The notes under the pieces: model-generated
Databases searched by the model: none
What the model was told of the DNA's origin: nothing
Seen by the model: only the letters and a program-made list of their open reading frames with translations
Part shown: positions 1 to 64,000 of the stretch, piece after piece
Position numbering within the stretch: position 1 is the stretch's first letter
Layout of the letters: each line of letters begins with the position of its first letter
Assembly: GCF_900188335.1 (NCBI RefSeq)
Contig: NZ_FZOY01000002.1
Coordinates: 496,001-560,000 of the forward strand
Direction: 5' to 3'
DNA from: Tropicimonas sediminicola
GTDB lineage: Bacteria > Pseudomonadota > Alphaproteobacteria > Rhodobacterales > Rhodobacteraceae
Length of the DNA: 64,000 bases
Program-made: the position numbers and the translations under genes

Positions 1-1421
1 CCCAGCAATACGCCGACCCGAACCGCAAGGTGATGAGCCTCTGGACGATGGGCTTCAACCAGCACACGCGCGGCTCCTGGGTGAACGGGCTGATGTACAA
101 CGTCCACCTGCTGACCGGAAAGATCTCGGAGCCGGGCAACTCGCCCTTCTCGCTCACCGGCCAGCCTTCGGCCTGCGGCACCGCCCGCGAGGTCGGCACC
201 TTCGCGCACCGCCTGCCGGCCGACATGGTCGTGGCCAACGACGCACACCGCGAGATCTGCGAGACCGCCTGGAACGTCCCGGCGGGCACGATCCCGCCCA
301 AGCCCGGCTACCATGCCGTGCTGATGAACCGGATGCTCAAGGACGGCGAGCTCAAGTGCCACTGGGTGCAGTGCAACAACAACATGCAGGCCGCGCCCAA
401 CATCAACGAGGAAGGCTTCCCGGGCTATCGCAACCCCGAGACCTTCATCACCGTGTCCGACCCCTACCCGACCGTTACCGCGCTGTCGGCCGACCTGATC
501 CTGCCCACCGCGATGTGGGTCGAGAAGGAAGGCGCCTACGGCAACGCCGAGCGCCGCACGCAGTTCTGGCGCCAGCAGGTGAAGGCACCGGGCGAGGCGA
601 AGTCCGACCTCTGGCAGGTGATGGAGTTCTCCAAGCGCTTCACCGTCGAGGAAGCCTGGGGCGAGGAACTCGTGGCCCAGAAGCCGGAGCTTGCCGGCAA
701 GACGCTCTACGAGGTGCTGTTCGAGAACGGCGTGGTCAACCAGTTCCCGCTGTCCGAGACCGCCGAGGGCTTCGACAACGACGAGAGCACCGATTTCGGC
801 TATTACGTCCAGAAGGGCCTGTTCGAGGAATATGCCGCTTTCGGCCGCGGTCACGCCCACGACCTCGCGCCGTTCGACACCTATCACCAGGCCCGCGGGC
901 TGCGCTGGCCGGTCGTGGACGGCAAGGAGACCCTCTACCGCTTCCGCGAGGGCTATGACCCCTATGTCAAGGAAGGCGAGGAGGTGAAGTTCTACGGCCA
1001 CAAGGACGGCAAGGCCAAGATCATCTTCGCCCCCTACGAGGCCGCCGCCGAGGAACCGGACGAGGAGTTCGACCTCTGGCTCTGCACCGGCCGCGTGCTG
1101 GAGCACTGGCATTCCGGCTCGATGACCCGCCGCGTGCCCGAACTGCACCGCTCCTTCCCCTCCGCCGTGGTCTTCATGCATCCCGACGACGCCAGCGAAC
1201 GCGGGCTGCGCCGGGGCCAGGAGATCGTGCTCTCCACCCGCCGGGGCGAAGTGAATTCCCGGGTCGAGACCCGGGGCCGCAACAAGGTGCCGCGCGGGCT
1301 CGTCTTCATGCCCTGGTTCGACGAGAGCCAGCTCACCAACAAGCTGACCCTCGACGCGACCTGTCCGCTGTCCAAGGAGACCGACTTCAAGAAATGCGCC
1401 TGCAAGGTCGAACGGGCCTGA
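1..1421 (+). CDS. napA: Periplasmic nitrate reductase catalytic subunit NapA (3' part)
   Basis: This is the C-terminal 472 residues of NapA; the reading frame is open to the left edge, so the start, Tat signal and N-terminal 4Fe-4S motif lie outside the window. NapA is the periplasmic Mo-bis-MGD enzyme that reduces nitrate to nitrite with electrons from NapB. Visible family features are the MGFNQHTRG stretch near the left edge, the block around [23 protein letters not shown], and the C-terminal dinucleotide-binding domain containing [18 protein letters not shown]. Linked napG, napH, napB and napC follow in the same direction, which confirms the assignment. Confidence 0.97.
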
Positions 1422-1469
1422 TCGCGAAACAGGAAACGCGCGTTGCCTCGAAGCACGCAGGAGTGAGCC

Positions 1470-2327
1470 ATGGCCGCCGCCACGCCCAGCACCGTCAACC
1501 GCCGTCGGTTCCTGACCGACAGCGCGCGCATGGCCGCGGGCTGTGCGGTGGCGGGGTCGCTCCTGGCCTATGTGACACGCGATGCGAGGGCGCTTCCGGA
1601 TCAGGCCCTGCGGCCGCCGGGGGCGCTGCCCGAGGACGACTTCCTCGCCGCCTGCATCCGCTGCGGCCTCTGCGTTCGGGACTGCCCCTATGACACGCTG
1701 ACCCTCGCGGCTCTGGGAGAGGACGGGCCGGCCACCGGCACACCCTTCTTCACCGCCCGCGACGTGCCCTGCGAGATGTGCGACGACATCCCATGCGTCG
1801 CCGCCTGTCCTACCGGCGCGCTCGACAAGGACCTGACCGACATCGAGGACGCCCGGATGGGCACCGCCGTGCTGGTCGACCAGGAGAACTGCCTGAACTT
1901 CCTCGGCCTGCGCTGCGACGTCTGCTACCGGGTCTGCCCGATGATCGACGAGGCGATCACGCTCGACGTGCGACACAACGAGCGCTCCGGCCACCACGCG
2001 ATCTTTGCGCCGACGGTTCATGCCGCGGCCTGCACGGGCTGCGGCATCTGCGAAAAGAAATGCGTGCTGCCCGAGGCCGCGATCAAGGTGCTGCCCGTGC
2101 GGCTGGCCCGCGGCGCGCCAGCGGAGCATTACCGTAAGGGCTGGGAGGAGAAGGACGCCAAGGGCGCCCCGGTGGTCGAGGGCATCATCGACCTGCCGGA
2201 CCGCCTGCCCGGCCCCGGCACCGACAACCTCGCCGCGCCCGGCGGCTACGAGCCCGGTCTCGGCGCTGTCGACGGCAGCGCCGGAGGCTTCCGGCCGACC
2301 TTCCAGCTGCCGGAGGTGCGCCAATGA
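1470..2327 (+). CDS. napG: Ferredoxin-type quinol oxidation protein NapG
   Basis: A 285-residue periplasmic iron-sulfur protein that works with NapH to pass quinol electrons toward NapC/NapB. The N-terminus carries a twin-arginine signal (NRRRFLTD followed by a hydrophobic run), so the folded cluster protein is exported by Tat. Several CxxCxxC-type 4Fe-4S sites follow: [35 protein letters not shown] and [11 protein letters not shown]. The ATG at 1470 follows GCAGGAG at good spacing. The gene overlaps napH by the ATGA tetranucleotide, implying translational coupling. Confidence 0.95.
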
Positions 2328-3247
2328 GCACCACTGGCAAGGTCCATCTTCCCACCGGACAGGAAGCCCTGGAGAAGAAGGGCTGGTTCGGTGCACACAA
2401 GTACCTGGTGCTGCGCCGGCTCAGCCAGGCGTTCTTCCTGTTGCTGTTCCTGCTCGGTCCGTGGTTCGGCATCTGGTGGGTGCAGGGCAACCTGGCGGGC
2501 TCTATGACCTTCGGCTTCCTGCCGCTGAACGACCCGCTGATCCTCGCGCAGATGATGGCCGCCGGCCACTGGCCGGAAACCACCGCCCTGATCGGCGGGC
2601 TGATCGTTCTGGTCGCCTATGCGCTGATCGGAGGCCGCGTCTATTGCTCCTGGGTATGCCCGATCAACCCGGTGACCGACGCCGCGCATTGGCTGCATGT
2701 GAAGCTCGGCCTGCAGAAGGGCTGGCAGCCCAAGCGGTCCGCCCGGCTCTGGATCCTGGCGACCGTGCTGATCGTCTCGGCCCTCACCGGCACCATCGCC
2801 TGGGAGGTCATCAACCCGGTCACCATGGTGCACCGCGGGCTGGTCTTCGGCATGGGATTCGTCTGGGCCCTTGTCGCGGCGATCTTCGTCTTCGACCTGA
2901 TCGTCGCCCGGCGCGGCTGGTGCGGTCATGTCTGCCCGGTGGGCGCGTTCTACGGCCTCGTCGGCGCGAAGAGCCTGCTGCGGGTCAGCGCGGTGCGCCG
3001 CGACGCCTGCGACGATTGCATGGATTGCTACGAGGTCTGCCCGGAAAACCAGGTGATCTCGCCCGCCCTCAGGGGCAAGGGCGCGAGCACTCCCCTGATC
3101 CTGTCGCCCGACTGCACCAATTGCGGGCGATGCATCGACGTCTGCGCGATGGACGTCTTCGCCTTCACCCACCGTTTCGACGATCACGTCGAGACCCCGC
3201 CCGACGCGGCGACCGACGGTCGGCCGCGTGAAAAGACAGCAGCGTGA
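2324..3247 (+). CDS. napH: Quinol dehydrogenase membrane component NapH
   Basis: A 307-residue inner-membrane iron-sulfur protein that forms the membrane part of the NapGH quinol-oxidising module. Hydrophobic segments lie near residues 28-45, 85-105, 143-165 and 175-200. Cys motifs CSWVCPINP and CGHVCPVGA mark the NapH/NosR-type membrane domain, and two C-terminal ferredoxin 4Fe-4S motifs follow ([12 protein letters not shown] and [16 protein letters not shown]). The start overlaps the napG stop. napB begins 18 bases downstream. Confidence 0.95.
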
Positions 3248-3265
3248 ACTGAGCAACGGAGAACC

Positions 3266-3709
3266 ATGATGAACAAGCCGATCCTTGCAGGCGCCTTCGC
3301 CCTCACGGCGTCCCTCGCCCTTGTCGGCGCCGCCCTGGCGCAGTCGGCCGGCGGGCTCTCCACGCTGCGCGGCGCCTCGGTCGAAGACCCGGTCGCGGTC
3401 GAGCAGGTCTTCCAGCAGGAGACCCAGCGGTTCAACCGCGAGTACCGCCAGCAGCCGCCGCTGATCCCGCATTCGATCGACCAGTACCAGATCGACCTGC
3501 GCGCCAACCAGTGCCTGAGCTGCCACGACTGGACCAATGCCGGCGACCGCGGCGCGCCCACGCTGTCGATGACCCATTACCTCGACCGCGACGGCAACGA
3601 GATGGACCACGTCGCCGGCACCCGCTGGTTCTGCAACCAGTGCCACGTGCCGCAGGCCAACGCGCCGGAACTGGTGGAGAACACCTTCGAACCGTCCACC
3701 GGCCGCTGA
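3266..3709 (+). CDS. napB: Diheme cytochrome NapB, nitrate reductase small subunit
   Basis: A 147-residue periplasmic cytochrome that delivers electrons to NapA. It has a cleavable Sec signal (hydrophobic core ending ALAQS near residue 27) and two heme c sites, CLSCH at residues 83-87 and CNQCH at 123-127. Length and spacing are normal for NapB. The start is the first of two adjacent ATGs after GGAG at 3258; the second ATG (3269) is an alternative. It lies between napH and napC, the order known from the E. coli operon. Confidence 0.95.
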   Translation: MMNKPILAGAFALTASLALVGAALAQSAGGLSTLRGASVEDPVAVEQVFQQETQRFNREYRQQPPLIPHSIDQYQIDLRANQCLSCHDWTNAGDRGAPTLSMTHYLDRDGNEMDHVAGTRWFCNQCHVPQANAPELVENTFEPSTGR

Positions 3710-3737
3710 GCCAGGCGTCAGACAAGGAATACAAGTG

Positions 3738-4463
3738 ATGGCAGAGCACAGCACAGACGGCAAGCGGCCCGGTTTCCTTCGGCGCACATGGGAGTGGTTC
3801 TGGCGCCCCAGCAGCGTCCTCAGCTTCGGCTTCGTGATGATCGCGGGCTTCGTGGCGGGCGTCCTGTTCTGGGGCGGGTTCCACTGGGCGCTGGAGGAAA
3901 CGAACACCGAGGAATTCTGCACCTCGTGCCACACGATGACGAAGAACTTCGACGAGTACACGGAGACCGTGCATTACAACAACCACTCCGGCGTGCGCGC
4001 GACCTGCCCGGATTGCCACGTGCCCCACGAATGGCAGCACAAGGTCAAGGCCAAGATCATGGCCAGCAAGGACGTCTATCACGAGCTGATGGGCACGATC
4101 GACACCGACGAGAAATATGACGAGCGCCGGCTGCACATGGCGAGCGCGGTCTGGACCAAGATGAAGAAGACGGACAGCCGCGAGTGCCGCAACTGCCATG
4201 CCTTCGAATTCATGGACTTCACCATCCAGGAGACCCGTGCCGCCGCCGAGCACCAGAAGGCGATCGACGAGAGCATGACATGCATCGACTGCCACCAGGG
4301 CATCGCCCACGGGCTGCCGGCGGGCTATCTCGAGGAATACCGCCGGGTGGTGGACGAGATGGCCAGCACCGAGGCCGACGGGCCAGTGACGCGGGTGGGC
4401 ATGATCGATCCGACAGGTCTCGGCAGCGCGATCCGGGGCTACCTGTCCGGCACCGACCACTAG
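3738..4463 (+). CDS. napC: Membrane-anchored tetraheme cytochrome NapC
   Basis: A 241-residue NapC/NirT-family quinol dehydrogenase that feeds electrons from the membrane quinol pool to NapAB. One N-terminal transmembrane anchor (about residues 26-47) is followed by four heme c motifs: CTSCH (61-65), CPDCH (90-94), CRNCH (150-154) and CIDCH (182-186). A GTG at 3735 precedes the ATG at 3738; the ATG is preferred. It is the last gene of the visible nap operon and faces a convergent kinase gene only 13 bases away. Confidence 0.96.
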   Translation: MAEHSTDGKRPGFLRRTWEWFWRPSSVLSFGFVMIAGFVAGVLFWGGFHWALEETNTEEFCTSCHTMTKNFDEYTETVHYNNHSGVRATCPDCHVPHEWQHKVKAKIMASKDVYHELMGTIDTDEKYDERRLHMASAVWTKMKKTDSRECRNCHAFEFMDFTIQETRAAAEHQKAIDESMTCIDCHQGIAHGLPAGYLEEYRRVVDEMASTEADGPVTRVGMIDPTGLGSAIRGYLSGTDH

Positions 4464-4476
4464 GGCGCGCGCGCCG

Positions 4477-7038
4477 TCAGGACAGGTGGCGCGTGAACTG
4501 CGGGCGCTCCGCCTGCCAGAGATGGGGGAAGGCGCGCATCGCGGCCCGCGCGCCGGCCTCGTCACCGGATTTCGCGAGAGTTTCGATGTCGCCGAGCGCC
4601 CGGTGCAGGGACTTGGCTTGGAACGTCCCGCAGGAGCCGGCCATCTTGTGCGCCCGGGCGACCAGGTCGCCAAGCGGCTCCGCATCCAGGGTTTCGGACC
4701 CGAAAAGCGTCGCGCCCGCGTCGAGTTCCTGCACGAAGCTGCCGACCAGGCCGGTCACCTTTTCCGCCCCCAGCGTCTCGACCAGATCACGCAAGGCATC
4801 ATCCGCAGGGCCATTCGATGTGCCGGCATGCTCCGCCGGTGCGGGGGTGGCGGAGCCGACCCGCTTCTCGATCAGGCTGAGCTGGTGCCGGAGACTGTCG
4901 CGCTCGATCGGCTTGGTAACAAGTCCGACCATGCCTGCGGAACGGAATGTCTCCCGGTCGGCAGGCATTGCATGGGCGGTGACGGCCAGGATCGGCGTGC
5001 CGCGGTTGGGACCGTCGCCCTCGCGGATCGCGCGGGTTGCGGCGATCCCGTCCATCACCGGCATGCTGATGTCCATCAGGATCACGTCGAACGCCTCCGC
5101 CCCCGCGACCGCAACGCCTTCCCGGCCGTCGAAGGCCTCGGTCACGGCATGGCCGTCCTGGGTCAGCATCCCGTGCAGCACGCTCCGGTTGATCTCGTTG
5201 TCCTCGACGATGAGGATCGAGAGCTTGTCCTCGAACGCCTTCTTGCGCGGATCGGACGCGGCCGTCTTGGGGCCGCTTGCGATCTCCAGCGGGATCCGCA
5301 CCCAGAACAGGCTCCCTTCGCCCTCAATGCTCTCGACGCCAATCTCGCCATCCATCGCCCGGGCCAGGCGCCGCGCGATCCCGAGGCCGAGCCCGGTGCC
5401 GCCGGTCTTTCGGCCGTAGGACGTGTCGATGGTCTCGAAATCGTCGAAGATCCGAGCCTGGTCGGCGTCGGAAATGCCGATCCCGTCGTCGATGACCCGG
5501 AATTCCGCCACTCGACGCCGGCCGGTTCCGTTCACCTCGGCCTCGAGCCGGACCTCGCCGGCATGGGTGAACTTCAGCGCGTTGTTGACGAGGTTCAGCA
5601 GCACCTGGCGCAACCGCACCGGATCTCCGCGCACCTCGCCCGGCTTGGGCGACGTCCAGACCTCGACAAGCTTGTTGCCATGGGCAGCGGCCACGCTGCT
5701 CTGACCGGCGACGACATCGCTCAGAAGCGCGGCCAGATCGAAGACCTCCGAGTTGATCTCCATCCGCCCAGCTTCGAACTTCGAGATATCGAGCACGTCG
5801 TTGACGTGGTGCAGCAGCAAGTGGCCGGAGGCGTCCATGTTGTCGAGATAGGTCGACTGCCGCTGTGTCAGCTCGGTTTCGCGCAGCAGCGACATGGTCC
5901 CGAGCAGACCGTTCAGCGGTGTGCGCATCTCGTGGCTCATCACCGCAAGGAAGTCGGCCTTGGCCTTTTCGCCCGCCAGCGCCTTGTCGCGCGCCGCGAC
6001 CAGCTCTTCCTGCGCCCGCTTGTCCTCGGTGATGTCGCGCAGGAAGGAGACGAAGCTGATCCCCTCCTCGCTTTCGATCATGTCGATCGACAACTCCACC
6101 GGGAACACCTCGCCCGACTTGCGCTTGCCCTCCAGTTCGACCCGCCCCGCGCCGACAACGCGCTGCTTGCCGGTTTCGAGGAAGCGCTTCATGCCGGCGG
6201 TATGCGCCGCCGCGTAGTGGTCGGGGATGATCAGGTCCACCAGCGACTGGCCCACCGCCTCTTTCTCGGTATAGCCGAAAACACGCTCCGCCGCGCCGTT
6301 GAACTGCTTGACGACCCCCTTGCCGTCGGACTCGATCACCGCGTCGAGCGAGGTGCCGATGATCGCCCGCAGACGCGCGGCAAGCAGCCTCTGCTCGCGC
6401 CCGCTCTGCACCGCGGTCTTGTTCATCCGCCACAGGCCGAATGACAGCAGGACCAGCAGCGACACCAGCGCGGCAAGCGTGATGGCGAGCTTCAACAGCG
6501 TGGCCGAGACCGCATCACGGCGCTCGTCGGAGGTGATGGCAAACAGCTCCAGCGCGCGCAGCGAGAGATTGCGAACGTCTTCCCGAAGCTCGGCGACCGT
6601 GGAATCCAGCGCAGGAAGCTCCGAGGCAAGCACGTCGAGCGGGCCGTCGACCAGCGGGATCGTGTCCTCCAGGAAGCGCTGAACCGGGACGAGGCTCAGG
6701 GCAAACGAATAGTCATCCTTCAGATCCTGGTAGGCCGTGCCATTCTGCAGCGTCGCGACCCGGCTATAGAACACGTCGAAGCGCCGCTTCATCTGAAGCA
6801 GCGCGGTCTCGGAGCCGCCCCGCGCTTCGCGCAGCGACATCTGGAAAAGGAGGAACTCCACCTCGAGCTGCGACAGCGTCCACTGCACGTTGTCGGAATG
6901 CGCAACGTCCAGCGATCTCAGCTTCCGCGACACCTCGCTCGACAGCATGATGATCGCGCCGGCAAAGGCAAGTGCGGCAACGACGACCAGGACCGGCCGA
7001 ATCCCGCGAAGAATGGAAGTCCTGATCCCGCCTTGCAT
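4477..7038 (-). CDS. TorS-like hybrid sensor histidine kinase (PAS, HisKA, HATPase, REC, HPt)
   Basis: An 853-residue inner-membrane phosphorelay kinase. Transmembrane segments near residues 15-33 and 183-203 enclose a helical periplasmic sensor domain of about 150 residues. A PAS domain follows (about 221-338), then the HisKA site [11 protein letters not shown] with His369, a HATPase domain with [13 protein letters not shown], a receiver with the phospho-acceptor in [10 protein letters not shown] (Asp656), and a C-terminal HPt domain with [11 protein letters not shown] (His797). An HPt output implies transfer to a separate response regulator. The only one in the window is the LuxR-type protein at 9434, so pairing is inferred. 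It lies 38 bases downstream of, and in operon with, the periplasmic protein at 7077. It is unlikely to belong to the convergent nap operon. Confidence 0.93.
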
Positions 7039-7076
7039 GGTGCCTCTTCAGTCGTGTGTTATTCGAAACCGGTGGC

Positions 7077-7601
7077 TCAGTCCGGCTGAACCTCGATCCG
7101 GTCAAGTTGCCATATGCTGCGTGAATAGATGCTTTCGGCCTGGTACTCGGGGTTGGAATCGTAGGGATAGATGATCCACAGCGGCCCCTTGTCGCGCACC
7201 GACATCGGCTCGCCGTTATTGGCATAGGCGACGATCGGACCGTCCGGGATGGCGTCGGCCACCGGGATCGTGACCGAGTAGTCGTTGATCGCGGTGGCCG
7301 AAAGTGTTCCGCTGCCGACCCCGAGCAGGTCGAGCAGCGTATCCAGACCGACGCCGGTGAACTCCTGTTCCCCTTCGGTCCAGATCGTGGTGGTGGCAAT
7401 GGTGCGGCTCTCCAGGGCGCTGAGCATGTCCAGGTCGAACCGGGCCACGTCGTCGCCGTTTGTTGTCGATATCGCACCGCTCACAGTCAGGACGACCTCA
7501 CCTTCCGGTTGCGGCAGGTCCGCCGCACCGGCTGCGCCGGAAATTGACACGGTGAATGCGATGGCTGCGAGGCTTGTCGAGAGTCCGTGGAGCGTGCGCA
7601 T
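7077..7601 (-). CDS. Secreted oxidoreductase molybdopterin-binding-fold protein
   Basis: A 174-residue protein with a Sec signal (hydrophobic core ending SGAAGAADLP). The mature part resembles the small stand-alone relatives of the SUOX/YedY molybdopterin-binding fold, with blocks such as FTGVGLDTLLDLLG, AINDYSVTIPVAD and KGPLWIIYPYD. I see no conserved Mo-ligand cysteine, so it probably binds a ligand or acts as an accessory sensor rather than an enzyme. The ATG at 7601 was chosen over the longer frame because AGGATCAGGAC directly precedes it and the signal peptide starts there. It precedes the hybrid kinase gene, suggesting it is the periplasmic input partner. Confidence 0.8.
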   Translation of the reverse strand: MRTLHGLSTSLAAIAFTVSISGAAGAADLPQPEGEVVLTVSGAISTTNGDDVARFDLDMLSALESRTIATTTIWTEGEQEFTGVGLDTLLDLLGVGSGTLSATAINDYSVTIPVADAIPDGPIVAYANNGEPMSVRDKGPLWIIYPYDSNPEYQAESIYSRSIWQLDRIEVQPD

Positions 7602-7677
7602 GTCCTGATCCTGTTCGCTGCTTGCGTAAGTTGTCCCTAGCACGGATCGGCACGGGGGCCAGTTGGTCAAGCGTATA

Positions 7678-7703
7678 GCGACCTATCCGATCGGATAGGT
7701 CGC
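7678..7703. promoter_or_regulatory. Perfect 26-bp palindrome, EPS dyad copy 1
   Basis: The core CCTATCC-GATC-GGATAGG at 7682-7699 is extended to a perfect 26-bp palindrome by GCGA and TCGC flanks. It lies 76 bases upstream of the sensor-operon start (7601, minus) and downstream of the fused glycosyltransferase stop (7744, minus). The same 7-4-7 dyad recurs in front of the other EPS transcription units. It could instead be an RNA hairpin at the end of the glycosyltransferase transcript, but the recurrence at promoters favours a protein-binding site. Confidence 0.7.
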
Positions 7704-7743
7704 CATGCCGCAGGCCCCGTGAGGCCCTTCGGCAACGTTCGTG

Positions 7744-9159
7744 TCAGTAGGCGCCACGCCCGGAGAAGACCGCGCGGAAGGTCATCAGGATCAAGGCGAT
7801 GTCGAGCAGGATCGTGCGGGACGCGGCATAGGCGAGGTCCATGTCGAACATCTTTTCCGCCCCGATGTCGGCGCGTCCGGAGACCTGCCACAGGCCGGTC
7901 AGGCCGGGCCGGACAGCCAGGCGGCCGTGGGCGCGGGTCGGATAGGCGGCGACTTCCTGCGGCAGCGAGGGGCGCGGCCCCACGACCGACATCTCGCCCT
8001 TCAGGATGTTGAGGATCTGCGGCAGCTCGTCGATCGAGTAGCGGCGCATTATCCGGCCGACGCGGGTAACGCGGGGGTCATGGCGGGACTTGAAGAAGAT
8101 GCCTTCGCGGTCGGACTGCGCCAGCAGCGCGGCCCGGCGGGCCTCGGCGTCGACATGCATCGAGCGGAACTTCAGCATCTCGAAGGCGCGGCCGTCGCGG
8201 CCGACCCGGGTCTGGCGGAAGAAGACGGGGCCACGGCTGTCGAGCTTGATGGCGAGAGCCACCAGCGCGAAAAGCGGCGACAGAGCAAGGATCGCTGCCC
8301 CGGTCAGCGCAACGTCCAGCGCCCGCTTGGCCACGGCGTCGCGGTTGGCGGAAGCGACGGCGTGGGCGGCCGCACGCGCCATGAAGGTCACGTTGCCGAC
8401 GAGGTAGCGGCCCGCCATGCGGCGCGGTTCCATCGCCAGGCGCCAGGCCCATTCCATGCGCGCGTTGCGCACCGCGGCGGGCGCACGGCGCACCCGGCCG
8501 GCGAGGAAGTCGAACAGCGCGCCAACCCCGAGGCTCAGTTTCGGCGCGAGGCGGTCCGCGTTCTGCTCCAGCCAGATATCCTGGCGCGGCACGCCCATCG
8601 CGACGATCAGGATGTCGGCGCCGGAGCGGTTGATCGCATCGATCGCGGCCTCGTCGTCGGCCGCGCCATCGAACCCGTCGCGCGTGCCGGCGATGCGGAG
8701 GCCGGGGATGTCGAGGCAGAGCTTATCGGCCGCCTGGTCCGCCACGCCGGGAGCCGCGCCGAACAGGAACACGGAGAGCCCGCGCCGCGCCGCCTCGCGC
8801 AGCAGGCGGGGGGTGAAATCGGTGCCGTTCAGGTTGGCGCTGAGCTGCTGGCCGGTCATCTTCGCCGCCAGATCGATGCCGATCCCGTCGGGCAGGACCG
8901 CGTCCGCCGTGGCCATCGCCTGGGCATAGGCCGCATCGCGCGCCATCACGTTCGCGCAATGCGCGTTGAGAAAGGCGACCCGATGGCGCTGACCGTCGAG
9001 CAGGTGGTCGATCGCCTGGTCCGCATCCGCATCGACGATCGCGAGATCGAAGAGCGGGATACGCTTCATGGGCTTGCGCGCCGGAGCGGCGGCAACGTCC
9101 TGGGTGTCGGCGTGGAACGGGGCGGTGGCGGTGGCGGTGATGGCAGCGTCGAAGGGCAT
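7744..9159 (-). CDS. Fused WecG/TagA-type glycosyltransferase and WbaP/ExoY-type sugar transferase
   Basis: A 471-residue fusion of two enzymes of polysaccharide repeat-unit assembly. About residues 33-258 are a WecG/TagA/CpsF glycosyltransferase (LNAHCANVMARD, LPDGIGIDL, VAMGVPRQDIWLEQN). About residues 277-471 are an initiating bacterial sugar transferase (polyprenyl-phosphate glycosyl-1-phosphate transferase) with an N-terminal membrane hairpin, then FRQTRVGRDG, LKFRSM, RRYSIDELPQ, GPRP and RPGLTGLWQVSGR. The start at 9159 has GGAG seven bases upstream; an in-frame ATG at 9195 lacks a ribosome-binding site. It is divergent from the regulator at 9434. It probably loads the first sugar on undecaprenyl phosphate and adds the second. 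Confidence 0.93.
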   Translation of the reverse strand: MPFDAAITATATAPFHADTQDVAAAPARKPMKRIPLFDLAIVDADADQAIDHLLDGQRHRVAFLNAHCANVMARDAAYAQAMATADAVLPDGIGIDLAAKMTGQQLSANLNGTDFTPRLLREAARRGLSVFLFGAAPGVADQAADKLCLDIPGLRIAGTRDGFDGAADDEAAIDAINRSGADILIVAMGVPRQDIWLEQNADRLAPKLSLGVGALFDFLAGRVRRAPAAVRNARMEWAWRLAMEPRRMAGRYLVGNVTFMARAAAHAVASANRDAVAKRALDVALTGAAILALSPLFALVALAIKLDSRGPVFFRQTRVGRDGRAFEMLKFRSMHVDAEARRAALLAQSDREGIFFKSRHDPRVTRVGRIMRRYSIDELPQILNILKGEMSVVGPRPSLPQEVAAYPTRAHGRLAVRPGLTGLWQVSGRADIGAEKMFDMDLAYAASRTILLDIALILMTFRAVFSGRGAY

Positions 9160-9306
9160 CGGTGTCTCCGGTCGGGGGTATCGGTTGGTCACCATGGATG
9201 CCGCCCCGGCCGCCGTCTCTCAACGTGGCGGAGGGAGAGGTTGCGGGGCCTATCGGCTGGCCGGCTGTCCGCCCGGAGCCCGCGATGGGCCGATCGCGCC
9301 CCGCTC

Positions 9307-9324
9307 CCTCGCCTTTCGGATAGA
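9307..9324. promoter_or_regulatory. Degenerate EPS dyad, copy 2
   Basis: CCTCGCC-TTTC-GGATAGA matches the CCTATCC-N4-GGATAGG dyad at 5 of 7 and 6 of 7 half-site positions with the same 4-base spacer. It is in the 274-base divergent region between the fused transferase (start 9159, minus) and the response regulator (start 9434, plus), so it could serve both promoters. On its own it would be unremarkable; the position supports it. Confidence 0.45.
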
Positions 9325-9433
9325 GAAAGTACCCGGATGGTAACGACTTCGCCGGCGGGGCTGGTCCATTATTCGTGGGACATTTGAAAGGCCCGCGATA
9401 TGATCGGCGCGATCTTCCGCTTCAGAGGACAAG

Positions 9434-10048
9434 ATGAAGATACTTATCGCCGACGATCACGACCTGCTCCGCGACACCCTCGTGGCTTTCCTCGAAAGCG
9501 AGAGCGACATCACGACCGCCAGCGCCTCGACCTTTGACGAGGCGGCGGCCCGGATCGCGGACGACGACAGTTTCGACCTGGTCCTTCTCGATTACAACAT
9601 GCCGGGAATGAACGGCCTGTCCGGGCTGGAGCGGGCGATCACCACCGGACGCGGGCAACGCGTGGCGCTGATCTCGGGCGTGGCGGCGCGGGACGTGGCG
9701 GAAAAGGCGCTGGCGCTCGGCGCCGCCGGCTTCCTGCCCAAGACGCTCTCGGCCAAGTCCCTGGTCAACGCGGTTCGGTTCATGGCGATGGGCGAGCAAT
9801 ACGCGCCGCTCGACTTCATGACAGCCGAGGAGGAGGCGCCGAAGCACGAGCTGGCCGAGAAACTCTCCCGGCGCGAGTTGCAGGTGCTCGAAGGGCTGAC
9901 CCAGGGCAAGTCCAACAAGGAGATCGCGCGCGATCTGGATGTGCAGGAGCCGACCGTGAAGCTCCACGTCAAGACGCTCTATCGCAAGATCGGCGTGGCG
10001 AACCGCACCCAGGCCGCCATGGTGGCCAAGGAATCCGGCCTCTTCTGA
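9434..10048 (+). CDS. LuxR/NarL-family response regulator
   Basis: A 204-residue two-domain regulator. The N-terminal receiver has the acidic pocket DDHD, phospho-acceptor Asp53 in LLDYNMPGMNG, and the switch lysine in FLPKTLS. The C-terminal LuxR helix-turn-helix reads LSRRELQVLEGLTQGKSNKE followed by IARDLDVQEPTVKLHVKTLY. It lies inside the EPS locus between the divergent initiating transferase and the chain-length gene. It is the natural candidate to bind the CCTATCC-N4-GGATAGG dyads. No kinase is adjacent; the HPt-bearing kinase at 4477 is the best partner in the window. Confidence 0.94.
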   Translation: MKILIADDHDLLRDTLVAFLESESDITTASASTFDEAAARIADDDSFDLVLLDYNMPGMNGLSGLERAITTGRGQRVALISGVAARDVAEKALALGAAGFLPKTLSAKSLVNAVRFMAMGEQYAPLDFMTAEEEAPKHELAEKLSRRELQVLEGLTQGKSNKEIARDLDVQEPTVKLHVKTLYRKIGVANRTQAAMVAKESGLF

Positions 10049-10056
10049 GCGCCGCA

Positions 10057-10074
10057 CCCATCCGAACGGATAGG
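10057..10074. promoter_or_regulatory. EPS dyad, copy 3
   Basis: CCCATCC-GAAC-GGATAGG matches the palindrome at 7682-7699 with one base different in the left half-site. It lies in the 115-base gap between the regulator stop (10048) and the Wzz-like gene (10164), the expected promoter zone of the chain-length/polymerase operon. Confidence 0.65.
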
Positions 10075-10091
10075 TCCGACTCCGGATGCGT

Positions 10092-10114
10092 CGCCGCCTA
10101 TCCTTCGGCGGCGC
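10092..10114. promoter_or_regulatory. Extra CCTATCC half-site within a small hairpin
   Basis: A perfect left half-site CCTATCC lies at 10097-10103, 22 bases after the full dyad. The surrounding bases also form a hairpin, CGCCGCC with loop TATCCTTC and arm GGCGGCG. It may be a second regulator contact or a weak transcription stop behind the regulator gene. Confidence 0.35.
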
Positions 10115-10163
10115 AGCATCATTCTGCGCAGGCATGTAGACAAGGCGGCAAAGGAGAGCCGCC

Positions 10164-11663
10164 ATGACCGACTGCACCACCGCCCTGCCCGATGCCCCCG
10201 CCGCCAAGCCGTCGCGGAACTTCTGGATCTTCCGGATGCCGCTGCGCGAGCTGAGCGCTGCGCGGATCTTTCGGGGCGGGCGGCTCAACGATGCAGGCCG
10301 GCTGCCTCGGTACATCTTCATCTTCCTGCTCGGCGCAGCGGTGATCTGGGCCCCCATCGTGGGTTACCTGTCGACAGCCCCGCTGCGCTTCACCTCCACC
10401 ATGTCGCTGATCCTGCCCGGCTCCGGCGCGTCGGCTTCCGTCAACCTCGACCGGATCGGGCAGGCCTCCTCCTTTGCCAACTCGCCCTTCGCCAGCAGCT
10501 CGGTCAGCCCGACGGAGACCTACAAGCGCCTGCTCGCCGCCGACCGCATCCTAGCGGCCGCTGCCGGCAAGGTTGGCATGGCGCGACAGGATTTCGGCAT
10601 GCCGCGGGTCAACCTCGTGGACCAGACGAGCCTGATACATGTCGAGGTCACCGGCAATTCGCCCGAGGACTCGCAGGCGCGCGGCGATGCGCTGCTCGAA
10701 GCCTTCTTCTCCGAGATCGACGCCCTGCGCAGCGACGAGCTGACCGTGCGCGAGGACGGCGGACGCGGCGCACTCGAGGAATACCGCAGCTCGGTTTCCG
10801 CCACCCGCGAGGAAATCAGCCGCCTGCAGCGCGAGACCGGGCTGATCAACGCCAGCCAGTACGAAGACCTCGTGCGCGACACCGACGCCCTGCGCGGCCG
10901 CATTGCCGAGGTCTCGTCGGAACTGAGCGAACGCACGCAGGCGACCGAAGCCCTGCGCGCCACGCTGGGGATCGACCCTCGCGCCGCGGCGGCGACGCTC
11001 AAGCTGCATGCCGACAGCGAGTTCAACACGGTCATCCAGGAGATGAGCCAGCACGCGGCCAGCCTGGCCGAGGCCGAGGGCCGCTACGGTCCCAGCCACC
11101 CTGCCCTCAAGGCCGCGCGCGAAAGCCACGACGCCACCCGGATGCGGGCGCTCGACAAGGCGGTCGAGATCACCGGCCTGTCGGTGACCGAGGTCGCCCG
11201 CCTCGACATGTCGCCCGTCGGTGGCCGCGCCGAACTGCTGGGCCGGCTGGTCGAATACGACAGCGAACGCTCCGGCCAGGCCGCCGAACTGGCGGCGCTG
11301 CAGCAGCAACTGGTCGAGGCAGAGGCCCGGGTGATCGACCTGATCGAGCCCGCCGCGCGCCTCGAGGACCTGCAGCGCGACTTCTCCGTGGCCGAGGCCG
11401 TCTTCGCCTCCACCGCGGCGCGGTCCAAGACCTCCAAGGTCGATCTCTTCGCCTCCTATCCGCTGGTGCAGGTGCTCGAGAACCCCTCGCTGCCCACCGA
11501 CCCGACCTCGCCCAAGCGGGTGCTCGCCGTTGCGGCCGGCATCGCGGCGACCATGATGCTGCTCTTCGGCCTGATCCTCGGCTGGGTCCGCGCCCGCCTG
11601 ATCTCGCGGCTGCTGGCCGACGGCAAGGCCACCGCGCCAGCGGCGGCGCAGGCCGCGGCATGA
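10164..11663 (+). CDS. Wzz/GumC-like polysaccharide chain-length protein
   Basis: A 499-residue inner-membrane polysaccharide co-polymerase. One transmembrane helix at about residues 50-70 and another near 453-475 bracket a long periplasmic region rich in coiled coil. It ends soon after the second helix and has no Walker motif or tyrosine-rich tail, so it lacks the fused tyrosine autokinase of ExoP/Wzc proteins. The motif PTDPTSPKRVL before the second helix corresponds to the usual Pro-rich Wzz motif. It overlaps the polymerase gene by four bases (ATGA) and sits behind the dyad at 10057. Confidence 0.88.
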   Translation: MTDCTTALPDAPAAKPSRNFWIFRMPLRELSAARIFRGGRLNDAGRLPRYIFIFLLGAAVIWAPIVGYLSTAPLRFTSTMSLILPGSGASASVNLDRIGQASSFANSPFASSSVSPTETYKRLLAADRILAAAAGKVGMARQDFGMPRVNLVDQTSLIHVEVTGNSPEDSQARGDALLEAFFSEIDALRSDELTVREDGGRGALEEYRSSVSATREEISRLQRETGLINASQYEDLVRDTDALRGRIAEVSSELSERTQATEALRATLGIDPRAAAATLKLHADSEFNTVIQEMSQHAASLAEAEGRYGPSHPALKAARESHDATRMRALDKAVEITGLSVTEVARLDMSPVGGRAELLGRLVEYDSERSGQAAELAALQQQLVEAEARVIDLIEPAARLEDLQRDFSVAEAVFASTAARSKTSKVDLFASYPLVQVLENPSLPTDPTSPKRVLAVAAGIAATMMLLFGLILGWVRARLISRLLADGKATAPAAAQAAA

Positions 11664-12982
11664 GCGACGCCCCCGCCAAGCTGCGCCCGGCCAACCCGGC
11701 CGAGGCGATGGTTCTCAAGACCCTCGCCTGGACCTGGCCCTTCTACTTCATCGGCGCGCTTTACGTGGTCGGGCCGGTGCTGGCCTGGACGCTTGGCGGC
11801 CTCGCGCTCCTCTCGCTATACCTCGGCCCGGCCATCCGGCCGGACCTGCGGGCGACCGGAACGATCCCGCCGGTGGTCTGGGCCTGGATTCTCGGCATGC
11901 TGGTCATGCTGGTCGCGCTCTGGGTCGGCCATGTCGACTGGGGGCTCGGCCTCAAGAAGACCATCAAGTCGAGCATCGGCTGGGCCAAGGGCTGGGCATT
12001 GCTCGCGCTGTTCCCGCTGATCGGAGCGGTGCTGCCGATCCGCCGCGAGATCCTCGCGCGCGGCCAGTGCATCGTCGGCCTGTGGACGCTGGCGCTGCTG
12101 CCCATCCTCGCCGTGGCCCCCTACATCGGCCTGCCGGAGAAGATCTTCACCTCGCCCTTCAAGGCCGTCGGCGGCCCGGGCCCGGAATATTTCAGCGTCT
12201 ACTTCTTCACCTACGACCCCTCGAGCTGGACGCCGCGCTGGCAGTTCTTCGCCCCCTGGTCGCCCTTTGCCGCGCTGCTCGGCGTGGTGATGGTGCTGTT
12301 CGCCCTGGAGGAAAAGGACCGCCGCTGGCGGGCCGCCGGCATCGCTGCCGGCATCGCGATGATCCTGATGTCGAAATCCCGCATGGGCCTTGTCGGCCTC
12401 GTGGCGTGCACCATCGGGCCGCGGATGCTGCCGCTGATCCTGCGCGGCTGGGCCTGGCAGATCGTTGCGCTGATCACCGCCTCGCTGGCGGTCATCGGGC
12501 CGGCGCTCCTTCAGGGGTTCAAGGATGGCGTCGCCGCCTTCAAGGGCGCGCGGGCCGACAGCACCCGGGTTCGCGAAACACTTCAACGTATCGCCGGAGA
12601 GCGTTGGCAGAACGAGGCTTTCTGGTTCGGCCACGGCACCGTGCAACCCGGTCCGCACCTCGTGGAATACATGCCGATCGGCAGCCACCATACCTGGTGG
12701 GGCCTGCTGTTCGTGAAGGGGCTCGTGGGCTTTCTGGCGATGCTCGTGCCGCTGCTCTGGCAGACCTGCCTCGCCCTGCTCGACGCCGCCCGCAATCCGC
12801 GCGGACGCCTGCCGCTCGGCATCGTCATGACGCTGGTCCTGCTGTCGATGGGAGAGAACATCGAGATCGAGGCCTACATGATGTGGCCGGGCCTGATGGT
12901 TCTCGGCCTGCACGCGCGGGAGCTGGCCGATGAGCAGATGGAGCGCATGAAGCAACGCACTCTTCAGGCCCGGGCCGCCTGA
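11660..12982 (+). CDS. Wzy-like polysaccharide polymerase / O-antigen ligase-family membrane protein
   Basis: A 440-residue polytopic inner-membrane protein with about ten hydrophobic segments and a larger soluble loop (about residues 285-340) that contains GHGTVQPGPHL and GSHHTWW. This organisation is typical of the O-antigen polymerase/ligase superfamily, which joins lipid-linked repeat units in the periplasm. Sequence conservation in the family is low, so the assignment rests on topology and on the neighbouring Wzz-like gene. Its 3' end overlaps the convergent sulfotransferase gene by 19 bases. Confidence 0.8.
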   Translation: MSDAPAKLRPANPAEAMVLKTLAWTWPFYFIGALYVVGPVLAWTLGGLALLSLYLGPAIRPDLRATGTIPPVVWAWILGMLVMLVALWVGHVDWGLGLKKTIKSSIGWAKGWALLALFPLIGAVLPIRREILARGQCIVGLWTLALLPILAVAPYIGLPEKIFTSPFKAVGGPGPEYFSVYFFTYDPSSWTPRWQFFAPWSPFAALLGVVMVLFALEEKDRRWRAAGIAAGIAMILMSKSRMGLVGLVACTIGPRMLPLILRGWAWQIVALITASLAVIGPALLQGFKDGVAAFKGARADSTRVRETLQRIAGERWQNEAFWFGHGTVQPGPHLVEYMPIGSHHTWWGLLFVKGLVGFLAMLVPLLWQTCLALLDAARNPRGRLPLGIVMTLVLLSMGENIEIEAYMMWPGLMVLGLHARELADEQMERMKQRTLQARAA

Positions 12983-13920
12983 TCCGGGCGCCAGTGGCTC
13001 AGGTCACGCCCGAACCGCTCCTCCAGCCACGCGATGTCCTCCTCCAGCTCGGCAGCCAGCCGACGCGCGACGTGTGGGTCGAGCGTCGGGCGTTTTCCCG
13101 CATTGAGACGATCGAGCGCTGCGCGGATCCGGCGGCGCCCGCCCTTGGGAACCAGGCGCGACACCGCCTTTACGCCCGCGCCCGGGTGGGACAGCATCCG
13201 CCGAAGCGCAGGGCTCCGCGCCGTGGTCGCGACGGCTGAGGCCTGGTTGGTCCTCGCAGCCAGCTCATCGGCCGGAAAGGGCGGGATCCCCAGGAAATCG
13301 GACAATGTCGAGAGGAAGCCTGCGGGATCGGCCTCCATGTCATCATGGAACAGCACGCAGAGCCGCTCGCGCGGAATGACCGCCTCGAAACGGCGCAGGG
13401 TCTCGGCGTATCGGCTGCCGCTGGCGTAGCCACAAAAGGGGGACCAGCCGGCCGCGAGGCGGGACGGCTCGTCGGCGAGCGCCTGTCCGAAGTCCGACGT
13501 CGTCTCCAGCCCGTCGCGCACATGGTGGGCGAACTGGGAGAACGCGCGCGCCACAGGATCGCGGAGAACCAGCAGCACCTTGATCTCGGGCGACCATTCG
13601 GCAATCCGCCCCGCGGCCTCCGGCACCAGGGCATAAACGGGCGATGCCTCGCCGCGCAATTTCCCATGGGCGTCACGAAAGAGGGCCTGGTAGGCGGAAG
13701 GATCGGTCACGATGGTCGAGAAATAGTCCGGGTCGAAGGGTCCGGAAGCGGGCCGTGGATCGCTCCCGGCAAAGGCGAAAAAGCCCGGCTCCTTCGAGCC
13801 GGGCATGAAGGTGGATGGATGGCGCGACAGGGCGGCCCAGAGTGCAGTCGTTCCTGCTTTCGGCCAGCCGGCTACCACGAAGTCGGGGCCGGTCTTACCT
13901 GCCGCGCCTCCGCCGGTCAT
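12964..13920 (-). CDS. Sulfotransferase of the EPS locus
   Basis: A 318-residue PAPS-dependent sulfotransferase-family protein. The 5'-phosphosulfate loop is seen as VVAGWPKAGTTALWAALSRH near the N-terminus, and the 3'-phosphate-binding block as VLLVLRDPVARAFSQFAHH. It is the last gene of the minus-strand wzx/glycosyltransferase operon; its start overlaps the preceding glycosyltransferase stop by ATGA. It probably sulfates a sugar of the exopolysaccharide or a precursor. The acceptor cannot be told from sequence. Confidence 0.88.
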   Translation of the reverse strand: MTGGGAAGKTGPDFVVAGWPKAGTTALWAALSRHPSTFMPGSKEPGFFAFAGSDPRPASGPFDPDYFSTIVTDPSAYQALFRDAHGKLRGEASPVYALVPEAAGRIAEWSPEIKVLLVLRDPVARAFSQFAHHVRDGLETTSDFGQALADEPSRLAAGWSPFCGYASGSRYAETLRRFEAVIPRERLCVLFHDDMEADPAGFLSTLSDFLGIPPFPADELAARTNQASAVATTARSPALRRMLSHPGAGVKAVSRLVPKGGRRRIRAALDRLNAGKRPTLDPHVARRLAAELEEDIAWLEERFGRDLSHWRPDQAARA

Positions 13921-14936
13921 GCTGCGTCTCGCGAGTGGTGGTGACCGGCGATCTTGTTCAGAAGCTTGGCCCAGAGTTCGGGCGTGGTCCGTTGGACATC
14001 GGCCGCGGAGATGCGGCCCCAGGCGATGCCGATATGCAGCGCCGGACCGGTCTTGCAGGCGGTTTCGATCGCCTCCCGCCAGGCTTCGACGGTGCCACCC
14101 GCGACCGCGCGGGCGCCGCCCTCGATGTGATCCTGCAGCCCGTCGACCTGCGCCACCAGCAGCGCGCGACCCGCGGCCCGCGCCTCGAGCGCAACCAGCC
14201 CGTAGGCTTCCCAGCGGGAGGGCATCGCGACCATGTCGAGCTTCGCCATCTCCGCGGCGGGGGTGCTGCTGTAGCCGTGGAAGGAGATCCGGCTGTCGCC
14301 GCTGGCAAGCTCCTCCAGCGCGGCCCGGTCCGCCCCCTCTCCGATCAGCCGCAGGCGCAGGTCGGGATCGGCGGTCTCGCGGAAGGCGCGGATCAGGGTG
14401 TCGAACCCCTTTTGCTCGTCAAAGCGGCCGATGGCGCCGATGATGCGCGGCGCGCCATAGCGCCCAGGCAGGGCAAGAAACGGCGCGAGATCGACGCAGG
14501 ACGGGATCACGGCAAGGGCCTCTTCGCGGACCAGCCCGCGCTCGGCCAGCCAGCGCCCCTGCCCCTCGCTCACCGCGATCACGCGGTCGAAAAGCGAATA
14601 GGCCGTGCGCAGCAGAGCGAAGAACCGGGTGCGGTGGCGCACCTTCAGGCCGGTGAAAGCGCCGGTGTAGCTGTGCTCGACGTGGATCAATGTGCGGTCG
14701 GCATAGCGGGCCCGCAGACCGACCAGCATGGGCAGGTTGCGCCAGCTCACCGACAGGTGGGAAACGATGATCTCCTCGTCGAGTTGCGGTGCCGCGAGGC
14801 GCCCGCGGGCCACGACCTGCACCCGGTGGCTGCCAAGCCGTGCCATCTCGGGGTTGGTCTCGATGAAGTCCAGCATCCGCATCACGCCGCCGGCGGTGGT
14901 ATCGTCAACAAGGTGAACAATGGTCTTGGGGCTCAT
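13917..14936 (-). CDS. GT4-family glycosyltransferase
   Basis: A 339-residue GT-B-fold glycosyltransferase. The C-terminal half has the glycosyltransferase group 1 pattern: IIGAIGRFDEQKGFDTLIRA, then LIGEGADRAALEEL, ISFHGYSS, and the EAYGLVALEARAAG donor-binding region with the ExxxxxxxE acid pair. The N-terminal acceptor domain begins KTIVHLVDDTTAGGVMR. The start at 14936 has a near-perfect AAGGAGGA ribosome-binding site. It lies in the wzx-GT2-GT2-GT4-sulfotransferase operon and likely adds one sugar to the lipid-linked repeat unit. Confidence 0.92.
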   Translation of the reverse strand: MSPKTIVHLVDDTTAGGVMRMLDFIETNPEMARLGSHRVQVVARGRLAAPQLDEEIIVSHLSVSWRNLPMLVGLRARYADRTLIHVEHSYTGAFTGLKVRHRTRFFALLRTAYSLFDRVIAVSEGQGRWLAERGLVREEALAVIPSCVDLAPFLALPGRYGAPRIIGAIGRFDEQKGFDTLIRAFRETADPDLRLRLIGEGADRAALEELASGDSRISFHGYSSTPAAEMAKLDMVAMPSRWEAYGLVALEARAAGRALLVAQVDGLQDHIEGGARAVAGGTVEAWREAIETACKTGPALHIGIAWGRISAADVQRTTPELWAKLLNKIAGHHHSRDAA

Positions 14937-14950
14937 GATCTATTCCTCCT

Positions 14951-15949
14951 TCAAAGGGTTTGGTCGGAGGTCGCGGTGCGACCCGAAACAGCGTTGCGCA
15001 GGGACTGGAACCGGTCGGCCCCCAGAGCGCCGAGCGCCAGCGCGGCGGCGAATGTCGTTGCGCTCTTGGCGGGTTCTTCCCAGAGCGGGCGGCGCGAGCT
15101 CTGGAAGCTGCGCCGGGCGAGCGTCGCGGCCGCGGCGGCATCGCCGTCGCTGATCGCGCGGCGGCAGAGGTAGCGCAGCTGGTAGGCGCGCGCGGCCGGG
15201 GTGTGGCGCTCGAAGAAGCCGGGCGCCAGCGGGGTCAGCTTTTCTACCAGCCGCTCCCAGGCGCGGAACTGGGCCTCGACGCCGGCGGAAAGGCCGCCGG
15301 AGTTGATCCGGTAGAGCGTCAGGTCGCCCCGGATCCCCTCGAAGGCCCAGTCGGTGGTCAGCGCCATGCGCAGCCAGCATTCGATGTCCTCGGACTGGCG
15401 GAAGCTCTCGTCGAACCACCAGTCGCGGATGAACTCGCCGGCCGGGCGCCAGGCGATCGCGTCGAGCGCGGCGCGGCGGATCACCGGGGCGGAGCCATTG
15501 CCGACCGGGTTGCGGCGAAAGATGTGGGCGGCGTCAATGTTGGTCAGGCGCGGCGTCTGGCTGAGACCGAGCGGGAGGCCAGCCTCGTCGATCATCGCCG
15601 AGGCGCTGTAGCTCACACCGACCTCCGGGCGCGCGTCGAGGTGCCGGACATGGCGCTCCAGCTTGGTCGGATGCCACAGGTCGTCGCTGTCGCAGAAGCC
15701 CACCAGTTCGCCCCGGGCGGCCGCGATGCCGCTGTTTCGCGCCCCGGCAAGACCACGGTTCGCCTGTTCGACGATCCGCAGGCGGTCGCAGTCGAAGCTC
15801 TGGGCGATCTCTAGCGTCTCGTCGGTCGAGCCGTCGTCCACCAGAACGATCTCGTAGTCGGCGAAGGTCTGGGCGCGCAGCGACTGCAGGGTCGCGGGCA
15901 GCGTTGCGGCGACGTTGTAGGCGGGGACGACGATGGAGGCCTTGGGCAT
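14951..15949 (-). CDS. GT2-family glycosyltransferase
   Basis: A 332-residue GT-A-fold inverting glycosyltransferase. It starts PKASIVVPAYNVAATLPATL, followed by VLVDDGSTDETLEIA and the metal-binding site in GFCDSDDLWHPTKLERH. The ATG at 15949 has AGGA upstream and begins directly at the catalytic domain. An in-frame ATG at 15976 would overlap the preceding gene and is less likely. A C-terminal cysteine-poor helical region follows. It is the third gene of the minus-strand EPS operon. Confidence 0.92.
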   Translation of the reverse strand: MPKASIVVPAYNVAATLPATLQSLRAQTFADYEIVLVDDGSTDETLEIAQSFDCDRLRIVEQANRGLAGARNSGIAAARGELVGFCDSDDLWHPTKLERHVRHLDARPEVGVSYSASAMIDEAGLPLGLSQTPRLTNIDAAHIFRRNPVGNGSAPVIRRAALDAIAWRPAGEFIRDWWFDESFRQSEDIECWLRMALTTDWAFEGIRGDLTLYRINSGGLSAGVEAQFRAWERLVEKLTPLAPGFFERHTPAARAYQLRYLCRRAISDGDAAAAATLARRSFQSSRRPLWEEPAKSATTFAAALALGALGADRFQSLRNAVSGRTATSDQTL

Positions 15950-15965
15950 CGGAAGGTCCTTTCGG

Positions 15966-16889
15966 TCAGCGGGCAAAGAGGGTGCGGGAGAGCTGCCGCG
16001 GCAGCACCGGGGAGAGCGCGGCGGCGAGCGCGGTCAGGGCGCCGCGGCGGGGGTCGGAGAAGAAACCGGCGGGGCTGGTGCAGATGCCGGAGAGCGCAAG
16101 GCGCAGCGGCAGCACCCGGCCGGATTGCAGGCGCAGCGCCCGGCGGGCGAGATAGCGCAGGTGCACCGCCTCGTGCCGCGCCGCAGGCACCGCGCCGAAG
16201 CGGCGGGCGGTGGCCAGGGCGGCGGCGCGGCCCTGGCGCATCCGCTCGAGATCGGCAGAGAGGCCGGTGGGGCTGGCCCGATACCAGACCAGCAGATCCT
16301 GAACGCCGCCAAGGCGATAGCCCTGGCCGACCAGCCGGATCAGCCATTCCAGGTCCTCGTTATGGACCATGTCCTCGTCGAACCCGCCGGTGGCCGCAAA
16401 GACGTCGCGACGGACCGTGAGGTTGGACATCGTGCAGACCGGGTTCTCGCCGAGCAGGTCGTCGATCCCCAGCGGGGACGCGGGCACGGTCGAGAAGACC
16501 CGGGCCGCGTCCGGCGCGGCATCGAAAAAGGCGATGCGGGCGAAGCAGGCGTCGTGGTCGCTGGCAACGCAGGCGGCATGGGTGCGGGCGAGCTTCTCGG
16601 TCGACCAGATGTCGTCGGCATCGAGAAAGGCGATCCAGTGGCCGCGGGCCAGTTCCAGCGCGGCATGGTTGCGCGCGGCGCTCGGTCCCTTGCCCGGGTT
16701 GGCGATGCGGCGGATGCGCGGGTCGGTCTCGGCGATGCGGTCGATCAGAGCCGCGGTCCCGTCGGTCGAGCCATCGTCGACGCAGATCGCCTCCCAGTCG
16801 GTCAGGGTCTGGGCCGACAGGCTGGCCAGGGTCTCCGGCAGGGTATCGGCCGCGTTGTAGCAGGGGATGACAACGGTGAAGAGCGGCAT
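15966..16889 (-). CDS. GT2-family glycosyltransferase
   Basis: A 307-residue GT-A-fold glycosyltransferase related to its downstream neighbour. It has FTVVIPCYNAADTLPETLAS, CVDDGSTDGTAALIDRI, and the metal site in AFLDADDIWSTEKLART. The family signature EDLEWLIRLVGQGYRLG follows in the middle. The start at 16889 follows the flippase stop by three bases. The two adjacent GT2 genes have similar N-terminal halves and may derive from a duplication. Confidence 0.92.
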   Translation of the reverse strand: MPLFTVVIPCYNAADTLPETLASLSAQTLTDWEAICVDDGSTDGTAALIDRIAETDPRIRRIANPGKGPSAARNHAALELARGHWIAFLDADDIWSTEKLARTHAACVASDHDACFARIAFFDAAPDAARVFSTVPASPLGIDDLLGENPVCTMSNLTVRRDVFAATGGFDEDMVHNEDLEWLIRLVGQGYRLGGVQDLLVWYRASPTGLSADLERMRQGRAAALATARRFGAVPAARHEAVHLRYLARRALRLQSGRVLPLRLALSGICTSPAGFFSDPRRGALTALAAALSPVLPRQLSRTLFAR

Positions 16890-16892
16890 CGA

Positions 16893-18137
16893 TCAGGCCT
16901 CCGACAGGGCAGGTTTGCGGGCGCCGACGAACGGCAGCGCGGCGGCGACGAGCTGGGTGAAGGTGGCAACGAGGAGGTAGCCCCAGGCCAGCGCCATCAG
17001 CCCGTGCGGCGCCATCAGGACGGTGTTGACGATCAGCGCGAGGGTCATGACCAGGGTCGCGGCAAACTCGATCTCGGGGCGGTTGTCGGCCCGGAGCCAC
17101 TGCGCCGTCGCCGCCCAGATCACGCCGGGGATCGCCGCGAGGCAGAGGATCGAGACAACCCCGCTCAGGTCCTGCCAGTCCGGGCCGAACAGGAGCGGCA
17201 CGTAGAGCGGCGCGGCGAGCGACTGGAGCACCACCATCGGGACGATGACCGAGAGCGCCATGATCAGCGCACGCTGGAGCGAGGAGGCACGATCGTCGCT
17301 GGCACAAAGGTGGGGGAAGAGCACGTTGGCAAAGGCCATCGCGAAGGAGTTGGCAAGCCCGAGGCCGGCGTTGAAGGCCATGAAGTAGAGCCCCAGGATC
17401 TCGGCCCCCATCAGCACGCCGACCAGCAGCTTGTCGGCCTGAAGACGCAGCGCCTTGACGACCTCGACCCCGAGCACGGCCCAGCCGTAGGTGACGAAGG
17501 GGCGCAGCGGCGCGAGCGGCTGGGTGGTGTCGGGCGACCAGGGGCGCAGGCGGCGCACCGCGATCAGCCAGATCGGCGCCGACAGCAGGCGCGGCAGGAC
17601 GAGGGCCAGCGGCCCCGGCCAGACGATCGCCAGAGCGACACAGGCGACATTCGCGCCGACGATCTGCCCGGCGGAAATGGCGGCGGTCTGCTGCAGCTTG
17701 CCTTCGCGCATCGCGAGGGCGACCTGCACCAGGCCGGCCGGCATGAAGAGGTACTCGGCTGCGAGGATCACGATCAGCATCGGGATCACCGCGCTGCCGC
17801 TGACGGCGAAGAACACCGCGGCGACGGCGCATTGCAGGGCGAAAAGGCCAAGGCACCATGCCCAGAAGATGCGCTGCGCGGTCCGGCAGGTGCTCTCCAG
17901 AGTGGCAGCGGGCGCGGCGATGATACGCTGGACGGCGCCGTTCTCGGTCAGGGACTTGAGAATGTCGGAGGTGGCGAGCGCGGCAGCGGCAAGACCGATC
18001 GCCTCGGCCTCCATGGTGCGGGCGACGGCGACCACGACGAACAGGCGCGAGGCTTTCGCGGCGACCTCGGACACGGAATACGCCAGCAGGTCGCGGGCGA
18101 AGGGGCCGAGCCGGGCGATATGGTCTTGCAAAGTCAT
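16893..18137 (-). CDS. Wzx-like polysaccharide flippase
   Basis: A 414-residue polytopic membrane protein of the MOP/oligosaccharidyl-lipid flippase superfamily, with about twelve hydrophobic segments. It would move the finished lipid-linked repeat unit across the inner membrane. The ATG at 18137 begins MTLQDHIARLG, with GAGGACAGG about a dozen bases upstream; a GTG at 18170 in frame is possible. It is the first gene of the minus-strand EPS operon. Its promoter must lie in the region shared with the divergent export gene, where two dyads occur. Confidence 0.88.
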   Translation of the reverse strand: MTLQDHIARLGPFARDLLAYSVSEVAAKASRLFVVVAVARTMEAEAIGLAAAALATSDILKSLTENGAVQRIIAAPAATLESTCRTAQRIFWAWCLGLFALQCAVAAVFFAVSGSAVIPMLIVILAAEYLFMPAGLVQVALAMREGKLQQTAAISAGQIVGANVACVALAIVWPGPLALVLPRLLSAPIWLIAVRRLRPWSPDTTQPLAPLRPFVTYGWAVLGVEVVKALRLQADKLLVGVLMGAEILGLYFMAFNAGLGLANSFAMAFANVLFPHLCASDDRASSLQRALIMALSVIVPMVVLQSLAAPLYVPLLFGPDWQDLSGVVSILCLAAIPGVIWAATAQWLRADNRPEIEFAATLVMTLALIVNTVLMAPHGLMALAWGYLLVATFTQLVAAALPFVGARKPALSEA

Positions 18138-18258
18138 GCGGTTTGAAACCTGTCCTCGATCTGCCGCCACGTTGACGACCGGTGAGGACTGTCTAAACCG
18201 TGGCGGGTCGCGATGCGCGGACGCCGACGGACACGTCGATGTCCAGCCCGGACAGGCT

Positions 18259-18276
18259 CCTATCCCTTCGGATAGG
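18259..18276. promoter_or_regulatory. EPS dyad, copy 4
   Basis: CCTATCC-CTTC-GGATAGG has both 7-base half-sites identical to the palindrome at 7682-7699, with only the 4-base centre different. It sits between the divergent flippase operon (start 18137, minus) and the export lipoprotein gene (start 18353, plus), so one site could control both. Confidence 0.7.
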
Positions 18277-18294
18277 CCGGACCCTGCGGATAGA
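18277..18294. promoter_or_regulatory. Adjacent degenerate EPS dyad, copy 5
   Basis: The 18 bases abutting copy 4 read CCGGACC-CTGC-GGATAGA. The right half-site matches at 6 of 7 and the left at 4 of 7, in the same phase and length. This looks like a weaker tandem site for cooperative binding. Confidence 0.4.
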
Positions 18295-18352
18295 CTTGGC
18301 CCGCCGCAGGGACTATCGTGCCCACAAGGACAGAGCAGAAGACGAAAAAAAC

Positions 18353-19603
18353 GTGAGACAGGCAGCCGGTATCATCCTTGCGGTTCTCGGAACGGTCGCG
18401 CTGAACGGCTGTGGTCCGCAGGGCAAGGCGGACAATCTGGAAATCGTCGATCGGGCCGCTGCCGACGCGGCCTACCAGGCGCAGTACCGCCTGCCCGTGC
18501 CGCGCAGCCAGGCAGCGGACATCCTCGTCGCCAAGCAGATGAACGCGGATCGCTGCCGCCCCTGGGCGGGCGGCGACGGCTCCAAGGCCGCGAGCCCCCT
18601 GCCCGCCGAGCTTCGCCGCGAGAGCCTGTCCGATGGCGATCTCGTCGAGGTGCATGTCGAGGGTGACCAGGCGGTGCTGGGCGAGCAGGCCATCTTCTCC
18701 GGCGACTACATCATCTCCCGCGAAGGCACGATCAAGCTGCCGTTCATCGGCGCCTTCCGTGCCGACGGGCGCACGCCGGAATCTCTGGCCGCCGAGATTG
18801 CCTCGGCCCTGGAGCGGGGCGAGTTCTACAACGAGGCGCCGCGGGTGTCGGTGCTGCTCTCGGATCTCGGCCCGGTGCGGGTCACCGTGGCCGGCGCCGT
18901 CTTCGAGCCGAGCCCGATGGACCTCGGCAAGCCCGAGGGCACCCTGACGGACGAGCGGCGGATCAACGCCCGCGGAGCGTCCACCGATGCCCGCAACCTG
19001 ACCGTTGCCCTGCGCCGGGCCGGCGGGGTGCGCCCGGACGCCGACCTTTCTGCGGTGGAGCTGCGCCGTGGCGGACGCAGCTATCGCTTCGACCTGCGCC
19101 CGGTGATCGAGGGCCGCGCCTTCCAGGACGTTATGCTGGTGAGCGGCGACGAGGTCATCGTGCCGAGCCGTCTCTGCTTCCAGGACGAACTGATGGTGCC
19201 GAGCCCGATCAGCCCGCCGGGCATCAGCCTGTTCCTGTCGAACCTCATCCAGCCCACCCAGGGCAACGCACCGGCCGCCGTCGGCCGCGAGGCGCGCTCG
19301 GTGCCCTACGGCACCCGGATGATGCAGGGCATCGTCGGCACCAACTGCGTCGGCGGCGTGCGCGCGACGAATGCCAGCCGCTCCGCGGCGCTGTTCTCCC
19401 GCAACCCGCTGACCGATGTCTCCATCGTGGTCGAACGCGACGTGGAGGACATGCGCGTGCGCCAGGACCGGGACGATTACGACCCGTTCCTGCTGCCGGG
19501 CGACGCCATCGCCTGCTACGACAGCGGCGTGACCAACGTGGCCGATGCGGCCCGGATTCTCGGCATCGTCGGCGGCGCCGCGCTCCTGGCAGGCGCCAAC
19601 TGA
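18353..19603 (+). CDS. Wza/ExoF-like polysaccharide export lipoprotein
   Basis: A 416-residue outer-membrane polysaccharide export protein. From the GTG at 18353 the product begins with a classic lipoprotein signal ending in the lipobox LNGC. This start is preferred over a longer in-frame ATG at 18200, which would place the dyad operator inside the gene and hide the signal. The export domain has GDLVEVHVEGDQ, YIISREGTIKLPFIGAFRADG and LAAEIASALERGEFY, then a SLBB-like segment (VRVTVAGAVFEPSPMDLG and LRRAGGVRPDADLSAVELRR). It is divergent from the flippase operon and completes the Wzy-dependent route. Confidence 0.9.
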   Translation: MRQAAGIILAVLGTVALNGCGPQGKADNLEIVDRAAADAAYQAQYRLPVPRSQAADILVAKQMNADRCRPWAGGDGSKAASPLPAELRRESLSDGDLVEVHVEGDQAVLGEQAIFSGDYIISREGTIKLPFIGAFRADGRTPESLAAEIASALERGEFYNEAPRVSVLLSDLGPVRVTVAGAVFEPSPMDLGKPEGTLTDERRINARGASTDARNLTVALRRAGGVRPDADLSAVELRRGGRSYRFDLRPVIEGRAFQDVMLVSGDEVIVPSRLCFQDELMVPSPISPPGISLFLSNLIQPTQGNAPAAVGREARSVPYGTRMMQGIVGTNCVGGVRATNASRSAALFSRNPLTDVSIVVERDVEDMRVRQDRDDYDPFLLPGDAIACYDSGVTNVADAARILGIVGGAALLAGAN

Positions 19604-19692
19604 CCCTGCGCCCCATCGGGCGCCGGGAGGGTGACCGCTCGCGGCGAACGTGATTTACTGGCCCCGCCCCGACAACCGGACCGCAAGACACC

Positions 19693-20601
19693 TTGGCCTT
19701 CACCCTGCGTCAGATCCAGTACTTCGTCGCCGTCGCCGAACACGGCTCGATCAGCCATGCCGCCAAGGCCCTGTCGATCTCGCAATCCGCGGTGACGGAG
19801 GCCGTGCGGTTCCTCGAGGAAGACCTCGGCGTCACCCTGTTCGACCGCCACCCGCGCGGCCTCAACATCACCCACAAGGGCCACCAGTTCCTGCGCCATG
19901 CGACCGCGATCCTCGCCGAGGTCTCCGGCGCGCGGCGGGCGCTGGAACACGAGGGCGAGGCCTTGACCGGCCGGCTGAACCTCGGGGTGACATCGCTGAT
20001 GGCGGGCTACGTCATGTCCGACCTGCTGGCGCGCTATCGGCGGGCCAACCCGCTGGTCGACATCTCGGCCATCGAGGACAAGGGCGAATACCTCGAACAC
20101 CTGCTGGTCGGCGGCGAGCTGGATGTCGCCGTCATGGTCACCTCCAACCTCTATGACCGGCATGCGCTGCAGGTGGAGATTCTCGACGTCTCGCCCTACC
20201 GGCTCTGGCTTCCCATCGGGCACCGGCTGGTGGCGCAGGACAGCATCTCGCTCGACGACCTGACCGGCGAGCAGCTCATCATGCTGGACATCGACGAGAT
20301 GGGCGAAGCGGCGGTCAAGCTGCTCTCGGCGCTCGGCACCCGGCCACGGATCGCCTTTCGCACCCGTTCCGTCGAGGCCGTGCGCAGCCTCGCGGCCACC
20401 GGCGCGGGCATCGCCCTGCTTCCGGACCTTGTATATCGCCCGTGGTCGCTCGAAGGCGACCGCATCGTCTCCCGAGATGTCTCCGGGGCACTGCCCGTGG
20501 TCCAGGTGGGCATGGCCTGGCGCAAGGGCTCGCCGCTCTCCCCCGCGGCGCGGGATTTCATCGCCATCGCGCAGGAACACCAGTCCGCGCAGCAGCGTTA
20601 A
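19693..20601 (+). CDS. LysR-family transcriptional regulator of the putrescine-type operon
   Basis: A 302-residue LysR regulator. The N-terminal winged helix begins FTLRQIQYFVAVAEHGSIS and continues AAKALSISQSAVTEAVRFLE, followed by the effector-binding domain. The start is a TTG at 19693, which gives the standard LysR N-terminus; no better start exists. It precedes the ydcS-like gene by 129 bases in the same direction, with a T-N11-A palindrome between them. In E. coli the equivalent operon is preceded by a MocR-type gene (ydcR), so the regulator class differs here. Confidence 0.92.
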   Translation: MAFTLRQIQYFVAVAEHGSISHAAKALSISQSAVTEAVRFLEEDLGVTLFDRHPRGLNITHKGHQFLRHATAILAEVSGARRALEHEGEALTGRLNLGVTSLMAGYVMSDLLARYRRANPLVDISAIEDKGEYLEHLLVGGELDVAVMVTSNLYDRHALQVEILDVSPYRLWLPIGHRLVAQDSISLDDLTGEQLIMLDIDEMGEAAVKLLSALGTRPRIAFRTRSVEAVRSLAATGAGIALLPDLVYRPWSLEGDRIVSRDVSGALPVVQVGMAWRKGSPLSPAARDFIAIAQEHQSAQQR

Positions 20602-20608
20602 AGGCCGA

Positions 20609-20625
20609 TATCGGTTTCTCCGATA
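20609..20625. promoter_or_regulatory. LysR-type operator (T-N11-A palindrome)
   Basis: TATCGG-TTTCT-CCGATA is a perfect inverted repeat containing the T-N11-A arrangement typical of LysR-family sites. It lies eight bases after the LysR stop and about 105 bases before the transporter start, the expected place for activator binding. Confidence 0.6.
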
Positions 20626-20642
20626 CCTGCGTTTTGTATTTT

Positions 20643-20662
20643 GCGTTTGCGAAAGCAAGCGC
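20643..20662. promoter_or_regulatory. Stem-loop in the ydcS leader region
   Basis: GCGTTTGC, loop GAAA and GCAAGCGC form an 8-bp stem with one wobble pair and a GNRA-type tetraloop, about 70 bases before the ATG at 20731. It may be a leader hairpin or part of the promoter. No function can be assigned. Confidence 0.35.
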
Positions 20663-20730
20663 CCGCCCGCATCGTTTCTCCCAATGAAGCCCCGGAAAGG
20701 GGCGCGCCCAAGTCCAACAGGAGAACCACA

Positions 20731-21891
20731 ATGCAAGCGACGCCAAGGACGCTGGCACTGCTGACCAGTGTCAGCCTCATCGCATCCCAGGCCACGGCCC
20801 AGGAGATGCTCACCGAGATCGGAGAAGGCGAAGGCCAGGTCAATATCGTGGCCTGGCCCGGCTACATCGAGCGCGGCGAAACCGACGCCGCCTTCGACTG
20901 GGTCACCAGCTTCGAGGAAGCCACTGGCTGCAAGGTCAACGTGAAGACCGCCAACACCAGCGACGAGATGGTCGCGCTGATGAACGAGGGCGGGTTCGAC
21001 CTCGTGACCGCCTCCGGCGACGCCTCGCTGCGCATGATCGCGGGCAAGCGCGTGCAGCCGGTCAACATCAGTCTGATCCCGAGCTGGGACAGCGTCGACG
21101 ACCGGCTGAAGGAAGCGCCGTGGCACTACGTCGGCGGCATGCATTACGGCACGCCCTACATGTGGGGCCCGAACGTGCTGATGTACAACACCGAGGCCTT
21201 CCCCGAAGCTCCCACCAGCTGGTCGGTCGTGTTCGAGGAGACCACGCTGGCCGACGGCGAGAGCAACAAGGGCCGCGTGCAGGCCTATGACGGCCCGATC
21301 CACATCGCCGACGCGGCGAACTACCTGATGTTCCACAAGCCCGAACTGGGGATCACCTCGCCCTACGAGCTGAACCAGGAGCAGTACGACGCCGCGCTCG
21401 ACCTGCTGCGCGGGCAGCGGGAGCTGGTGTCGCGCTACTGGCACGACGCCTTCATCCAGATCGACGACTTCAAGAACGAGGGCATGGTCGCCTCCGGCTC
21501 CTGGCCTTTCCAGGTGAACCTGCTGCAGGCCGACGGCGCGCCGGTGGCCTCCGTCATCCCCGAGGAGGGCGCGACGGGCTGGGCCGACACGACGATGATG
21601 CACGTCGATTCCGAGAACCCCAACTGCAGCTACATGTGGATGGAGCACACGCTCTCGTCCAACCTGCAGTCCGATCTCTCGGTCTGGTTCGGCGCCAACC
21701 CCTCGGTGCCGGACGCCTGCACCGACGGTCGCGGCATGCAGACCGCCGAGGGCTGCACCACCAACGGCATGGACGATTTCGAGAAGATCAAGTTCTGGCA
21801 GACCCCGGTCTCGAGCTGCGAAAGCCAGGGCGAGTGCGTGCCCTACTATCGTTGGGTGTCGGACTACATCGGCGTGATCGGCGGCCGCTGA
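20731..21891 (+). CDS. ydcS: Putrescine-type ABC transporter substrate-binding protein (YdcS-like)
   Basis: A 386-residue periplasmic polyamine-type binding protein with a signal peptide ending SQATAQEM. Blocks such as VNIVAWPGYIERG, FDLVTASGDASLRMI, GKRVQPVN, SNKGRVQAYDGPI, YWHDAFIQ and GATGWADTTMMH match what I recall of E. coli YdcS closely. The ATG at 20731 has AGGAG nine bases upstream; an ATG at 20641 lacks one. A strong stem-loop follows the stop, typical for boosting the binding-protein message over the membrane genes. The likely substrate is putrescine or a related diamine, inferred from the linked patD-like gene. Confidence 0.9.
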   Translation: MQATPRTLALLTSVSLIASQATAQEMLTEIGEGEGQVNIVAWPGYIERGETDAAFDWVTSFEEATGCKVNVKTANTSDEMVALMNEGGFDLVTASGDASLRMIAGKRVQPVNISLIPSWDSVDDRLKEAPWHYVGGMHYGTPYMWGPNVLMYNTEAFPEAPTSWSVVFEETTLADGESNKGRVQAYDGPIHIADAANYLMFHKPELGITSPYELNQEQYDAALDLLRGQRELVSRYWHDAFIQIDDFKNEGMVASGSWPFQVNLLQADGAPVASVIPEEGATGWADTTMMHVDSENPNCSYMWMEHTLSSNLQSDLSVWFGANPSVPDACTDGRGMQTAEGCTTNGMDDFEKIKFWQTPVSSCESQGECVPYYRWVSDYIGVIGGR

Positions 21892-21911
21892 AACACCACT
21901 CACGGCAACGA

Positions 21912-21937
21912 CCCACCGCCCGGTTGCGGGCGGTGGG
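21912..21937 (+). other. Intercistronic stem-loop between ydcS and ydcT
   Basis: A perfect 11-bp stem, CCCACCGCCCG and its complement, closes a GTTG loop. It is not followed by a T-run and the next gene starts 19 bases later, so it is probably a partial terminator or an mRNA-stabilising element that raises binding-protein levels relative to the ATPase and permeases. Confidence 0.75.
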
Positions 21938-21955
21938 CCCTTGAACGGAAGACCC

Positions 21956-22957
21956 ATGACAGCAGCGGTTCGATTCTCAGGCGTTTCGCGCCACTACGGT
22001 GACGTGCGCGCCGTCGACGACGTAGACCTCAGCATCGCCGAGGGCGAGTTCTTCGCCATGCTCGGCCCCTCCGGCTCCGGCAAGACGACCTGCCTGCGGC
22101 TGATCGCCGGCTTCGAGCAGCCGACCGCGGGCGAGGTCTCGATCTTCGGGGAGAGCGCCCACGGCGTGCCGCCCTACCGGCGTCACGTCAACACGGTGTT
22201 CCAGGACTACGCGCTGTTCCCGCATCTCAACGTGATCGACAATGTCTCCTACGGGCCGATGATCGCCGGCACGCCCAAGGCCGAGCGCCACCGCGCCGCC
22301 GAGGACGCGCTGGAGATGGTCGCCCTGCCCGGCTACGGCAGCCGCAAGCCGTCCGAGCTGTCTGGCGGCCAGCGGCAGCGGGTAGCGCTGGCCCGCGCGC
22401 TGATCAACCGCCCCCGAGTGCTGCTGCTCGACGAACCGCTCGGTGCGCTTGACCTGAAGCTGCGCGAACAGATGCAGGAGGAACTCAAGGCGCTGCAGCG
22501 CAAGCTCGGCATCACCTTCGTCTTCGTCACCCACGACCAGGGCGAGGCGCTCTCCATGGCCGACCGGGTGGCGGTATTCAACGCCGGCAAGATCGTGCAG
22601 ATCGGCGCCCCGGAAGACGTCTATTACCGCCCCGAAGTGCCTTTCGTCGCCGACTTCGTGGGCTCCTCCAACGTGCTGCCGCCGCATCTCGTCGCCAAGG
22701 TCACCGGCCAGTGGCGCCACGGCGCGCTCCGCCCGGAGGCCGTCCGGCTGGGCGATGCCGGGCTGGGTGCCGACGGGCTGCACGCAACCGTTCATTCCAC
22801 CGCCTTCCTCGGCGCCGCGACGCGGGTGTCCCTGGATCTCGAAGACCTCTCGATGGTGGCGCTCCTGCCCAAGGGCGCGCGCATTCCTCAGCCCGGCGAG
22901 CAGGTGCATGTGAGCTGGGCGGCTGAGGACCTTCACATGATGGAGGCCACGGAATGA
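21956..22957 (+). CDS. ydcT: Putrescine-type ABC transporter ATPase (YdcT/PotA-like)
   Basis: A 333-residue ABC ATPase of the spermidine/putrescine class. It has Walker A GPSGSGKTT, the signature LSGGQRQRVALARAL, Walker B LLLDEPLGALDLKLR and the switch histidine in FVTHDQGEAL. A C-terminal TOBE-like domain follows (about 240-333). The ATG at 21956 follows GGA; an upstream in-frame TTG at 21941 lies in the stem-loop tail and is unlikely. It overlaps the first permease gene by ATGA. Confidence 0.92.
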   Translation: MTAAVRFSGVSRHYGDVRAVDDVDLSIAEGEFFAMLGPSGSGKTTCLRLIAGFEQPTAGEVSIFGESAHGVPPYRRHVNTVFQDYALFPHLNVIDNVSYGPMIAGTPKAERHRAAEDALEMVALPGYGSRKPSELSGGQRQRVALARALINRPRVLLLDEPLGALDLKLREQMQEELKALQRKLGITFVFVTHDQGEALSMADRVAVFNAGKIVQIGAPEDVYYRPEVPFVADFVGSSNVLPPHLVAKVTGQWRHGALRPEAVRLGDAGLGADGLHATVHSTAFLGAATRVSLDLEDLSMVALLPKGARIPQPGEQVHVSWAAEDLHMMEATE

Positions 22958-23895
22958 GCGAACACGCGATCGACCCCGGCCGGCGCGGCATCCTGCCCGC
23001 GCTCTCGGACCTTCTCTGGCGCAACCCGCGGCTGGTGATCCTGCTGCTGCTCGGGCCGCCCGCGCTCTGGCTCGGCATCGTCTACCTCGGCGCGCTCTTC
23101 GCCCTTCTGGCCCAGAGCTTCTTCTCCATCGACGAGTTCTCGGGCCTGATCCAGTACGAGTTCACGCTCAAGACCTATCGCGAGCTGTTCACCCCCGCGA
23201 ATTTCGACATCATCCTGCGCACCGTGGTGATGGCCGCCTCCGTCACCATCGCCGCCGCCATCGTCGCCTTCCCCATCGCCTATTACGCGGCGCGCTATGC
23301 CCGCGGAAAGTGGAAGGCGCTGTTCTACCTCGGGGTGATGCTGCCGCTCTGGTCGAGCTACCTGGTCAAGGTCTATTCCTGGAAGCTGATCCTCGCCAAG
23401 GAAGGCATCCTGAACTGGCTCTTCGAGACCCTGCACCTGAGCTGGCTGCTGAATGCCTATCTCGCGATCCCGGTGGTGGGCGGCAATTCGCTTTCAGTCA
23501 GTGCCACCGGCACCTTCCTGGTGTTCCTCTATGTCTGGCTGCCCTTCATGGTGCTGCCGATCCAGGCCGCGCTGGAGCGGGTACCGGCCTCGATGCTTGA
23601 AGCCTCGGGCGATCTCGGCGCCACGCCGGGACAGACCTTTCGCCACGTGCTGCTGCCACTGGCGCTTCCGGGCGTGATCGCAGGCTCGATCTTCACCTTC
23701 TCACTCACGCTGGGCGACTACATCATTCCGCAGATCGTTGGCACATCGCGCCGCTTCATCGGCCAAGCCGTCTATGCCTACCAGGGCACGGCCGGGAACA
23801 TCCCGCTCGCAGCCGCCTTCGCCGTAGTGCCGATCGTCATCATGGCCATCTACCTCTGGGCGGCCAAGCGCATGGGGGCCTTCGATGCACTCTGA
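22954..23895 (+). CDS. ydcU: Putrescine-type ABC transporter permease 1 (YdcU/PotB-like)
   Basis: A 313-residue inner-membrane permease with six or so transmembrane segments. The cytoplasmic EAA loop, which couples to the ATPase, is visible as [20 protein letters not shown] near residue 212. It is translationally coupled to the ATPase gene (ATGA overlap) and overlaps the next permease gene by 11 bases. Confidence 0.92.
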
Positions 23896-24691
23896 CCGCG
23901 CGCCACTCGCCCTCAAGATCGCCGCCGCCGCCGGCTTGGCCTTCATGCACCTGCCGATCCTGCTGATCTTCGTCTATGCCTTTACCACGGAGGACAAGTC
24001 CTACCAGTGGCCGCCCCCGGGCTTCACCACCAAGTGGATCGGCGTCACCTGGGAACGGCCCGACGTGTGGGAGGCCCTGTCGCTCTCCCTCAAGGTCGCC
24101 GCCATTTCCACCGGCATCGCGCTGGTGCTGGGCACGCTCTGCGCCGCCGCCGTGAGCCGCACCCGGTTCTTCGGGCGCGAGGTGGTGTCGCTGCTGGTGA
24201 TCCTGCCGATTGCCCTGCCCGGCATCATCACCGGCATCTCGCTGCGCTCGGCCTTCCACCTCGCCGACATCCCGTTCAGTTTCTGGACCATCGTTCTAGG
24301 CCACGCGACCTTCTGCGTCGTGGTCGTCTACAACAACGCGGTGGCGCGGTTCCGGCGCACGTCGGGCTCGCTGATCGAGGCCTCGATGGACCTCGGCGCG
24401 GACGGGTTCCAGACCTTCCGATACGTGATCCTGCCAAACATCGCGACCGCCCTGCTGGCAGGCGGCATGCTCGCCTTCGCGCTCAGCTTCGACGAGGTGA
24501 TCGTCACCACCTTCACCGCGGGCCAGCAGCAGACGCTGCCGATCTGGATGCTCGAAGAGCTGGTCCGGCCACGTGAACGCCCGGTCACCAACGTCGTCGC
24601 CATGATGGTGGCGCTGGTGACGCTCCTGCCGATCCTCGGCGCCTATTACCTGACCCGCGGCACCGACACGGTGGCCGGACAGGGCAAATGA
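23885..24691 (+). CDS. ydcV: Putrescine-type ABC transporter permease 2 (YdcV/PotC-like)
   Basis: A 268-residue permease with six transmembrane segments. Its EAA loop reads [20 protein letters not shown]. It forms the heteromeric channel with the preceding permease. The start overlaps the preceding gene by 11 bases, and the aldehyde dehydrogenase gene starts 16 bases downstream, so all five genes form one operon. Confidence 0.92.
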
Positions 24692-24707
24692 CAACAGGGA
24701 GACAACC

Positions 24708-26132
24708 ATGGAAACCAACATGCTGATCGGCGGGGATTTCGAGGCCGGGACAGAGACCGAGGAGATGGTGCTCAACCCGCGAACCGGCGAGCTGATCGTC
24801 AAGATGCCGGAAGCCAGCGGCGAGCAGATCGACCGGGCGGTGGCGGCGGCGCGCAAGGCCTTCGTCAAATGGTCCCGCACCACGCCGGCGGAGCGCTCGG
24901 AAAAGCTGCTGGCGATTGCCGACGCGGTCGAGGCGAATGCGGAGGAGCTGGCGCAGCTCGAGGCGCTCAACTGCGGCAAGCCGATCGGCGCGGTGTGCGG
25001 CGACGAGATCCCGGCCATCGCCGATTGCTTCCGCTATTTCGCGGGCGCGGTGCGCAACATGCACGGGCCGCTGGCGGGGGAATACATGGAGGGCCACACC
25101 TCGATGATCCGGCGCGACCCGGTCGGAGTCGTGGCCTCCATCGCGCCCTGGAACTATCCGATGATGATGATGGCCTGGAAGCTCGCCCCGGCACTGGCGG
25201 GCGGCAACACCGTCGTCCTGAAACCCTCCGAACAGACGCCGCTCACCGCGCTCAAGCTGGCCGGCGTGCTATCCGAGATCCTGCCCGAGGGCGTCGTCAA
25301 CGTCATCGTCGGCCAGGGGGCGAGCGTCGGCAACACGCTGATCAACCATCCCGGCGTCGACATGATCTCGATCACCGGCGATATCGCGACCGGCAAGAAG
25401 GTGCTGGTTGCGGCGGCCAATTCGGTCAAGCGCACCCATCTGGAGCTGGGCGGCAAGGCGCCGGTGATCGTCTACGACGATGCCGATCTTGCCCGCGTCG
25501 TCGAGGGGCTGCGCGCCTTCGGCTATTACAACGCCGGCCAGGACTGCACCGCCGCCTGCCGGATCTATGCCGGCGCCGGCATCTACGAGAAGCTGGTGGC
25601 GGATCTCTCCGGGGCGGTCTCCGGCATCGTCTATGACAATGCCGACGACACCGTGAACGAGATCCCGCCGCTGATCAGCCAGCGCCAGCGCGACCGCGTT
25701 GCCAGCTTCGTGCAGCGCGCCGCCGACCAGGGCCACATGGAGGTCACCACCGGCGGCGGGCTGCATGACGGGCCCGGCTTCTACTACAAGCCCACGGTCA
25801 TCGCCGGCGCGCTTCAGACCGACGAGATCGTGCAGCGCGAGGTCTTTGGTCCCGTCGTCTCGATCACCCGCTTCGGCGCGGACGACGACGTGATCTCCTG
25901 GGCCAACGACAGCCGCTACGGGCTCGCCTCCTCGGTCTGGACCACCGATATCGGGCGGGCGATGGAGGCCTCGGCCCGGCTCAGCTATGGCTGCACCTGG
26001 GTCAACACGCATTTCATGCTGGTCAACGAGATGCCGCATGGCGGGTTGAAGCAATCGGGCTATGGCAAGGACATGTCGATGTTCGCGCTGGAGGATTACA
26101 CCGCCGTGCGGCACGTGATGATCGCTCATTGA
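24708..26132 (+). CDS. patD: Gamma-aminobutyraldehyde dehydrogenase (PatD/YdcW-like)
   Basis: A 474-residue NAD-dependent aldehyde dehydrogenase, the same length as E. coli PatD. It has the general-base region [13 protein letters not shown], the catalytic cysteine in [19 protein letters not shown], and [17 protein letters not shown] near the C-terminus, all of which fit PatD better than betaine aldehyde dehydrogenase. It would oxidise 4-aminobutanal from putrescine to GABA. No putrescine aminotransferase or oxidase is in the window, so that step must be encoded elsewhere. It ends the ydcSTUV-patD operon. Confidence 0.88.
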
Positions 26133-26183
26133 CACCGCTTCGGCCTGCCCCCCGCCGTGCGCCGGAGGCAAGTCGTCGGATTG

Positions 26184-26203
26184 GGGTATTTGAGCCAAGA
26201 AGA
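26184..26203. repeat. Copy of the GGGTATTT(N)AGCCAAGAAGA intergenic repeat
   Basis: GGGTATTTGAGCCAAGAAGA lies in the 107-base gap between the convergent patD and LacI-family genes. The same 20-base word recurs as an inverted pair at 59759-59812. It probably belongs to an abundant intergenic terminator-associated repeat family in this bacterial group. Confidence 0.65.
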
Positions 26204-26239
26204 GGCTGGGAGCGCGCTGTGCGCTCCGGGCGCTTGTGG

Positions 26240-27271
26240 TCAGTCCCGGAACTGGATGACCGGCGCCTGCAGCGTCTGCGGCGGCGGCAGGTGCGGCTCG
26301 GCGATGCGGCGCAGCAGGTGGTCGCCCAGGAGCCGGCCAGCCTCCTCGATATCCTCGTGAATCACCTCGGCGCCGGCATCGATCTGGGAGAGGATGCCGG
26401 AGATGGATTTCGCAACGGCACGAAAGCGCGCGCCCTGTCCCGCCGCGCGATAGCCGTTGCGGATCGCGAGCCAAGATGCCTCGCCCCCGCAGATGAAGCC
26501 GTCCGGGCTGTCCGGGGTGGTGGCAATGGCCTGCGCCCAGGCCTGGATCCGGTCCATCGGGGAATCCAGCGTGACCTCATCGGGAATATGAAACTCAACG
26601 CCGGTCTCGCGCACCGCGCGCATCAGGCCGTAGCGCAGGTGCTGGCGGAAGGTCAGGCTTTCGGGCGGCAGCAGCGCGCAGATCCTCTGGCACCCCTGCG
26701 CGACCAGCCGGCCGGCCGCGGCATAGGCGAAGGCCTCGTTGTCGTGATCGACCCAGGGGTGCGGCTCGGTGAACTCCGTTCGCCCGTGGCAGACGAAGGG
26801 AAAGCCCTGCTCCATCAGAAACCGCACCCGCTCGTCAAAGGGCGCCGTCCGGGTAAAGATCAAGCCGTCGGCCTGCCGGTTGGTGACGATGCGGCGGATC
26901 GGCGGCAGGACGTCCTCCTCGGTAAAATGGGGCGTCACGACGAGGTTGTAGCCGGTGCCCTCCAGCGCGCCAGTCAGACCGACAAGCAGCGCGTTGCCGA
27001 AACCCAGCACTTCGAAATGCGGGTCGAGGATCAGGTTGATCACCATGGTCCGGCCGGTGCGCAGGCGCCGCGCCGCGCGGTCCGGTTCGTAGCCGATCAG
27101 GCGCGCGATCTCCGCCACCCGCTTGCGGGTCGCCTCGGCGATCTTGGGATCATCGGCCAACGCCCTCGAAACCGTTGCCACGGCCAGCCCCGACATCTCG
27201 GCGATGGTCTTCAGCGTGGGCCTTGGGGGGCCGCTTCGGACGGAGGGCTGTTCGTGGTCGCCGGTCGGCAT
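26240..27271 (-). CDS. LacI-family sugar-responsive repressor
   Basis: A 343-residue LacI-type regulator. The N-terminal helix-turn-helix and hinge read PTLKTIAEMSGLAVATVSRA through RRLRTGRTMVI, followed by a periplasmic-binding-protein-like effector domain. It is divergent from the glucose/mannose-type transporter operon and most likely represses it. The start is uncertain: ATG at 27271 was chosen, with an in-frame GTG at 27286. AglR of alpha-glucoside systems is similar in type, but the transporter next door is of the gts type. Confidence 0.9.
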   Translation of the reverse strand: MPTGDHEQPSVRSGPPRPTLKTIAEMSGLAVATVSRALADDPKIAEATRKRVAEIARLIGYEPDRAARRLRTGRTMVINLILDPHFEVLGFGNALLVGLTGALEGTGYNLVVTPHFTEEDVLPPIRRIVTNRQADGLIFTRTAPFDERVRFLMEQGFPFVCHGRTEFTEPHPWVDHDNEAFAYAAAGRLVAQGCQRICALLPPESLTFRQHLRYGLMRAVRETGVEFHIPDEVTLDSPMDRIQAWAQAIATTPDSPDGFICGGEASWLAIRNGYRAAGQGARFRAVAKSISGILSQIDAGAEVIHEDIEEAGRLLGDHLLRRIAEPHLPPPQTLQAPVIQFRD

Positions 27272-27364
27272 GGGCTGGCTCGACACCGAAGATTAAAACG
27301 ATTCAAATTCCGCGACACCGCGGCTTGACCTTGGATCATACCGCCAATGAAAGATAACGAAAGA

Positions 27365-27382
27365 CTGTTTGCGAAAACAGTG
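27365..27382. promoter_or_regulatory. Candidate LacI-family operator
   Basis: ACTGTTT-GCGA-AAACAGT is a perfect 7-4-7 inverted repeat with a central CG, as in many LacI-family operators. It directly precedes TTGACA at 27384-27389, a good -35 element for the transporter operon, with TATAAA at 27410. AAACGATT and AAATCGTT words at 27296 and 27402 are further possible contacts. Confidence 0.5.
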
Positions 27383-27454
27383 TTGACAGATATGCCAAGT
27401 TAAATCGTTATAAAGCTCACTTTCGAACCTGCGTGTTTTCATTGGGAGGAAACC

Positions 27455-28705
27455 ATGAAACTCAGACTAGCCCTGAAGGCTACGGCCTCGGCAATCGTAC
27501 TCTGTGCCGCCGCGCCGCTGGCCCAGGCCGAAGAAGTGGAGGTCCTGCATTGGTGGACGTCCGGCGGGGAGGCCGCGGCGCTCAACGTGCTCAAGGAGAA
27601 CCTCGAGGCCAAGGGCGTCACCTGGCAGGACATGCCGGTCGCCGGCGGTTCCGGCGTCGAGGCGATGACCGTGCTGCGCTCGCGCGTGACCTCGGGCAAC
27701 CCGCCCACCGCCGTGCAGATGCTGGGTTTCGACATCAAGGATTGGGCGGCCGAGGGCTTCCTGGGCGACCTGTCCGACCTCGCTGCGGAAGAAGGCTGGG
27801 CCGAGGTGGTTCCGCCGGCGCTGCAGGAGTTCTCCAAGTTCGACGACAAGTGGATTGCCGCACCGGTGAACGTCCACTCCACCAACTGGATGTGGATCAA
27901 CAAGGAGGCGCTCGACGCCGCTGGCGGCGCGGCCCCGACCACCTGGGAAGAGCTGATCGCCGTGCTCGACAAGATGAAGGAGAACGGGATCATCCCGCTC
28001 GCCCACGGCGGCCAGCCCTGGCAGGACGGCACGATCTTCGACTCGGTCGTGCTGGGCCTCGGGGACGATTTCTACAAGGCCGCCATCATCGAGCAGAACC
28101 CGGAGGCGCTCTCCTCCGAGCAGATGGTCGAGGCGTTCAAGCGCATGGAAGTGCTGCGCGGCTATTTCGACGACAACTTCTCGGGCCGCGACTGGAACCT
28201 CGCCTCGGCGATGGTGATCAACGGCGAGGCCGGGATGCAGGCCATGGGTGACTGGGCCAAGGGCGAGTTCCTGCGGGCCGAGCAGGTGCCGGGCGAGGAT
28301 TTCGTCTGCATCCGCTTCCCCGGCACGCAGGGCAGCGTCCTGTTCAACTCCGACCAGTTCGCCATGTTCGACGTCTCCGAGGACAAGGTCGCCGCTCAGA
28401 AGCTGATGGCGTCGGCGGTGATGGACCCGGCCTTCCAGGTCGCGTTCAACACGGTCAAGGGCTCGGTGCCCGCGCGCACCGACATCTCGGACGAAGCCTT
28501 CGACGATTGCGGCAAGAAGGGCATGGCCGACCTGGCCGAAGCCGCTGCCAACGGCACGCTGCAGGGCTCGATGGCGCATGGCCACGGCGCCAGCTCCAAC
28601 ATCAAGAGCGCCATCTTCGACGTCGTCACCGCGCATCTGAACGGTGAATACAGCGCCGAGGACGCCGCCGAAGAACTCGCCGCCGCCGTCGAGGCCGCGC
28701 AGTAA
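27455..28705 (+). CDS. gtsA: Glucose/mannose-type ABC transporter substrate-binding protein (GtsA-like)
   Basis: A 416-residue periplasmic sugar-binding protein (family 1) with a signal ending LAQAEEVEV. The segments [64 protein letters not shown] and [16 protein letters not shown] resemble Pseudomonas GtsA as I remember it. GGAGGAAACC precedes the ATG. Two stem-loops follow the stop. The downstream permeases, ATPase and an epimerase-like gene support uptake of glucose or a similar aldose. Confidence 0.88.
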
Positions 28706-28716
28706 CCTCGTCTCGC

Positions 28717-28774
28717 CGCGCGGGGCCTGCCCCCGCGCGACCGCGATCCGGGCCGGCGGCCTGTCTGCCGGCCC
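28717..28774 (+). other. Tandem intercistronic stem-loops between gtsA and gtsB
   Basis: The first hairpin (28717-28739) has a perfect 9-bp stem CGCGCGGGG/CCCCGCGCG with a 5-base loop. The second (28750-28774) has a perfect 8-bp stem GGGCCGGC/GCCGGCCC with a 9-base loop. Neither has a T-run. They likely cause partial termination or protect the gtsA message from 3' decay. Confidence 0.75.
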
Positions 28775-28795
28775 CTCAGGACCGAGGGAGCCTTC

Positions 28796-29674
28796 ATGAG
28801 AGACCGCCTTCAGGACTGGGTGCCACGCATCGTGCTGGCCCCTAGCTTTGCCGCCGTATTGCTGTTTGTCTACGGCTTCATCCTCTACACGGGATGGCTG
28901 TCGATGACGAACTCGCGGATGCTGCCCAACAACGACTTCATCGGGCTGGCCAATTACGTCAAGCTGTTCGGGCTGAAGCACTGGAACATCGCCCTGGTCA
29001 ACCTGGCGATCTTCGGCACGCTCTACATCCTCATTAGCTCGGTGCTCGGCCTTTTCCTCGCGATCCTGCTCGACCAGCAGATCCGCAACGAAGGCTTCAT
29101 CCGCACCGTCTATCTCTACCCGATGGCGATTTCCTTCATCGTCACCGGCGTCGCCTGGAAATGGTTCCTCGACCCCGGCATCGGGCTTCAGAACACCATG
29201 CACAAATGGGGCTGGGAGAGCTTCGAGTTCACCTGGATCAAGGACAGCGACATGGCGATCTACACCATCGTCATCGCCGCGATCTGGCAGAGCTCGGGCT
29301 ACGTGATGGCGATGTTCCTCGCCGGGCTGCGGGGTGTCGACAACGAGATCATCAAGGCTGCGCAGGTCGATGGCGCTTCGGGCGTCCTGATCTACCGCCG
29401 CATCATCATCCCGATGATGCGACCGGTGTTCCTCTCGGCCTTCGTGGTGCTGACCCACCTCGCGATCAAGTCCTACGACCTCGTCGTGGCGATGACCGGC
29501 GGCGGCCCGGGCCGGGCGACCGAGATGCCGGCGACCTTCATGTATTCCTACACCTTCACCCGCAACCAGATGGGCGTGGGCGCCTCCTCGGCGATCATCA
29601 TGCTGGTGATGATCTTCTCGATCATCATCCCCTATCTCTACAGCGAAATCCGGGCGGGGGCCGACAGACGATGA
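28796..29674 (+). CDS. gtsB: Sugar ABC transporter permease 1 (GtsB-like)
   Basis: A 292-residue MalF-type permease with six transmembrane segments. The EAA-type loop reads IIKAAQVDGASGVLIYRRII. GAGGGAG precedes the ATG. It overlaps the second permease gene by four bases. Confidence 0.9.
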   Translation: MRDRLQDWVPRIVLAPSFAAVLLFVYGFILYTGWLSMTNSRMLPNNDFIGLANYVKLFGLKHWNIALVNLAIFGTLYILISSVLGLFLAILLDQQIRNEGFIRTVYLYPMAISFIVTGVAWKWFLDPGIGLQNTMHKWGWESFEFTWIKDSDMAIYTIVIAAIWQSSGYVMAMFLAGLRGVDNEIIKAAQVDGASGVLIYRRIIIPMMRPVFLSAFVVLTHLAIKSYDLVVAMTGGGPGRATEMPATFMYSYTFTRNQMGVGASSAIIMLVMIFSIIIPYLYSEIRAGADRR

Positions 29675-30552
29675 GCATTCCAAGCCAGGACAACGCGATC
29701 CAGTCCGGCCGCCTGATGCGGGCGCTGATCTACACGCTGCTGATCTTCTTCGTGCTCTATTACCTGCTGCCGCTCTGGGTGATGGTCTCGAACTCGCTCA
29801 AGACGCTGGACGAGATCCACGGCGGCGACATGCTCGCGCCTCCCAGGGCGATCACCTTCGAACCGTGGAAGGCCGCCTGGTCCACCACACAGGTCGGGGT
29901 CGAGGCGACGGGGCTGCGCCCCTATTTCCTCAACTCGATCCTGATGGTCGTGCCGGCGGTCCTGATCTCGACCTTCCTCGGGGCGCTCAACGGCTACGTG
30001 CTGACCAAGTGGTCGTTCCGCGGCGCCAACCTCGTCTTCGGGCTGATGCTGCTGGCCTGCTTCATCCCGTTCCAGATCGTGCTGATCCCGATGGCGCGGA
30101 TCCTCGGCATGCTGGGGCTGGCGGGCACGATCCCGGGGCTGGTGATGGTGCATACGGTCTATGGGCTCGGCTTCACCACGCTGTTCTTCCGCAACTACTA
30201 CGCCGCATTCCCGACAGAACTCGTGCGTGCGGCGCAGATCGACGGCGCCTCGTTCTTCCAGGTGTTCTGGCGCATCCTCGTGCCCTCCTCCGGGCCGATC
30301 TTCGTCGTCACCATCATCTGGCAGTTCACCAACGTCTGGAACGACTTCCTCTTCGGGGCGTCCTTCTCCAGCTACGATTCCACGCCGATCACCGTGGCGC
30401 TGAACAACCTGGTGAACTCCTCCACGGGGGTGAAGGAATACAACGTTCACTTCGCTGGCGCGATCCTTGCCGCGCTGCCCACCCTCGTCGTCTACATCGT
30501 CTCCGGACGCTACTTCGTGCGCGGCCTGATGGCCGGCGCCGTGAAGGGATGA
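29671..30552 (+). CDS. gtsC: Sugar ABC transporter permease 2 (GtsC-like)
   Basis: A 293-residue MalG-type permease with six transmembrane segments and the EAA loop LVRAAQIDGASFFQVFWRIL. The start at 29671 overlaps the previous gene by ATGA. A longer open frame upstream is only a shadow over the first permease. The ATPase gene starts four bases after the stop. Confidence 0.92.
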   Translation: MSIPSQDNAIQSGRLMRALIYTLLIFFVLYYLLPLWVMVSNSLKTLDEIHGGDMLAPPRAITFEPWKAAWSTTQVGVEATGLRPYFLNSILMVVPAVLISTFLGALNGYVLTKWSFRGANLVFGLMLLACFIPFQIVLIPMARILGMLGLAGTIPGLVMVHTVYGLGFTTLFFRNYYAAFPTELVRAAQIDGASFFQVFWRILVPSSGPIFVVTIIWQFTNVWNDFLFGASFSSYDSTPITVALNNLVNSSTGVKEYNVHFAGAILAALPTLVVYIVSGRYFVRGLMAGAVKG

Positions 30553-30556
30553 TCCC

Positions 30557-31669
30557 ATGGCCTCACTGACCATCGACAAACTGACCAAGAGTTTCGGGGT
30601 GGTGGATGTCCTGAAGGGCATCGACCTGGAGATCGAGGACGGCGGCTTCCTGGTGCTCGTCGGCCCCTCCGGCTGCGGCAAGTCCACGCTGCTCAACTGT
30701 ATCGCGGGGCTGGAAAAGATCAGCTCCGGCGAGGTTCGGATCGGCGACCGCAACGTCGAGGGGCTGCATCCTTCGAAGCGCGACATCGCGATGGTGTTCC
30801 AGTCCTATGCGCTCTACCCCAACATGACGGTGCGGGGGAACATCTCCTTCGGGATGGAGATCCGCGGCATCGACAAGGCCGAGCGAGAGAAGGCGATCGA
30901 GGAGGTGGCCGACATCCTTCAGATCGGCGAACTCCTGGACCGCAAGCCGTCCCAGCTTTCCGGCGGGCAGCGCCAGCGGGTCGCGATGGGCCGGGCGCTG
31001 GTCCGTCATCCGCAGGTTTTCCTGTTCGACGAGCCCCTCTCCAACCTCGACGCCAAGCTGCGGGTCGACATGCGGACCGAGATCAAGCGGCTGCACCAGC
31101 GGATGGGCACCACCATCGTCTACGTCACCCACGACCAGATCGAGGCGCTGACCCTTGCCACCAAGATCGCGGTGCTCGAGGCCGGCTACCTGCAGCAGTT
31201 CGGCACCCCGGACGAGATCTACAACGACCCCGCCAACATGTTCGTGGCCGATTTCATGGGCTCGCCCTCGATGAACCTGATCGACGGGATGCTGGACCAG
31301 GGGCAGGAGGGGCTAGAGGTCCGGATCAAGGGGCACGGCGGCAGCGAGATCGCCCTGCCCGCCCCCGACACTGCCGCGATGCGCGAGCGTCTCGGCAAGC
31401 CGGTGGTCTTCGGCATACGCCCGGAGGCGATGACCGACCCCGACGGCGCGGACCGTACCTCGCCGCGGATCGAGACCCGCGACTGCTACATCGAGGTCAG
31501 CCAGCCCGCCGGATCGGACACCTTTGCCCTGACGCCGCTCGGCGGCAAGGAATGCATCGCGCGGTTCCGCGCCGACGCAAAGATCCAGCTCGGCAGCTTC
31601 TCCCCGATCTCCTTCAACATGACGAAGGCCGTGTTCTTCGATCCGGAGACCACCCTGCGTATCCGCTGA
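30557..31669 (+). CDS. gtsD: Sugar ABC transporter ATPase (GtsD/UgpC/MalK-like)
   Basis: A 370-residue ABC ATPase of the MalK/UgpC class. It has Walker A GPSGCGKSTLL, signature LSGGQRQRVAMGRALVR, Walker B VFLFDEPLSNLDAKLR and YVTHDQIEALTLA. A C-terminal regulatory TOBE region occupies about residues 240-370. It ends the operon and converges on the epimerase-like gene 21 bases away. Confidence 0.93.
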   Translation: MASLTIDKLTKSFGVVDVLKGIDLEIEDGGFLVLVGPSGCGKSTLLNCIAGLEKISSGEVRIGDRNVEGLHPSKRDIAMVFQSYALYPNMTVRGNISFGMEIRGIDKAEREKAIEEVADILQIGELLDRKPSQLSGGQRQRVAMGRALVRHPQVFLFDEPLSNLDAKLRVDMRTEIKRLHQRMGTTIVYVTHDQIEALTLATKIAVLEAGYLQQFGTPDEIYNDPANMFVADFMGSPSMNLIDGMLDQGQEGLEVRIKGHGGSEIALPAPDTAAMRERLGKPVVFGIRPEAMTDPDGADRTSPRIETRDCYIEVSQPAGSDTFALTPLGGKECIARFRADAKIQLGSFSPISFNMTKAVFFDPETTLRIR

Positions 31670-31690
31670 GGCGGGGACGCAGGCGTGGCG

Positions 31691-32791
31691 CTAGAGGCCG
31701 ACGGCCGCAAACGCCGGCTCGGCGTCGAACTGCAGCGCATCGCCGGACCGGTCCGCAACCCGCAGGCGCCCGCCCTCCAGCGTGACCTCGGCCACCTCCC
31801 GCCAGCCCCCGGGGCGCGGGAAAGCGAGGATGGCATGGGCGATCCGGTGCTCCCGCCCCGGCGCCAGGTCCAAAGCATCCGCCACACCGGCGGCGGAAAC
31901 CGCGTTGGGGTGGAACGCGGCGCTGTGTCCGCCGGCGCCGGGCGCGCAGCCGTCCTCGATGCCCAGCACGCCGGTATGACGCCCGTCCCAGGGCGCATAG
32001 TCCCGCCCACCGTTGGAGTGCCAGAGCATCGTCACCGGCAGGGTCGCCGGGTCCTTCAGGATCAGCACCACGTCGTCCTCGGCGTCGCGCACTACAGCGC
32101 TCCAGCCGAGCGGACTGCCCGCCGCCTCCACCAACAGGATGAAATCCTCGCAACCCTCGGCGATCGGCAGGGCGTGGAGATCGACAGTGTCGCCACCCGC
32201 CGCCGGAAAGGCGGAAAGGTCCGCTCCCCGCGCAGGACATGCCAGCCGGTTGCGGCCAGCCTCGAGCGGCGCATCAGGTGTGACCGCGAAGCGCTTGGCA
32301 GAACAGGAAAACCGCGCCGCGCCCTGCATCCGGATCATCGGGTGATGCGCCACCGGCAGCCGCCCCTCGCCGCCGAGGATGCGGTGCTCCTGGCAAAGAA
32401 CCGGCACCTGCCGGCCGAGCCGCAGCGATTTGGTGATCTCGGCGCCCTGGACGAGCCGATCGAGCCGCAGGTCGAGCGCCCCGTCCCCCGCGCCCACGAC
32501 CCGCCAGGGACTGTTCGCGGTCCAGCCGTGGATCGGCCCCGGCTCCACGTCGTTGCCGCCAAAAGGCGCGCAGAAGAAATCGCCCGCGAGCCGGCGCTCC
32601 ACCGGGTCCATCAACGCAAGCTCGTCCTCGCGCCCCTCGTCCACCCACGGCGCGCGGTGCAGTGGCGCGATCTCGCCCCCGCCAAAGGCGAAGCTCAGGC
32701 TGTTCAACCCGCCGGTGCCGGTGTCGACCTCGACGCGTGCGATGCCTGTCTCTGCCCGCGCCACGCCGTGCGCCAAAGCCTGGGTCGTCAT
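31691..32791 (-). CDS. Aldose 1-epimerase (mutarotase)-fold protein
   Basis: A 366-residue galactose-mutarotase-like beta-sandwich protein. Supporting blocks are LNSLSFAFGGGEIAPLHRAPW, FFCAPFGGNDVEPGPIHGWT and LWHSNGGRDYAPWDGRHTGVLGIED. The ATG at 32791 follows GAGG and starts TTQALAHG; longer frames have no ribosome-binding site. Being next to a glucose-type transporter, it probably interconverts anomers of an imported sugar. The family also includes hexose-phosphate epimerases, so the substrate is open. Confidence 0.75.
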   Translation of the reverse strand: MTTQALAHGVARAETGIARVEVDTGTGGLNSLSFAFGGGEIAPLHRAPWVDEGREDELALMDPVERRLAGDFFCAPFGGNDVEPGPIHGWTANSPWRVVGAGDGALDLRLDRLVQGAEITKSLRLGRQVPVLCQEHRILGGEGRLPVAHHPMIRMQGAARFSCSAKRFAVTPDAPLEAGRNRLACPARGADLSAFPAAGGDTVDLHALPIAEGCEDFILLVEAAGSPLGWSAVVRDAEDDVVLILKDPATLPVTMLWHSNGGRDYAPWDGRHTGVLGIEDGCAPGAGGHSAAFHPNAVSAAGVADALDLAPGREHRIAHAILAFPRPGGWREVAEVTLEGGRLRVADRSGDALQFDAEPAFAAVGL

Positions 32792-32880
32792 GGTCGGATC
32801 CTCGGGAAAGCTCACCACGCAGCCGTGATGCGGCAATGCGCGTGGCATGTCCAGACGACAGGACAGCGCGAGCCGCCTGC

Positions 32881-34266
32881 TCAGGCCACCGCGCGGGCCT
32901 GTTCGGAACCGGCAGCCTCCATCGACTTTGGATAGCGCAGGAACAGGATCGCCGGGCTTTGGATGCCTTCGCCCGCGACCGTCTCCGACAGCGTGCCGAG
33001 CGTCGCCCGGACATGCCTCTCGCGGTCCGTGCTGACCGAGGCTACGATATCGACCGGGCAGCCGGCGGGAACCCCGTCGGCCAGCAGGTCGGCCTCCACC
33101 TCGGCGGCCCGCTCCACGGCCATGTAGAAGGCGACGGAGCTTCCGGGACGCGCCAGCCCGGCGCGCTGCGGGTTGGCGTCGCCGGGGCGGCAGGTGCCGG
33201 TGGTGGCGACGAAGGTGTCGATCTCCCCCCGCTCGGTCAGCGGCTGCTGCAGGCTTGCGGCAGCCGCCGAGGCGGCGGTGATGCCGGGAACGAGCTCGAC
33301 CGCGATGCCCGCGGCGCGGGCGGCGGCGAGTTCCTCCCCGGCGCGGCCGAAGACGGACGGATCGCCGGACTTGAGCCGGACAACCCGCCGCCCGCGCGAC
33401 GCCTCGGCGACGATCAGCGCGTCGATCCGGTCCTGCGGCCAGCTGCTGGCGCCGACCTCCTTGCCCACGAACACCCGGTCCGCGTCGCGCCGGGCCAGCT
33501 CGAGCACTTCCGGGTCGACCAGCCGGTCATAGAAGATCACGTCGGCCTGCTGCAGCCGCTGTACCGCCCGCAGGGTCAGCAGGTCCCTCGCCCCCGGCCC
33601 CGCGCCGACCAGCGCGATATGGCCGGAAGCGTCCGGTGCCTGCGCGGCCTCGATGGCGGCCTTCAGCATCTCGGCCGCGGCCGTCTCGCGTCCGTCGATA
33701 TGCGCGCGATAGGCCGCGCCGGAAAACGCCCATTCCCAGAAGCCGCGGCGCGCGGACGGCGCGATCCGCTCGGCGACCGCATCCCGCAGGCGCCCGGCCA
33801 GCGCCACGAACGGCCCGAGGCGGGGCGGCAGCATGGTTTCCACCTCGGTCTTGATCGCACGCCCCAGCACCGGCGCCGCGCCCTCTGTGCCGATTGCCAC
33901 CACAACCGGGTCGCGGTCCACGATCGAGGGCGTGAAGGCATCGCACATGCCAGGCCGGTCGACCACGTTGACCACGGCCCCTGCCCGGCGCGCGGCATCC
34001 GCCAGCGTAGCATCGAGCCCCGGGCAGCCGGTGGCGACAAAGGCCAGCGCGGCGCGGTGGAAGGTATCCTCGCGCAACGCCGGATGGTGCACCGCGCGCC
34101 CCGAGGCCACCAGCCCCGAGAGCTCCGGGTCCAGCTCCGGCGCCAACACGACTATCTCGGCCTCGGTCTTGAGTACCAGCCGCGTCTTGCGCGCCGCCTC
34201 GCCCCCACCGCCACAGATCACCACCCGCCGGCCGTCCATGCGGAGGAACATCGGAAAGTTCTTCAT
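32881..34266 (-). CDS. cysG: Siroheme synthase CysG
   Basis: A 461-residue multifunctional enzyme making siroheme from uroporphyrinogen III for sulfite and nitrite reductases. The N-terminal precorrin-2 dehydrogenase/ferrochelatase half begins FPMFLRMDGRRVVICGGGG. The C-terminal uroporphyrinogen methyltransferase half (about residues 214-455) has LVGAGPGARDLLTLRA, DVIFYDRLV, LKSGDPSVFGRAGEEL and VVPGIT-like ELVPGITAASAAA. The start overlaps the stop of a 27-codon upstream ORF. No assimilatory sulfite or nitrite reductase gene is adjacent. Confidence 0.95.
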   Translation of the reverse strand: MKNFPMFLRMDGRRVVICGGGGEAARKTRLVLKTEAEIVVLAPELDPELSGLVASGRAVHHPALREDTFHRAALAFVATGCPGLDATLADAARRAGAVVNVVDRPGMCDAFTPSIVDRDPVVVAIGTEGAAPVLGRAIKTEVETMLPPRLGPFVALAGRLRDAVAERIAPSARRGFWEWAFSGAAYRAHIDGRETAAAEMLKAAIEAAQAPDASGHIALVGAGPGARDLLTLRAVQRLQQADVIFYDRLVDPEVLELARRDADRVFVGKEVGASSWPQDRIDALIVAEASRGRRVVRLKSGDPSVFGRAGEELAAARAAGIAVELVPGITAASAAAASLQQPLTERGEIDTFVATTGTCRPGDANPQRAGLARPGSSVAFYMAVERAAEVEADLLADGVPAGCPVDIVASVSTDRERHVRATLGTLSETVAGEGIQSPAILFLRYPKSMEAAGSEQARAVA

Positions 34267-34346
34267 CTTGATCGCCTTTCAAATGCAAAAAAGGCCGCCG
34301 ACATGCGCGCGACGAATGTCGCGACAAGTCGAGCAGCCTTGCTCAT
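34263..34346 (-). CDS. Possible 27-residue leader peptide ORF overlapping cysG
   Basis: An ATG at 34346 opens a 27-codon frame beginning MSKAARLVA and ending FERRSR, whose TGA overlaps the cysG ATG as ATGA. The overlap would couple cysG translation to it. The ribosome-binding site is weak and the codons are not strongly diagnostic. It could be a regulatory leader peptide or chance. Confidence 0.4.
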   Translation of the reverse strand: MSKAARLVATFVARMSAAFFAFERRSR

Positions 34347-34480
34347 GGGCCCGGTCTTCGGGAAAGGCGGCGCCGTTGCCACCGACGGCAGACTAAACGC
34401 GCCCGGCCTCCGCGATCAAGCAAAAGATGCTGCGCCTGCGAAAAGCGGCTTGGCGCGCCCGGTCCGACAGGTGGCCGGGA

Positions 34481-35479
34481 TCAGCGCATCCAGAGCTTCG
34501 CGGCCTTGATCCTGTTGCGGATCTTCTGCTCCGGCCGCGGCAGGTTCGCGCGGTCGAACATGGCCCGCACCTTGTGTCCGCGCCCCTGGTAGATCATCCG
34601 CAGGAAGGGCTCGTGCTCCTTCAGCGCCTTCTTGATCCAGTTCGGGGCCGCGACCTGCTCGAGCACCTCGACGGCCCGGTCGCTTTCGCGCGCGTAGAGC
34701 AGCGGCAAGACCCGCCAGTGGCAGGTTACATCGCCGTCCATCGCCGCGAGCTCCGGCCCCGGCCGGCCGCCCCCGAAGGAATGGATCACCAGCGGCAGAA
34801 CCACCTGGTCCAGCCAGGGGTCGAGCGACTGGCAGACCAGTTCCTCCGGCGGGTCATCCCGCACCGACCGGGCGAACTCGAGAAACCGCGCGCCAAATGC
34901 CTGCGGGTCGTGGAAGAAGAACCAGCCCGCGTTGAAATAGAGGTATCGCTGCCAGTAGCCGTCGGGCTGCGAGAGGTCGAGCGAGCTGTCGAAATCGAGC
35001 CCGAAGCGGCGGTAGAGGCTGCTCCAGATATCGTTGTAGCCCGGTCCGTAAAGCTCGATCTCGGGCCAGGTCGGTTCCCGCCGCATCGAGGCCGATGGCC
35101 GGTCGAAGTCGAAGGGCACCGCAGAGAGCGGGCCGGTGATCAGTGTGTCGCTGTCGAGAAAGAGAAAGGGTTCCCCTTCCGGCAGGGCCGCCAGTGCCTC
35201 GATCTTGTTGCCTTGCGGATAGGCCGCGCCGAAATGACGGGCCTCGAAGGGGATGATTTCTGCACCAAGCCGGTCGAGGGCGGCGCGGGTCGCTTCGCCC
35301 CGGATCCGGGGATCCTCCGGCCAGGCGCCGCCGGGCTGCGGCTCCAGCAGGATCACCCGGCCCGGGAAGTCCGGATCGCAGGCCCGCAGGGAGGCAACCA
35401 GAAGCAACGCCTCGTATTGCAGCCGACCGCCCTGGGCGATGGCCGCGATGTTGAAGGGTTTGCCTGAAATGGTCTGCAT
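34481..35479 (-). CDS. Hypothetical protein with GT-A-like DxD motif
   Basis: A 332-residue soluble protein. After an N-terminal Rossmann-like start (FNIAAIAQGGRLQYEALLLV) it has EPFLFLDSDTLITGPL, a DxD-type metal site at the usual place for nucleotide-diphospho-sugar transferases, then a WFFFHDP and CHWRVLPLLY region. This suggests a glycosyltransferase-fold protein, but I do not recognise a named family. It is a single gene, separated from cysG by about 215 bases. Confidence 0.65.
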   Translation of the reverse strand: MQTISGKPFNIAAIAQGGRLQYEALLLVASLRACDPDFPGRVILLEPQPGGAWPEDPRIRGEATRAALDRLGAEIIPFEARHFGAAYPQGNKIEALAALPEGEPFLFLDSDTLITGPLSAVPFDFDRPSASMRREPTWPEIELYGPGYNDIWSSLYRRFGLDFDSSLDLSQPDGYWQRYLYFNAGWFFFHDPQAFGARFLEFARSVRDDPPEELVCQSLDPWLDQVVLPLVIHSFGGGRPGPELAAMDGDVTCHWRVLPLLYARESDRAVEVLEQVAAPNWIKKALKEHEPFLRMIYQGRGHKVRAMFDRANLPRPEQKIRNRIKAAKLWMR

Positions 35480-35646
35480 CCTGCCCGTGCCGCCCGCGGT
35501 TCGTTCTTCCCGCGACCATAGGCGGCAACAAGGGCCAGATGAAGAACCGAGCGCGGCAATTTTCGGCGCCGTGCCTCTCCCCGCTTGCCAGACGGCCGCC
35601 CCCGATGCAGGCTTTTCCCGTCGTCACAGACGCTCAGGAGGCCGCC

Positions 35647-36060
35647 ATGATCCGCCCCGCCCTTGCCTGCCTTGCCGCGCTTCTGGCCACGCCGCTCGCT
35701 GCGGAGGATTTCACGACCGCCGCCGAGGTTCGCCCGATCCTGAACATGCAAAGGGCAAGCTGGATCGCCGTGCGGGAATACGATGGTCAGGACCTCGTCT
35801 ACTTCACCTCCGTCCTCGCCTGGCGTTGCGGGCTGGAGTCGGTGCATTACGGCTTCAACGACGCGCCGGCGGAGACGCCGCTGGAGATGGAGCCCTGCCA
35901 CACCGACACCGCCACGCCGAATGCGATCACCGGCGATGCGCATCCGATCTACGTCACCGCACCGCTCGGCAGCGTCGAGACAATCCGGCTGCGGCTGACC
36001 TACGACGACGGGATGACCGATGAGGCGAGCTATGCTCGCAAGGATGTGCTGATGCCCTGA
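35647..36060 (+). CDS. Small secreted protein of unknown function
   Basis: A 137-residue protein with a Sec signal ending TPLAAEDF. The ATG at 35647 follows CAGGAGG, and upstream in-frame ATGs lack both a signal and a ribosome-binding site. The mature protein contains two cysteines (WRCGLESV and EPCHTD) that could form a disulfide. No family is recognised. Confidence 0.75.
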   Translation: MIRPALACLAALLATPLAAEDFTTAAEVRPILNMQRASWIAVREYDGQDLVYFTSVLAWRCGLESVHYGFNDAPAETPLEMEPCHTDTATPNAITGDAHPIYVTAPLGSVETIRLRLTYDDGMTDEASYARKDVLMP

Positions 36061-36072
36061 ACCACGCGAGGT

Positions 36073-37107
36073 TCAGACGAACTCCAGATCCGCCGCCCCG
36101 AGGTCCGAAAGGCTGACGCCGGCCAGAGTGATCGTGTTCAGCCCGTCGCCACCGGCATCGAATACGGTGTCCCCGCCCTCCTCCCGGCAGGCTTCGAGAA
36201 ACGCGTCCGCATCCGCAACCTCGGCCGTGGACAGGACAAGACGGTCCGAGGCCCCGCCCAATGCGTCCGGGCGGAAATCGCCGATGATGTCCTGCCCGAA
36301 GACCTTGGCGCTGAAGATGAACCGATCCGCGCCGCCACCGCCCGTCAGCACGTCCGCCCCCAGCCCGCCGTTCAGCAGGTCGGCCTGTGCCCCGCCGGCA
36401 AGCGTGTCGCTGCCGCGTCCGCCGAACAACCGGTCCGCGCCGCGCTGACCGGCGAGCAGGTCGCTGCCGGTACCGCCGCGGGCCACATCGTCGTCCGCAC
36501 CGCCATAAAGGCTGTCGTCCCCGCCGCCGCCCACCAGCAGGTCGTCGCCGCCGCGGCCGCGGATCTCCTCGCCATGCACCTCTGCCATCACGAAGGAATC
36601 GTCCGCCGCCGTTCCGCGCAGCACGCCGTCCGCCGGCGGCGTGACGCTGGACAGGATATCCTCCGCAGATGACAGTCCCACCGGACCGAGCGGACTGCCG
36701 GTATCGGGCGGGAAATCGTCATCACCCCCTGCCGCCTCGACCAGCGCGCCGATCAGGGCGTTGCTGTTTGTGGAGCTGAAATCGTAGCGGACGTCGGCCT
36801 CGTCGATCATCCGCGCGTAACGCACCATCAACGCCCAGGCCTCGTCCACCGTCAGGTCCGGAAAGTCGAGCGCCACCGCATCCCGATCCGACGGGCTCTC
36901 GCCGCCGCGCGCTTCCGGAGAGCTCTCGATCGGCTCGTTGACCTGAATGTCGAACCCTCCCCCTACGACATCCTCCGGCCCGTCCGGGCCACCCCCGATG
37001 ATGTAGTCCTGGCCGAGGTAATTCCGATAGACGAGATAGAGGTGATCGGCCCCGAGCGGGACAAGCCCGAGTGAAACCGGTCTCGCTTCGACATAAATCA
37101 TCGGCAT
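36073..37107 (-). CDS. RTX (hemolysin-type calcium-binding repeat) protein
   Basis: A 344-residue protein with about nine consecutive glycine-rich nonapeptides near residues 178-260, for example GGGGDDSLY, GGRGSDTLA and GGGGADRFIF, the calcium-binding beta-roll of type I secreted proteins. There is no Sec signal. The last 60 residues after the beta-roll (IIGDFRPDALGGASDRLVLS onward) resemble the usual type I secretion tail. The N-terminal 170 residues are not recognised. No type I ABC exporter or membrane fusion gene is in the window. GGGAG precedes the start. Confidence 0.88.
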   Translation of the reverse strand: MPMIYVEARPVSLGLVPLGADHLYLVYRNYLGQDYIIGGGPDGPEDVVGGGFDIQVNEPIESSPEARGGESPSDRDAVALDFPDLTVDEAWALMVRYARMIDEADVRYDFSSTNSNALIGALVEAAGGDDDFPPDTGSPLGPVGLSSAEDILSSVTPPADGVLRGTAADDSFVMAEVHGEEIRGRGGDDLLVGGGGDDSLYGGADDDVARGGTGSDLLAGQRGADRLFGGRGSDTLAGGAQADLLNGGLGADVLTGGGGADRFIFSAKVFGQDIIGDFRPDALGGASDRLVLSTAEVADADAFLEACREEGGDTVFDAGGDGLNTITLAGVSLSDLGAADLEFV

Positions 37108-37249
37108 GGGGCGCTCCCTGGTGACGGAAAGGCGACGGCTTGCGCGCCGCGAGCGATTTCGGCCAACCTAACACGCCCGGCCGGAATTCAGGTCACAGTG
37201 TTTCGACAAAGTGCCTGGACTGCGGAGCGCAGGCCACGCTCCATCAGCG

Positions 37250-38773
37250 TCACCGGCCCTGAAGGCATCCTGCCAGCATCGCCTGCACCACCTCTTCGGC
37301 GGATCGCTCGCTCGGGATTGTGGACCATTCCACCGAGCCGGACGCGCGGGCCAACTGGGCCTCAAGCACCTCGACCGTGGCATCGGACGGCCCCTTGGGC
37401 CGGACTTCGATCCTGTGGCGGAGGACATCCGGATCCGCCGCCAGCCAGAAACCGGCAAACCGGTGCTCGCGCAGGGCCTCCGCCAGTGCCGCGCGCCGAT
37501 CTGAGCGGTCGAAGACCGCGTCGACGACCACGCTCGCGCCAGCCTCGACAAGCGCCCGCGACCGGGCCGCCAAGCGCGCATAGACCTCGTCGGAAACCTC
37601 GGTGTCATAGGCTTCCGGCGGCAGTGGCGTCTCGGCCGGCACGCCGAACATCGCCTTGCGGGTGCGGTCGCTTTCCACCACCCGCGCGCCGGGCGGCGGC
37701 GGCATGCGCGGTGCCAGCGTCTCGGCGATCGTCGTCTTGCCGCTGCCGGAGAACCCACCGATGGCCGTTACCCCGCAGGGTTCCGCGTCCAGCAACTCCA
37801 GCGCGAGATCGAAGTATTCCCGCGCGATGGCCGCCTGTCGCGGCGCATCCGCCCCGCAATCCTTCGCGAAGGTCCCCGTCACATGCGCCCGGACCGCCGC
37901 CCGCACGGCCATGAAGAACGGCAGCAGCTCATAACCGGCATCCTCCCCGATCTCGTCGAAATAGCGGTTGGCCACGAGGTTCGCCAGGCCGCCCAGGTTG
38001 CGATGCCAGAGGTCCATCAGCAGGAACGCGAGGTCATAGAGCACGTCGACCGTGGCGATCTGGTCGTTGAAATCGATGCAGTCGAACAGGGTCGGCCGGC
38101 CGTCGAAAAGGCAGATGTTGCGCAGGTGCAGGTCGCCGTGGCACCGCCGCACGAGTCCCCGCGCCTCGCGCGCGTCCAGAACGGCCGCGTGCCGCTCCAG
38201 ACGCTGGCGAAAGGCGGCGTCGAAGGCGGCAACCTCGGCCTCGCCGAACACCTCGCCGGTCGCGAAGCCGGCCCGGTTGATGTCCAGAACGCCGGCGAGG
38301 TTCTCTGCCCCGCCGCCCGCGTGGATCACGGGCGCCTCGGCGTGGAACTGCGCGATGCGATGCGCCAGCGTGGCCATGATCGCGGGGGTCAGCACGCCGC
38401 TCTCGGCCTGCCGGTCGAACAGGTCGCATTCGTCGAACCGCACCATCTCGACCACCGCATCCACGAGCTCTCCCGGCCCGTCGAACTCCAGCCCGCCGCC
38501 CGCCGCACGGGTGATCCGCCGCACGCCGAGATAGAGCGAGGGCGCCGTGGGCTTGTTGAGCGCAAATTCCGCCTTGCAGGTGGCGAGCCGCAGGTCCGGC
38601 GTCGAGAAATCGGTATAGGGCAGCCGGACCGCGCGCTTGAGCTTGTAGGCCCGGTCCCCGTTCAGCACGACGACCGAGATATGGGTGCGGATCACCGTCG
38701 CCGGCTCGGCCCCGCGCTGGTTGGCGGGATCGGTCAGAAAGGCGATGACGGCATCCTGAGCGGCGTCGGGCAT
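37250..38773 (-). CDS. Aminoglycoside phosphotransferase-like / P-loop kinase fusion
   Basis: A 507-residue two-domain protein. The N-terminal 310 residues are an APH/choline-kinase-fold domain, with the catalytic loop VRRCHGDLHLRNICLF and metal-binding TLFDCIDFN. The C-terminal domain starts at the P-loop GGFSGSGKTTIAE (about residue 340) and resembles AAA/gluconokinase-type small-molecule kinases. This fused architecture is widespread in proteobacteria but its substrate is unknown to me. GGGGAG precedes the ATG. It stands alone. Confidence 0.85.
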   Translation of the reverse strand: MPDAAQDAVIAFLTDPANQRGAEPATVIRTHISVVVLNGDRAYKLKRAVRLPYTDFSTPDLRLATCKAEFALNKPTAPSLYLGVRRITRAAGGGLEFDGPGELVDAVVEMVRFDECDLFDRQAESGVLTPAIMATLAHRIAQFHAEAPVIHAGGGAENLAGVLDINRAGFATGEVFGEAEVAAFDAAFRQRLERHAAVLDAREARGLVRRCHGDLHLRNICLFDGRPTLFDCIDFNDQIATVDVLYDLAFLLMDLWHRNLGGLANLVANRYFDEIGEDAGYELLPFFMAVRAAVRAHVTGTFAKDCGADAPRQAAIAREYFDLALELLDAEPCGVTAIGGFSGSGKTTIAETLAPRMPPPPGARVVESDRTRKAMFGVPAETPLPPEAYDTEVSDEVYARLAARSRALVEAGASVVVDAVFDRSDRRAALAEALREHRFAGFWLAADPDVLRHRIEVRPKGPSDATVEVLEAQLARASGSVEWSTIPSERSAEEVVQAMLAGCLQGR

Positions 38774-39054
38774 GATGGCGGCTCCCCTGCCGTGCCGCGC
38801 ACGGGCATTCTCGCCCGGGCAGCGAGCGCACTTGCCTTCAGCTTGCGGTTCCCGCGCCGGAGGTCAAGCGCCGAGCCCACGGGTGCGACGCCATGAAATC
38901 GCACAGGGTCATCCGGTTCAGGCGCGACACGTCGCCTGCGTTGAAACACCCCTAGAATGGCGCGCCCTGTGCCGCGACGGAGGCATCGCCCCCGTCGTTG
39001 TCGGCGACAGGAATTGGCTAGTCCGCACGGCAGGCCATCCGGCCCGGAACAGAT
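38774..39054. other. 281-base non-coding gap
   Basis: Between the APH/kinase fusion start and the DUF302 stop I find no ORF with a credible ribosome-binding site, no tRNA and no strong hairpin. It must hold the promoter of the fusion gene near its left end, but no clear -35/-10 pair is visible. Confidence 0.5.
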
Positions 39055-39492
39055 CTACCCGTCGGCTGCCTCCCGCACGATCTCGTCCAGCAATTGCTGC
39101 ACTTCCTGCATCGGGCCTTCGGGATAGGTCCGGTAACCGACCTGCACCTTGCCGTCCGTTTCCAGGACAAAGACGTTGTAGGGGCAGTGGATCACGTTCA
39201 TCGGGTCGGCTTCCATCACGCTCCGCGACACCACGGCGGAGCAAAACAGAAAGACGTCGGCCGCGTCGAAGATGGTCACGTCGCTGCCCACGTCGGCACC
39301 GGTGCGTGCGAGCATCTCGCCGACATGGCTCACGTAATCGACAACCAGCCCGCGCCCGACGATCGCCGATTCGACGGCAAAGGTCGCATCCTCGAAGGAG
39401 CCGTCGAAGTCGTGCAGAACAGCCTCCTGGGCACTGGCCGGCAACGCCAGCGCGAATGCCGCCGCTGCGATGGTAGAGATATGGTAGCGCAT
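39055..39492 (-). CDS. Secreted DUF302-family protein at the end of the sox cluster
   Basis: A 145-residue protein with a Sec signal ending ALPASAQEA. The mature domain shows the DUF302 pattern (FEDATFAVESAIVGRGLVVD, VIHCPYNVFVLETDGKVQVG, YPEGPM). GAGGAGG precedes the ATG. It is the last gene of the minus-strand sox run, 137 bases after soxD. DUF302 proteins often accompany periplasmic sulfur or thiol chemistry genes, but their reaction is not established. Confidence 0.8.
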   Translation of the reverse strand: MRYHISTIAAAAFALALPASAQEAVLHDFDGSFEDATFAVESAIVGRGLVVDYVSHVGEMLARTGADVGSDVTIFDAADVFLFCSAVVSRSVMEADPMNVIHCPYNVFVLETDGKVQVGYRTYPEGPMQEVQQLLDEIVREAADG

Positions 39493-39629
39493 TTCTTCCT
39501 CCTCTGTTGTCCGTCTTCTGCTCTCTGACAGCCCTGCCCCGACTGATCCGTGGCCCCGAGGTGGCGTCCTGCGCGGTCAGCCCCGGCCCCACGGGGCCGA
39601 AGCAGATGGTCTTGCGTCAGCCCCCCCCC

Positions 39630-41006
39630 TCAGGGATGCGCCTTGAGATACGCGATGACCGCTGCAGTATCCTCCGCCTTCTTCAGGCCGGCAAAGGACA
39701 TCCGGTTGCCCTTCAGATAAGCCTTCGGATTGGTCAGGTATTCGGTGAGCGTCTCGTCGGTCCAGACAAGGCCGTCGGCACCGGCACCGGCCATGACCTT
39801 GGAGTATTTGAAGCCCTCTCCGGCACCGGCAGCGCGGCCGACGATCCCGTTGAGCGTGGGGCCGACCTTGTTCACCGCGCCTTCGCCCACCTGGTGGCAG
39901 GCCTGGCACTTCTTGAACACCTTCTCGCCTGCGGCGACGAGCTCCGGATCGGGCGTATCGGCAGCAGCGGCAGGGGCTGCGGCGACTTCCTCGGCAGCAG
40001 GGGCTGCCTCCGCTTCCGGCGTGGCCGCCGGCTCGGCCGCGGCAGCGACCTGCACGGGCTCGGCCTCGGCGGTTCCCGCTGGGACGCCCGCATCCTCCGG
40101 CGTCACGTCGAGGACGGCCGCGCGCATGGTGATCTCGACGCTCTCCTTGCAGTTCTCCATGCAAGGCTCGGCGCTGAACAGCCCCAGCTCCGTTTCCGCC
40201 CGGTCGTCGACGATGAACCCGTCGGCATTGGGCATCTCGACCTCGAGGAAGGTCTCTTTCGAGAGGACGAAATCGTCATCCACCAGGTCGTTGGAATAGA
40301 GGATGTAGGCCACCATGGCATAGACGTCGTCGTCGCTCATCGTTTGGGCCGCGCCGAAGGGCATCGAGCGGCGAACGTAGTCGAAGGCCGTGGACAGGTA
40401 GGGCCAGTAGGAGCCGACGGTCTTGAGCGGATCCTCGCGGTCCAGCGTGTCCATGCCGCCCGCCAGCTTGGGCCAGTTGTCGACGCCCTCGGCGAAGTCG
40501 CCATGGCAAACGGCGCAATTGTCGGCAAAGACCTCCTCGCCGGTCCAGACATCGCCCTCGCCATCGGGCAGCCCGGTGCCGTCGGGCATGATGTCGAGGT
40601 TCCAGGCGGCGACCTCCTCGGGCAGCGCGGCGCGGCCGAGACCGAACTTGCCTTGCGCGGCGGCGGTGTCCTCGCCCGTCATCGCATCGGTGTCGCCCTG
40701 GCCATCGAGCTTGTCGGTCGCGCCATCGACCACGGCGACGGCAACCGGTTCCGCGGGGGCGTCCGGAGCGGGCGCTTCGGCCACCTCTTCGGCCGGGGCT
40801 TCTTCCGCCGGCGCCGCATCGGCGACCTCGGCTGCCGCAGGCTCGTGCGGCACGGCGGACTTCGCCGTCGCCTCGGCATGCAGCGCCGCCTCGTGGGCCG
40901 CCTCCGCCGCCTTGTGGGCGGCGCGTTCCGACATCCCGACCGCCAGAGCGATGGCCGAGACGCCGACCAGGCTCACAAGGGCGAGCTGGTTAGGAAATTT
41001 CGACAT
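39630..41006 (-). CDS. soxD: Sulfane dehydrogenase cytochrome subunit SoxD
   Basis: A 458-residue diheme cytochrome c, partner of SoxC in oxidising the sulfane sulfur on SoxY. Heme sites are CAVCH (residues 164-168) and CQACH (367-371). Two long Ala/Glu/Pro-rich linkers (about 55-95 and 265-355) make it longer than the Paracoccus protein. The N-terminus is hydrophobic (residues 8-25) followed by an Ala/His/Glu-rich helix, with no clear cleavage site, so it may be membrane-anchored. It overlaps soxC by 17 bases. A run of nine G follows the stop on the coding strand. Confidence 0.93.
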   Translation of the reverse strand: MSKFPNQLALVSLVGVSAIALAVGMSERAAHKAAEAAHEAALHAEATAKSAVPHEPAAAEVADAAPAEEAPAEEVAEAPAPDAPAEPVAVAVVDGATDKLDGQGDTDAMTGEDTAAAQGKFGLGRAALPEEVAAWNLDIMPDGTGLPDGEGDVWTGEEVFADNCAVCHGDFAEGVDNWPKLAGGMDTLDREDPLKTVGSYWPYLSTAFDYVRRSMPFGAAQTMSDDDVYAMVAYILYSNDLVDDDFVLSKETFLEVEMPNADGFIVDDRAETELGLFSAEPCMENCKESVEITMRAAVLDVTPEDAGVPAGTAEAEPVQVAAAAEPAATPEAEAAPAAEEVAAAPAAAADTPDPELVAAGEKVFKKCQACHQVGEGAVNKVGPTLNGIVGRAAGAGEGFKYSKVMAGAGADGLVWTDETLTEYLTNPKAYLKGNRMSFAGLKKAEDTAAVIAYLKAHP

Positions 41007-42261
41007 TTTCGGCCTCCCCGTCGGCGTTGACCCACCAGGTCTGGATACCGTTGTTGTGATAGATCGAGTTCAGCCCGCGCACCTCGCGGAGCTGGTTCTT
41101 GGTCGGCTGGACATAACCGGTCTCGTCCCGCGCCCGCGATTGCAGGAACATCTCCTCGCCGGTCCAGACCGTGTCGAGGTAGAAGCGGGTGAGCGCCTTG
41201 TCCTGACCGGGTGCGGCAAGACGGGCCTTCTGCCAGTTCTTGCCGCCGTCGACCGAAACGTCGACCCCGGTGATCGCCCCGCGTCCCGACCAGGCCAGGC
41301 CGGTGATCACGAGCGGGCCCGGTCCGTGAGTGATGGGGGCCTGCGGGCTGGGCGAAGTGATGACGGATTTCGCGTCCATCTCCCAGGTCCATTTGCGGCT
41401 GGTGCCGTCGGCCAGGGTATCGGTGTATTTCGAGGTCTCCTCGCGGCTTTCCACGGCGGCGTCCGTCACCTCGATCCGGCGAAGCCACTTCACCCACATG
41501 TTGCCTTCCCAGCCGGGCACCACGAGGCGCACCGGGTAGCCGTGCTCCATGCGCAGCGCCTCGCCGTTGGCCTTGAAGGCCACCAGCACGTCGTCCAGCG
41601 CCTTTTCCAGCGGGATCGAGCGGCCGTTGGAAGAGGCATCGGCGCCCTCCACGTAGACCCATTTCCCTTCCGGCTTCACGCCCGCCTCGTTCAGCAGCGT
41701 GCGAAGCGGAACCCCGGAATATTCCATGTTGTGGATCATGCCATGGGTGAACTGCGCGCCGTTGAGCTGCGCCCCGGCCCATTCCATGCCCGAGTTCGCC
41801 GCGCATTCGCAGAAATAGACCCGGTTCTCGCGCGGGAAGCGCTCGAGATCGGCATAGGTGAAGACCAGTTCCTGATCGACGAGACCGTTGATCATCAGCC
41901 GGTAGTCTTCCTTGCGCAGCGAGATCGCGCCGGAATGGTGCCGCTCGAAGGCGCAGCCCTGCGGGGTGATCGTGCCGTCGAGCGCATGGATCGGCGTGAA
42001 GTTGATCGAGGAGATCGTGTCGGCGGTCAGCCATTCCACGTTGCGGCGCACCACGTCGCCCTCGAACTCGATCGGCAGGCCATAGGGCGTGGCATCGACG
42101 CCTGCGCCCATGCCCGAGGCCCATTCCTGGACTTCTGTGATCAGCGGATCGGGTCCGGCAGCGCGGCTGGCACCGGCGGCCATGGCTCCGGCACCGACGG
42201 CGGCGGCGCCGGTCAGGAACTGCCGCCGCGACGGGCTGGGCCCCTTGTCTTTGGTGGTCAT
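40990..42261 (-). CDS. soxC: Sulfane dehydrogenase molybdenum subunit SoxC
   Basis: A 423-residue periplasmic molybdopterin enzyme of the sulfite oxidase fold. It has a Tat signal (SPSRRQFLTGAAAVGAGAMA), the Mo-ligand cysteine region RVYFCECAANSGMEW, and the C-terminal dimerisation domain (ITGLAWSGRGAITGVDVSVD). With SoxD it allows complete oxidation of thiosulfate to sulfate without sulfur globules. AAGGAGGGA precedes the start. It is between soxB and soxD. Confidence 0.96.
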   Translation of the reverse strand: MTTKDKGPSPSRRQFLTGAAAVGAGAMAAGASRAAGPDPLITEVQEWASGMGAGVDATPYGLPIEFEGDVVRRNVEWLTADTISSINFTPIHALDGTITPQGCAFERHHSGAISLRKEDYRLMINGLVDQELVFTYADLERFPRENRVYFCECAANSGMEWAGAQLNGAQFTHGMIHNMEYSGVPLRTLLNEAGVKPEGKWVYVEGADASSNGRSIPLEKALDDVLVAFKANGEALRMEHGYPVRLVVPGWEGNMWVKWLRRIEVTDAAVESREETSKYTDTLADGTSRKWTWEMDAKSVITSPSPQAPITHGPGPLVITGLAWSGRGAITGVDVSVDGGKNWQKARLAAPGQDKALTRFYLDTVWTGEEMFLQSRARDETGYVQPTKNQLREVRGLNSIYHNNGIQTWWVNADGEAENVEIS

Positions 42262-42333
42262 CGGGGATGTCCCTCCTTGATGTTGCGTTCGGCCGTCGGG
42301 GTGGCCCCGCGGCGATGTTCGATGACGCCGGCG

Positions 42334-44037
42334 TCAGGCGCCGGTGACTGTGACGGAATTGTTCGGACGGGTGGAGACGGTGCCGAGCTTGCGGATGTGG
42401 CTCTCGACCACGTCCCAGATCGGCGGGCCCTCGGTGCCCTCGTTCACGCTCGCCCAGCCGGCGACCATGTAGGTCTTGGCCGGGTCGATCGCCTCGCCGG
42501 TCTTGAGCAGGGTCAGGTTGGTGATCCGGCTGCCCTGGGGCTTGGTGACGTCGATGTCGTAGCCCATGCCGCCGATCCGGACCATGTCGCCGCCCTGCTG
42601 GTAATAGGGGTCGGGGTTGAACAGGTTGTCGGCCACGTCCTCGAGGATCACGTGGATGAACTCCCCGGTCATCTCGGTGCGATAGGCGTTGGGGTAGGTC
42701 ATCGAGGTGACGTTCCAGATGTCCTCGCGGGTGATCTCCTGCCCCGGCAGCAGCGACGGCCCCCAGCGGACGCCGGGCGACATGGCGATGTCGGCCTCGC
42801 GCTCCGAGAGCAGCGCGTCGCAGATCAGGTCGTCCCAGGAGCCGTTGAAATTGCCGCGGCGGTAGAGCACCGCCTCCATGTCGAGCTGGCCGATCACCTC
42901 GGTGAGCTGGTCGAGATAGGGCGCACGCTGCTCGTCGATCAGCGCGGTCATTTCGGCGTCGGGCTCGATCACGTCAGAGAAGATCGGGATCAGCTTGTGC
43001 TTGAAGCCCATCATCTTGCCGTCGCGAACGTCGAGGTCCACGCGGGAGACGAACTTGCCGTTGGAGCCGGAGGCGATGATGATCGTCTCGCCCACCAGCA
43101 CCGGCTCTGGCACGGCGTCGTGGGTGTGGCCCGAGAGGATCACGTCGATGCCAGACACGCGCGAGGCCATCTTCTTGTCGACGTCGAAGCCGTTGTGGCT
43201 GAGCACGACGACCAGCTCGGCGCCTTCGCCACGCGCCTCGTCCACCATCTCCTGCATCCGCTCGTCGCGAATGCCGAAGGAGTATTCGGGGAACATCCAG
43301 CCGGGGTTGGCGATCGGCATATAGGGGAAGGCCTGACCGATCACGGCGACCAGCGTCCCGCCGCGCTCGAACAGCTTGTAGCTCTCGAAGTTCTCGCTGG
43401 GCTCGTCCCATTCCTGGTCGAAGATGTTCTGGCCGAGCGCCGCAAAGGGCAGATCGGCCAGGATCTCGTGCACCCTGTCGGAGCCCAGGGTGAACTCCCA
43501 GTGGAAGGTCATCGCGTCGGGCGCGAGCTTGTTCATCACGTTGACCATGTCCTGGCCCTGCGTGTGATAGCAGGTGTAGGAGCCGTGCCAGGTGTCGCCG
43601 CCGTCGAGCAGCAGCGCGTCGGGACGGGCGGCGCGGATGGCGTTGATCACGGTGGAGACCCGGTCGAGCCCCCCGACCTGCCCGTATTCCTTCCCGAGCG
43701 CCGCGAAGTCGTTGTAGGTGAGCGCATAGGCCGACGGGCTGCCATCCTCGATGCCATAGAGCTTCCGGAACTCCGCCCCGGTGATGTGCGGGATCTGGCC
43801 GCGTGCATCGCCCACGCCGAGGTTGATCTCCGGCTCGCGGAAATAGATCGGCTTGAGCTGCGCGTGGATGTCGGTGACGTGGATCAGGGTCACGTTGCCG
43901 AAGGTGTCGAATTCCAGGAGCTGGTCCTGGGTCAACGCCTGCTGGGCGGCAAGGCGGCCCCAGTTTCCGAAACCGGAAGCCCCGACGATGGCGGAGGCAG
44001 CCATCGAGACCTGCAGAAAGTCACGGCGCGAGATCAT
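42334..44037 (-). CDS. soxB: Thiosulfohydrolase SoxB
   Basis: A 567-residue periplasmic dimanganese hydrolase that releases sulfate from SoxY-bound thiosulfonate. It has a Tat signal (ISRRDFLQVSMAASAIVGAS) and metal-binding motifs LIHVTDIHAQLKP, LLDGGDTWHGS, VLSHNGFDVD and ILSGHTHDAVPEP of the 5'-nucleotidase/metallophosphatase fold. Length is normal for SoxB. An intrinsic terminator lies just upstream, behind soxA. Confidence 0.97.
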   Translation of the reverse strand: MISRRDFLQVSMAASAIVGASGFGNWGRLAAQQALTQDQLLEFDTFGNVTLIHVTDIHAQLKPIYFREPEINLGVGDARGQIPHITGAEFRKLYGIEDGSPSAYALTYNDFAALGKEYGQVGGLDRVSTVINAIRAARPDALLLDGGDTWHGSYTCYHTQGQDMVNVMNKLAPDAMTFHWEFTLGSDRVHEILADLPFAALGQNIFDQEWDEPSENFESYKLFERGGTLVAVIGQAFPYMPIANPGWMFPEYSFGIRDERMQEMVDEARGEGAELVVVLSHNGFDVDKKMASRVSGIDVILSGHTHDAVPEPVLVGETIIIASGSNGKFVSRVDLDVRDGKMMGFKHKLIPIFSDVIEPDAEMTALIDEQRAPYLDQLTEVIGQLDMEAVLYRRGNFNGSWDDLICDALLSEREADIAMSPGVRWGPSLLPGQEITREDIWNVTSMTYPNAYRTEMTGEFIHVILEDVADNLFNPDPYYQQGGDMVRIGGMGYDIDVTKPQGSRITNLTLLKTGEAIDPAKTYMVAGWASVNEGTEGPPIWDVVESHIRKLGTVSTRPNNSVTVTGA

Positions 44038-44115
44038 GCGATTCTTTTCCTCGTGGTGGCGCTGGCTGCCCTGTCAATGCGGCAAACATGCGCAAATTTG
44101 AATATTTCTGAACGC

Positions 44116-44148
44116 AAAAAACCCGCACCGGCTCGGGGCCGATGCGGG
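44116..44148 (-). terminator. Intrinsic terminator between soxA and soxB
   Basis: On the minus strand the stem CCCGCATCGGC, loop CCCGA and arm GCCGGTGCGGG (one wobble pair) are followed directly by TTTTTT. It begins nine bases after the soxA stop. This is a textbook rho-independent terminator inside the sox gene run. It may reduce soxBCD expression relative to soxXYZA or define separate transcripts. Confidence 0.85.
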
Positions 44149-44157
44149 CATGTCAGC

Positions 44158-45015
44158 TCAGTTGCGGACCGACGGACCTTCGACCGACAGGCCGTTGCCG
44201 CGGGACGTCACGTAGAGCTCCAGCGCCACGAACTCCGGGCTGCCGATGCCGAAGGGCTCGGCGCGGGTATCGCGGATGCAGCCCTTGAACCGGTTGTGGA
44301 TGCCGTTCAGCTTGGCGTTCTTCAGACGATAGGTCGGAAAGCCGTTGATCTGGCCCTGGCTCAGGTGGTCGGCGCGGATCATGTTGCCGTAGTTGTCTTC
44401 GTGGCAATTCGCGCAGGCAAGCTCCAGTTGACCGTACCGGGTGTAGTAGATCTCCTTGCCCTGCTCCCAGGTCTCGGCGGCCGGACCGTCGATGGCGACG
44501 TTGACCGGAAGACCGCGCGAGACATAGGACATCAGCGCGGACATGTTGATCATGTCGTCGCTGTTGTAGCCCCAGGCCTCGGCGCCCATCTGTTCCGTCC
44601 GGCAGGAATTCATGGCCATCTCGATGGTCCAGACCTCGCCTGCGGCCTCGTTCCACTTGGGATAGACAGGCTTGACGCCGACCATCTGGTCCTCGTCGAT
44701 CGCACCGTGGCAGTCGGAGCACGCCTTGCCGGCAGTGCCTTCGACCGTGTCCCAGGCCTCAATTGCGGCCTCGACCCCGAGCATCCCCGGGTTGTCGAAG
44801 TCGTCGCGCTCCATGTCGCGGGTGTCGTCGTTGCGGAACATCCAGCCCGACATGACCTCGTCGACGTATTCCATGTGCTCCGGCGCGGCCGTCTTCACGG
44901 TCATCTCGATCTCGTCGTTGATCACCAGCGTGTCATCGACGGGGTCGGCATTCGCGGCTCCGACGGCGGAGATGGCAAGTGCACCGGCAAGCGCCGTCAT
45001 TGCCTTGAATTTCAT
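44158..45015 (-). CDS. soxA: Diheme cytochrome SoxA
   Basis: A 285-residue periplasmic cytochrome that with SoxX ligates thiosulfate to SoxY. The signal peptide ends GAANADPVD. Heme sites are CSDCH (99-103) and CANCH (201-205). The catalytic heme-ligand cysteine is in FKGCIRDTRAEPF (Cys246). It is the diheme type, as in Paracoccus. GGGAGGACACG precedes the start, and a terminator follows the stop. Confidence 0.96.
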   Translation of the reverse strand: MKFKAMTALAGALAISAVGAANADPVDDTLVINDEIEMTVKTAAPEHMEYVDEVMSGWMFRNDDTRDMERDDFDNPGMLGVEAAIEAWDTVEGTAGKACSDCHGAIDEDQMVGVKPVYPKWNEAAGEVWTIEMAMNSCRTEQMGAEAWGYNSDDMINMSALMSYVSRGLPVNVAIDGPAAETWEQGKEIYYTRYGQLELACANCHEDNYGNMIRADHLSQGQINGFPTYRLKNAKLNGIHNRFKGCIRDTRAEPFGIGSPEFVALELYVTSRGNGLSVEGPSVRN

Positions 45016-45094
45016 GTCTCGTGTCCTCCCTGTGGGTGGCCCGCCCCCGGAGCGCTTCCGGGAGCCGGCTGTCCTTCCCTTGCCCTGCCCGGGC

Positions 45095-45424
45095 TCAGCC
45101 GATCGAGATCGACTTGGCGTCCTCGTAGACGGAGCCGTCGTCGTCGTACCAGGTGAACTTGAACTCGCCCGCTTCCGGCACCGTCGCTTCGAATTCGAAG
45201 TACGGGTTGGTCGAGATCGCGGGCTCGAGCGTCACGTCGATGACGTTCTTGCCGTTGAAGTCGCAGGTGAAGCGATTGATGATCGACCGCGGGATCGGGT
45301 TGCCATCGCCATCCTTGCGCTGCCCGGATTCCATCGGGTGCGAGATCAGGGTCTTGATCGTGATCACGTCGCCGGCGGCCGCAGATTTCGGCACCTTGAC
45401 GCGGGGTTTGACACCATCTGCCAT
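45095..45424 (-). CDS. soxZ: Sulfur carrier partner SoxZ
   Basis: A 109-residue immunoglobulin-like protein that forms the SoxYZ carrier. It starts ADGVKPRVKVPKSAAAGDVI and lacks its own signal, as is usual because SoxYZ is exported together by the SoxY Tat signal. CAGGAGAC precedes the ATG. It sits 20 bases after soxY. Confidence 0.96.
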   Translation of the reverse strand: MADGVKPRVKVPKSAAAGDVITIKTLISHPMESGQRKDGDGNPIPRSIINRFTCDFNGKNVIDVTLEPAISTNPYFEFEATVPEAGEFKFTWYDDDGSVYEDAKSISIG

Positions 45425-45444
45425 TTTCTATGTCTCCTGTTCTC

Positions 45445-45861
45445 TCAGCCGCCGCAGCCGCCGATGGTGACCTTCACGGTCGAAGAAGCCTGAACGAAGC
45501 TGCCGTCCGCCATCTTGGCGACGGCGACGACGTCCTGCGTGCCGGCGAGGCGAATGCGGGTCGAGGCCGCCTGGCTGCCCGCCAGCTCGCCGAACTTGAA
45601 CTCGGCCACGCCCGGGGTCGGGTTGCCGGTGGCCAGCAGCAGGATGGCGGCCGCGCCGGGCGCATCCACCGCGATCGGAACCGTGTTGCCGTTCTCGGCG
45701 ATCTCCGGTGCGGTCAGGGTCAGTCCGCCGGAGCCGACCTCGGCGCCTCCGGTGAAGGCGGCAATGGCATCCTCGGCGGCGGCGTTCACACGGAAGGGCA
45801 TGAAGCCCATCGCGGCGGCGCCGAGGCCCAGGGCCAGCGTCTCGCGTCGTGAGAAGTTCAT
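45445..45861 (-). CDS. soxY: Sulfur carrier protein SoxY
   Basis: A 138-residue protein with a Tat signal (NFSRRETLALGLGAAAMG) and the invariant C-terminal GGCGG, whose cysteine (Cys136) covalently carries the sulfur intermediates. AAGGAGAGAG precedes the ATG. It is followed by soxZ. Confidence 0.97.
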   Translation of the reverse strand: MNFSRRETLALGLGAAAMGFMPFRVNAAAEDAIAAFTGGAEVGSGGLTLTAPEIAENGNTVPIAVDAPGAAAILLLATGNPTPGVAEFKFGELAGSQAASTRIRLAGTQDVVAVAKMADGSFVQASSTVKVTIGGCGG

Positions 45862-45919
45862 CTCTCTCTCCTTGGTTGGGACCGGCTGACCCTTGTCGGG
45901 CCCGCCCGGTCGGGAAGTG

Positions 45920-46396
45920 CTATTCCTTGAGCGTCACGAGATAGGCGACGACATCCTCGATCTGCTGCGCGGTGAGCAGCGGGGTGACATCCTCAGGCGC
46001 CAGCGGCTTGGCCGTGAAGCCGACACCGGGCCGGATGAAATCACCGGTCTTGTAGAACGAGGGCATGATCGTGCCGTCGTAGGTCATCTTGGCATTGGCG
46101 ACGATCCCGCGGATCTCGGCCTCCGACCAGCGATCGCCGACACCGTCGAGCGCCGGGCCGACATTGCCCTGGAAGGGCACGTCCGGCATCGCGCTGACCT
46201 GATGACAGGACACGCAGTTGCCGATCGACTTCTCACTGATGACCTTGGCCCCCTCCTCCGGGTTGCCTGCCGCACCGGAAAGAGACGCCGTGATCGCGCC
46301 CTCCTCGTAGACCACGTCGTTCGGATCGACGGTCTCGGCCATGGCCGGGATAGCCAGAGTCATGGCGGCGGCTGCCGCTGAAATAGCGCGTTTCAT
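45920..46396 (-). CDS. soxX: Monoheme cytochrome SoxX
   Basis: A 158-residue periplasmic cytochrome with a signal ending IPAMAETV, heme site CVSCH (61-65) and the methionine ligand region YDGTIMPSFYK. The ATG at 46396 follows GGGAGGAC; an upstream in-frame extension has no signal and crosses the promoter region. It is the first gene of soxXYZA(BCD). A 200-base upstream gap holds the ATTC-N8-GAAT operator. Confidence 0.95.
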   Translation of the reverse strand: MKRAISAAAAAMTLAIPAMAETVDPNDVVYEEGAITASLSGAAGNPEEGAKVISEKSIGNCVSCHQVSAMPDVPFQGNVGPALDGVGDRWSEAEIRGIVANAKMTYDGTIMPSFYKTGDFIRPGVGFTAKPLAPEDVTPLLTAQQIEDVVAYLVTLKE

Positions 46397-46491
46397 ATGT
46401 CCTCCCGTAGCGACGCCTTCGCGTTTCGTGCGATGTCTGATCTGGATCGCTCCGTGTACCGTAGCGCACAGAAATCGACCCACGCAACAAC

Positions 46492-46511
46492 AAATTCTAT
46501 TTTTTGAATTT
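46492..46511. promoter_or_regulatory. SoxR operator upstream of soxX
   Basis: AAATTC-N8-GAATTT is a perfect inverted repeat in an AT-rich island 96-115 bases before soxX. It contains ATTC-N8-GAAT, the site I recall for the related sulfide-responsive repressor SqrR of Rhodobacter capsulatus. SoxR of Paracoccus is known to bind the soxW-soxX intergenic region. Confidence 0.72.
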
Positions 46512-46596
46512 TGCCTGTTGATCGATCCGTTCATCAGGTCACGCGAAGGCAGTCAATCCTTTCAATTCCCGCATGAAATCAGACACAAAACACCGA

Positions 46597-47163
46597 TCAC
46601 CCCTGACGCTCCTTGAGCTTGCGTGCGTGATACCGTTGGAAGTCCTCGTCGGTCTCGTAGCCGTGCTCCGTGACCCAGACCAGCAGATCCATCGTGGTGC
46701 TGGCCCCGAAAGCGCCCGGCATCGTGGCCACCGCGGCGCGGTTCGCAGGCTCGCCTTCCGCCACCTCCTCCGGCAGGAAAAGAATCAGAGGCGTGAACAT
46801 CAGGCCCCACTTCTTGGCCATGTCCGATTCGCTCAGGACCTCGCCGTCGAAATCGGTCACCTCGGTCTGACCGTGCATGTTGAGCTGAACGACGAAGAAG
46901 TTCTCGGCGATGAAGTCCGAGACCTCCGCCTTGGAGAAGACCTCCTCGTGCATCTTCTTGCAGTAGATGCAGCCGCGCTGCTCGAAGATCACCATCAGCC
47001 GCTTGTCCTCGGCATTGGCCTCTTCCAGGTCCTCGCGCAGGTCCTTGAACGTGTCCCGCATCCAGGGCTGCTTGTGAAGCCCGTCGTCCCCGATCTCGGC
47101 CGCAAGCAGCATCGGCGCAGCCAGCAGGAGCGCCACCGTGGCGCCGAACATTCTCCTCGACAT
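46597..47163 (-). CDS. soxW: Periplasmic thioredoxin SoxW
   Basis: A 188-residue thioredoxin-fold protein with a Sec signal ending AAPMLLAAE and the redox pair in FEQRGCIYCKKMHEEVFSKA. It is expected to receive reductant from SoxV and keep the SoxYZ system active. GGAGGAGACG precedes the start. It is 40 bases downstream of soxV. Confidence 0.92.
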   Translation of the reverse strand: MSRRMFGATVALLLAAPMLLAAEIGDDGLHKQPWMRDTFKDLREDLEEANAEDKRLMVIFEQRGCIYCKKMHEEVFSKAEVSDFIAENFFVVQLNMHGQTEVTDFDGEVLSESDMAKKWGLMFTPLILFLPEEVAEGEPANRAAVATMPGAFGASTTMDLLVWVTEHGYETDEDFQRYHARKLKERQG

Positions 47164-47203
47164 TCCGCGTCTCCTCCCAAGGTATGAAATTGGCCCGACG
47201 GCA

Positions 47204-47938
47204 TCAGCCGATCGCGGGCAGGTAATTCAGCATCCATTCGGCAATCAGGTTCACCGAGTTCGTCCCGATCAGCACCCCGAAGACGATCAGCAGGACACCC
47301 ATCGCCTTCTCGATCTTCGGCAGGTGCTTCCGGAAGCCTTTCATCCAGCGCATGAACGGCCCGATGAAGAAGGCCGCCAGCACGAAGGGCAGCGTCATCC
47401 CGATGCCGTAGACCAGAAGCAGCATCGCGCCCCGCATGGCGCCCTCGGCCTCGGTCGCCGCCGTGAACAGAATCGCCGCCAGAACCGGGCCGACGCAGGG
47501 CGTCCAGCCGAAGGCGAAAGCCAGACCGATGACATAGGCCCCGAGCCAGGACATCCGGACCGTGTCGCCCGCCTCCGCCCGGAACTGGCGATAGAGAAAG
47601 CCGATGCGGATCACGCCCAGGAAATGCAGCCCCATGGCGATGATCACCACCGCCGCCACGATTCGCAGCATGTCCATGTATTGCGACACCAGTTGCCCGA
47701 AGGCCGAGGCGGAGGCGCCGAGCGCCATGAAGATGGTGATGATCCCGGCCGAGAAGAAGATCGCCGAGATCACCGCGCGGCGCCGCACCTCCGGCGGGAT
47801 CGTCCCCTCGGCACTGATCTGGTTCATCCCGACGCCGGCCATGTAGGACAGATAGAATGGAACGATCGGAAGGATGCATGGCGAGAGGAAGGACAGCAGG
47901 CCCGCCAGCGCGGCCCCCGCCCAGGAAACCTCGAGCAT
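47204..47938 (-). CDS. soxV: CcdA-family membrane thiol transporter SoxV
   Basis: A 244-residue six-helix membrane protein that moves reducing equivalents from cytoplasmic thioredoxin to the periplasm. The conserved redox cysteines are in LSFLSPCILPIVPFYLSYMA and FGWTPCVGPVLAAILF. AGGGAGGGACG precedes the start. It is the first gene of the minus-strand sox run and divergent from soxS. Confidence 0.94.
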   Translation of the reverse strand: MLEVSWAGAALAGLLSFLSPCILPIVPFYLSYMAGVGMNQISAEGTIPPEVRRRAVISAIFFSAGIITIFMALGASASAFGQLVSQYMDMLRIVAAVVIIAMGLHFLGVIRIGFLYRQFRAEAGDTVRMSWLGAYVIGLAFAFGWTPCVGPVLAAILFTAATEAEGAMRGAMLLLVYGIGMTLPFVLAAFFIGPFMRWMKGFRKHLPKIEKAMGVLLIVFGVLIGTNSVNLIAEWMLNYLPAIG

Positions 47939-47958
47939 GGACGTCCCTCCCTTGTCCC

Positions 47959-47988
47959 ATTCATATATTCATATTATCTTTGTCGAAT
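47959..47988. promoter_or_regulatory. SoxR operator region between soxV and soxS
   Basis: This 78-base divergent gap contains a tandem ATTCATAT-ATTCATAT at 47959-47974 and ATTA-TCTTTGTC-GAAT at 47973-47988. The latter is one base off ATTC-N8-GAAT. In Paracoccus SoxR binds the equivalent soxS-soxV region. AT-rich hexamers here may also be -10 elements. Confidence 0.55.
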
Positions 47989-48016
47989 GTGACCCGTCAA
48001 TCGGAGCCGACACCCC

Positions 48017-48403
48017 ATGTCCGGAATTCTTCGCGTTCTCGCCGTGTCCGCCATGATGGCGCTGGCCGCGTTGCCCGGTCATGCCGTGGAGCTGGTGATG
48101 GTCGAGCAGGCCGGCTGCAGCTACTGCGCCCGCTGGGAAGACGAGATCGGACCGATCTATCCGAAGACGCCCGAGGGCGCCCATGCGCCGCTGCGGCGTG
48201 TCGATCTGCGCGGCGACGAGATCGACGCGCTGCGCCTGAAACGCCGGGTCAACTTCACACCGACCTTCATTCTGATCGACGCCGATGGACAGGAAATCGC
48301 TCGGCTCGAAGGCTACCCCGGGGAGGACTTCTTCTGGGGTCTGATCGAAAGGATGCTGCAGGAAAACACGGCCTACCGCCCTCCTGTGGCCGCCGGTGGC
48401 TAA
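48017..48403 (+). CDS. soxS: Periplasmic thioredoxin-like SoxS
   Basis: A 128-residue protein with a Sec signal ending PGHAVELV and a redox motif AGCSYCARWEDEIG in a thioredoxin-like fold (FTPTFILIDADGQEIARLEG). In Paracoccus SoxS is needed for full sox expression and activates SoxYZ. It is divergent from soxV and followed by soxR in the same direction. Confidence 0.92.
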   Translation: MSGILRVLAVSAMMALAALPGHAVELVMVEQAGCSYCARWEDEIGPIYPKTPEGAHAPLRRVDLRGDEIDALRLKRRVNFTPTFILIDADGQEIARLEGYPGEDFFWGLIERMLQENTAYRPPVAAGG

Positions 48404-48536
48404 GCCGCCGACACACCAGCCGGACGCGCGCGCGCCGGCCGGGAATGCGGAAGAAACCGCACAATCCGCTGGCGTTTCCGGCCATACGCAGTCAGGATTG
48501 CCGGCAACACCGCCCGACCGCATTGAAAACTCTGCG

Positions 48537-48554
48537 CCCAAATGCAATTTTGGG
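48537..48554. promoter_or_regulatory. Inverted repeat before soxR
   Basis: CCCAAA-TGCAAT-TTTGGG lies 34-51 bases upstream of the soxR ATG in an AT-richer patch. It could be an autoregulatory site or promoter spacer, but it does not match the ATTC-N8-GAAT sites. Confidence 0.3.
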
Positions 48555-48587
48555 TTCTGTGAAGCTGATGAAAGTAGATTGGACGCC

Positions 48588-48932
48588 ATGGGATTGCCGA
48601 TCATCGACGCCAAGACAACCGAAGAGGAAATCGACAAGATCGTCTCCAAGGCGACCACGGCGTCGAACTTCCTGAAGGCGATCAGCCACGAGGGACGGCT
48701 GATGATCCTGTGCCACCTGGTCACGGGAGAGAAATCGGTCACCGAACTCGAGAACCTGCTGTCGGTCCGCCAGGCGGCGGTTTCGCAGCAATTGTCGCGG
48801 CTTCGTCTTGAGGGTCTCGTGACCCCGAGGCGCGACGGAAAGACGATCTACTACTCCTTGACCGATGACCGGCCCCGCAGGATACTCGAGGTCGTTTACG
48901 ACCTTTTCTGCAAGGAAGAGAGCGCCGACTAG
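48588..48932 (+). CDS. soxR: ArsR-family persulfide-sensing repressor SoxR
   Basis: A 114-residue winged-helix repressor of sox genes. The recognition region reads VTELENLLSVRQAAVSQQLS. Two cysteines, Cys42 (MILCHL) and Cys108 (DLFCKEE), match the dithiol pair of SqrR/BigR/SoxR proteins that form a persulfide bridge. The ATG at 48588 gives the normal size; an in-frame ATG at 48396 adds 64 low-complexity residues and is rejected. Confidence 0.93.
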   Translation: MGLPIIDAKTTEEEIDKIVSKATTASNFLKAISHEGRLMILCHLVTGEKSVTELENLLSVRQAAVSQQLSRLRLEGLVTPRRDGKTIYYSLTDDRPRRILEVVYDLFCKEESAD

Positions 48933-48994
48933 GCCGTCGGCCGACTGCCACGACAGGGCATCGACCCGGCCTGAACAGCTGGGGAGGGCTGTTT

Positions 48995-50050
48995 ATGGGC
49001 GAGATCCTGCAAGACAGCGTGCTTGTCGCGCTGCTTGGATTCCTGGGAGGCCTGGGCCTGGGGCTTGCAGCCCGTATCGGCCGCTTCTGCACACTTGGCG
49101 CAATCGAAGACGCTCTTTACGGCGGGTCCGACATCCGGATGCGCATGTGGGCGGTTGCGATCGGCGTCGCGGTCATCGGCGCCTTCGGTCTCGCCGGAGC
49201 CGGCCTCTTCGAACCGACCGACAGTTTCTACCTCGGAACCGGCTGGAACCCGGTCGCCCATATCGTTGGCGGCCTCGTTTTCGGCTATGGCATGGCGCTG
49301 GCCGGAAACTGCGGCTACGGGGTGCTCGCCCGGGTCGGCGGCGGCGACCTGCGCGCCTTCATCATCGTCCTGGTGATGGCGATCGCCGCCTATTCGGTGA
49401 TCTCCGGTCCCTTTGCCGCGCTGCGGGTCGCGGTCTTTCCCGACACCCTGCTGGGCACCGGCACGCCCGCGGGCTTCGCGCATCTTCTGTCCGACGCAAC
49501 CGGCCTCGCCCCCGCCGCCATCGGGATCCTGATCGGGGCCGCGATCCTTGCCGCCGCGCTTGCGCCGGCGCGGGTGCGGGCGAGCCGCAAGGCGATGGGT
49601 TGGGCGGCGGTCGTCGGCCTGTCGATCGTCTCGGGCTGGGCCGCCACTACCTACATGTCCCACCGCAGTTTCGGCGCCATACCGGTCGAGAGCCACACCT
49701 TCTCGGCCCCGCTCGGCGACACCGTGCTCTACGCCATGCTCGCCTCGGGCATGAACCTCTCCTTCGGCGTCGGCTCGGTGGCCGGCGTGCTCTGCGGCGC
49801 CTTCATCGGCAGCCTGCGCAAGGGGCATTTCCGCTGGGAAGCCTGCGAGGACCCGAGGGAACTCCGCCGCCAGATCGGCGGCGCGGTCATGATGGGCGCG
49901 GGCGGCGCCGTCGCGATCGGCTGTTCCGTGGGACAGGGGCTCTCCGCCTTCTCGCTGCTGGCCTTCTCGGCCCCCCTGACGCTCGGCGCGATCATGATCG
50001 GCGCCTGGCTCGGGCTGCGGCAGCTGATCCACGGCTTCGCCCCGCTCTGA
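48995..50050 (+). CDS. YeeE/YedE (TsuA-like) thiosulfate transporter
   Basis: A 351-residue polytopic membrane protein with about nine hydrophobic segments. The family cysteine motifs are RIGRFCTLGAIEDALYGGSD, MALAGNCGYGVLARVGGGDL and AIGCSVGQGLSAFS. Members such as TsuA import thiosulfate. It follows soxR by 62 bases in the same direction. A role in thiosulfate or sulfur uptake for the Sox system is inferred; no separate TusA/TsuB gene is visible. Confidence 0.88.
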   Translation: MGEILQDSVLVALLGFLGGLGLGLAARIGRFCTLGAIEDALYGGSDIRMRMWAVAIGVAVIGAFGLAGAGLFEPTDSFYLGTGWNPVAHIVGGLVFGYGMALAGNCGYGVLARVGGGDLRAFIIVLVMAIAAYSVISGPFAALRVAVFPDTLLGTGTPAGFAHLLSDATGLAPAAIGILIGAAILAAALAPARVRASRKAMGWAAVVGLSIVSGWAATTYMSHRSFGAIPVESHTFSAPLGDTVLYAMLASGMNLSFGVGSVAGVLCGAFIGSLRKGHFRWEACEDPRELRRQIGGAVMMGAGGAVAIGCSVGQGLSAFSLLAFSAPLTLGAIMIGAWLGLRQLIHGFAPL

Positions 50051-50078
50051 CGCCCCGGCGGCCTCCCGGAAAGATCTT

Positions 50079-50099
50079 CGGGGGGCTCTCAGCCCCCCG
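50079..50099. terminator. Bidirectional hairpin between convergent genes
   Basis: CGGGGGGCT, loop CTC and AGCCCCCCG form a perfect 9-bp stem in the 61-base gap between the YeeE/YedE gene and the convergent aldo/keto reductase. No T-run follows, so any termination would be weak or factor-assisted. Confidence 0.6.
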
Positions 50100-50111
50100 C
50101 GATCCGACGCC

Positions 50112-51098
50112 TCAGTATGCGCCCCGGATGTGGTCCTTGATCTCCGCCGCGTAGAACGCCGCAAGCTCCTCGTGCAGTGCCTTGGGCAGCGGCGCCACGT
50201 CCGACGCCGCGGCATTCCGCAGGATCTGGTCCGGCGCCGAGGCCCCCGGGATGATCGTGGACACCGCCGGATGATCGAGGATCCAGCGCTGCGCCATCTT
50301 GGCCAGCGTCATGCCCTCCGGCCGCATCCCCTTGAGCGCCTCGGCCAGTTCCACCGCCTTCTCGAACGGCAGTCCGGAGAAGGTCTCGCCCACGTTGAAG
50401 GCCGCACCGTCGCGGTTGTAGTTGCGGTGGTCCTTCGCATCGAAGGTCGTCTCGGCGGTGAACTTGCCGCTGAGCACTCCGCTCGCCAGCGGCAGACGGA
50501 CGATGATGCCGACGCCCTTCGCGTCCGCCTGCGGCAGAAGTTCGGTGACCAGCTTCTGCCGGAACAGGTTGAAGATCACCTGCAGCGACAGCAGCCCCTC
50601 CTGCTCAAGGCAGATCAGCCCCTCTTCCACCGTCTCGACGCTGGCGCCGAAATGCCGGATCGCGCCCTCGTCCTGCAGCTTGCGGAGCCAGTCGAATATC
50701 TCGCCCTGCCGCATCACCTCGGTCGGGATGCAATGGAGTTGCACAAGGTCGATGGCCTCCACGCCCAGCCGCTCCCGGGATGCCTCGACGCCGCGGCGCA
50801 AGGCGTCCTCGGTGTAGCCGTCGGGATAGACGCCCGGGCCCCGCCCGAACTTGGTGGCCACCCGGATCGGCGCCCCGTCCCAGTGCTTCAGGAACTGCCC
50901 GATCAGATCCTCGCTGCGCCCTGCCCCGTAGACATCGGCGGTATCGAAGAAGCTCACACCATGCGTTGCGGCGGTGGTCAGGATCTCGAGCCCGATGTCG
51001 CGCGCCACGCCGCTGCCCCAGTCGGCGCCGAGCTGCCAGCAGCCCAGCCCCACCTCGCTCACGTCGAATCCCTTCGCGCCCAGCTGTCTCGTCTTCAT
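50112..51098 (-). CDS. Aldo/keto reductase
   Basis: A 328-residue NADPH-dependent TIM-barrel oxidoreductase. It shows the family tetrad: Asp and Tyr in FFDTADVYGAGRSEDLIG, Lys in RVATKFGRG and His in DLVQLHCIP. NADP-binding residues are in the C-terminal ILDHPAVSTIIPGASAPDQI. The start at 51098 has GAGG at good spacing, unlike longer frames. It is not in an obvious operon, and the substrate is unknown. Confidence 0.9.
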   Translation of the reverse strand: MKTRQLGAKGFDVSEVGLGCWQLGADWGSGVARDIGLEILTTAATHGVSFFDTADVYGAGRSEDLIGQFLKHWDGAPIRVATKFGRGPGVYPDGYTEDALRRGVEASRERLGVEAIDLVQLHCIPTEVMRQGEIFDWLRKLQDEGAIRHFGASVETVEEGLICLEQEGLLSLQVIFNLFRQKLVTELLPQADAKGVGIIVRLPLASGVLSGKFTAETTFDAKDHRNYNRDGAAFNVGETFSGLPFEKAVELAEALKGMRPEGMTLAKMAQRWILDHPAVSTIIPGASAPDQILRNAAASDVAPLPKALHEELAAFYAAEIKDHIRGAY

Positions 51099-51249
51099 GA
51101 ATGCCTCGCTGATTGGGCCCCGCGCCGTCGCACCCCTGCGGAGGACAGCGGACCTCGGGCGCGTTATCGGTGCCCTGCCCCAGAGGGTCAACTGCACCAT
51201 CGGACGCGCCCCCTGAGCACGTCGCCTGACCTGCCCTCGCCGGCGCCGC

Positions 51250-52095
51250 TCAGCTGCGGCCGGCCAGCGCCTGCTCCATGTCGTAGATTGTCACCAGCAT
51301 CGCCGTTGCATCTGTCCGGATCAGGCCCTCGGTGGCGCGCTGCATGTCGAGGATCGAGGCCATCACCAGGAACAGGAAGCCGGAGAATGCGAAGGTGCGC
51401 CAACTGAGCTTGCGTCCGATGGTCCCGGCCCGGTTGCCGAGCAGGAACAGCGCGAGCAGGGCCGCGGCGAGCAACATCGCCTGCGCCAGTTCGGAGACCG
51501 GCACCGAGAGCGTCTCCACCCGGTAGAGGTGCGAATCCAGCGCCTCGTTCACGGCGCCTGCGACAAAGGCCTTCATCGGCGGCGGCAGCGGGTCGGCCGT
51601 GGCTTCCAGCGTCAGGGGCCAGAGCCTCGCCTGCAACTCGAGCGTCGTGGCGATGAAGCGCTGCGCCTCCTCCAGCGAGGTGATCGAGTTGTCTCCCGGC
51701 AGGAGCCGCGTCCGCGCATAGTCCAGAAGCGCCACCTGCAGATCTGTCCTGCCGGGCTCGGCGAGGTAGTCCGCCCGGAGGAACGCGGTTCCTAGGGCCG
51801 CAGCCTCCGAAACGAGGACAGACTTGCGGGTTTGCGAGAGGTTCAGGGAGTTGCCGTAGCTGAAGGCGATCAGCAGCCCGAGCAGCGCCAGCGCGGCGCC
51901 CAGCGTCGTCTCCCCGGCCACCTGGTCCACCGGACGCCCGGTCTTGATCAGAACCTGACGACGCCGCGCGCCGGACAGGAAGCCGAGGACCGCGGCCGCC
52001 GGCAGCGATACCAGAAGGATCAGCATTGCCCCGCCTATCGAGAAATACGGCAAGCTGATGTTGTCGTACAAGGCCGCAGCGCCGATCGGTTCCAT
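51250..52095 (-). CDS. Bestrophin-like (DUF4239-type) membrane protein
   Basis: A 281-residue inner-membrane protein with two hydrophobic segments near the N-terminus (about 20-42 and 66-84) and two near the C-terminus (about 207-226 and 234-252). The polar middle contains SQTRKSVLVSEAAALGTAFL and GDNSITSLEEAQRF, a pattern of the DUF4239/bestrophin-like ion channel relatives. GGGGGAG lies upstream of the ATG. Its function is unknown. Confidence 0.7.
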   Translation of the reverse strand: MEPIGAAALYDNISLPYFSIGGAMLILLVSLPAAAVLGFLSGARRRQVLIKTGRPVDQVAGETTLGAALALLGLLIAFSYGNSLNLSQTRKSVLVSEAAALGTAFLRADYLAEPGRTDLQVALLDYARTRLLPGDNSITSLEEAQRFIATTLELQARLWPLTLEATADPLPPPMKAFVAGAVNEALDSHLYRVETLSVPVSELAQAMLLAAALLALFLLGNRAGTIGRKLSWRTFAFSGFLFLVMASILDMQRATEGLIRTDATAMLVTIYDMEQALAGRS

Positions 52096-52221
52096 CTCCC
52101 CCTCCCCAGCAGGATCTCCTCAGACTGAATATGAGCAGATCGCGTCCGAGCGCGCTACATGTTTGCGAATGACTCCCGTCTTTTCAGGGGGCTGCGCGAC
52201 GTTGCGAAGGTCGCCCCACGC

Positions 52222-53604
52222 TCAGGCCGGCGGCTTGCGATGGGCATAGAGCGCCGCCACCGCGCAGGAGACGAGCCGCGCCTTGTCGTCATCGGCACGG
52301 CTGGTCAGGATCACCGGGCATTTCGCCCCGATCACGATGCCGCCCGCCTCCGCATGCGCGATGAAGGTCAGCTCCTTGGCAAGCATGTTGGCGGATTCGA
52401 GGTTCGGCGCGATCAGGATCTCGGCCTGCCCCGCGACCATCGACTGGATGCCCTTGGTACGGGCGGCCTCGAGGTTGATCGCGTTGTCCATCGCCAGCGG
52501 TCCGTCGACCAGCGCCCCGGTGATCTGCCCGCGCTCGGCCATCTTGGAGAGCGCGGCAGCCTCGAGCGTGGAGGGGATCCTCGGGTTCACCGTCTCCACC
52601 GCCGAGAGGATGCCGACCTTGGGCTCGGCCATGCCGAGCGTATGGGCAAGGTCGATCGCGTTCTGGGTGATGTCCACCTTGGTTTCGAGGTCCGGCGCAA
52701 TGTTGATCGCGGCGTCAGAGATCAGCAGCAGGTGGGTGAGCCCCGGCACGTCCATCACGAAGACATGGCTCAGCCGGCGCCCCACCCGCAGCCCGCCATC
52801 CCGCTTGACGATCTCCGCCAGCAGGATGTCGGTGTGCAGGTTGCCCTTCATCAGCGCCGCCGCACGCCCCTCGTTGACAAGTCGGACACCGAGCGCGGCC
52901 GCGGCCCGGTGGCGCGGCTCGTCGATCAGCTCGAATGCCGAGATGTCCCGGCCGACCTTGGCGGCCGCCTCCCTTATCTTGGCCGCATCGCCGATCAGGA
53001 TCGGGTCGATCAGCGTGTTGTCGTAGCCGAGCAACGGCCCAAGCAGCGCATCCTCGCTCTCGGGCGCCACAACGGCCGTCCGGATCGGCGGCAACGGCCG
53101 CGCCTCCGCCAACAGCTTGTCGAAATGGACATGCCGCTCGACGATCAGGCCGGGGATGTCGTCGAAACTGTAGTCCATCGGGTCGGTCGGCGCGATCACT
53201 TCGGCCACGCCCCGCGCCAGCTTCTTGCCGTCGGTGGTGTCGATGGCGCATTCGAAAACGGCGATGCAATCGTCCTTCTTCTCGGTCAGCTTGATCCGGA
53301 CGACAACCTCGTCACCGGCAAAGGCGCGTTCGAAGAACTCGAGGCAATGGGACTTGTAGAGCGTGCCCGGCCCGGGAAGCTTGTTGCCGAGCACCGACGA
53401 AACCAGCGTGGCGATCCACATCGCCGGGGCCACCGGCTCCTGAAGCGCCCCCTCGACATTCTTGAACCGTGGGAAGTGCTTGGGGTTCATGTTGCCGGTG
53501 ATGTTGGCGAAGACGAAGAAGTCGTCGGCGCGGCAGACCCGGCGCAGCTCGGCCTCCATTCCCACTTCCAGCGCGTCCCAAGGCGTGTTCCTGATGGTCG
53601 TCAT
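52222..53604 (-). CDS. Bifunctional enoyl-CoA hydratase / phosphate acetyltransferase-type protein
   Basis: A 460-residue fusion. Residues 1-150 are a MaoC-like hot-dog domain (FFVFANITGNMNPKHF and the region to IKLTEKKDDCIAVFE). Residues about 160-460 are a phosphate acetyl/butyryltransferase domain (LSHVFVMDVPGLTHLLLISD, DAAINIAPDLETKVDITQNA). The architecture is common in Rhodobacterales. ATG 53604 is preferred over an in-frame GTG at 53610. In relatives an acetate kinase gene often follows; here it does not. Confidence 0.9.
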   Translation of the reverse strand: MTTIRNTPWDALEVGMEAELRRVCRADDFFVFANITGNMNPKHFPRFKNVEGALQEPVAPAMWIATLVSSVLGNKLPGPGTLYKSHCLEFFERAFAGDEVVVRIKLTEKKDDCIAVFECAIDTTDGKKLARGVAEVIAPTDPMDYSFDDIPGLIVERHVHFDKLLAEARPLPPIRTAVVAPESEDALLGPLLGYDNTLIDPILIGDAAKIREAAAKVGRDISAFELIDEPRHRAAAALGVRLVNEGRAAALMKGNLHTDILLAEIVKRDGGLRVGRRLSHVFVMDVPGLTHLLLISDAAINIAPDLETKVDITQNAIDLAHTLGMAEPKVGILSAVETVNPRIPSTLEAAALSKMAERGQITGALVDGPLAMDNAINLEAARTKGIQSMVAGQAEILIAPNLESANMLAKELTFIAHAEAGGIVIGAKCPVILTSRADDDKARLVSCAVAALYAHRKPPA

Positions 53605-53901
53605 CGTCACATCCCATGTCCCGGTCGCGGTTGTCGTGAGATGCGGCGGCCCCCGGGCGGCCAGTGCATCGACAGGTGTTGCCCGCCAAGACCTATCTCA
53701 GGGCCGCAAGTTCATGACAGACGATCTGTCGCCGCAGGCCGCCTCTCGGGCCGGGTGTTTCCCGAATGCAGCGCCCCTGAAAGGCCCGCGCCGCACCCCG
53801 CGCGGTCGCAAGCGCCCTGCTCAGAAAGGTTTGCGCACCGCCGGCAACGTGCTAACCCTTAGGAACGAGCGTTTTTTTGGTTACCTTGAGAGAGCAATCC
53901 G

Positions 53902-54327
53902 ATGATGCCGAAATCCATTGCGGCCTTGGCCATGGTCGCCATTTCAGGCCTGAGCGCCGCCCCTGCACTTGCCCAGGACAGCGGCTTCGGGCTGGAACTG
54001 AACAACGTCCGGGATTCCGAGAACGGCTGCCGCATGACCTATGTCGCGCGCAACGCAACCGGCACGGATCTCGATGCGATCTCCTTCGAGGTTGCCGTCT
54101 TCGACGCGAGCGACATCGTATCGCGGCTGCTGATCCTCGAGTTCGGGGCGCTGACCGACGGCAAGACCAAGGTCGTCCAGTTCGATCTCGCCGATCAGCC
54201 CTGTGAAGGCATCAACCGCCTTCTGATCAACAACGTCACCGAATGCGCCGCCAGCGAGGGCGAAGCGCCGGATTGCATGGCCGTGCTGAACGCCAGCAGC
54301 CGCACCGACGTGGGCTTCGGGCTCTGA
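53902..54327 (+). CDS. Small secreted protein of unknown function
   Basis: A 141-residue protein with a Sec signal ending APALAQDSG. The mature part has a beta-rich look (YVARNATGTDLDAISFEVAV and VVQFDLADQPCEGINRLLIN) and four cysteines able to form two disulfides. TTGAGAGAG precedes two adjacent ATGs. Related small Tat- or Sec-exported proteins are common in Rhodobacterales, with no known function. Confidence 0.75.
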   Translation: MMPKSIAALAMVAISGLSAAPALAQDSGFGLELNNVRDSENGCRMTYVARNATGTDLDAISFEVAVFDASDIVSRLLILEFGALTDGKTKVVQFDLADQPCEGINRLLINNVTECAASEGEAPDCMAVLNASSRTDVGFGL

Positions 54328-54366
54328 CAGCTTCGGGCGGGCGCCTCGGGCTCCCGCCTCCACGGG

Positions 54367-55506
54367 TCAGGCCACGCGACGACCGGCAACCCAGGCGCCC
54401 CGAACCGCGCCGGCGCCGGCGACCCTGTGCACCCGGATCACATCGGCGCGGGCGCCGATCTCCAGTCGCCCGCGATCCGCAAGCCCGACCACATCCGCCG
54501 GCGCCGTCGTTACGGTGCGCACGCCGCGCGGCAGATCCCCCCAGAAATCGCCCAGCATCAAGGCCGCCGAGAGCAGCGCCGAAGGCACGTAATCCGAGCT
54601 GACGATGTCCAGCATCCCGGCCTCCGCCAGGGCACTGGCGGCGACATTGCCGGAATGGCTGCCGCCCCGGATCAGGTTCGGCGCTCCCATCATCACCGCG
54701 ATCCCGTGGTCGTGGCAGGCGGACGCCGCCTCCAGCGTGGTCGGGAATTCCGCCAACCGGACCCCGTGCGCCGCCGAGACCTCGACATGCTCGCCGATGG
54801 TGTCGTCGTGGCTGGCCAGCACCGCACCGTAGCGCCGCGCCTCCGCCACCGCCGCCGCCTCGTGCGCTTCCCCATACCTGTCGCGGAGGGCGCGCAAATG
54901 GGCCACATGCTGCAGGAACTGGTCGTCGGACATGCCGTGCTTGCCCTGCACATACTGCTTGAGGCGGGAGACATCCCGGAACTGCCGCTGTCCCGGCGTG
55001 TGATCCATCAGGCTGACGATGCCGATCCGGTCCCCGGGGCCGAAGGCCGCCATCTCCTCGATCAGGGTCTGCGAGCAGATCTCGGCCCGCAGGTGCAGGT
55101 AATGGCTGATCCGGAGCACGCCCTCGGCGCGCAGTTGCAGCAGCTCGGTCGCCAGCCCGCGGGCATAGGCGGCGTAGTCGTTGCGGGGATTCGGCACCGA
55201 ACCCACCCGCATCGCGTCGAAGACCGTGGTGATCCCGACGCTGGCCAGTTCCGCGTCATGGGCCACGATCGCCGCCGCGTGGGGCCAATCGACCTTTGGC
55301 CGTGGCTGAATGTGCCGCTCCAGGTTGTCGGTGTGCAGCTCGATCAGCCCCGGCATCACAAGATCGCCCTCGCAATCGACCGCCCCCTCGGGCACGCCGC
55401 CGCCCGCCGCGATGTCGACGATCCGCCCGCCGTCGATCCTCAGACTGCCCATCTGCACGCAGTCGGGAAGCACCATCCGGGCATTGGCGAGAATTGTCAG
55501 CGACAT
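54367..55506 (-). CDS. phnM: Alpha-D-ribose 1-methylphosphonate 5-triphosphate diphosphatase PhnM
   Basis: A 379-residue amidohydrolase-superfamily enzyme of the C-P lyase pathway, which removes pyrophosphate from ribose 1-methylphosphonate 5-triphosphate. Metal-binding motifs are intact: LIELHTDNLERHIQPRP, SHYLHLRAEICS, SLMDHTPGQRQF, LASHDDTIGEHV and SSDYVPSALL. It is divergent from the DUF1045 gene. The core phnGHIJKL genes are not in the window. Confidence 0.95.
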   Translation of the reverse strand: MSLTILANARMVLPDCVQMGSLRIDGGRIVDIAAGGGVPEGAVDCEGDLVMPGLIELHTDNLERHIQPRPKVDWPHAAAIVAHDAELASVGITTVFDAMRVGSVPNPRNDYAAYARGLATELLQLRAEGVLRISHYLHLRAEICSQTLIEEMAAFGPGDRIGIVSLMDHTPGQRQFRDVSRLKQYVQGKHGMSDDQFLQHVAHLRALRDRYGEAHEAAAVAEARRYGAVLASHDDTIGEHVEVSAAHGVRLAEFPTTLEAASACHDHGIAVMMGAPNLIRGGSHSGNVAASALAEAGMLDIVSSDYVPSALLSAALMLGDFWGDLPRGVRTVTTAPADVVGLADRGRLEIGARADVIRVHRVAGAGAVRGAWVAGRRVA

Positions 55507-55577
55507 GAGAGGTTCCGTTCTTCTATGATCTCGCGGCCAGAGCCGTGACGTGCTAGGCGCGAGACAGGAGGAAAGCC

Positions 55578-56267
55578 ATGGACGGTTTCACGCGATACGC
55601 GCTCTACTACGCTCCGCCACCTGGCGCCCTGGCGGATTTCGGTGCCGCATGGCTCGGCTGGGATCCGCGCGGCGGCCGCAAGGTGGCGCGCACCACCCTG
55701 CCCGGCCTGCCGATGCCGGTGGCGAAGATCACCGAGCCCCCGCACCGCTACGGCTTGCACGCCACGCTCAAGCCGCCCTTCCGGCTGGCGCCGGGCTTCG
55801 ACGTCTCCGAGCTGCACAACGCGGTGGAGGCGCTCGCCTCCTCTCTCGAGCCGGTGATGGTGGACGGGCTGCGGCTTGACCGGATCGACGGCTTTCTTGC
55901 CCTCGTCCCCGAGGGCGACCCCACCCCGCTCGCCCTGCTGGCCGCCCGCGTGGTCGAGGCGCTCGACGCCTTCCGCGCCGTACCGAGCGAGGCCGAGCTG
56001 GAACGCAGACGGCAGGCCGGCCTCAGCCACCGGCAGGAGGTACTGCTCCAGCAATGGGGCTATCCCTACGTGATGGAGGAATACCGTTTCCACCTCACGC
56101 TCTCCGGCCCGCTGCCCGACGAGGAGGCCGAAGAGATCGAAACCCTCCTCTCCCCCGTGCTCGAGCCGATCCTGCCCGCCCCCCTTCGCATCCGGGACAT
56201 CTGTCTCTTCGGCGAAGGCCAGGACGGGCGCTTTCACAACCTGCACCGCTACACGTTGAACGGCTGA
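55578..56267 (+). CDS. DUF1045 2H-phosphoesterase-like phosphonate protein
   Basis: A 229-residue protein of the DUF1045 family, found next to phn genes. It has the two 2H-phosphoesterase histidine motifs, YGLHATLKPPF and YRFHLTLSGPL, suggesting a cyclic phosphate hydrolase such as for ribose cyclic phosphates made by C-P lyase. AGGAGGAAAGCC precedes the ATG. It overlaps the convergent phnN gene by 19 bases. Confidence 0.88.
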   Translation: MDGFTRYALYYAPPPGALADFGAAWLGWDPRGGRKVARTTLPGLPMPVAKITEPPHRYGLHATLKPPFRLAPGFDVSELHNAVEALASSLEPVMVDGLRLDRIDGFLALVPEGDPTPLALLAARVVEALDAFRAVPSEAELERRRQAGLSHRQEVLLQQWGYPYVMEEYRFHLTLSGPLPDEEAEEIETLLSPVLEPILPAPLRIRDICLFGEGQDGRFHNLHRYTLNG

Positions 56268-56791
56268 AGCACGGACAGGAAGGCCTGCACCGCGGCCTCG
56301 AGCTCTCCGTTGTTCTCGACCACACGGATCGGCGGTCCGTATGGGATCTCATAGGCAGCCCTCGCAAGCCGCGTCGCCATGCCGTCCCTGGTCTCGCGCC
56401 CGCGCGCGGCCAGCCGCTCGGCCAGCACCGGCACGGAGGCCGTCACCAGGATAACCGACAGGCCGGGAAATTCCTCCCAGGCCCGCCCCATCACACCGCG
56501 AGAGCCGTTGAACAGCACGTCGCGCCCCTCGGAGACCGCAAGGTCGATGCTGCTCGGGATCCCGTAGAACAGCCCGTGCGCCTCCCAGTCGAGCGCGAAA
56601 TCGCCCTCGGCCTTGCGACGCTGGAACTCCTCCACGCTGACCGAGTCGAATTGCTCGCCCCCGGGCACCTCCGGCCGGGTGATGACCCGGCGCACGACAT
56701 GCAGGTCAGGCCGGCGGCGCTTGGCCTCCGCCATCAGGGTATCCTTGCCGGCGCCCGAAGGTCCGACCACTGCGAACAGCCGCCCCGCCAT
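56249..56791 (-). CDS. phnN: Ribose 1,5-bisphosphate phosphokinase PhnN
   Basis: A 180-residue guanylate-kinase-like P-loop enzyme that makes PRPP from ribose 1,5-bisphosphate. The P-loop is FAVVGPSGAGKDTLMAEAK, followed by VVRRVITRPEVPGGEQFDSV and FALDWEAHGLFYGIP, typical of PhnN. It is convergent with DUF1045. Confidence 0.95.
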   Translation of the reverse strand: MAGRLFAVVGPSGAGKDTLMAEAKRRRPDLHVVRRVITRPEVPGGEQFDSVSVEEFQRRKAEGDFALDWEAHGLFYGIPSSIDLAVSEGRDVLFNGSRGVMGRAWEEFPGLSVILVTASVPVLAERLAARGRETRDGMATRLARAAYEIPYGPPIRVVENNGELEAAVQAFLSVLQPFNV

Positions 56792-56938
56792 GTCAGCTCT
56801 CTTTCATCCTGCTGGCGCTGCTATCGAACTGCTGTCGCAGAGGCGTGACGTCGCCCACCGACAGCGCCCTGCGTCGGCCGCCACACATGCCCGCCTCAAT
56901 TCTCATGCCCCTGCCTCCCCTGGTCGCTCCGGCCCGAT

Positions 56939-57901
56939 TCAGAGCCAGCCGCGCCACTTGAAATACAGATACCCGATCGCCCCGGACCCCACCATCAGAA
57001 GCACTGCGAAGAGGAAGCCCCATTCGCCATGCAGCCCGGGCATCCAGTCGAAATTCATCCCGTAGATCGACGAAATCAGCGTTGCCGGCGCAAACAGCGC
57101 CACCAGCGCCGAGAGCACCGACACCGCCTTGTTCTGCTCCAGGTCGATCAGGCCCAGCGTCGCGTCGGTGACGAAGGAAACGCGCTGCGACAGGAAATCT
57201 GCATGGACCTCCAGCGCTGCGATGTCGCGCGCCTGTCCGCGGGCGAGCCGCTTGGCATCCCGGCTGGTCTCTTTTTCCGTTGGAAACTGCTCAATGTAGT
57301 TCAGCGCCCGCTCCAGCGTCAGCAGCGACAGCCGCACCTTGCCGATCCGCTCGCCCAGCAGACCGGCCGCGATCAGCGCCCGTTGCAGCACGTTGGCACG
57401 GCCAAGCCCGCCTTCGTCGAACACCTGCAGCGAGATCTCGTCGAGCTTGCGCCCGATCTCCTCGAGCGTGTCGGCGAGATGGTCGACGATATCCTCCACC
57501 AGCCCCATGGCGACCCGCCCAGGCGTGGCCGAGCCGATGCCGTCCCGCCCGGAATTGGCAACATAGCGCCGAAACGGCTCGGGATCGTGGTAGCGGACCG
57601 TGACCAGCCGCTCGTGGGCCAGGATGAAACAGACCGGCAGGGATTTTCGGCGCCCCTCGGGCGTCAGGCCGGGCAGCACCACAGTCATGTAATCGGTGGA
57701 GCCTTCCCGGTAGAGCCGGCTGGAGATCTGGATCTCCTCCAGGTCCGTCAGGCTCGGAACGCTGAGCCCGAGCGCCTCGACCCTCTCGATCTGCTGGGGC
57801 TGCGGCCCGAACAAGTCGATCCAGACGCAATCCTCGAGCCCCTCCTCCTGGGACAGGATCGGGCGCAGGCCCCGTTCGGTGTTCCGGTAGGCATGGAGCA
57901 T
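56939..57901 (-). CDS. CorA-family divalent cation channel
   Basis: A 320-residue CorA/ZntB-type magnesium or zinc transporter. It has a long cytoplasmic helical domain and two C-terminal transmembrane helices joined by the selectivity motif YGMNFDWMP. The ATG at 57901 gives the usual size; a longer frame to 58111 is not supported. It is an isolated gene. Confidence 0.92.
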   Translation of the reverse strand: MLHAYRNTERGLRPILSQEEGLEDCVWIDLFGPQPQQIERVEALGLSVPSLTDLEEIQISSRLYREGSTDYMTVVLPGLTPEGRRKSLPVCFILAHERLVTVRYHDPEPFRRYVANSGRDGIGSATPGRVAMGLVEDIVDHLADTLEEIGRKLDEISLQVFDEGGLGRANVLQRALIAAGLLGERIGKVRLSLLTLERALNYIEQFPTEKETSRDAKRLARGQARDIAALEVHADFLSQRVSFVTDATLGLIDLEQNKAVSVLSALVALFAPATLISSIYGMNFDWMPGLHGEWGFLFAVLLMVGSGAIGYLYFKWRGWL

Positions 57902-58140
57902 GAGAGGGACCCGCGAGGCGATCAAATCGGGATCTGGGTATACCTGTAAGTTCGACGATCCAAGCCCCTCTCGCCCTCGGCGCGACGCTTGCGCATGGGA
58001 ATGTCGAGACAATCGGGCAGCGCACGGGCTGTTGGACACGGCGCGGTTCGAATTGTCCCCGTTCGAACCCTCCGCCGCCACGCCACCGCCCCAATTGGGC
58101 GGCATGGTCATCGGCGTAATAGGTAGCGGAGGAAGACATC

Positions 58141-58287
58141 ATGGCATGGCTGTCGCAGATCACCGTCGGAGAAGTCATCATGACCTTCCTCGCCTGTTGC
58201 CTGATCCACGAAACGCTGGTCGTTGTCCTGCCGGACCATCTCGCCGGCCCGGGCGGCTGGCTCATCGATACCGGCGACCAGGACTGA
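58141..58287 (+). CDS. 48-residue hydrophobic micro-protein
   Basis: A 49-codon ORF with a strong GGAGGAAG ribosome-binding site six bases before the ATG. The product begins MAWLSQITVGEVIMTFLACC, ends WLIDTGDQD, and has one potential membrane helix. It shows GC-rich third positions like its neighbours. No family is recognised. It starts 239 bases from the divergent corA start. Confidence 0.55.
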   Translation: MAWLSQITVGEVIMTFLACCLIHETLVVVLPDHLAGPGGWLIDTGDQD

Positions 58288-58461
58288 CGGCCCCGTCTGC
58301 GGCGCACGAACTGCTGCCCCCCTGAATGACGGCTGTGCGACGCAGCCCCGCTGTCACGTCCGTGCCCCGACGAACCGCGCGTGCAAGAACGCAGCCCGGC
58401 ACGGGATCACCGGCCTGAGACCACGTCACGTTCCTGCGAAAACGCCCTGAAAACCGGTCGT

Positions 58462-58515
58462 TTCGTCACAATCGCGATACAGAATATGCGTATCCCGGTG
58501 AGACAAAGTGACGAA
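58462..58515. promoter_or_regulatory. Nested inverted repeats before the PhnM-like gene
   Basis: An outer repeat TTCGTCAC (58462-58469) and GTGACGAA (58508-58515) flanks an inner one GATAC-N9-GTATC (58475-58493), 25-78 bases before the ATG at 58540. This is a likely operator, possibly for a GntR-family Phn regulator, though none is in the window. Confidence 0.45.
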
Positions 58516-58539
58516 GCGGCAACTCAGAGCACTCACCCG

Positions 58540-59715
58540 ATGCACACGGCCCTGCCCCCGGTGCGCCTGACCGGCGCGCATATCCTCCGCGACGGCGCCA
58601 TCCAGCGCCGTTCGCTGGCGATTGCCGATGGCCGGATCACCAAGGGTCCGTTGCCGGAGGTGGACATGCGGGGCTACCTGCTGCTGCCGGGGATTATCGA
58701 TCTGAACGGAAATGCGCTCGCGCGCAACCTCTGGCCCGAACCGCATGACGACCTGAAGCGCGTGCTGTCCGCCATCGACCGCGACGCCGCCGCCCATGGC
58801 GTGACCACCGGCTGGCTGGCGCAGGGCTGGTCCTGGGAGGGCGGCACCGAGGGCCCGGATTTCGCCGAGCGCCTGCTCGCAACCCATCTCGCCCGCCAGC
58901 CGACCCTCGGCACCGACCTGCGGCTGCAGCTCAGATGCGAGACGCACCTGCTCGGCACGGCCGACCGGATGCTCGCCGCGATCCGCCGCCACGGCGTCGA
59001 TTTCGTCCTCTTCGACAACCGCCTCGAGCAGGCGCTGGAGATGGCGCGCTGCAACCCGGAGGCATTCGCCGTTCGCGCCCGGCGGGCCTGCCGAACACCG
59101 AGCGATCTCCGGGACGGGATCGAGGAGATGCTCGCGCGCCATTCCGAGGTTCCGCGGCATCTCTGCCGGCTTGCGGAAGCCTTCGACGTGCTCGGCGTCT
59201 GCTACGGCAGCAAGGCCGATCCGGACGGCGAGACCCGCGAGACCTATTCGATGATCGGCGCCAGCATCGCCGCGATGCCCGGCTCGCGCCAGGCCGCCGC
59301 CGCAGCCAAGGCCATGAACGACCCGGTGATCCTTTCCGCCCATGACGTTCTGTTCGGCGGAAAGAAGACCGGGGGCACCCGCCCCGTCGACCTGGTCGCG
59401 CAACACCTGTGCGACGCGCTGGTTTCGGACGACCATTACCCGTCGCTCGCGGCCGCGGCGTGGGCGTTGGTCGACAGGGGCCTGCGCAGCCTGCCCGACG
59501 CCTGGACGATGATCTCCTCCGGCCCGGCGGAGATCATGCGCCTGACCGATCGCGGCACGCTCGATTTCGGCAAGCGTGCCGACGTCGTCGCCGTCAACAC
59601 CCGGACCCGCGAAGTCGAGATGACCATTGCGGGGGGCGTTGTCACCCATCTCGGCGAAGGCGCGGCCCGGCGCTTCGCCGGTTTCAACGCGATGCTGGAC
59701 ATGGCGGCGGAATAG
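58540..59715 (+). CDS. PhnM paralogue lacking the metal-binding signature
   Basis: A 391-residue amidohydrolase-like protein that aligns with PhnM from its start (LTGAHILRDGAIQRRSLAIA) to its end (TDRGTLDFGKRADVVAVN). The region equal to HTDNLERH in PhnM reads LNGNALARNLWPEP, so both metal-site histidines are missing. The DHTPGQ and SHDDTIGEH motifs are also absent. It is probably a non-hydrolytic paralogue with a regulatory or structural role, or an enzyme of changed chemistry. The ATG at 58540 begins at the homologous domain; upstream starts cross the operator region. Confidence 0.75.
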   Translation: MHTALPPVRLTGAHILRDGAIQRRSLAIADGRITKGPLPEVDMRGYLLLPGIIDLNGNALARNLWPEPHDDLKRVLSAIDRDAAAHGVTTGWLAQGWSWEGGTEGPDFAERLLATHLARQPTLGTDLRLQLRCETHLLGTADRMLAAIRRHGVDFVLFDNRLEQALEMARCNPEAFAVRARRACRTPSDLRDGIEEMLARHSEVPRHLCRLAEAFDVLGVCYGSKADPDGETRETYSMIGASIAAMPGSRQAAAAAKAMNDPVILSAHDVLFGGKKTGGTRPVDLVAQHLCDALVSDDHYPSLAAAAWALVDRGLRSLPDAWTMISSGPAEIMRLTDRGTLDFGKRADVVAVNTRTREVEMTIAGGVVTHLGEGAARRFAGFNAMLDMAAE

Positions 59716-59758
59716 CGCTCCGCTCTCGGGCACCAGACATCCTGCAACCGCCGGATGC

Positions 59759-59812
59759 GGGTATTTTCACCAAGAAGACGAGAGCCGGGCTTTCTTCTTG
59801 GCTGAAATACCC
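59759..59812. terminator. Inverted pair of the GGGTATTT(N)AGCCAAGAAGA repeat between convergent genes
   Basis: GGGTATTTTCACCAAGAAGA (59759-59778) and the complement of GGGTATTTCAGCCAAGAAGA (59793-59812) form a 20-bp stem with three mismatches and a 14-base loop. It lies between the PhnM-like stop (59715) and the convergent ThDP enzyme stop (59841), so it probably stops transcription from both sides. A single copy lies at 26184. Confidence 0.75.
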
Positions 59813-59840
59813 AAGTCCATCGGCATTGCCGGGCGACGCG

Positions 59841-61382
59841 TTAGAGGACCACTTCGATCAGGTAGGGGCCAGGCTCGCCGACACCGCGCCGGAAGGCCTC
59901 CGCGAAGCCCTCCGCATCCGTCACCCGCGCGGCCTCCACCCCGTGACCGGCGGCAAGCGCCACCCAGTCGAGCGTGGGATCCTCGACGTTGAACATGCGT
60001 TCCGCATTGCGCCCGACGCTGTTGACGCCGACGTTGGCAAGCTCGCCGCGGAGGATCTGGTAGCCGCGGTTCGCGAACACGATGACCAGCACGTCCAGCC
60101 GCTCGCGCGCCATGGTCCAGAGCGATTGCAGGGTGTACATGGCAGAACCATCGCCCGTGGGAGCGATCACCCGGCGGTCCGGGCAGGCGACGGCCGCGCC
60201 CACCGCGAGCGGCAGGGCCGCGCCGATGGCGCCGCCGGGATTGGTCAGCCAGTCGTGGCGGCGAGCCGTTCGCGTCGCCTTGGCCAGGGGGTGGCCCGAG
60301 GTGATCGCCTCGTTGGCCACGATAGCCCCCTCGGGCATCAGCGCCGCCATTACCTGCCCCACCTTCACCGCATCGATCGGGCCTGTGGGCAGGTCCGGCA
60401 GATCGAGCGGAAGCGTGGCAGGCGCGGCTCCGGATGCGCCCGTCGCCTCGACAAGCGCTTCCAGCGTCCAGGCGATGTCCATGTCCGGCCCGCAGAGATC
60501 CAGGATCCGGCAATCCGCGGGTGTGGGGGTCGAGGGCTTGTCGGGATAGGCGAAGAACGCCACCGGCTCTCCGGCGCCGAGCAGCACCATGTGCCGAACG
60601 TCCCGCAGGATCTCGACATTCTCCAGCACCGGGTAGTGGAGGCACTCGATCGCGACCGCCCCCTCCCCTCGTTCGATGCGCGGCACGAAGAGGTCGGCCA
60701 TGAGCCTGCACCCGGTCTGGGCCGCGATCCGGCCCGCCACCCGCGCCAACTCGCCATGAAGCGCGAGGCCACCGACGAAGAGCGCCGCCCCCGGCGCGCG
60801 AAGAGCCTTGGCGGCCGCGGCGATCTGATCCGGGCGTGGGCGATGCAGGCGCACCGGCGGCAGCGGCGTGGCCGGCGCCTCGGCCTCCTCCCAGGCGGTG
60901 TTGGCCGGAAGCACCAGCGTCGCGATCTGGCCATTGCGGGCCCGCGCCGCCCGGATCGCCTCGGCCCCGTCCTGCGCCACGGAGAGCGCGTCGGCCGAGG
61001 TGCGCAGCCAGTGCGAAACCCCGCGCGTGACGCCCTCGATGTCGCCCTTGAGCGGGGCATCGTATTTCAGGTGGTAGTCGGCGTGCTCGCCCACGACGTT
61101 GATCATCGCGCTGTGCCCCTTGCGGGCGTTGTGCACGTTGGCGTAGCCGTTGCCGAAGCCCGGCGCGAGGTGCAGCAGGGTCGCCGCGGGCCTGCCGCTC
61201 ATCCTGTGATAGCCGTCCGCCGCCCCGGTCACGCCGCCCTCGAACAGGCTCAGCACGCACCGCATGTCGGGATGGGTGTCGAGCGCCGCGACGAAATGCA
61301 TCTCCGACGTGCCGGGATTGGCGAAACAGACGTCCACGCCTCCGGCCAGAAAGGTTTTCACCAGGGATTCCGCACCGTTCAT
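59841..61382 (-). CDS. Thiamine diphosphate-dependent enzyme (acetolactate synthase/decarboxylase family)
   Basis: A 513-residue ThDP enzyme. The N-terminal Pyr domain has the activating glutamate in LSLFEGGVTGAADGYHRMSG; the C-terminal PP domain has the metal site GDGSAMYTLQSLWTMARERL followed by VIVFANRGYQIL. The family includes acetolactate synthase, benzoylformate and 2-oxo acid decarboxylases; the shortness and lack of a regulatory subunit argue against ilvB. The ATG at 61382 follows GGAGG. It is divergent from the aldo/keto reductase at 61640, so a shared catabolic role is possible. Confidence 0.85.
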   Translation of the reverse strand: MNGAESLVKTFLAGGVDVCFANPGTSEMHFVAALDTHPDMRCVLSLFEGGVTGAADGYHRMSGRPAATLLHLAPGFGNGYANVHNARKGHSAMINVVGEHADYHLKYDAPLKGDIEGVTRGVSHWLRTSADALSVAQDGAEAIRAARARNGQIATLVLPANTAWEEAEAPATPLPPVRLHRPRPDQIAAAAKALRAPGAALFVGGLALHGELARVAGRIAAQTGCRLMADLFVPRIERGEGAVAIECLHYPVLENVEILRDVRHMVLLGAGEPVAFFAYPDKPSTPTPADCRILDLCGPDMDIAWTLEALVEATGASGAAPATLPLDLPDLPTGPIDAVKVGQVMAALMPEGAIVANEAITSGHPLAKATRTARRHDWLTNPGGAIGAALPLAVGAAVACPDRRVIAPTGDGSAMYTLQSLWTMARERLDVLVIVFANRGYQILRGELANVGVNSVGRNAERMFNVEDPTLDWVALAAGHGVEAARVTDAEGFAEAFRRGVGEPGPYLIEVVL

Positions 61383-61639
61383 GCGCCCGCCTCCGCTCTT
61401 GCCCGGCCCGCCACGGGGCCCTTCGTGGCGCACTCAATCACAGCCGGCGCGCGGGCGCATCCCCAAAGACCGAAGGCGCGGCGCCGCACGGGCGGCACGC
61501 CCCGCCAAGTACACGGGCAGGAGCCGAGGCTGACTGGCGATGCGCCTTTACCCTGCCGAAAGGGGTGTTCGCAGGCGGCCCTTTGTGGTCGTGTTGGGGC
61601 ATCGCAAACTCGCCGTGACACATCTTGGAAGGGATCGCC

Positions 61640-62533
61640 ATGGAGCGCGTGGAACTGACCGTCGGCCTCGAACTGAGCCGGATCGTCTATGGGATGTGGC
61701 GGCTGCTGGACGACCCCGACCCCTCGCCCGCCCGGGTGCAGGCCAAGATCGAGACCTGCCTCGAGGCCGGCATCACCAGCTTCGACCAGGCGGACATCTA
61801 TGGCGGCTATTCGGCGGAGGCGCGGCTCGGTGCCGCGCTCACGGCAGCGCCCCACTTGCGCCGGCAGATCGAGATCGTGACCAAATGCGGCATCGTGGCC
61901 CCCATGGGCCGGTATGCCGACCGGCGGGTCAAGTATTACGACACCAGCGCCTCCCACATCCTGTCCTCGATAGAGGCGTCGCTGCGGAACATGGCCATCG
62001 AGCGGATCGATCTGCTGCTGCTGCACCGCCCCGACCCGATGATGGATCACTACGAGACCGGCCGGGCGCTGGACGAAGCGGTCGCTTCGGGAAAGGTGCG
62101 CGCGGTCGGCGTATCGAACTTCCGCCCGCATGACTGGCGGCTGTTGCAGAGCGCGATGGACACGCCGCTCGCCACCAACCAGATCGAGATCAGCCTGCTG
62201 GCCAACGCCCCGATGACCAACGGCGACCTCGCTTTCCTGCAGGAACTGGACGTCGCGCCGATGGCCTGGTCCCCGCTCGCGGGCGGCGCGCTGCTGTCCT
62301 CGGGGCACAACACGATGAACGAGGCGCTGCGCGCGATCGGCGAACGCGACGGCGTGGAGCCGATGGCGGTGGCGATCTCCTGGCTGCTGGCGCATCCCGC
62401 CTGCATCCTGCCGGTTATCGGCACCAACACATTGGAGCGAATCCGTAGGATTCCCGACGCCTTCAAGGTCGACATGGACCGCCAGACGTGGTTCACGCTC
62501 TATACCGCCGCGCTCGGGCACGAGGTTCCCTGA
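61640..62533 (+). CDS. Aldo/keto reductase (YdhF-like)
   Basis: A 297-residue NADPH-dependent aldo/keto reductase with the active-site region ITSFDQADIYGGYSAEARLG, the lysine in IEIVTKCGI and the histidine in DLLLLHRPDPMMDHYETG. These resemble the YdhF subfamily. The ATG at 61640 follows GGAAGGGA; a TTG at 61625 is less likely. A flavin reductase gene starts 44 bases downstream. Confidence 0.88.
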   Translation: MERVELTVGLELSRIVYGMWRLLDDPDPSPARVQAKIETCLEAGITSFDQADIYGGYSAEARLGAALTAAPHLRRQIEIVTKCGIVAPMGRYADRRVKYYDTSASHILSSIEASLRNMAIERIDLLLLHRPDPMMDHYETGRALDEAVASGKVRAVGVSNFRPHDWRLLQSAMDTPLATNQIEISLLANAPMTNGDLAFLQELDVAPMAWSPLAGGALLSSGHNTMNEALRAIGERDGVEPMAVAISWLLAHPACILPVIGTNTLERIRRIPDAFKVDMDRQTWFTLYTAALGHEVP

Positions 62534-62577
62534 TCCGCACCGGGCGGCGCGTCGAACAGAGCCGGAAGGACCGACAG

Positions 62578-63084
62578 ATGACCGACAGTTTCGCCCCCGG
62601 ACCGGGCCGCGAGCGCGAATACCGCACCGCTCTTGGCGCCTTCGCCACGGGGGTCACCGTCGTCACCTGCCGCGATGCCGACGGGCCACTCGGCTTCACC
62701 GCTAACAGCTTCACCAGCGTCTCGCTCGACCCGCCGCTGGTGCTGTGGTCGCCGGCCATCACCTCGCCCCGCCACGACGCCTTCGTCGCGGCGCATGATT
62801 TCGCGATCCATGTGCTGGAAGCCCGCCAGCTCGACCTGTCGGAGCGTTTCGCCGCCGAGGCGCGCAATTTCGACGGTATCGACTGGCGCGAGGACGCCCG
62901 CGGCGTGCCCGAGATCGCCGGTTGCCTGACCCGGCTGGAGTGCCGGCATTTCGCCGCCCATGGCGCGGGGGACCATACCGTGGTGATCGGCCAGGTGGAC
63001 CGGGTCACCCATACGCCGGGCTCGCCACTCGTCTTCGCGCTCGGCTCCTACGGGCGCTTCTCCCCCAGCCATCCGGGTGACTGA
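62578..63084 (+). CDS. Flavin reductase-like FMN-binding protein
   Basis: A 168-residue split-barrel flavin reductase, the reductase component that supplies reduced FMN or FAD to two-component monooxygenases. Family blocks are YRTALGAFATGVTVVTCRD, GFTANSFTSVSLDPPLVLWS and HTVVIGQVDRV. GGAAGGACC precedes the ATG. No cognate monooxygenase is in the window, so it may be encoded further on. Confidence 0.88.
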   Translation: MTDSFAPGPGREREYRTALGAFATGVTVVTCRDADGPLGFTANSFTSVSLDPPLVLWSPAITSPRHDAFVAAHDFAIHVLEARQLDLSERFAAEARNFDGIDWREDARGVPEIAGCLTRLECRHFAAHGAGDHTVVIGQVDRVTHTPGSPLVFALGSYGRFSPSHPGD

Positions 63085-63153
63085 GGGGCAGCCGATTTCC
63101 GCCCGGCAAACAGGCACTTGCATACCGGCATCGGCTGGCGGATTGTGCCGCTC

Positions 63154-63975
63154 ATGGACCTGCCGCCGACAGACCCAGTCGCCCCCCTCATCCGATCGCT
63201 GCTTGCCGAAGGGCGGCCGCGGGTCTGGTCGATCATTGTCACGGTTCTGGGCGATGCGGTGGAGCCGCATGGCGGCTGGATCGCCTCCGCGCGGCTGTCC
63301 GAACTGCTCGAACGCGTGGGCATCGCGCCCGGCGCAATGCGGGCGGCGCTGTCGCGACTGGCCGCCGACGGGTGGCTGGAACGCGAGCGGGAGGGCCGGG
63401 CCAGTTTTCACCGCCTGAGCCGCGACCGGTTGAGCGAATACCGCAAGGCCGCGCGTGCGATATATGCCGCGCCCAGAGCGGGCGACATGCAGGACTGGGT
63501 TCTGACGATCGGGGTGGCGCCCGATGCGCGCGGCGGGTTGCTGCTCGCGCCGGGCACGGTGCTCTGGCCGGCCGAGGCCGCCCCGAAGAAGGGGGCCGGG
63601 CTCCGCATCACCGGCAAGCTCGACCTCTCGGGCAGCATCCCGCTTCCACGACAGCACCTCGACGCCCGCCGCCGGATGCGCAGCGACCTCGCCGCTCTCG
63701 ACGCTTTCCCCGCCGACCTCGCCCCGCTCGACGCCATGGCGGCGCGACTGCTGCTCCTGCACCGCTGGCGGCGGCTGGTGCTGAAGTTCCCGGATCTGCC
63801 CGCCGGGGTCGACCCGACCGGCGACACCGACCTGCGCCGGATGGTGGCCGTGCACTACCGCCGCTTGCTGCCCGCCTCGGAGCGCTGGCTGGCGGAGGCC
63901 GGCCCGGGGTTCGACGCCCTGCCCCCCGCCGCGACCGGCGCCGAGCCCTTCACCCGCTTCACGCAGCCTGCCTGA
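63154..63975 (+). CDS. PaaX-family transcriptional regulator
   Basis: A 273-residue PaaX-like regulator. The N-terminal winged helix reads ARLSELLERVGIAPGAMRAA with LSRLAADGWLERERE, followed by the PaaX C-terminal ligand-binding domain. Members repress phenylacetate or related aromatic degradation operons. ATG 63154 is chosen; a TTG at 63118 is possible. It lies 69 bases after the flavin reductase, in the same direction, and may control this cluster. Confidence 0.85.
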   Translation: MDLPPTDPVAPLIRSLLAEGRPRVWSIIVTVLGDAVEPHGGWIASARLSELLERVGIAPGAMRAALSRLAADGWLEREREGRASFHRLSRDRLSEYRKAARAIYAAPRAGDMQDWVLTIGVAPDARGGLLLAPGTVLWPAEAAPKKGAGLRITGKLDLSGSIPLPRQHLDARRRMRSDLAALDAFPADLAPLDAMAARLLLLHRWRRLVLKFPDLPAGVDPTGDTDLRRMVAVHYRRLLPASERWLAEAGPGFDALPPAATGAEPFTRFTQPA

Positions 63976-64000
63976 ATTCACGGCAGCGGGCGCCCGGGCG

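Follow-up and report, generated by a model that had tools for sequence, protein, structure and literature searches.

The window, that is, the whole stretch of 64,000 nucleotides of Tropicimonas sediminicola that was analyzed, carries an EPS locus in which a NarL/FixJ-type response regulator gene (luxR) lies between an initiating-transferase gene and a wzz-wzy operon, with divergent wzx and wza operons further on and a gene pair for a PruR-like protein and a hybrid kinase on the other side (Table 1). Among the polysaccharide genes, the Wzy-like product had no match in Pfam or NCBIfam, and the start of wza was moved downstream of the mechanical start at 18200, whose frame would include the dyad described below. 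The regulator combines Response_reg (1.8e-20) and GerE (5.4e-21) domains in Pfam; its best solved relative by sequence is NarL (1a04, 4.4e-25), and in NCBIfam the cut-off of the best NarL model is 250 bits and the regulator scores 116, with no pass among the best 25 of 86 models.

Table 1. Genes, dyads and promoter elements of the locus (window positions; offsets count from the end of the dyad; maximum PWM score, 30.4)
Feature	Position	Strand	Basis or remark
Hybrid histidine kinase (PAS, HisKA, HATPase, receiver, Hpt)	4477..7038	-	domain search; WX7E
PruR-like protein, periplasmic pterin-binding family	7077..7601	-	phmmer, Pfam; start revised from 7670 to 7601
Candidate -10 element TAGGGA, pruR promoter	7634..7639	-	+43..+48; predicted
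Downstream half-site, pruR promoter	7673..7679	-	last base +9
Perfect dyad CCTATCC-GATC-GGATAGG	7682..7699	-	proposed operator, pruR-like/kinase operon; PWM 30.3
WecG-Bac_transf fusion (initiating transferase)	7744..9195	-	domain search
Degenerate dyad, three mismatches	9307..9324	+	before luxR, near the position used elsewhere; PWM 10.6
NarL/FixJ-type response regulator (receiver, GerE HTH)	9434..10048	+	proposed dyad binder; Pfam, association tests
Dyad, one mismatch	10057..10074	+	proposed operator, wzz-wzy operon; PWM 25.6
Third half-site CCTATCC, wzz promoter	10097..10103	+	last base +29
Candidate -10 element TAGACA, wzz promoter	10137..10142	+	predicted
Wzz/GumC-like chain-length protein	10164..11663	+	weak: GNVR and TIGR03007 both below cut-off
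Wzy-like polymerase/ligase	11660..12982	+	named from position and membrane character
Wzx-type flippase, leading the glycosyltransferase operon	16893..18170	-	domain search
Candidate -10 element TAGACA toward wzx	18190..18195	-	predicted
Half-site CGTGTCC toward wzx	18229..18235	-	+30
Half-site CCTGTCC toward wzx	18250..18256	-	+9
Perfect dyad, divergent wzx/wza gap	18259..18276	.	PWM 28.5
Wza-type export lipoprotein	~18353..19603	+	Pfam Poly_export

By sequence, what the initial annotation had called a sensor operon is a PruR homologue followed by a hybrid kinase of the PruR-DTB kind. The PruR-like protein, which Pfam assigns to Oxidored_molyb, matches 7kos in phmmer (6e-39) as well as 7rkb, 7kp2 and 7kom; it belongs to the SUOX-fold family, and the Cys that ligates Mo in SUOX enzymes is replaced by Trp in 55 of 58 homologues (one has Cys and two have gaps). 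The gene order is that of PruR-DTB systems, with pruR (7601-7077) preceding the kinase gene (7038-4477) on the same strand and the WX7E motif in the periplasmic part of the kinase, after its first membrane segment (WTLSQLEVE in the window; motif found in 47 of 61 kinase homologues). The GGDEF and EAL domains of the PruR-DcpA pair are absent from this partner.

The inverted repeat CCTATCC-N4-GGATAGG occurs in the locus as two perfect copies and one copy with a single mismatch, all three where they had initially been annotated, the copy before pruR being enclosed in a perfect 26-bp palindrome (7678-7703). With up to three mismatches allowed, six matches were found in the window against 1.74 expected, a count reached by none of 100 shuffles, and all six lie within 7678-18294. 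Two of them, at 8879 and 11455, have three mismatches each within coding sequence and are probably due to chance. The degenerate copy annotated before luxR is weak by its score, but at -127 from the gene it is near the range of -94 to -125 in which sites occur in other loci; that annotated at 18277-18294 scores 1.6 and finds no support as a dyad. The operator reading had been made to depend beforehand on the motif being scarce in the genome, and it is: at most one mismatch, the 5.17-Mb genome contains four sites, three of them in the EPS locus, and none for the reversed-pattern control. With up to two mismatches, ten sites were counted for the motif and ten for the control, so that the six two-mismatch sites carry no meaning genome-wide. 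The fourth site (C14:336089) adjoins another LuxR-type gene (33 percent) and is some 400 bp upstream of a mechanical reading frame whose product would be rich in Asp and Arg; it has no clear role.

In the loci of the best 80 of 456 LuxR-type regulator relatives, 33 perfect sites were found, and 83 when up to one mismatch was allowed. All 33 have a spacer of 4, spacers 0-3 and 5-11 giving 0 or 1 perfect match, while at one mismatch other spacings gave 0-2 sites and permuted half-sites a mean of 0.07; none of 30 permuted half-sites had a perfect match. PWM matches of at least 14 numbered 151, against 5 when the same loci were reversed; counted by regulator locus, 63 of the 80 have such a match, against 4 of 80 reversed, and the 17 loci devoid of such a site include 73-percent relatives (L020, L048, L052). 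At the scale of 295 family genomes, 47 perfect sites contrast with 0 for the reversed control, at least 31 of them no more than 10 kb away from an orthologue of the regulator, and a close orthologue is present in 22 of 34 site-bearing genomes vs 27 of 261 others (Fisher 9e-12). The sites recur in relatives before pruR (median 82 bp upstream, n = 42), luxR, wzz (near +612 to +649 relative to the start of luxR) and wzx/wza, and 60 of the 75 sites listed in 28 EPS-bearing genomes share positions around luxR. The motif is conserved in the Rhodobacteraceae; it precedes orthologous EPS genes in numerous genera and accompanies the regulator even when the latter and the EPS locus are on separate contigs, the site being kept in four of four such loci. 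Overall, sites are rarer where the PruR-DTB pair is missing: among EPT-type regulators, a site is present in 40 of the 42 loci that have the pair vs 8 of the 15 that do not, and among EVT-type regulators the figures are 7 of 12 and 7 of 10.

Promoter alignments, in which sequences were taken as independent once pairs at least 80 percent alike had been removed, revealed further half-sites in the same orientation downstream of the dyad. Such a half-site peaks at +9 across 73 pruR promoters and at +10 in the luxR and wza classes, and at +30 across 34 wzx promoters, where a C is also found at +9 in 32 of 34; none of these peaks was reached by any of 2000 shifts. In wzz promoters, a conserved element ends at +30/+31 (0 of 2000 shifts; C at +30 in 32 of 35), and the half copy annotated at 10097-10103 corresponds to this third element. 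Peaks of -10-like elements, reached over the promoter classes by 0 to 2 of 2000 shifts, lie at +43 for pruR, at +64/+65 across 35 wzz promoters and at +64 toward wzx (0 of 2000 for each of the three). The -10-like elements follow the dyad centers at a distance of about 50-74 bp, the promoter types being two helical turns apart. On the wza side of the window itself, the expected half-site and -10 element are not clear. The initial annotation had every promoter region of the locus marked by the dyad, which is too strong for the initiating transferase: phased elements are missing from the luxR-side dyad toward the wecG-type gene, where the half-site peak is equalled in 185 of 2000 shifts, and control of the transferase through the 9307 dyad finds no support. 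This gene may nevertheless be a target elsewhere, since a lone dyad lies about 120-160 bp before it in some loci with another kinase (L074, L076 and G012). Taken together, the phased half-sites and -10-like elements suggest an activator with a promoter architecture resembling that of ComA.

ComA is served by a kinase other than the kinase type found here. Like the regulator of this locus, it is a response regulator with a GerE-type DNA-binding domain; in Bacillus subtilis it activates from an inverted repeat that lies upstream of the promoter and has a spacer of 4 nt; downstream of the repeat comes a more degenerate element oriented as the first half, and type I and type II activation rely on canonical and non-canonical sites (PMC4797271). 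The two systems differ by the half-site (TTGCGG for ComA), the Gram-positive host and the target genes, and also by the downstream element, a direct repeat with a 5-nt spacer in ComA and half-sites at +9/+10 and +30 here (PMC4797271); the secondary half-site peaks show no clear 5-nt direct repeat. NarL of Escherichia coli, with the same domain architecture, binds inverted heptamers as a dimer of its C-terminal domains, to which the present dyad can be likened, and prefers a 2-bp spacer (PMC4549865); with its spacer of 4 and another heptamer, the dyad is not a 7-2-7 operator of the NarL type.

The regulator encoded at 9434 is the best-supported candidate, on sequence grounds, to bind the dyads. 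We infer that dimers of its GerE domain would bind the CCTATCC-N4-GGATAGG dyad, upstream of the -35 region, with degenerate half-sites of the same orientation phased at +9/+10 and, in the wzz and wzx promoters, also at +30, and that the bound regulator would activate luxR itself along with the pruR-kinase, wzz-wzy, wzx and wza operons. Since the adjacent kinase is of the PruR-DTB kind, reduced pterin bound to PruR most likely governs the regulator's phosphorylation through the hybrid phosphorelay kinase. The circuit would thus run from a pterin/redox signal through the phosphorelay and the regulator to EPS transcription, with autoregulation. PruR-DcpA of Agrobacterium tumefaciens likewise joins a PruR homologue to a WX7E partner and to a surface-polysaccharide output, and DcpA acts through c-di-GMP (PMC13259868); because the partner here is a hybrid kinase, the output would be transcriptional. 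That one dyad precedes the EPS genes, the regulator gene and the sensor pair suggests a single dedicated circuit that switches on slime production, and the shared operator and pterin-linked kinase would thus make the export, polymerization and transferase genes one pterin/redox-gated, autoregulated regulon. We regard this explanation as a whole, from operator and activation to the PruR-DTB pterin input, as probable. Against it weigh the 17 regulator loci devoid of a site scoring at least 14, the lower frequency of sites where the PruR-DTB pair is missing, the 14 of 16 distant perfect sites with no regulator, pruR or EPS genes in the stretches examined around them, the weak comparison with EPS genomes that lack the regulator, and the lack of signal toward wecG.

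Less probable, though to be taken seriously, is that the regulator binds the dyad and represses, that phosphorylation decides the sign, or that the sensor responds to something other than a pterin. A location upstream of predicted -10 elements is no proof of activation, and PruR of Agrobacterium restrains adhesin production (PMC13259868), whereas the distances between dyad and -10-like elements suit an activator. As to the input, the sites are retained in EPS loci where a kinase of a different kind stands beside luxR (L074, L076, G012, G208), so that the sensor appears exchangeable; against a non-pterin input here, the PruR-DTB pair is found in 55 of the 80 regulator loci, with the cut-offs set in this analysis.

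We consider it improbable that the dyad is bound by a different, unlinked transcription factor, with the LuxR-type gene as just another of its targets. Such a factor would account for the 16 of 47 perfect sites that have no listed orthologue of the regulator within 10 kb and for two genomes with perfect sites (G231, G011) that have no regulator match at E 1e-45. The sites, however, follow the regulator module into stretches without EPS genes (L139-L143), the form of the dyad suits a GerE-domain dimer of the ComA type, and 39 of 41 EPS genomes hold both regulator and sites while the remaining two hold neither. The Wzy-like protein, taken as EPS marker, is present in 25 of the 295 family genomes and, at the level of the order, in 49 of 390; the regulator is missing only from G077 and G593, a weak test of EPS without regulator since G593 is a deletion remnant and the EPS of G077, whose locus is present, has diverged. 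A binder encoded next to the locus, the LysR gene at 19693-20601, was rejected, as other EPS loci have no consistent homologue of it, with the sole exception of a 60-percent relative near the locus of G366 (L182).

Far less probable is an RNA hairpin acting as terminator or attenuator. CCUAUCC and GGAUAGG would pair into a stem of 7 bp closed by a 4-nt loop, one class of dyads directly follows the luxR stop codon, the unlinked perfect copy in L110 looks like a terminator, and changes on both sides of a pair are more numerous than expected if the sides were independent (22 vs 9.1 pair positions), 12 of them keeping the pairing. Over 193 distinct sites, however, 178 pair positions are altered on one side only, one-sided G-U pairs number 46 on one strand and 44 on the other, only 1 of 194 sites has a TTTT run in the next 10 bases, and the sites lie upstream of predicted promoters; the first three of these observations led to the rejection of the hairpin. 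Chance palindromes or a dispersed repeat, to which the equal two-mismatch counts in the own genome might point, can be practically discounted given the spacing and permutation controls in the 80 loci, the 47 perfect sites against none in 295 genomes and flanks devoid of any common repeat besides the phased elements.

Rhodobacteraceae of this kind are abundant marine bacteria, and EPS bears on their attachment and their life with algae. Whether a phosphorelay from PruR-DTB kinase to NarL-type regulator, with a dedicated and autoregulated operator code, governs EPS transcription in response to pterin/redox signals throughout the family is a proposition to which we give even chances. If true, it would provide the missing output branch of PruR-DTB systems, together with a regulator-operator pair that could be rewired to other sensor kinases; the regulator keeping its sites while the sensor changes would be a natural example of such rewiring, and the EPS regulon would be readable from sequence through its operator code. 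PruR-DTB kinases, in which a PruR-type protein shares an operon with a WX7E kinase, are widespread and exemplified by a DTB-type protein of Ruegeria pomeroyi, and the review describing them names neither a response regulator nor a DNA site for the DTB branch (PMC13259868); the present locus supplies a proposed regulator, operator and set of EPS target genes in testable form. No description of this operator or regulator was found among the open-licence papers listed, and in the one of them that contains both half-site strings, these belong to primer sequences (PMC9426504).

The operator system had been described as local, yet it extends beyond the EPS locus, as the pruR-kinase operon is included and unlinked sites exist. 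The 16 perfect sites far from listed orthologues (L096-L111) comprise an EPS locus (L107) and a pruR operon (L100); in the stretches examined around the other 14, no regulator, pruR or EPS genes were found. Among these, the copy in L110 is followed by a T run, those of L102 and L106 share a common gap near a marR-type gene, and that of L108 precedes a GGDEF gene.

The dyad CCTATCC-N4-GGATAGG stands at the four places where the initial annotation had put it (table), and the window holds six matches with at most three mismatches against 1.74 expected, a number reached in 0 of 100 shuffles. The genome scan proposed there as a check returned four sites with at most one mismatch, three of them in the EPS locus, and none for the reversed pattern; with two mismatches allowed, the own genome gave 10 sites and the control also 10, so that two-mismatch sites are background in this genome. 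The motif is also carried by relatives, sites with at most one mismatch being present in 17 of 40 genomes (own included), with a sum of 38 versus 5 in the control. Among the best 80 of 456 relatives of the LuxR-type regulator, taken with flanks of up to 10 kb, we counted 33 perfect sites, 83 with at most one mismatch and 130 with at most two, with the consensus CCTATCC-GWWC-GGATAGG. Spacers of 0-3 and 5-11 yielded 0 or 1 perfect sites and 0 to 2 with at most one mismatch, and 30 permuted half-sites yielded 0 perfect sites and, with one mismatch, 0.07 on average. A position weight matrix built from the 83 sites found 151 sites scoring at least 14 versus 5 in the same loci reversed, a count that is partly circular because the matrix was derived from these loci; 63 of the 80 loci have such a site (4 of 80 reversed) and 17 have none, including three 73-percent relatives. 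In the loci of these relatives (L020, L048, L052), neither a dyad nor an EPS gene nor PruR is seen; the contig of L020 is short, and L048 comes from strain HIMB11, which has a small genome.

Regarding the link to the regulator, the perfect motif occurs 47 times in 34 of 295 family genomes (control 0), and at least 31 of these sites have a regulator orthologue within 10 kb, where about 0.1 percent would be expected to by chance. Of the 34 genomes with perfect sites, 22 have a close orthologue (E at most 1e-74), versus 27 of the 261 others (Fisher 9e-12). Using Wzy as EPS marker, all 25 marker-bearing family genomes of the 295 were examined: 24 have the regulator, each with at least one EPS-locus site scoring at least 14, and the only one lacking it, G077, whose Wzy is ~52 percent identical, has no site. 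In four genomes (G014, G242, G261, G136), marker and regulator lie on separate contigs, neither of them at a contig end, and one or two sites still remain in each EPS locus; further glycosyltransferase homologues lie near the G242 regulator (L138). At the order level, where 49 of 390 genomes carry the marker, 40 not seen before and G077 were tested. The regulator is present in 39 of these 41, and it is these 39 that carry, anywhere in the genome, one or more sites with no more than one mismatch; the exceptions are G077 and G593, which is not an independent test because most of its locus is lost.

The recognition-helix region is mainly of two types, EPT(V/I)KLH..TLYRK and EVT(V/I)KLH..TLCRK (alignment of L016-L095 and the window), and dyads are commoner near the former (48/57 loci) than near the latter (14/22). 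In L041, L064, L065, L071, L074, L076, L120 and L131, a different histidine kinase (~24-27 percent identical) replaces the PruR-DTB pair directly upstream of the regulator, which is a sensor exchange. In L074, L076, G012 and G208, in which luxR stands next to a different sort of kinase, the EPS sites are kept; sites can thus follow the regulator without its PruR-DTB sensor (PruR-like gene and hybrid kinase gene). EPT-type loci have sites in 8 of 15 cases without this pair versus 40 of 42 with it, and EVT-type loci in 7 of 10 versus 7 of 12; loci without the pair are more often siteless, which counts against sites tracking the regulator alone.

Measured from the luxR start, the recurrent positions are the wzx/wza gap near -7.1 to -6.1 kb, the region before pruR near -2.6 to -1.6 kb, that before luxR near -0.1 to -0.2 kb and that before wzz near +0.61 to +0.65 kb. 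In keeping with the initial proposal of an EPS operator, the motif is conserved upstream of orthologous EPS genes. Among the 28 EPS-bearing genomes with sites listed, 60 of 75 sites fall at these four places. The most distal window dyad fits the Tropicimonas gene order, L016 having one at +8799. With gene starts estimated from tblastn, site centres lie 60-152 bp upstream of pruR (median 82, n=42), 59-123 bp upstream of wzz (median 82, n=19) and 58-127 bp upstream of wzx (median 70, n=21). Counting bases after the dyad toward the gene, a half-site oriented as the dyad's first half peaks at +9 in pruR (n=73), at +10 in luxR (n=52) and wza (n=34) and at +30 in wzz (n=35) and wzx (n=34) promoters, each peak being reached by 0 of 2000 random-shift sets. 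A -10-like peak follows at +43 (pruR), +42 (luxR), +45 (wza), +65 (wzz) and +64 (wzx), reached by 0, 2, 0, 0 and 0 of 2000 shifts, respectively; for these tests, sequences at least 80 percent alike were removed, other kinship is uncorrected, and wzx and wza share dyads. From the later peaks, wzz and wzx promoters are ~21 bp longer, that is two helical turns, and the distance from the last half-site to the -10 element is constant (32-35 bp) in short and long promoters. The half copy first noted at 10097-10103 proves to be the third element of the wzz promoter. Regulation of the initiating-transferase (wecG) promoter by the dyad did not hold up, no signal being seen that way (185 and 267 of 2000 shifts). 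If transcription begins, as is usual, ~12 bp downstream of the first -10 base, the dyad centre would lie near -62 or -84 from the predicted start, typical activator positions.

Among proteins of solved structure, the PruR-like product has homologues in pterin-binding PruR proteins (7kos, 6e-39), and in 55 of 58 homologues a Trp occupies the position of the Mo-ligating cysteine. The kinase combines PAS, HisKA, HATPase, receiver and Hpt domains, with a WX7E motif following the first membrane segment; this motif is present in 47 of 61 homologues, the other 14 comprising nine with WX7D and at least three fragments or misread starts. Judged from sequence, the pair corresponds to the PruR-DTB configuration (PMC13259868), the kinase being assigned by its pruR neighbour and WX7E motif. 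That review mentions neither a regulator nor a DNA site for PruR-DTB. With our cut-offs, the pair occurs in 55 of 80 regulator loci. Such a sensor and these kinase domains make a phosphorelay from kinase to receiver, Hpt and regulator likely. The best reading of the architecture is that the regulator is an activator which, on the dyad, would act in a ComA-like manner and positively autoregulate both the sensor genes and its own gene. ComA sites likewise combine an inverted repeat with a 4-nt spacer and a degenerate downstream element, with type I and type II activation (PMC4797271); the dyad differs from the 7-2-7 NarL operator.

Features of the EPS locus (4477-19603) and its dyads, in window coordinates
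Feature	Coordinates	Strand	Remark
Hybrid kinase gene	4477-7038	minus	
PruR-like gene	7077-7601	minus	
Dyad	7682-7699		perfect; -1752 from luxR start
WecG/Bac_transf fusion		minus	
Dyad	9307-9324		three mismatches; -127
LuxR-type response regulator (NarL/FixJ type)	9434-10048	plus	
Dyad	10057-10074		one mismatch; +623
Wzz-like and Wzy-like genes		plus	
Sulfotransferase	12964-13920	minus	
Three glycosyltransferase genes		minus	two of three named by reading only
Wzx-type flippase		minus	
Dyad	18259-18276		perfect; +8825
Wza-type export protein		plus	

A homologue of the sulfotransferase occupies the corresponding position in L016, the closest relative (64 percent), and is absent from the other mapped loci, suggesting that this lineage makes a sulfated polymer. 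Before the sensor operon, the genes at 30-4463 read as a periplasmic nitrate reductase cluster, with, by translation, the end of a molybdopterin subunit and ferredoxin-type and multihaem cytochrome proteins.

Finally, 16 perfect sites were counted as far from the regulator. L107 is an EPS locus and L100 a pruR operon; the stretches fetched around the other 14 contain no regulator, pruR or EPS genes. In L108 (G262:C1:444078), a GGDEF-type gene distant from EPS genes is preceded by a perfect dyad and, by reading, by a half-site-like CCTCTCC that ends near +10, which may connect the regulator with c-di-GMP. In L102 and L106, from two genomes, the perfect dyad falls in a shared gap that follows a marR-type gene; it is perhaps a terminator. 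The only other own-genome site with at most one mismatch (L001, G000:C14:336089) lies ~400 bp upstream of an open frame that would encode an Asp/Arg-rich protein, with another LuxR-type regulator gene near.
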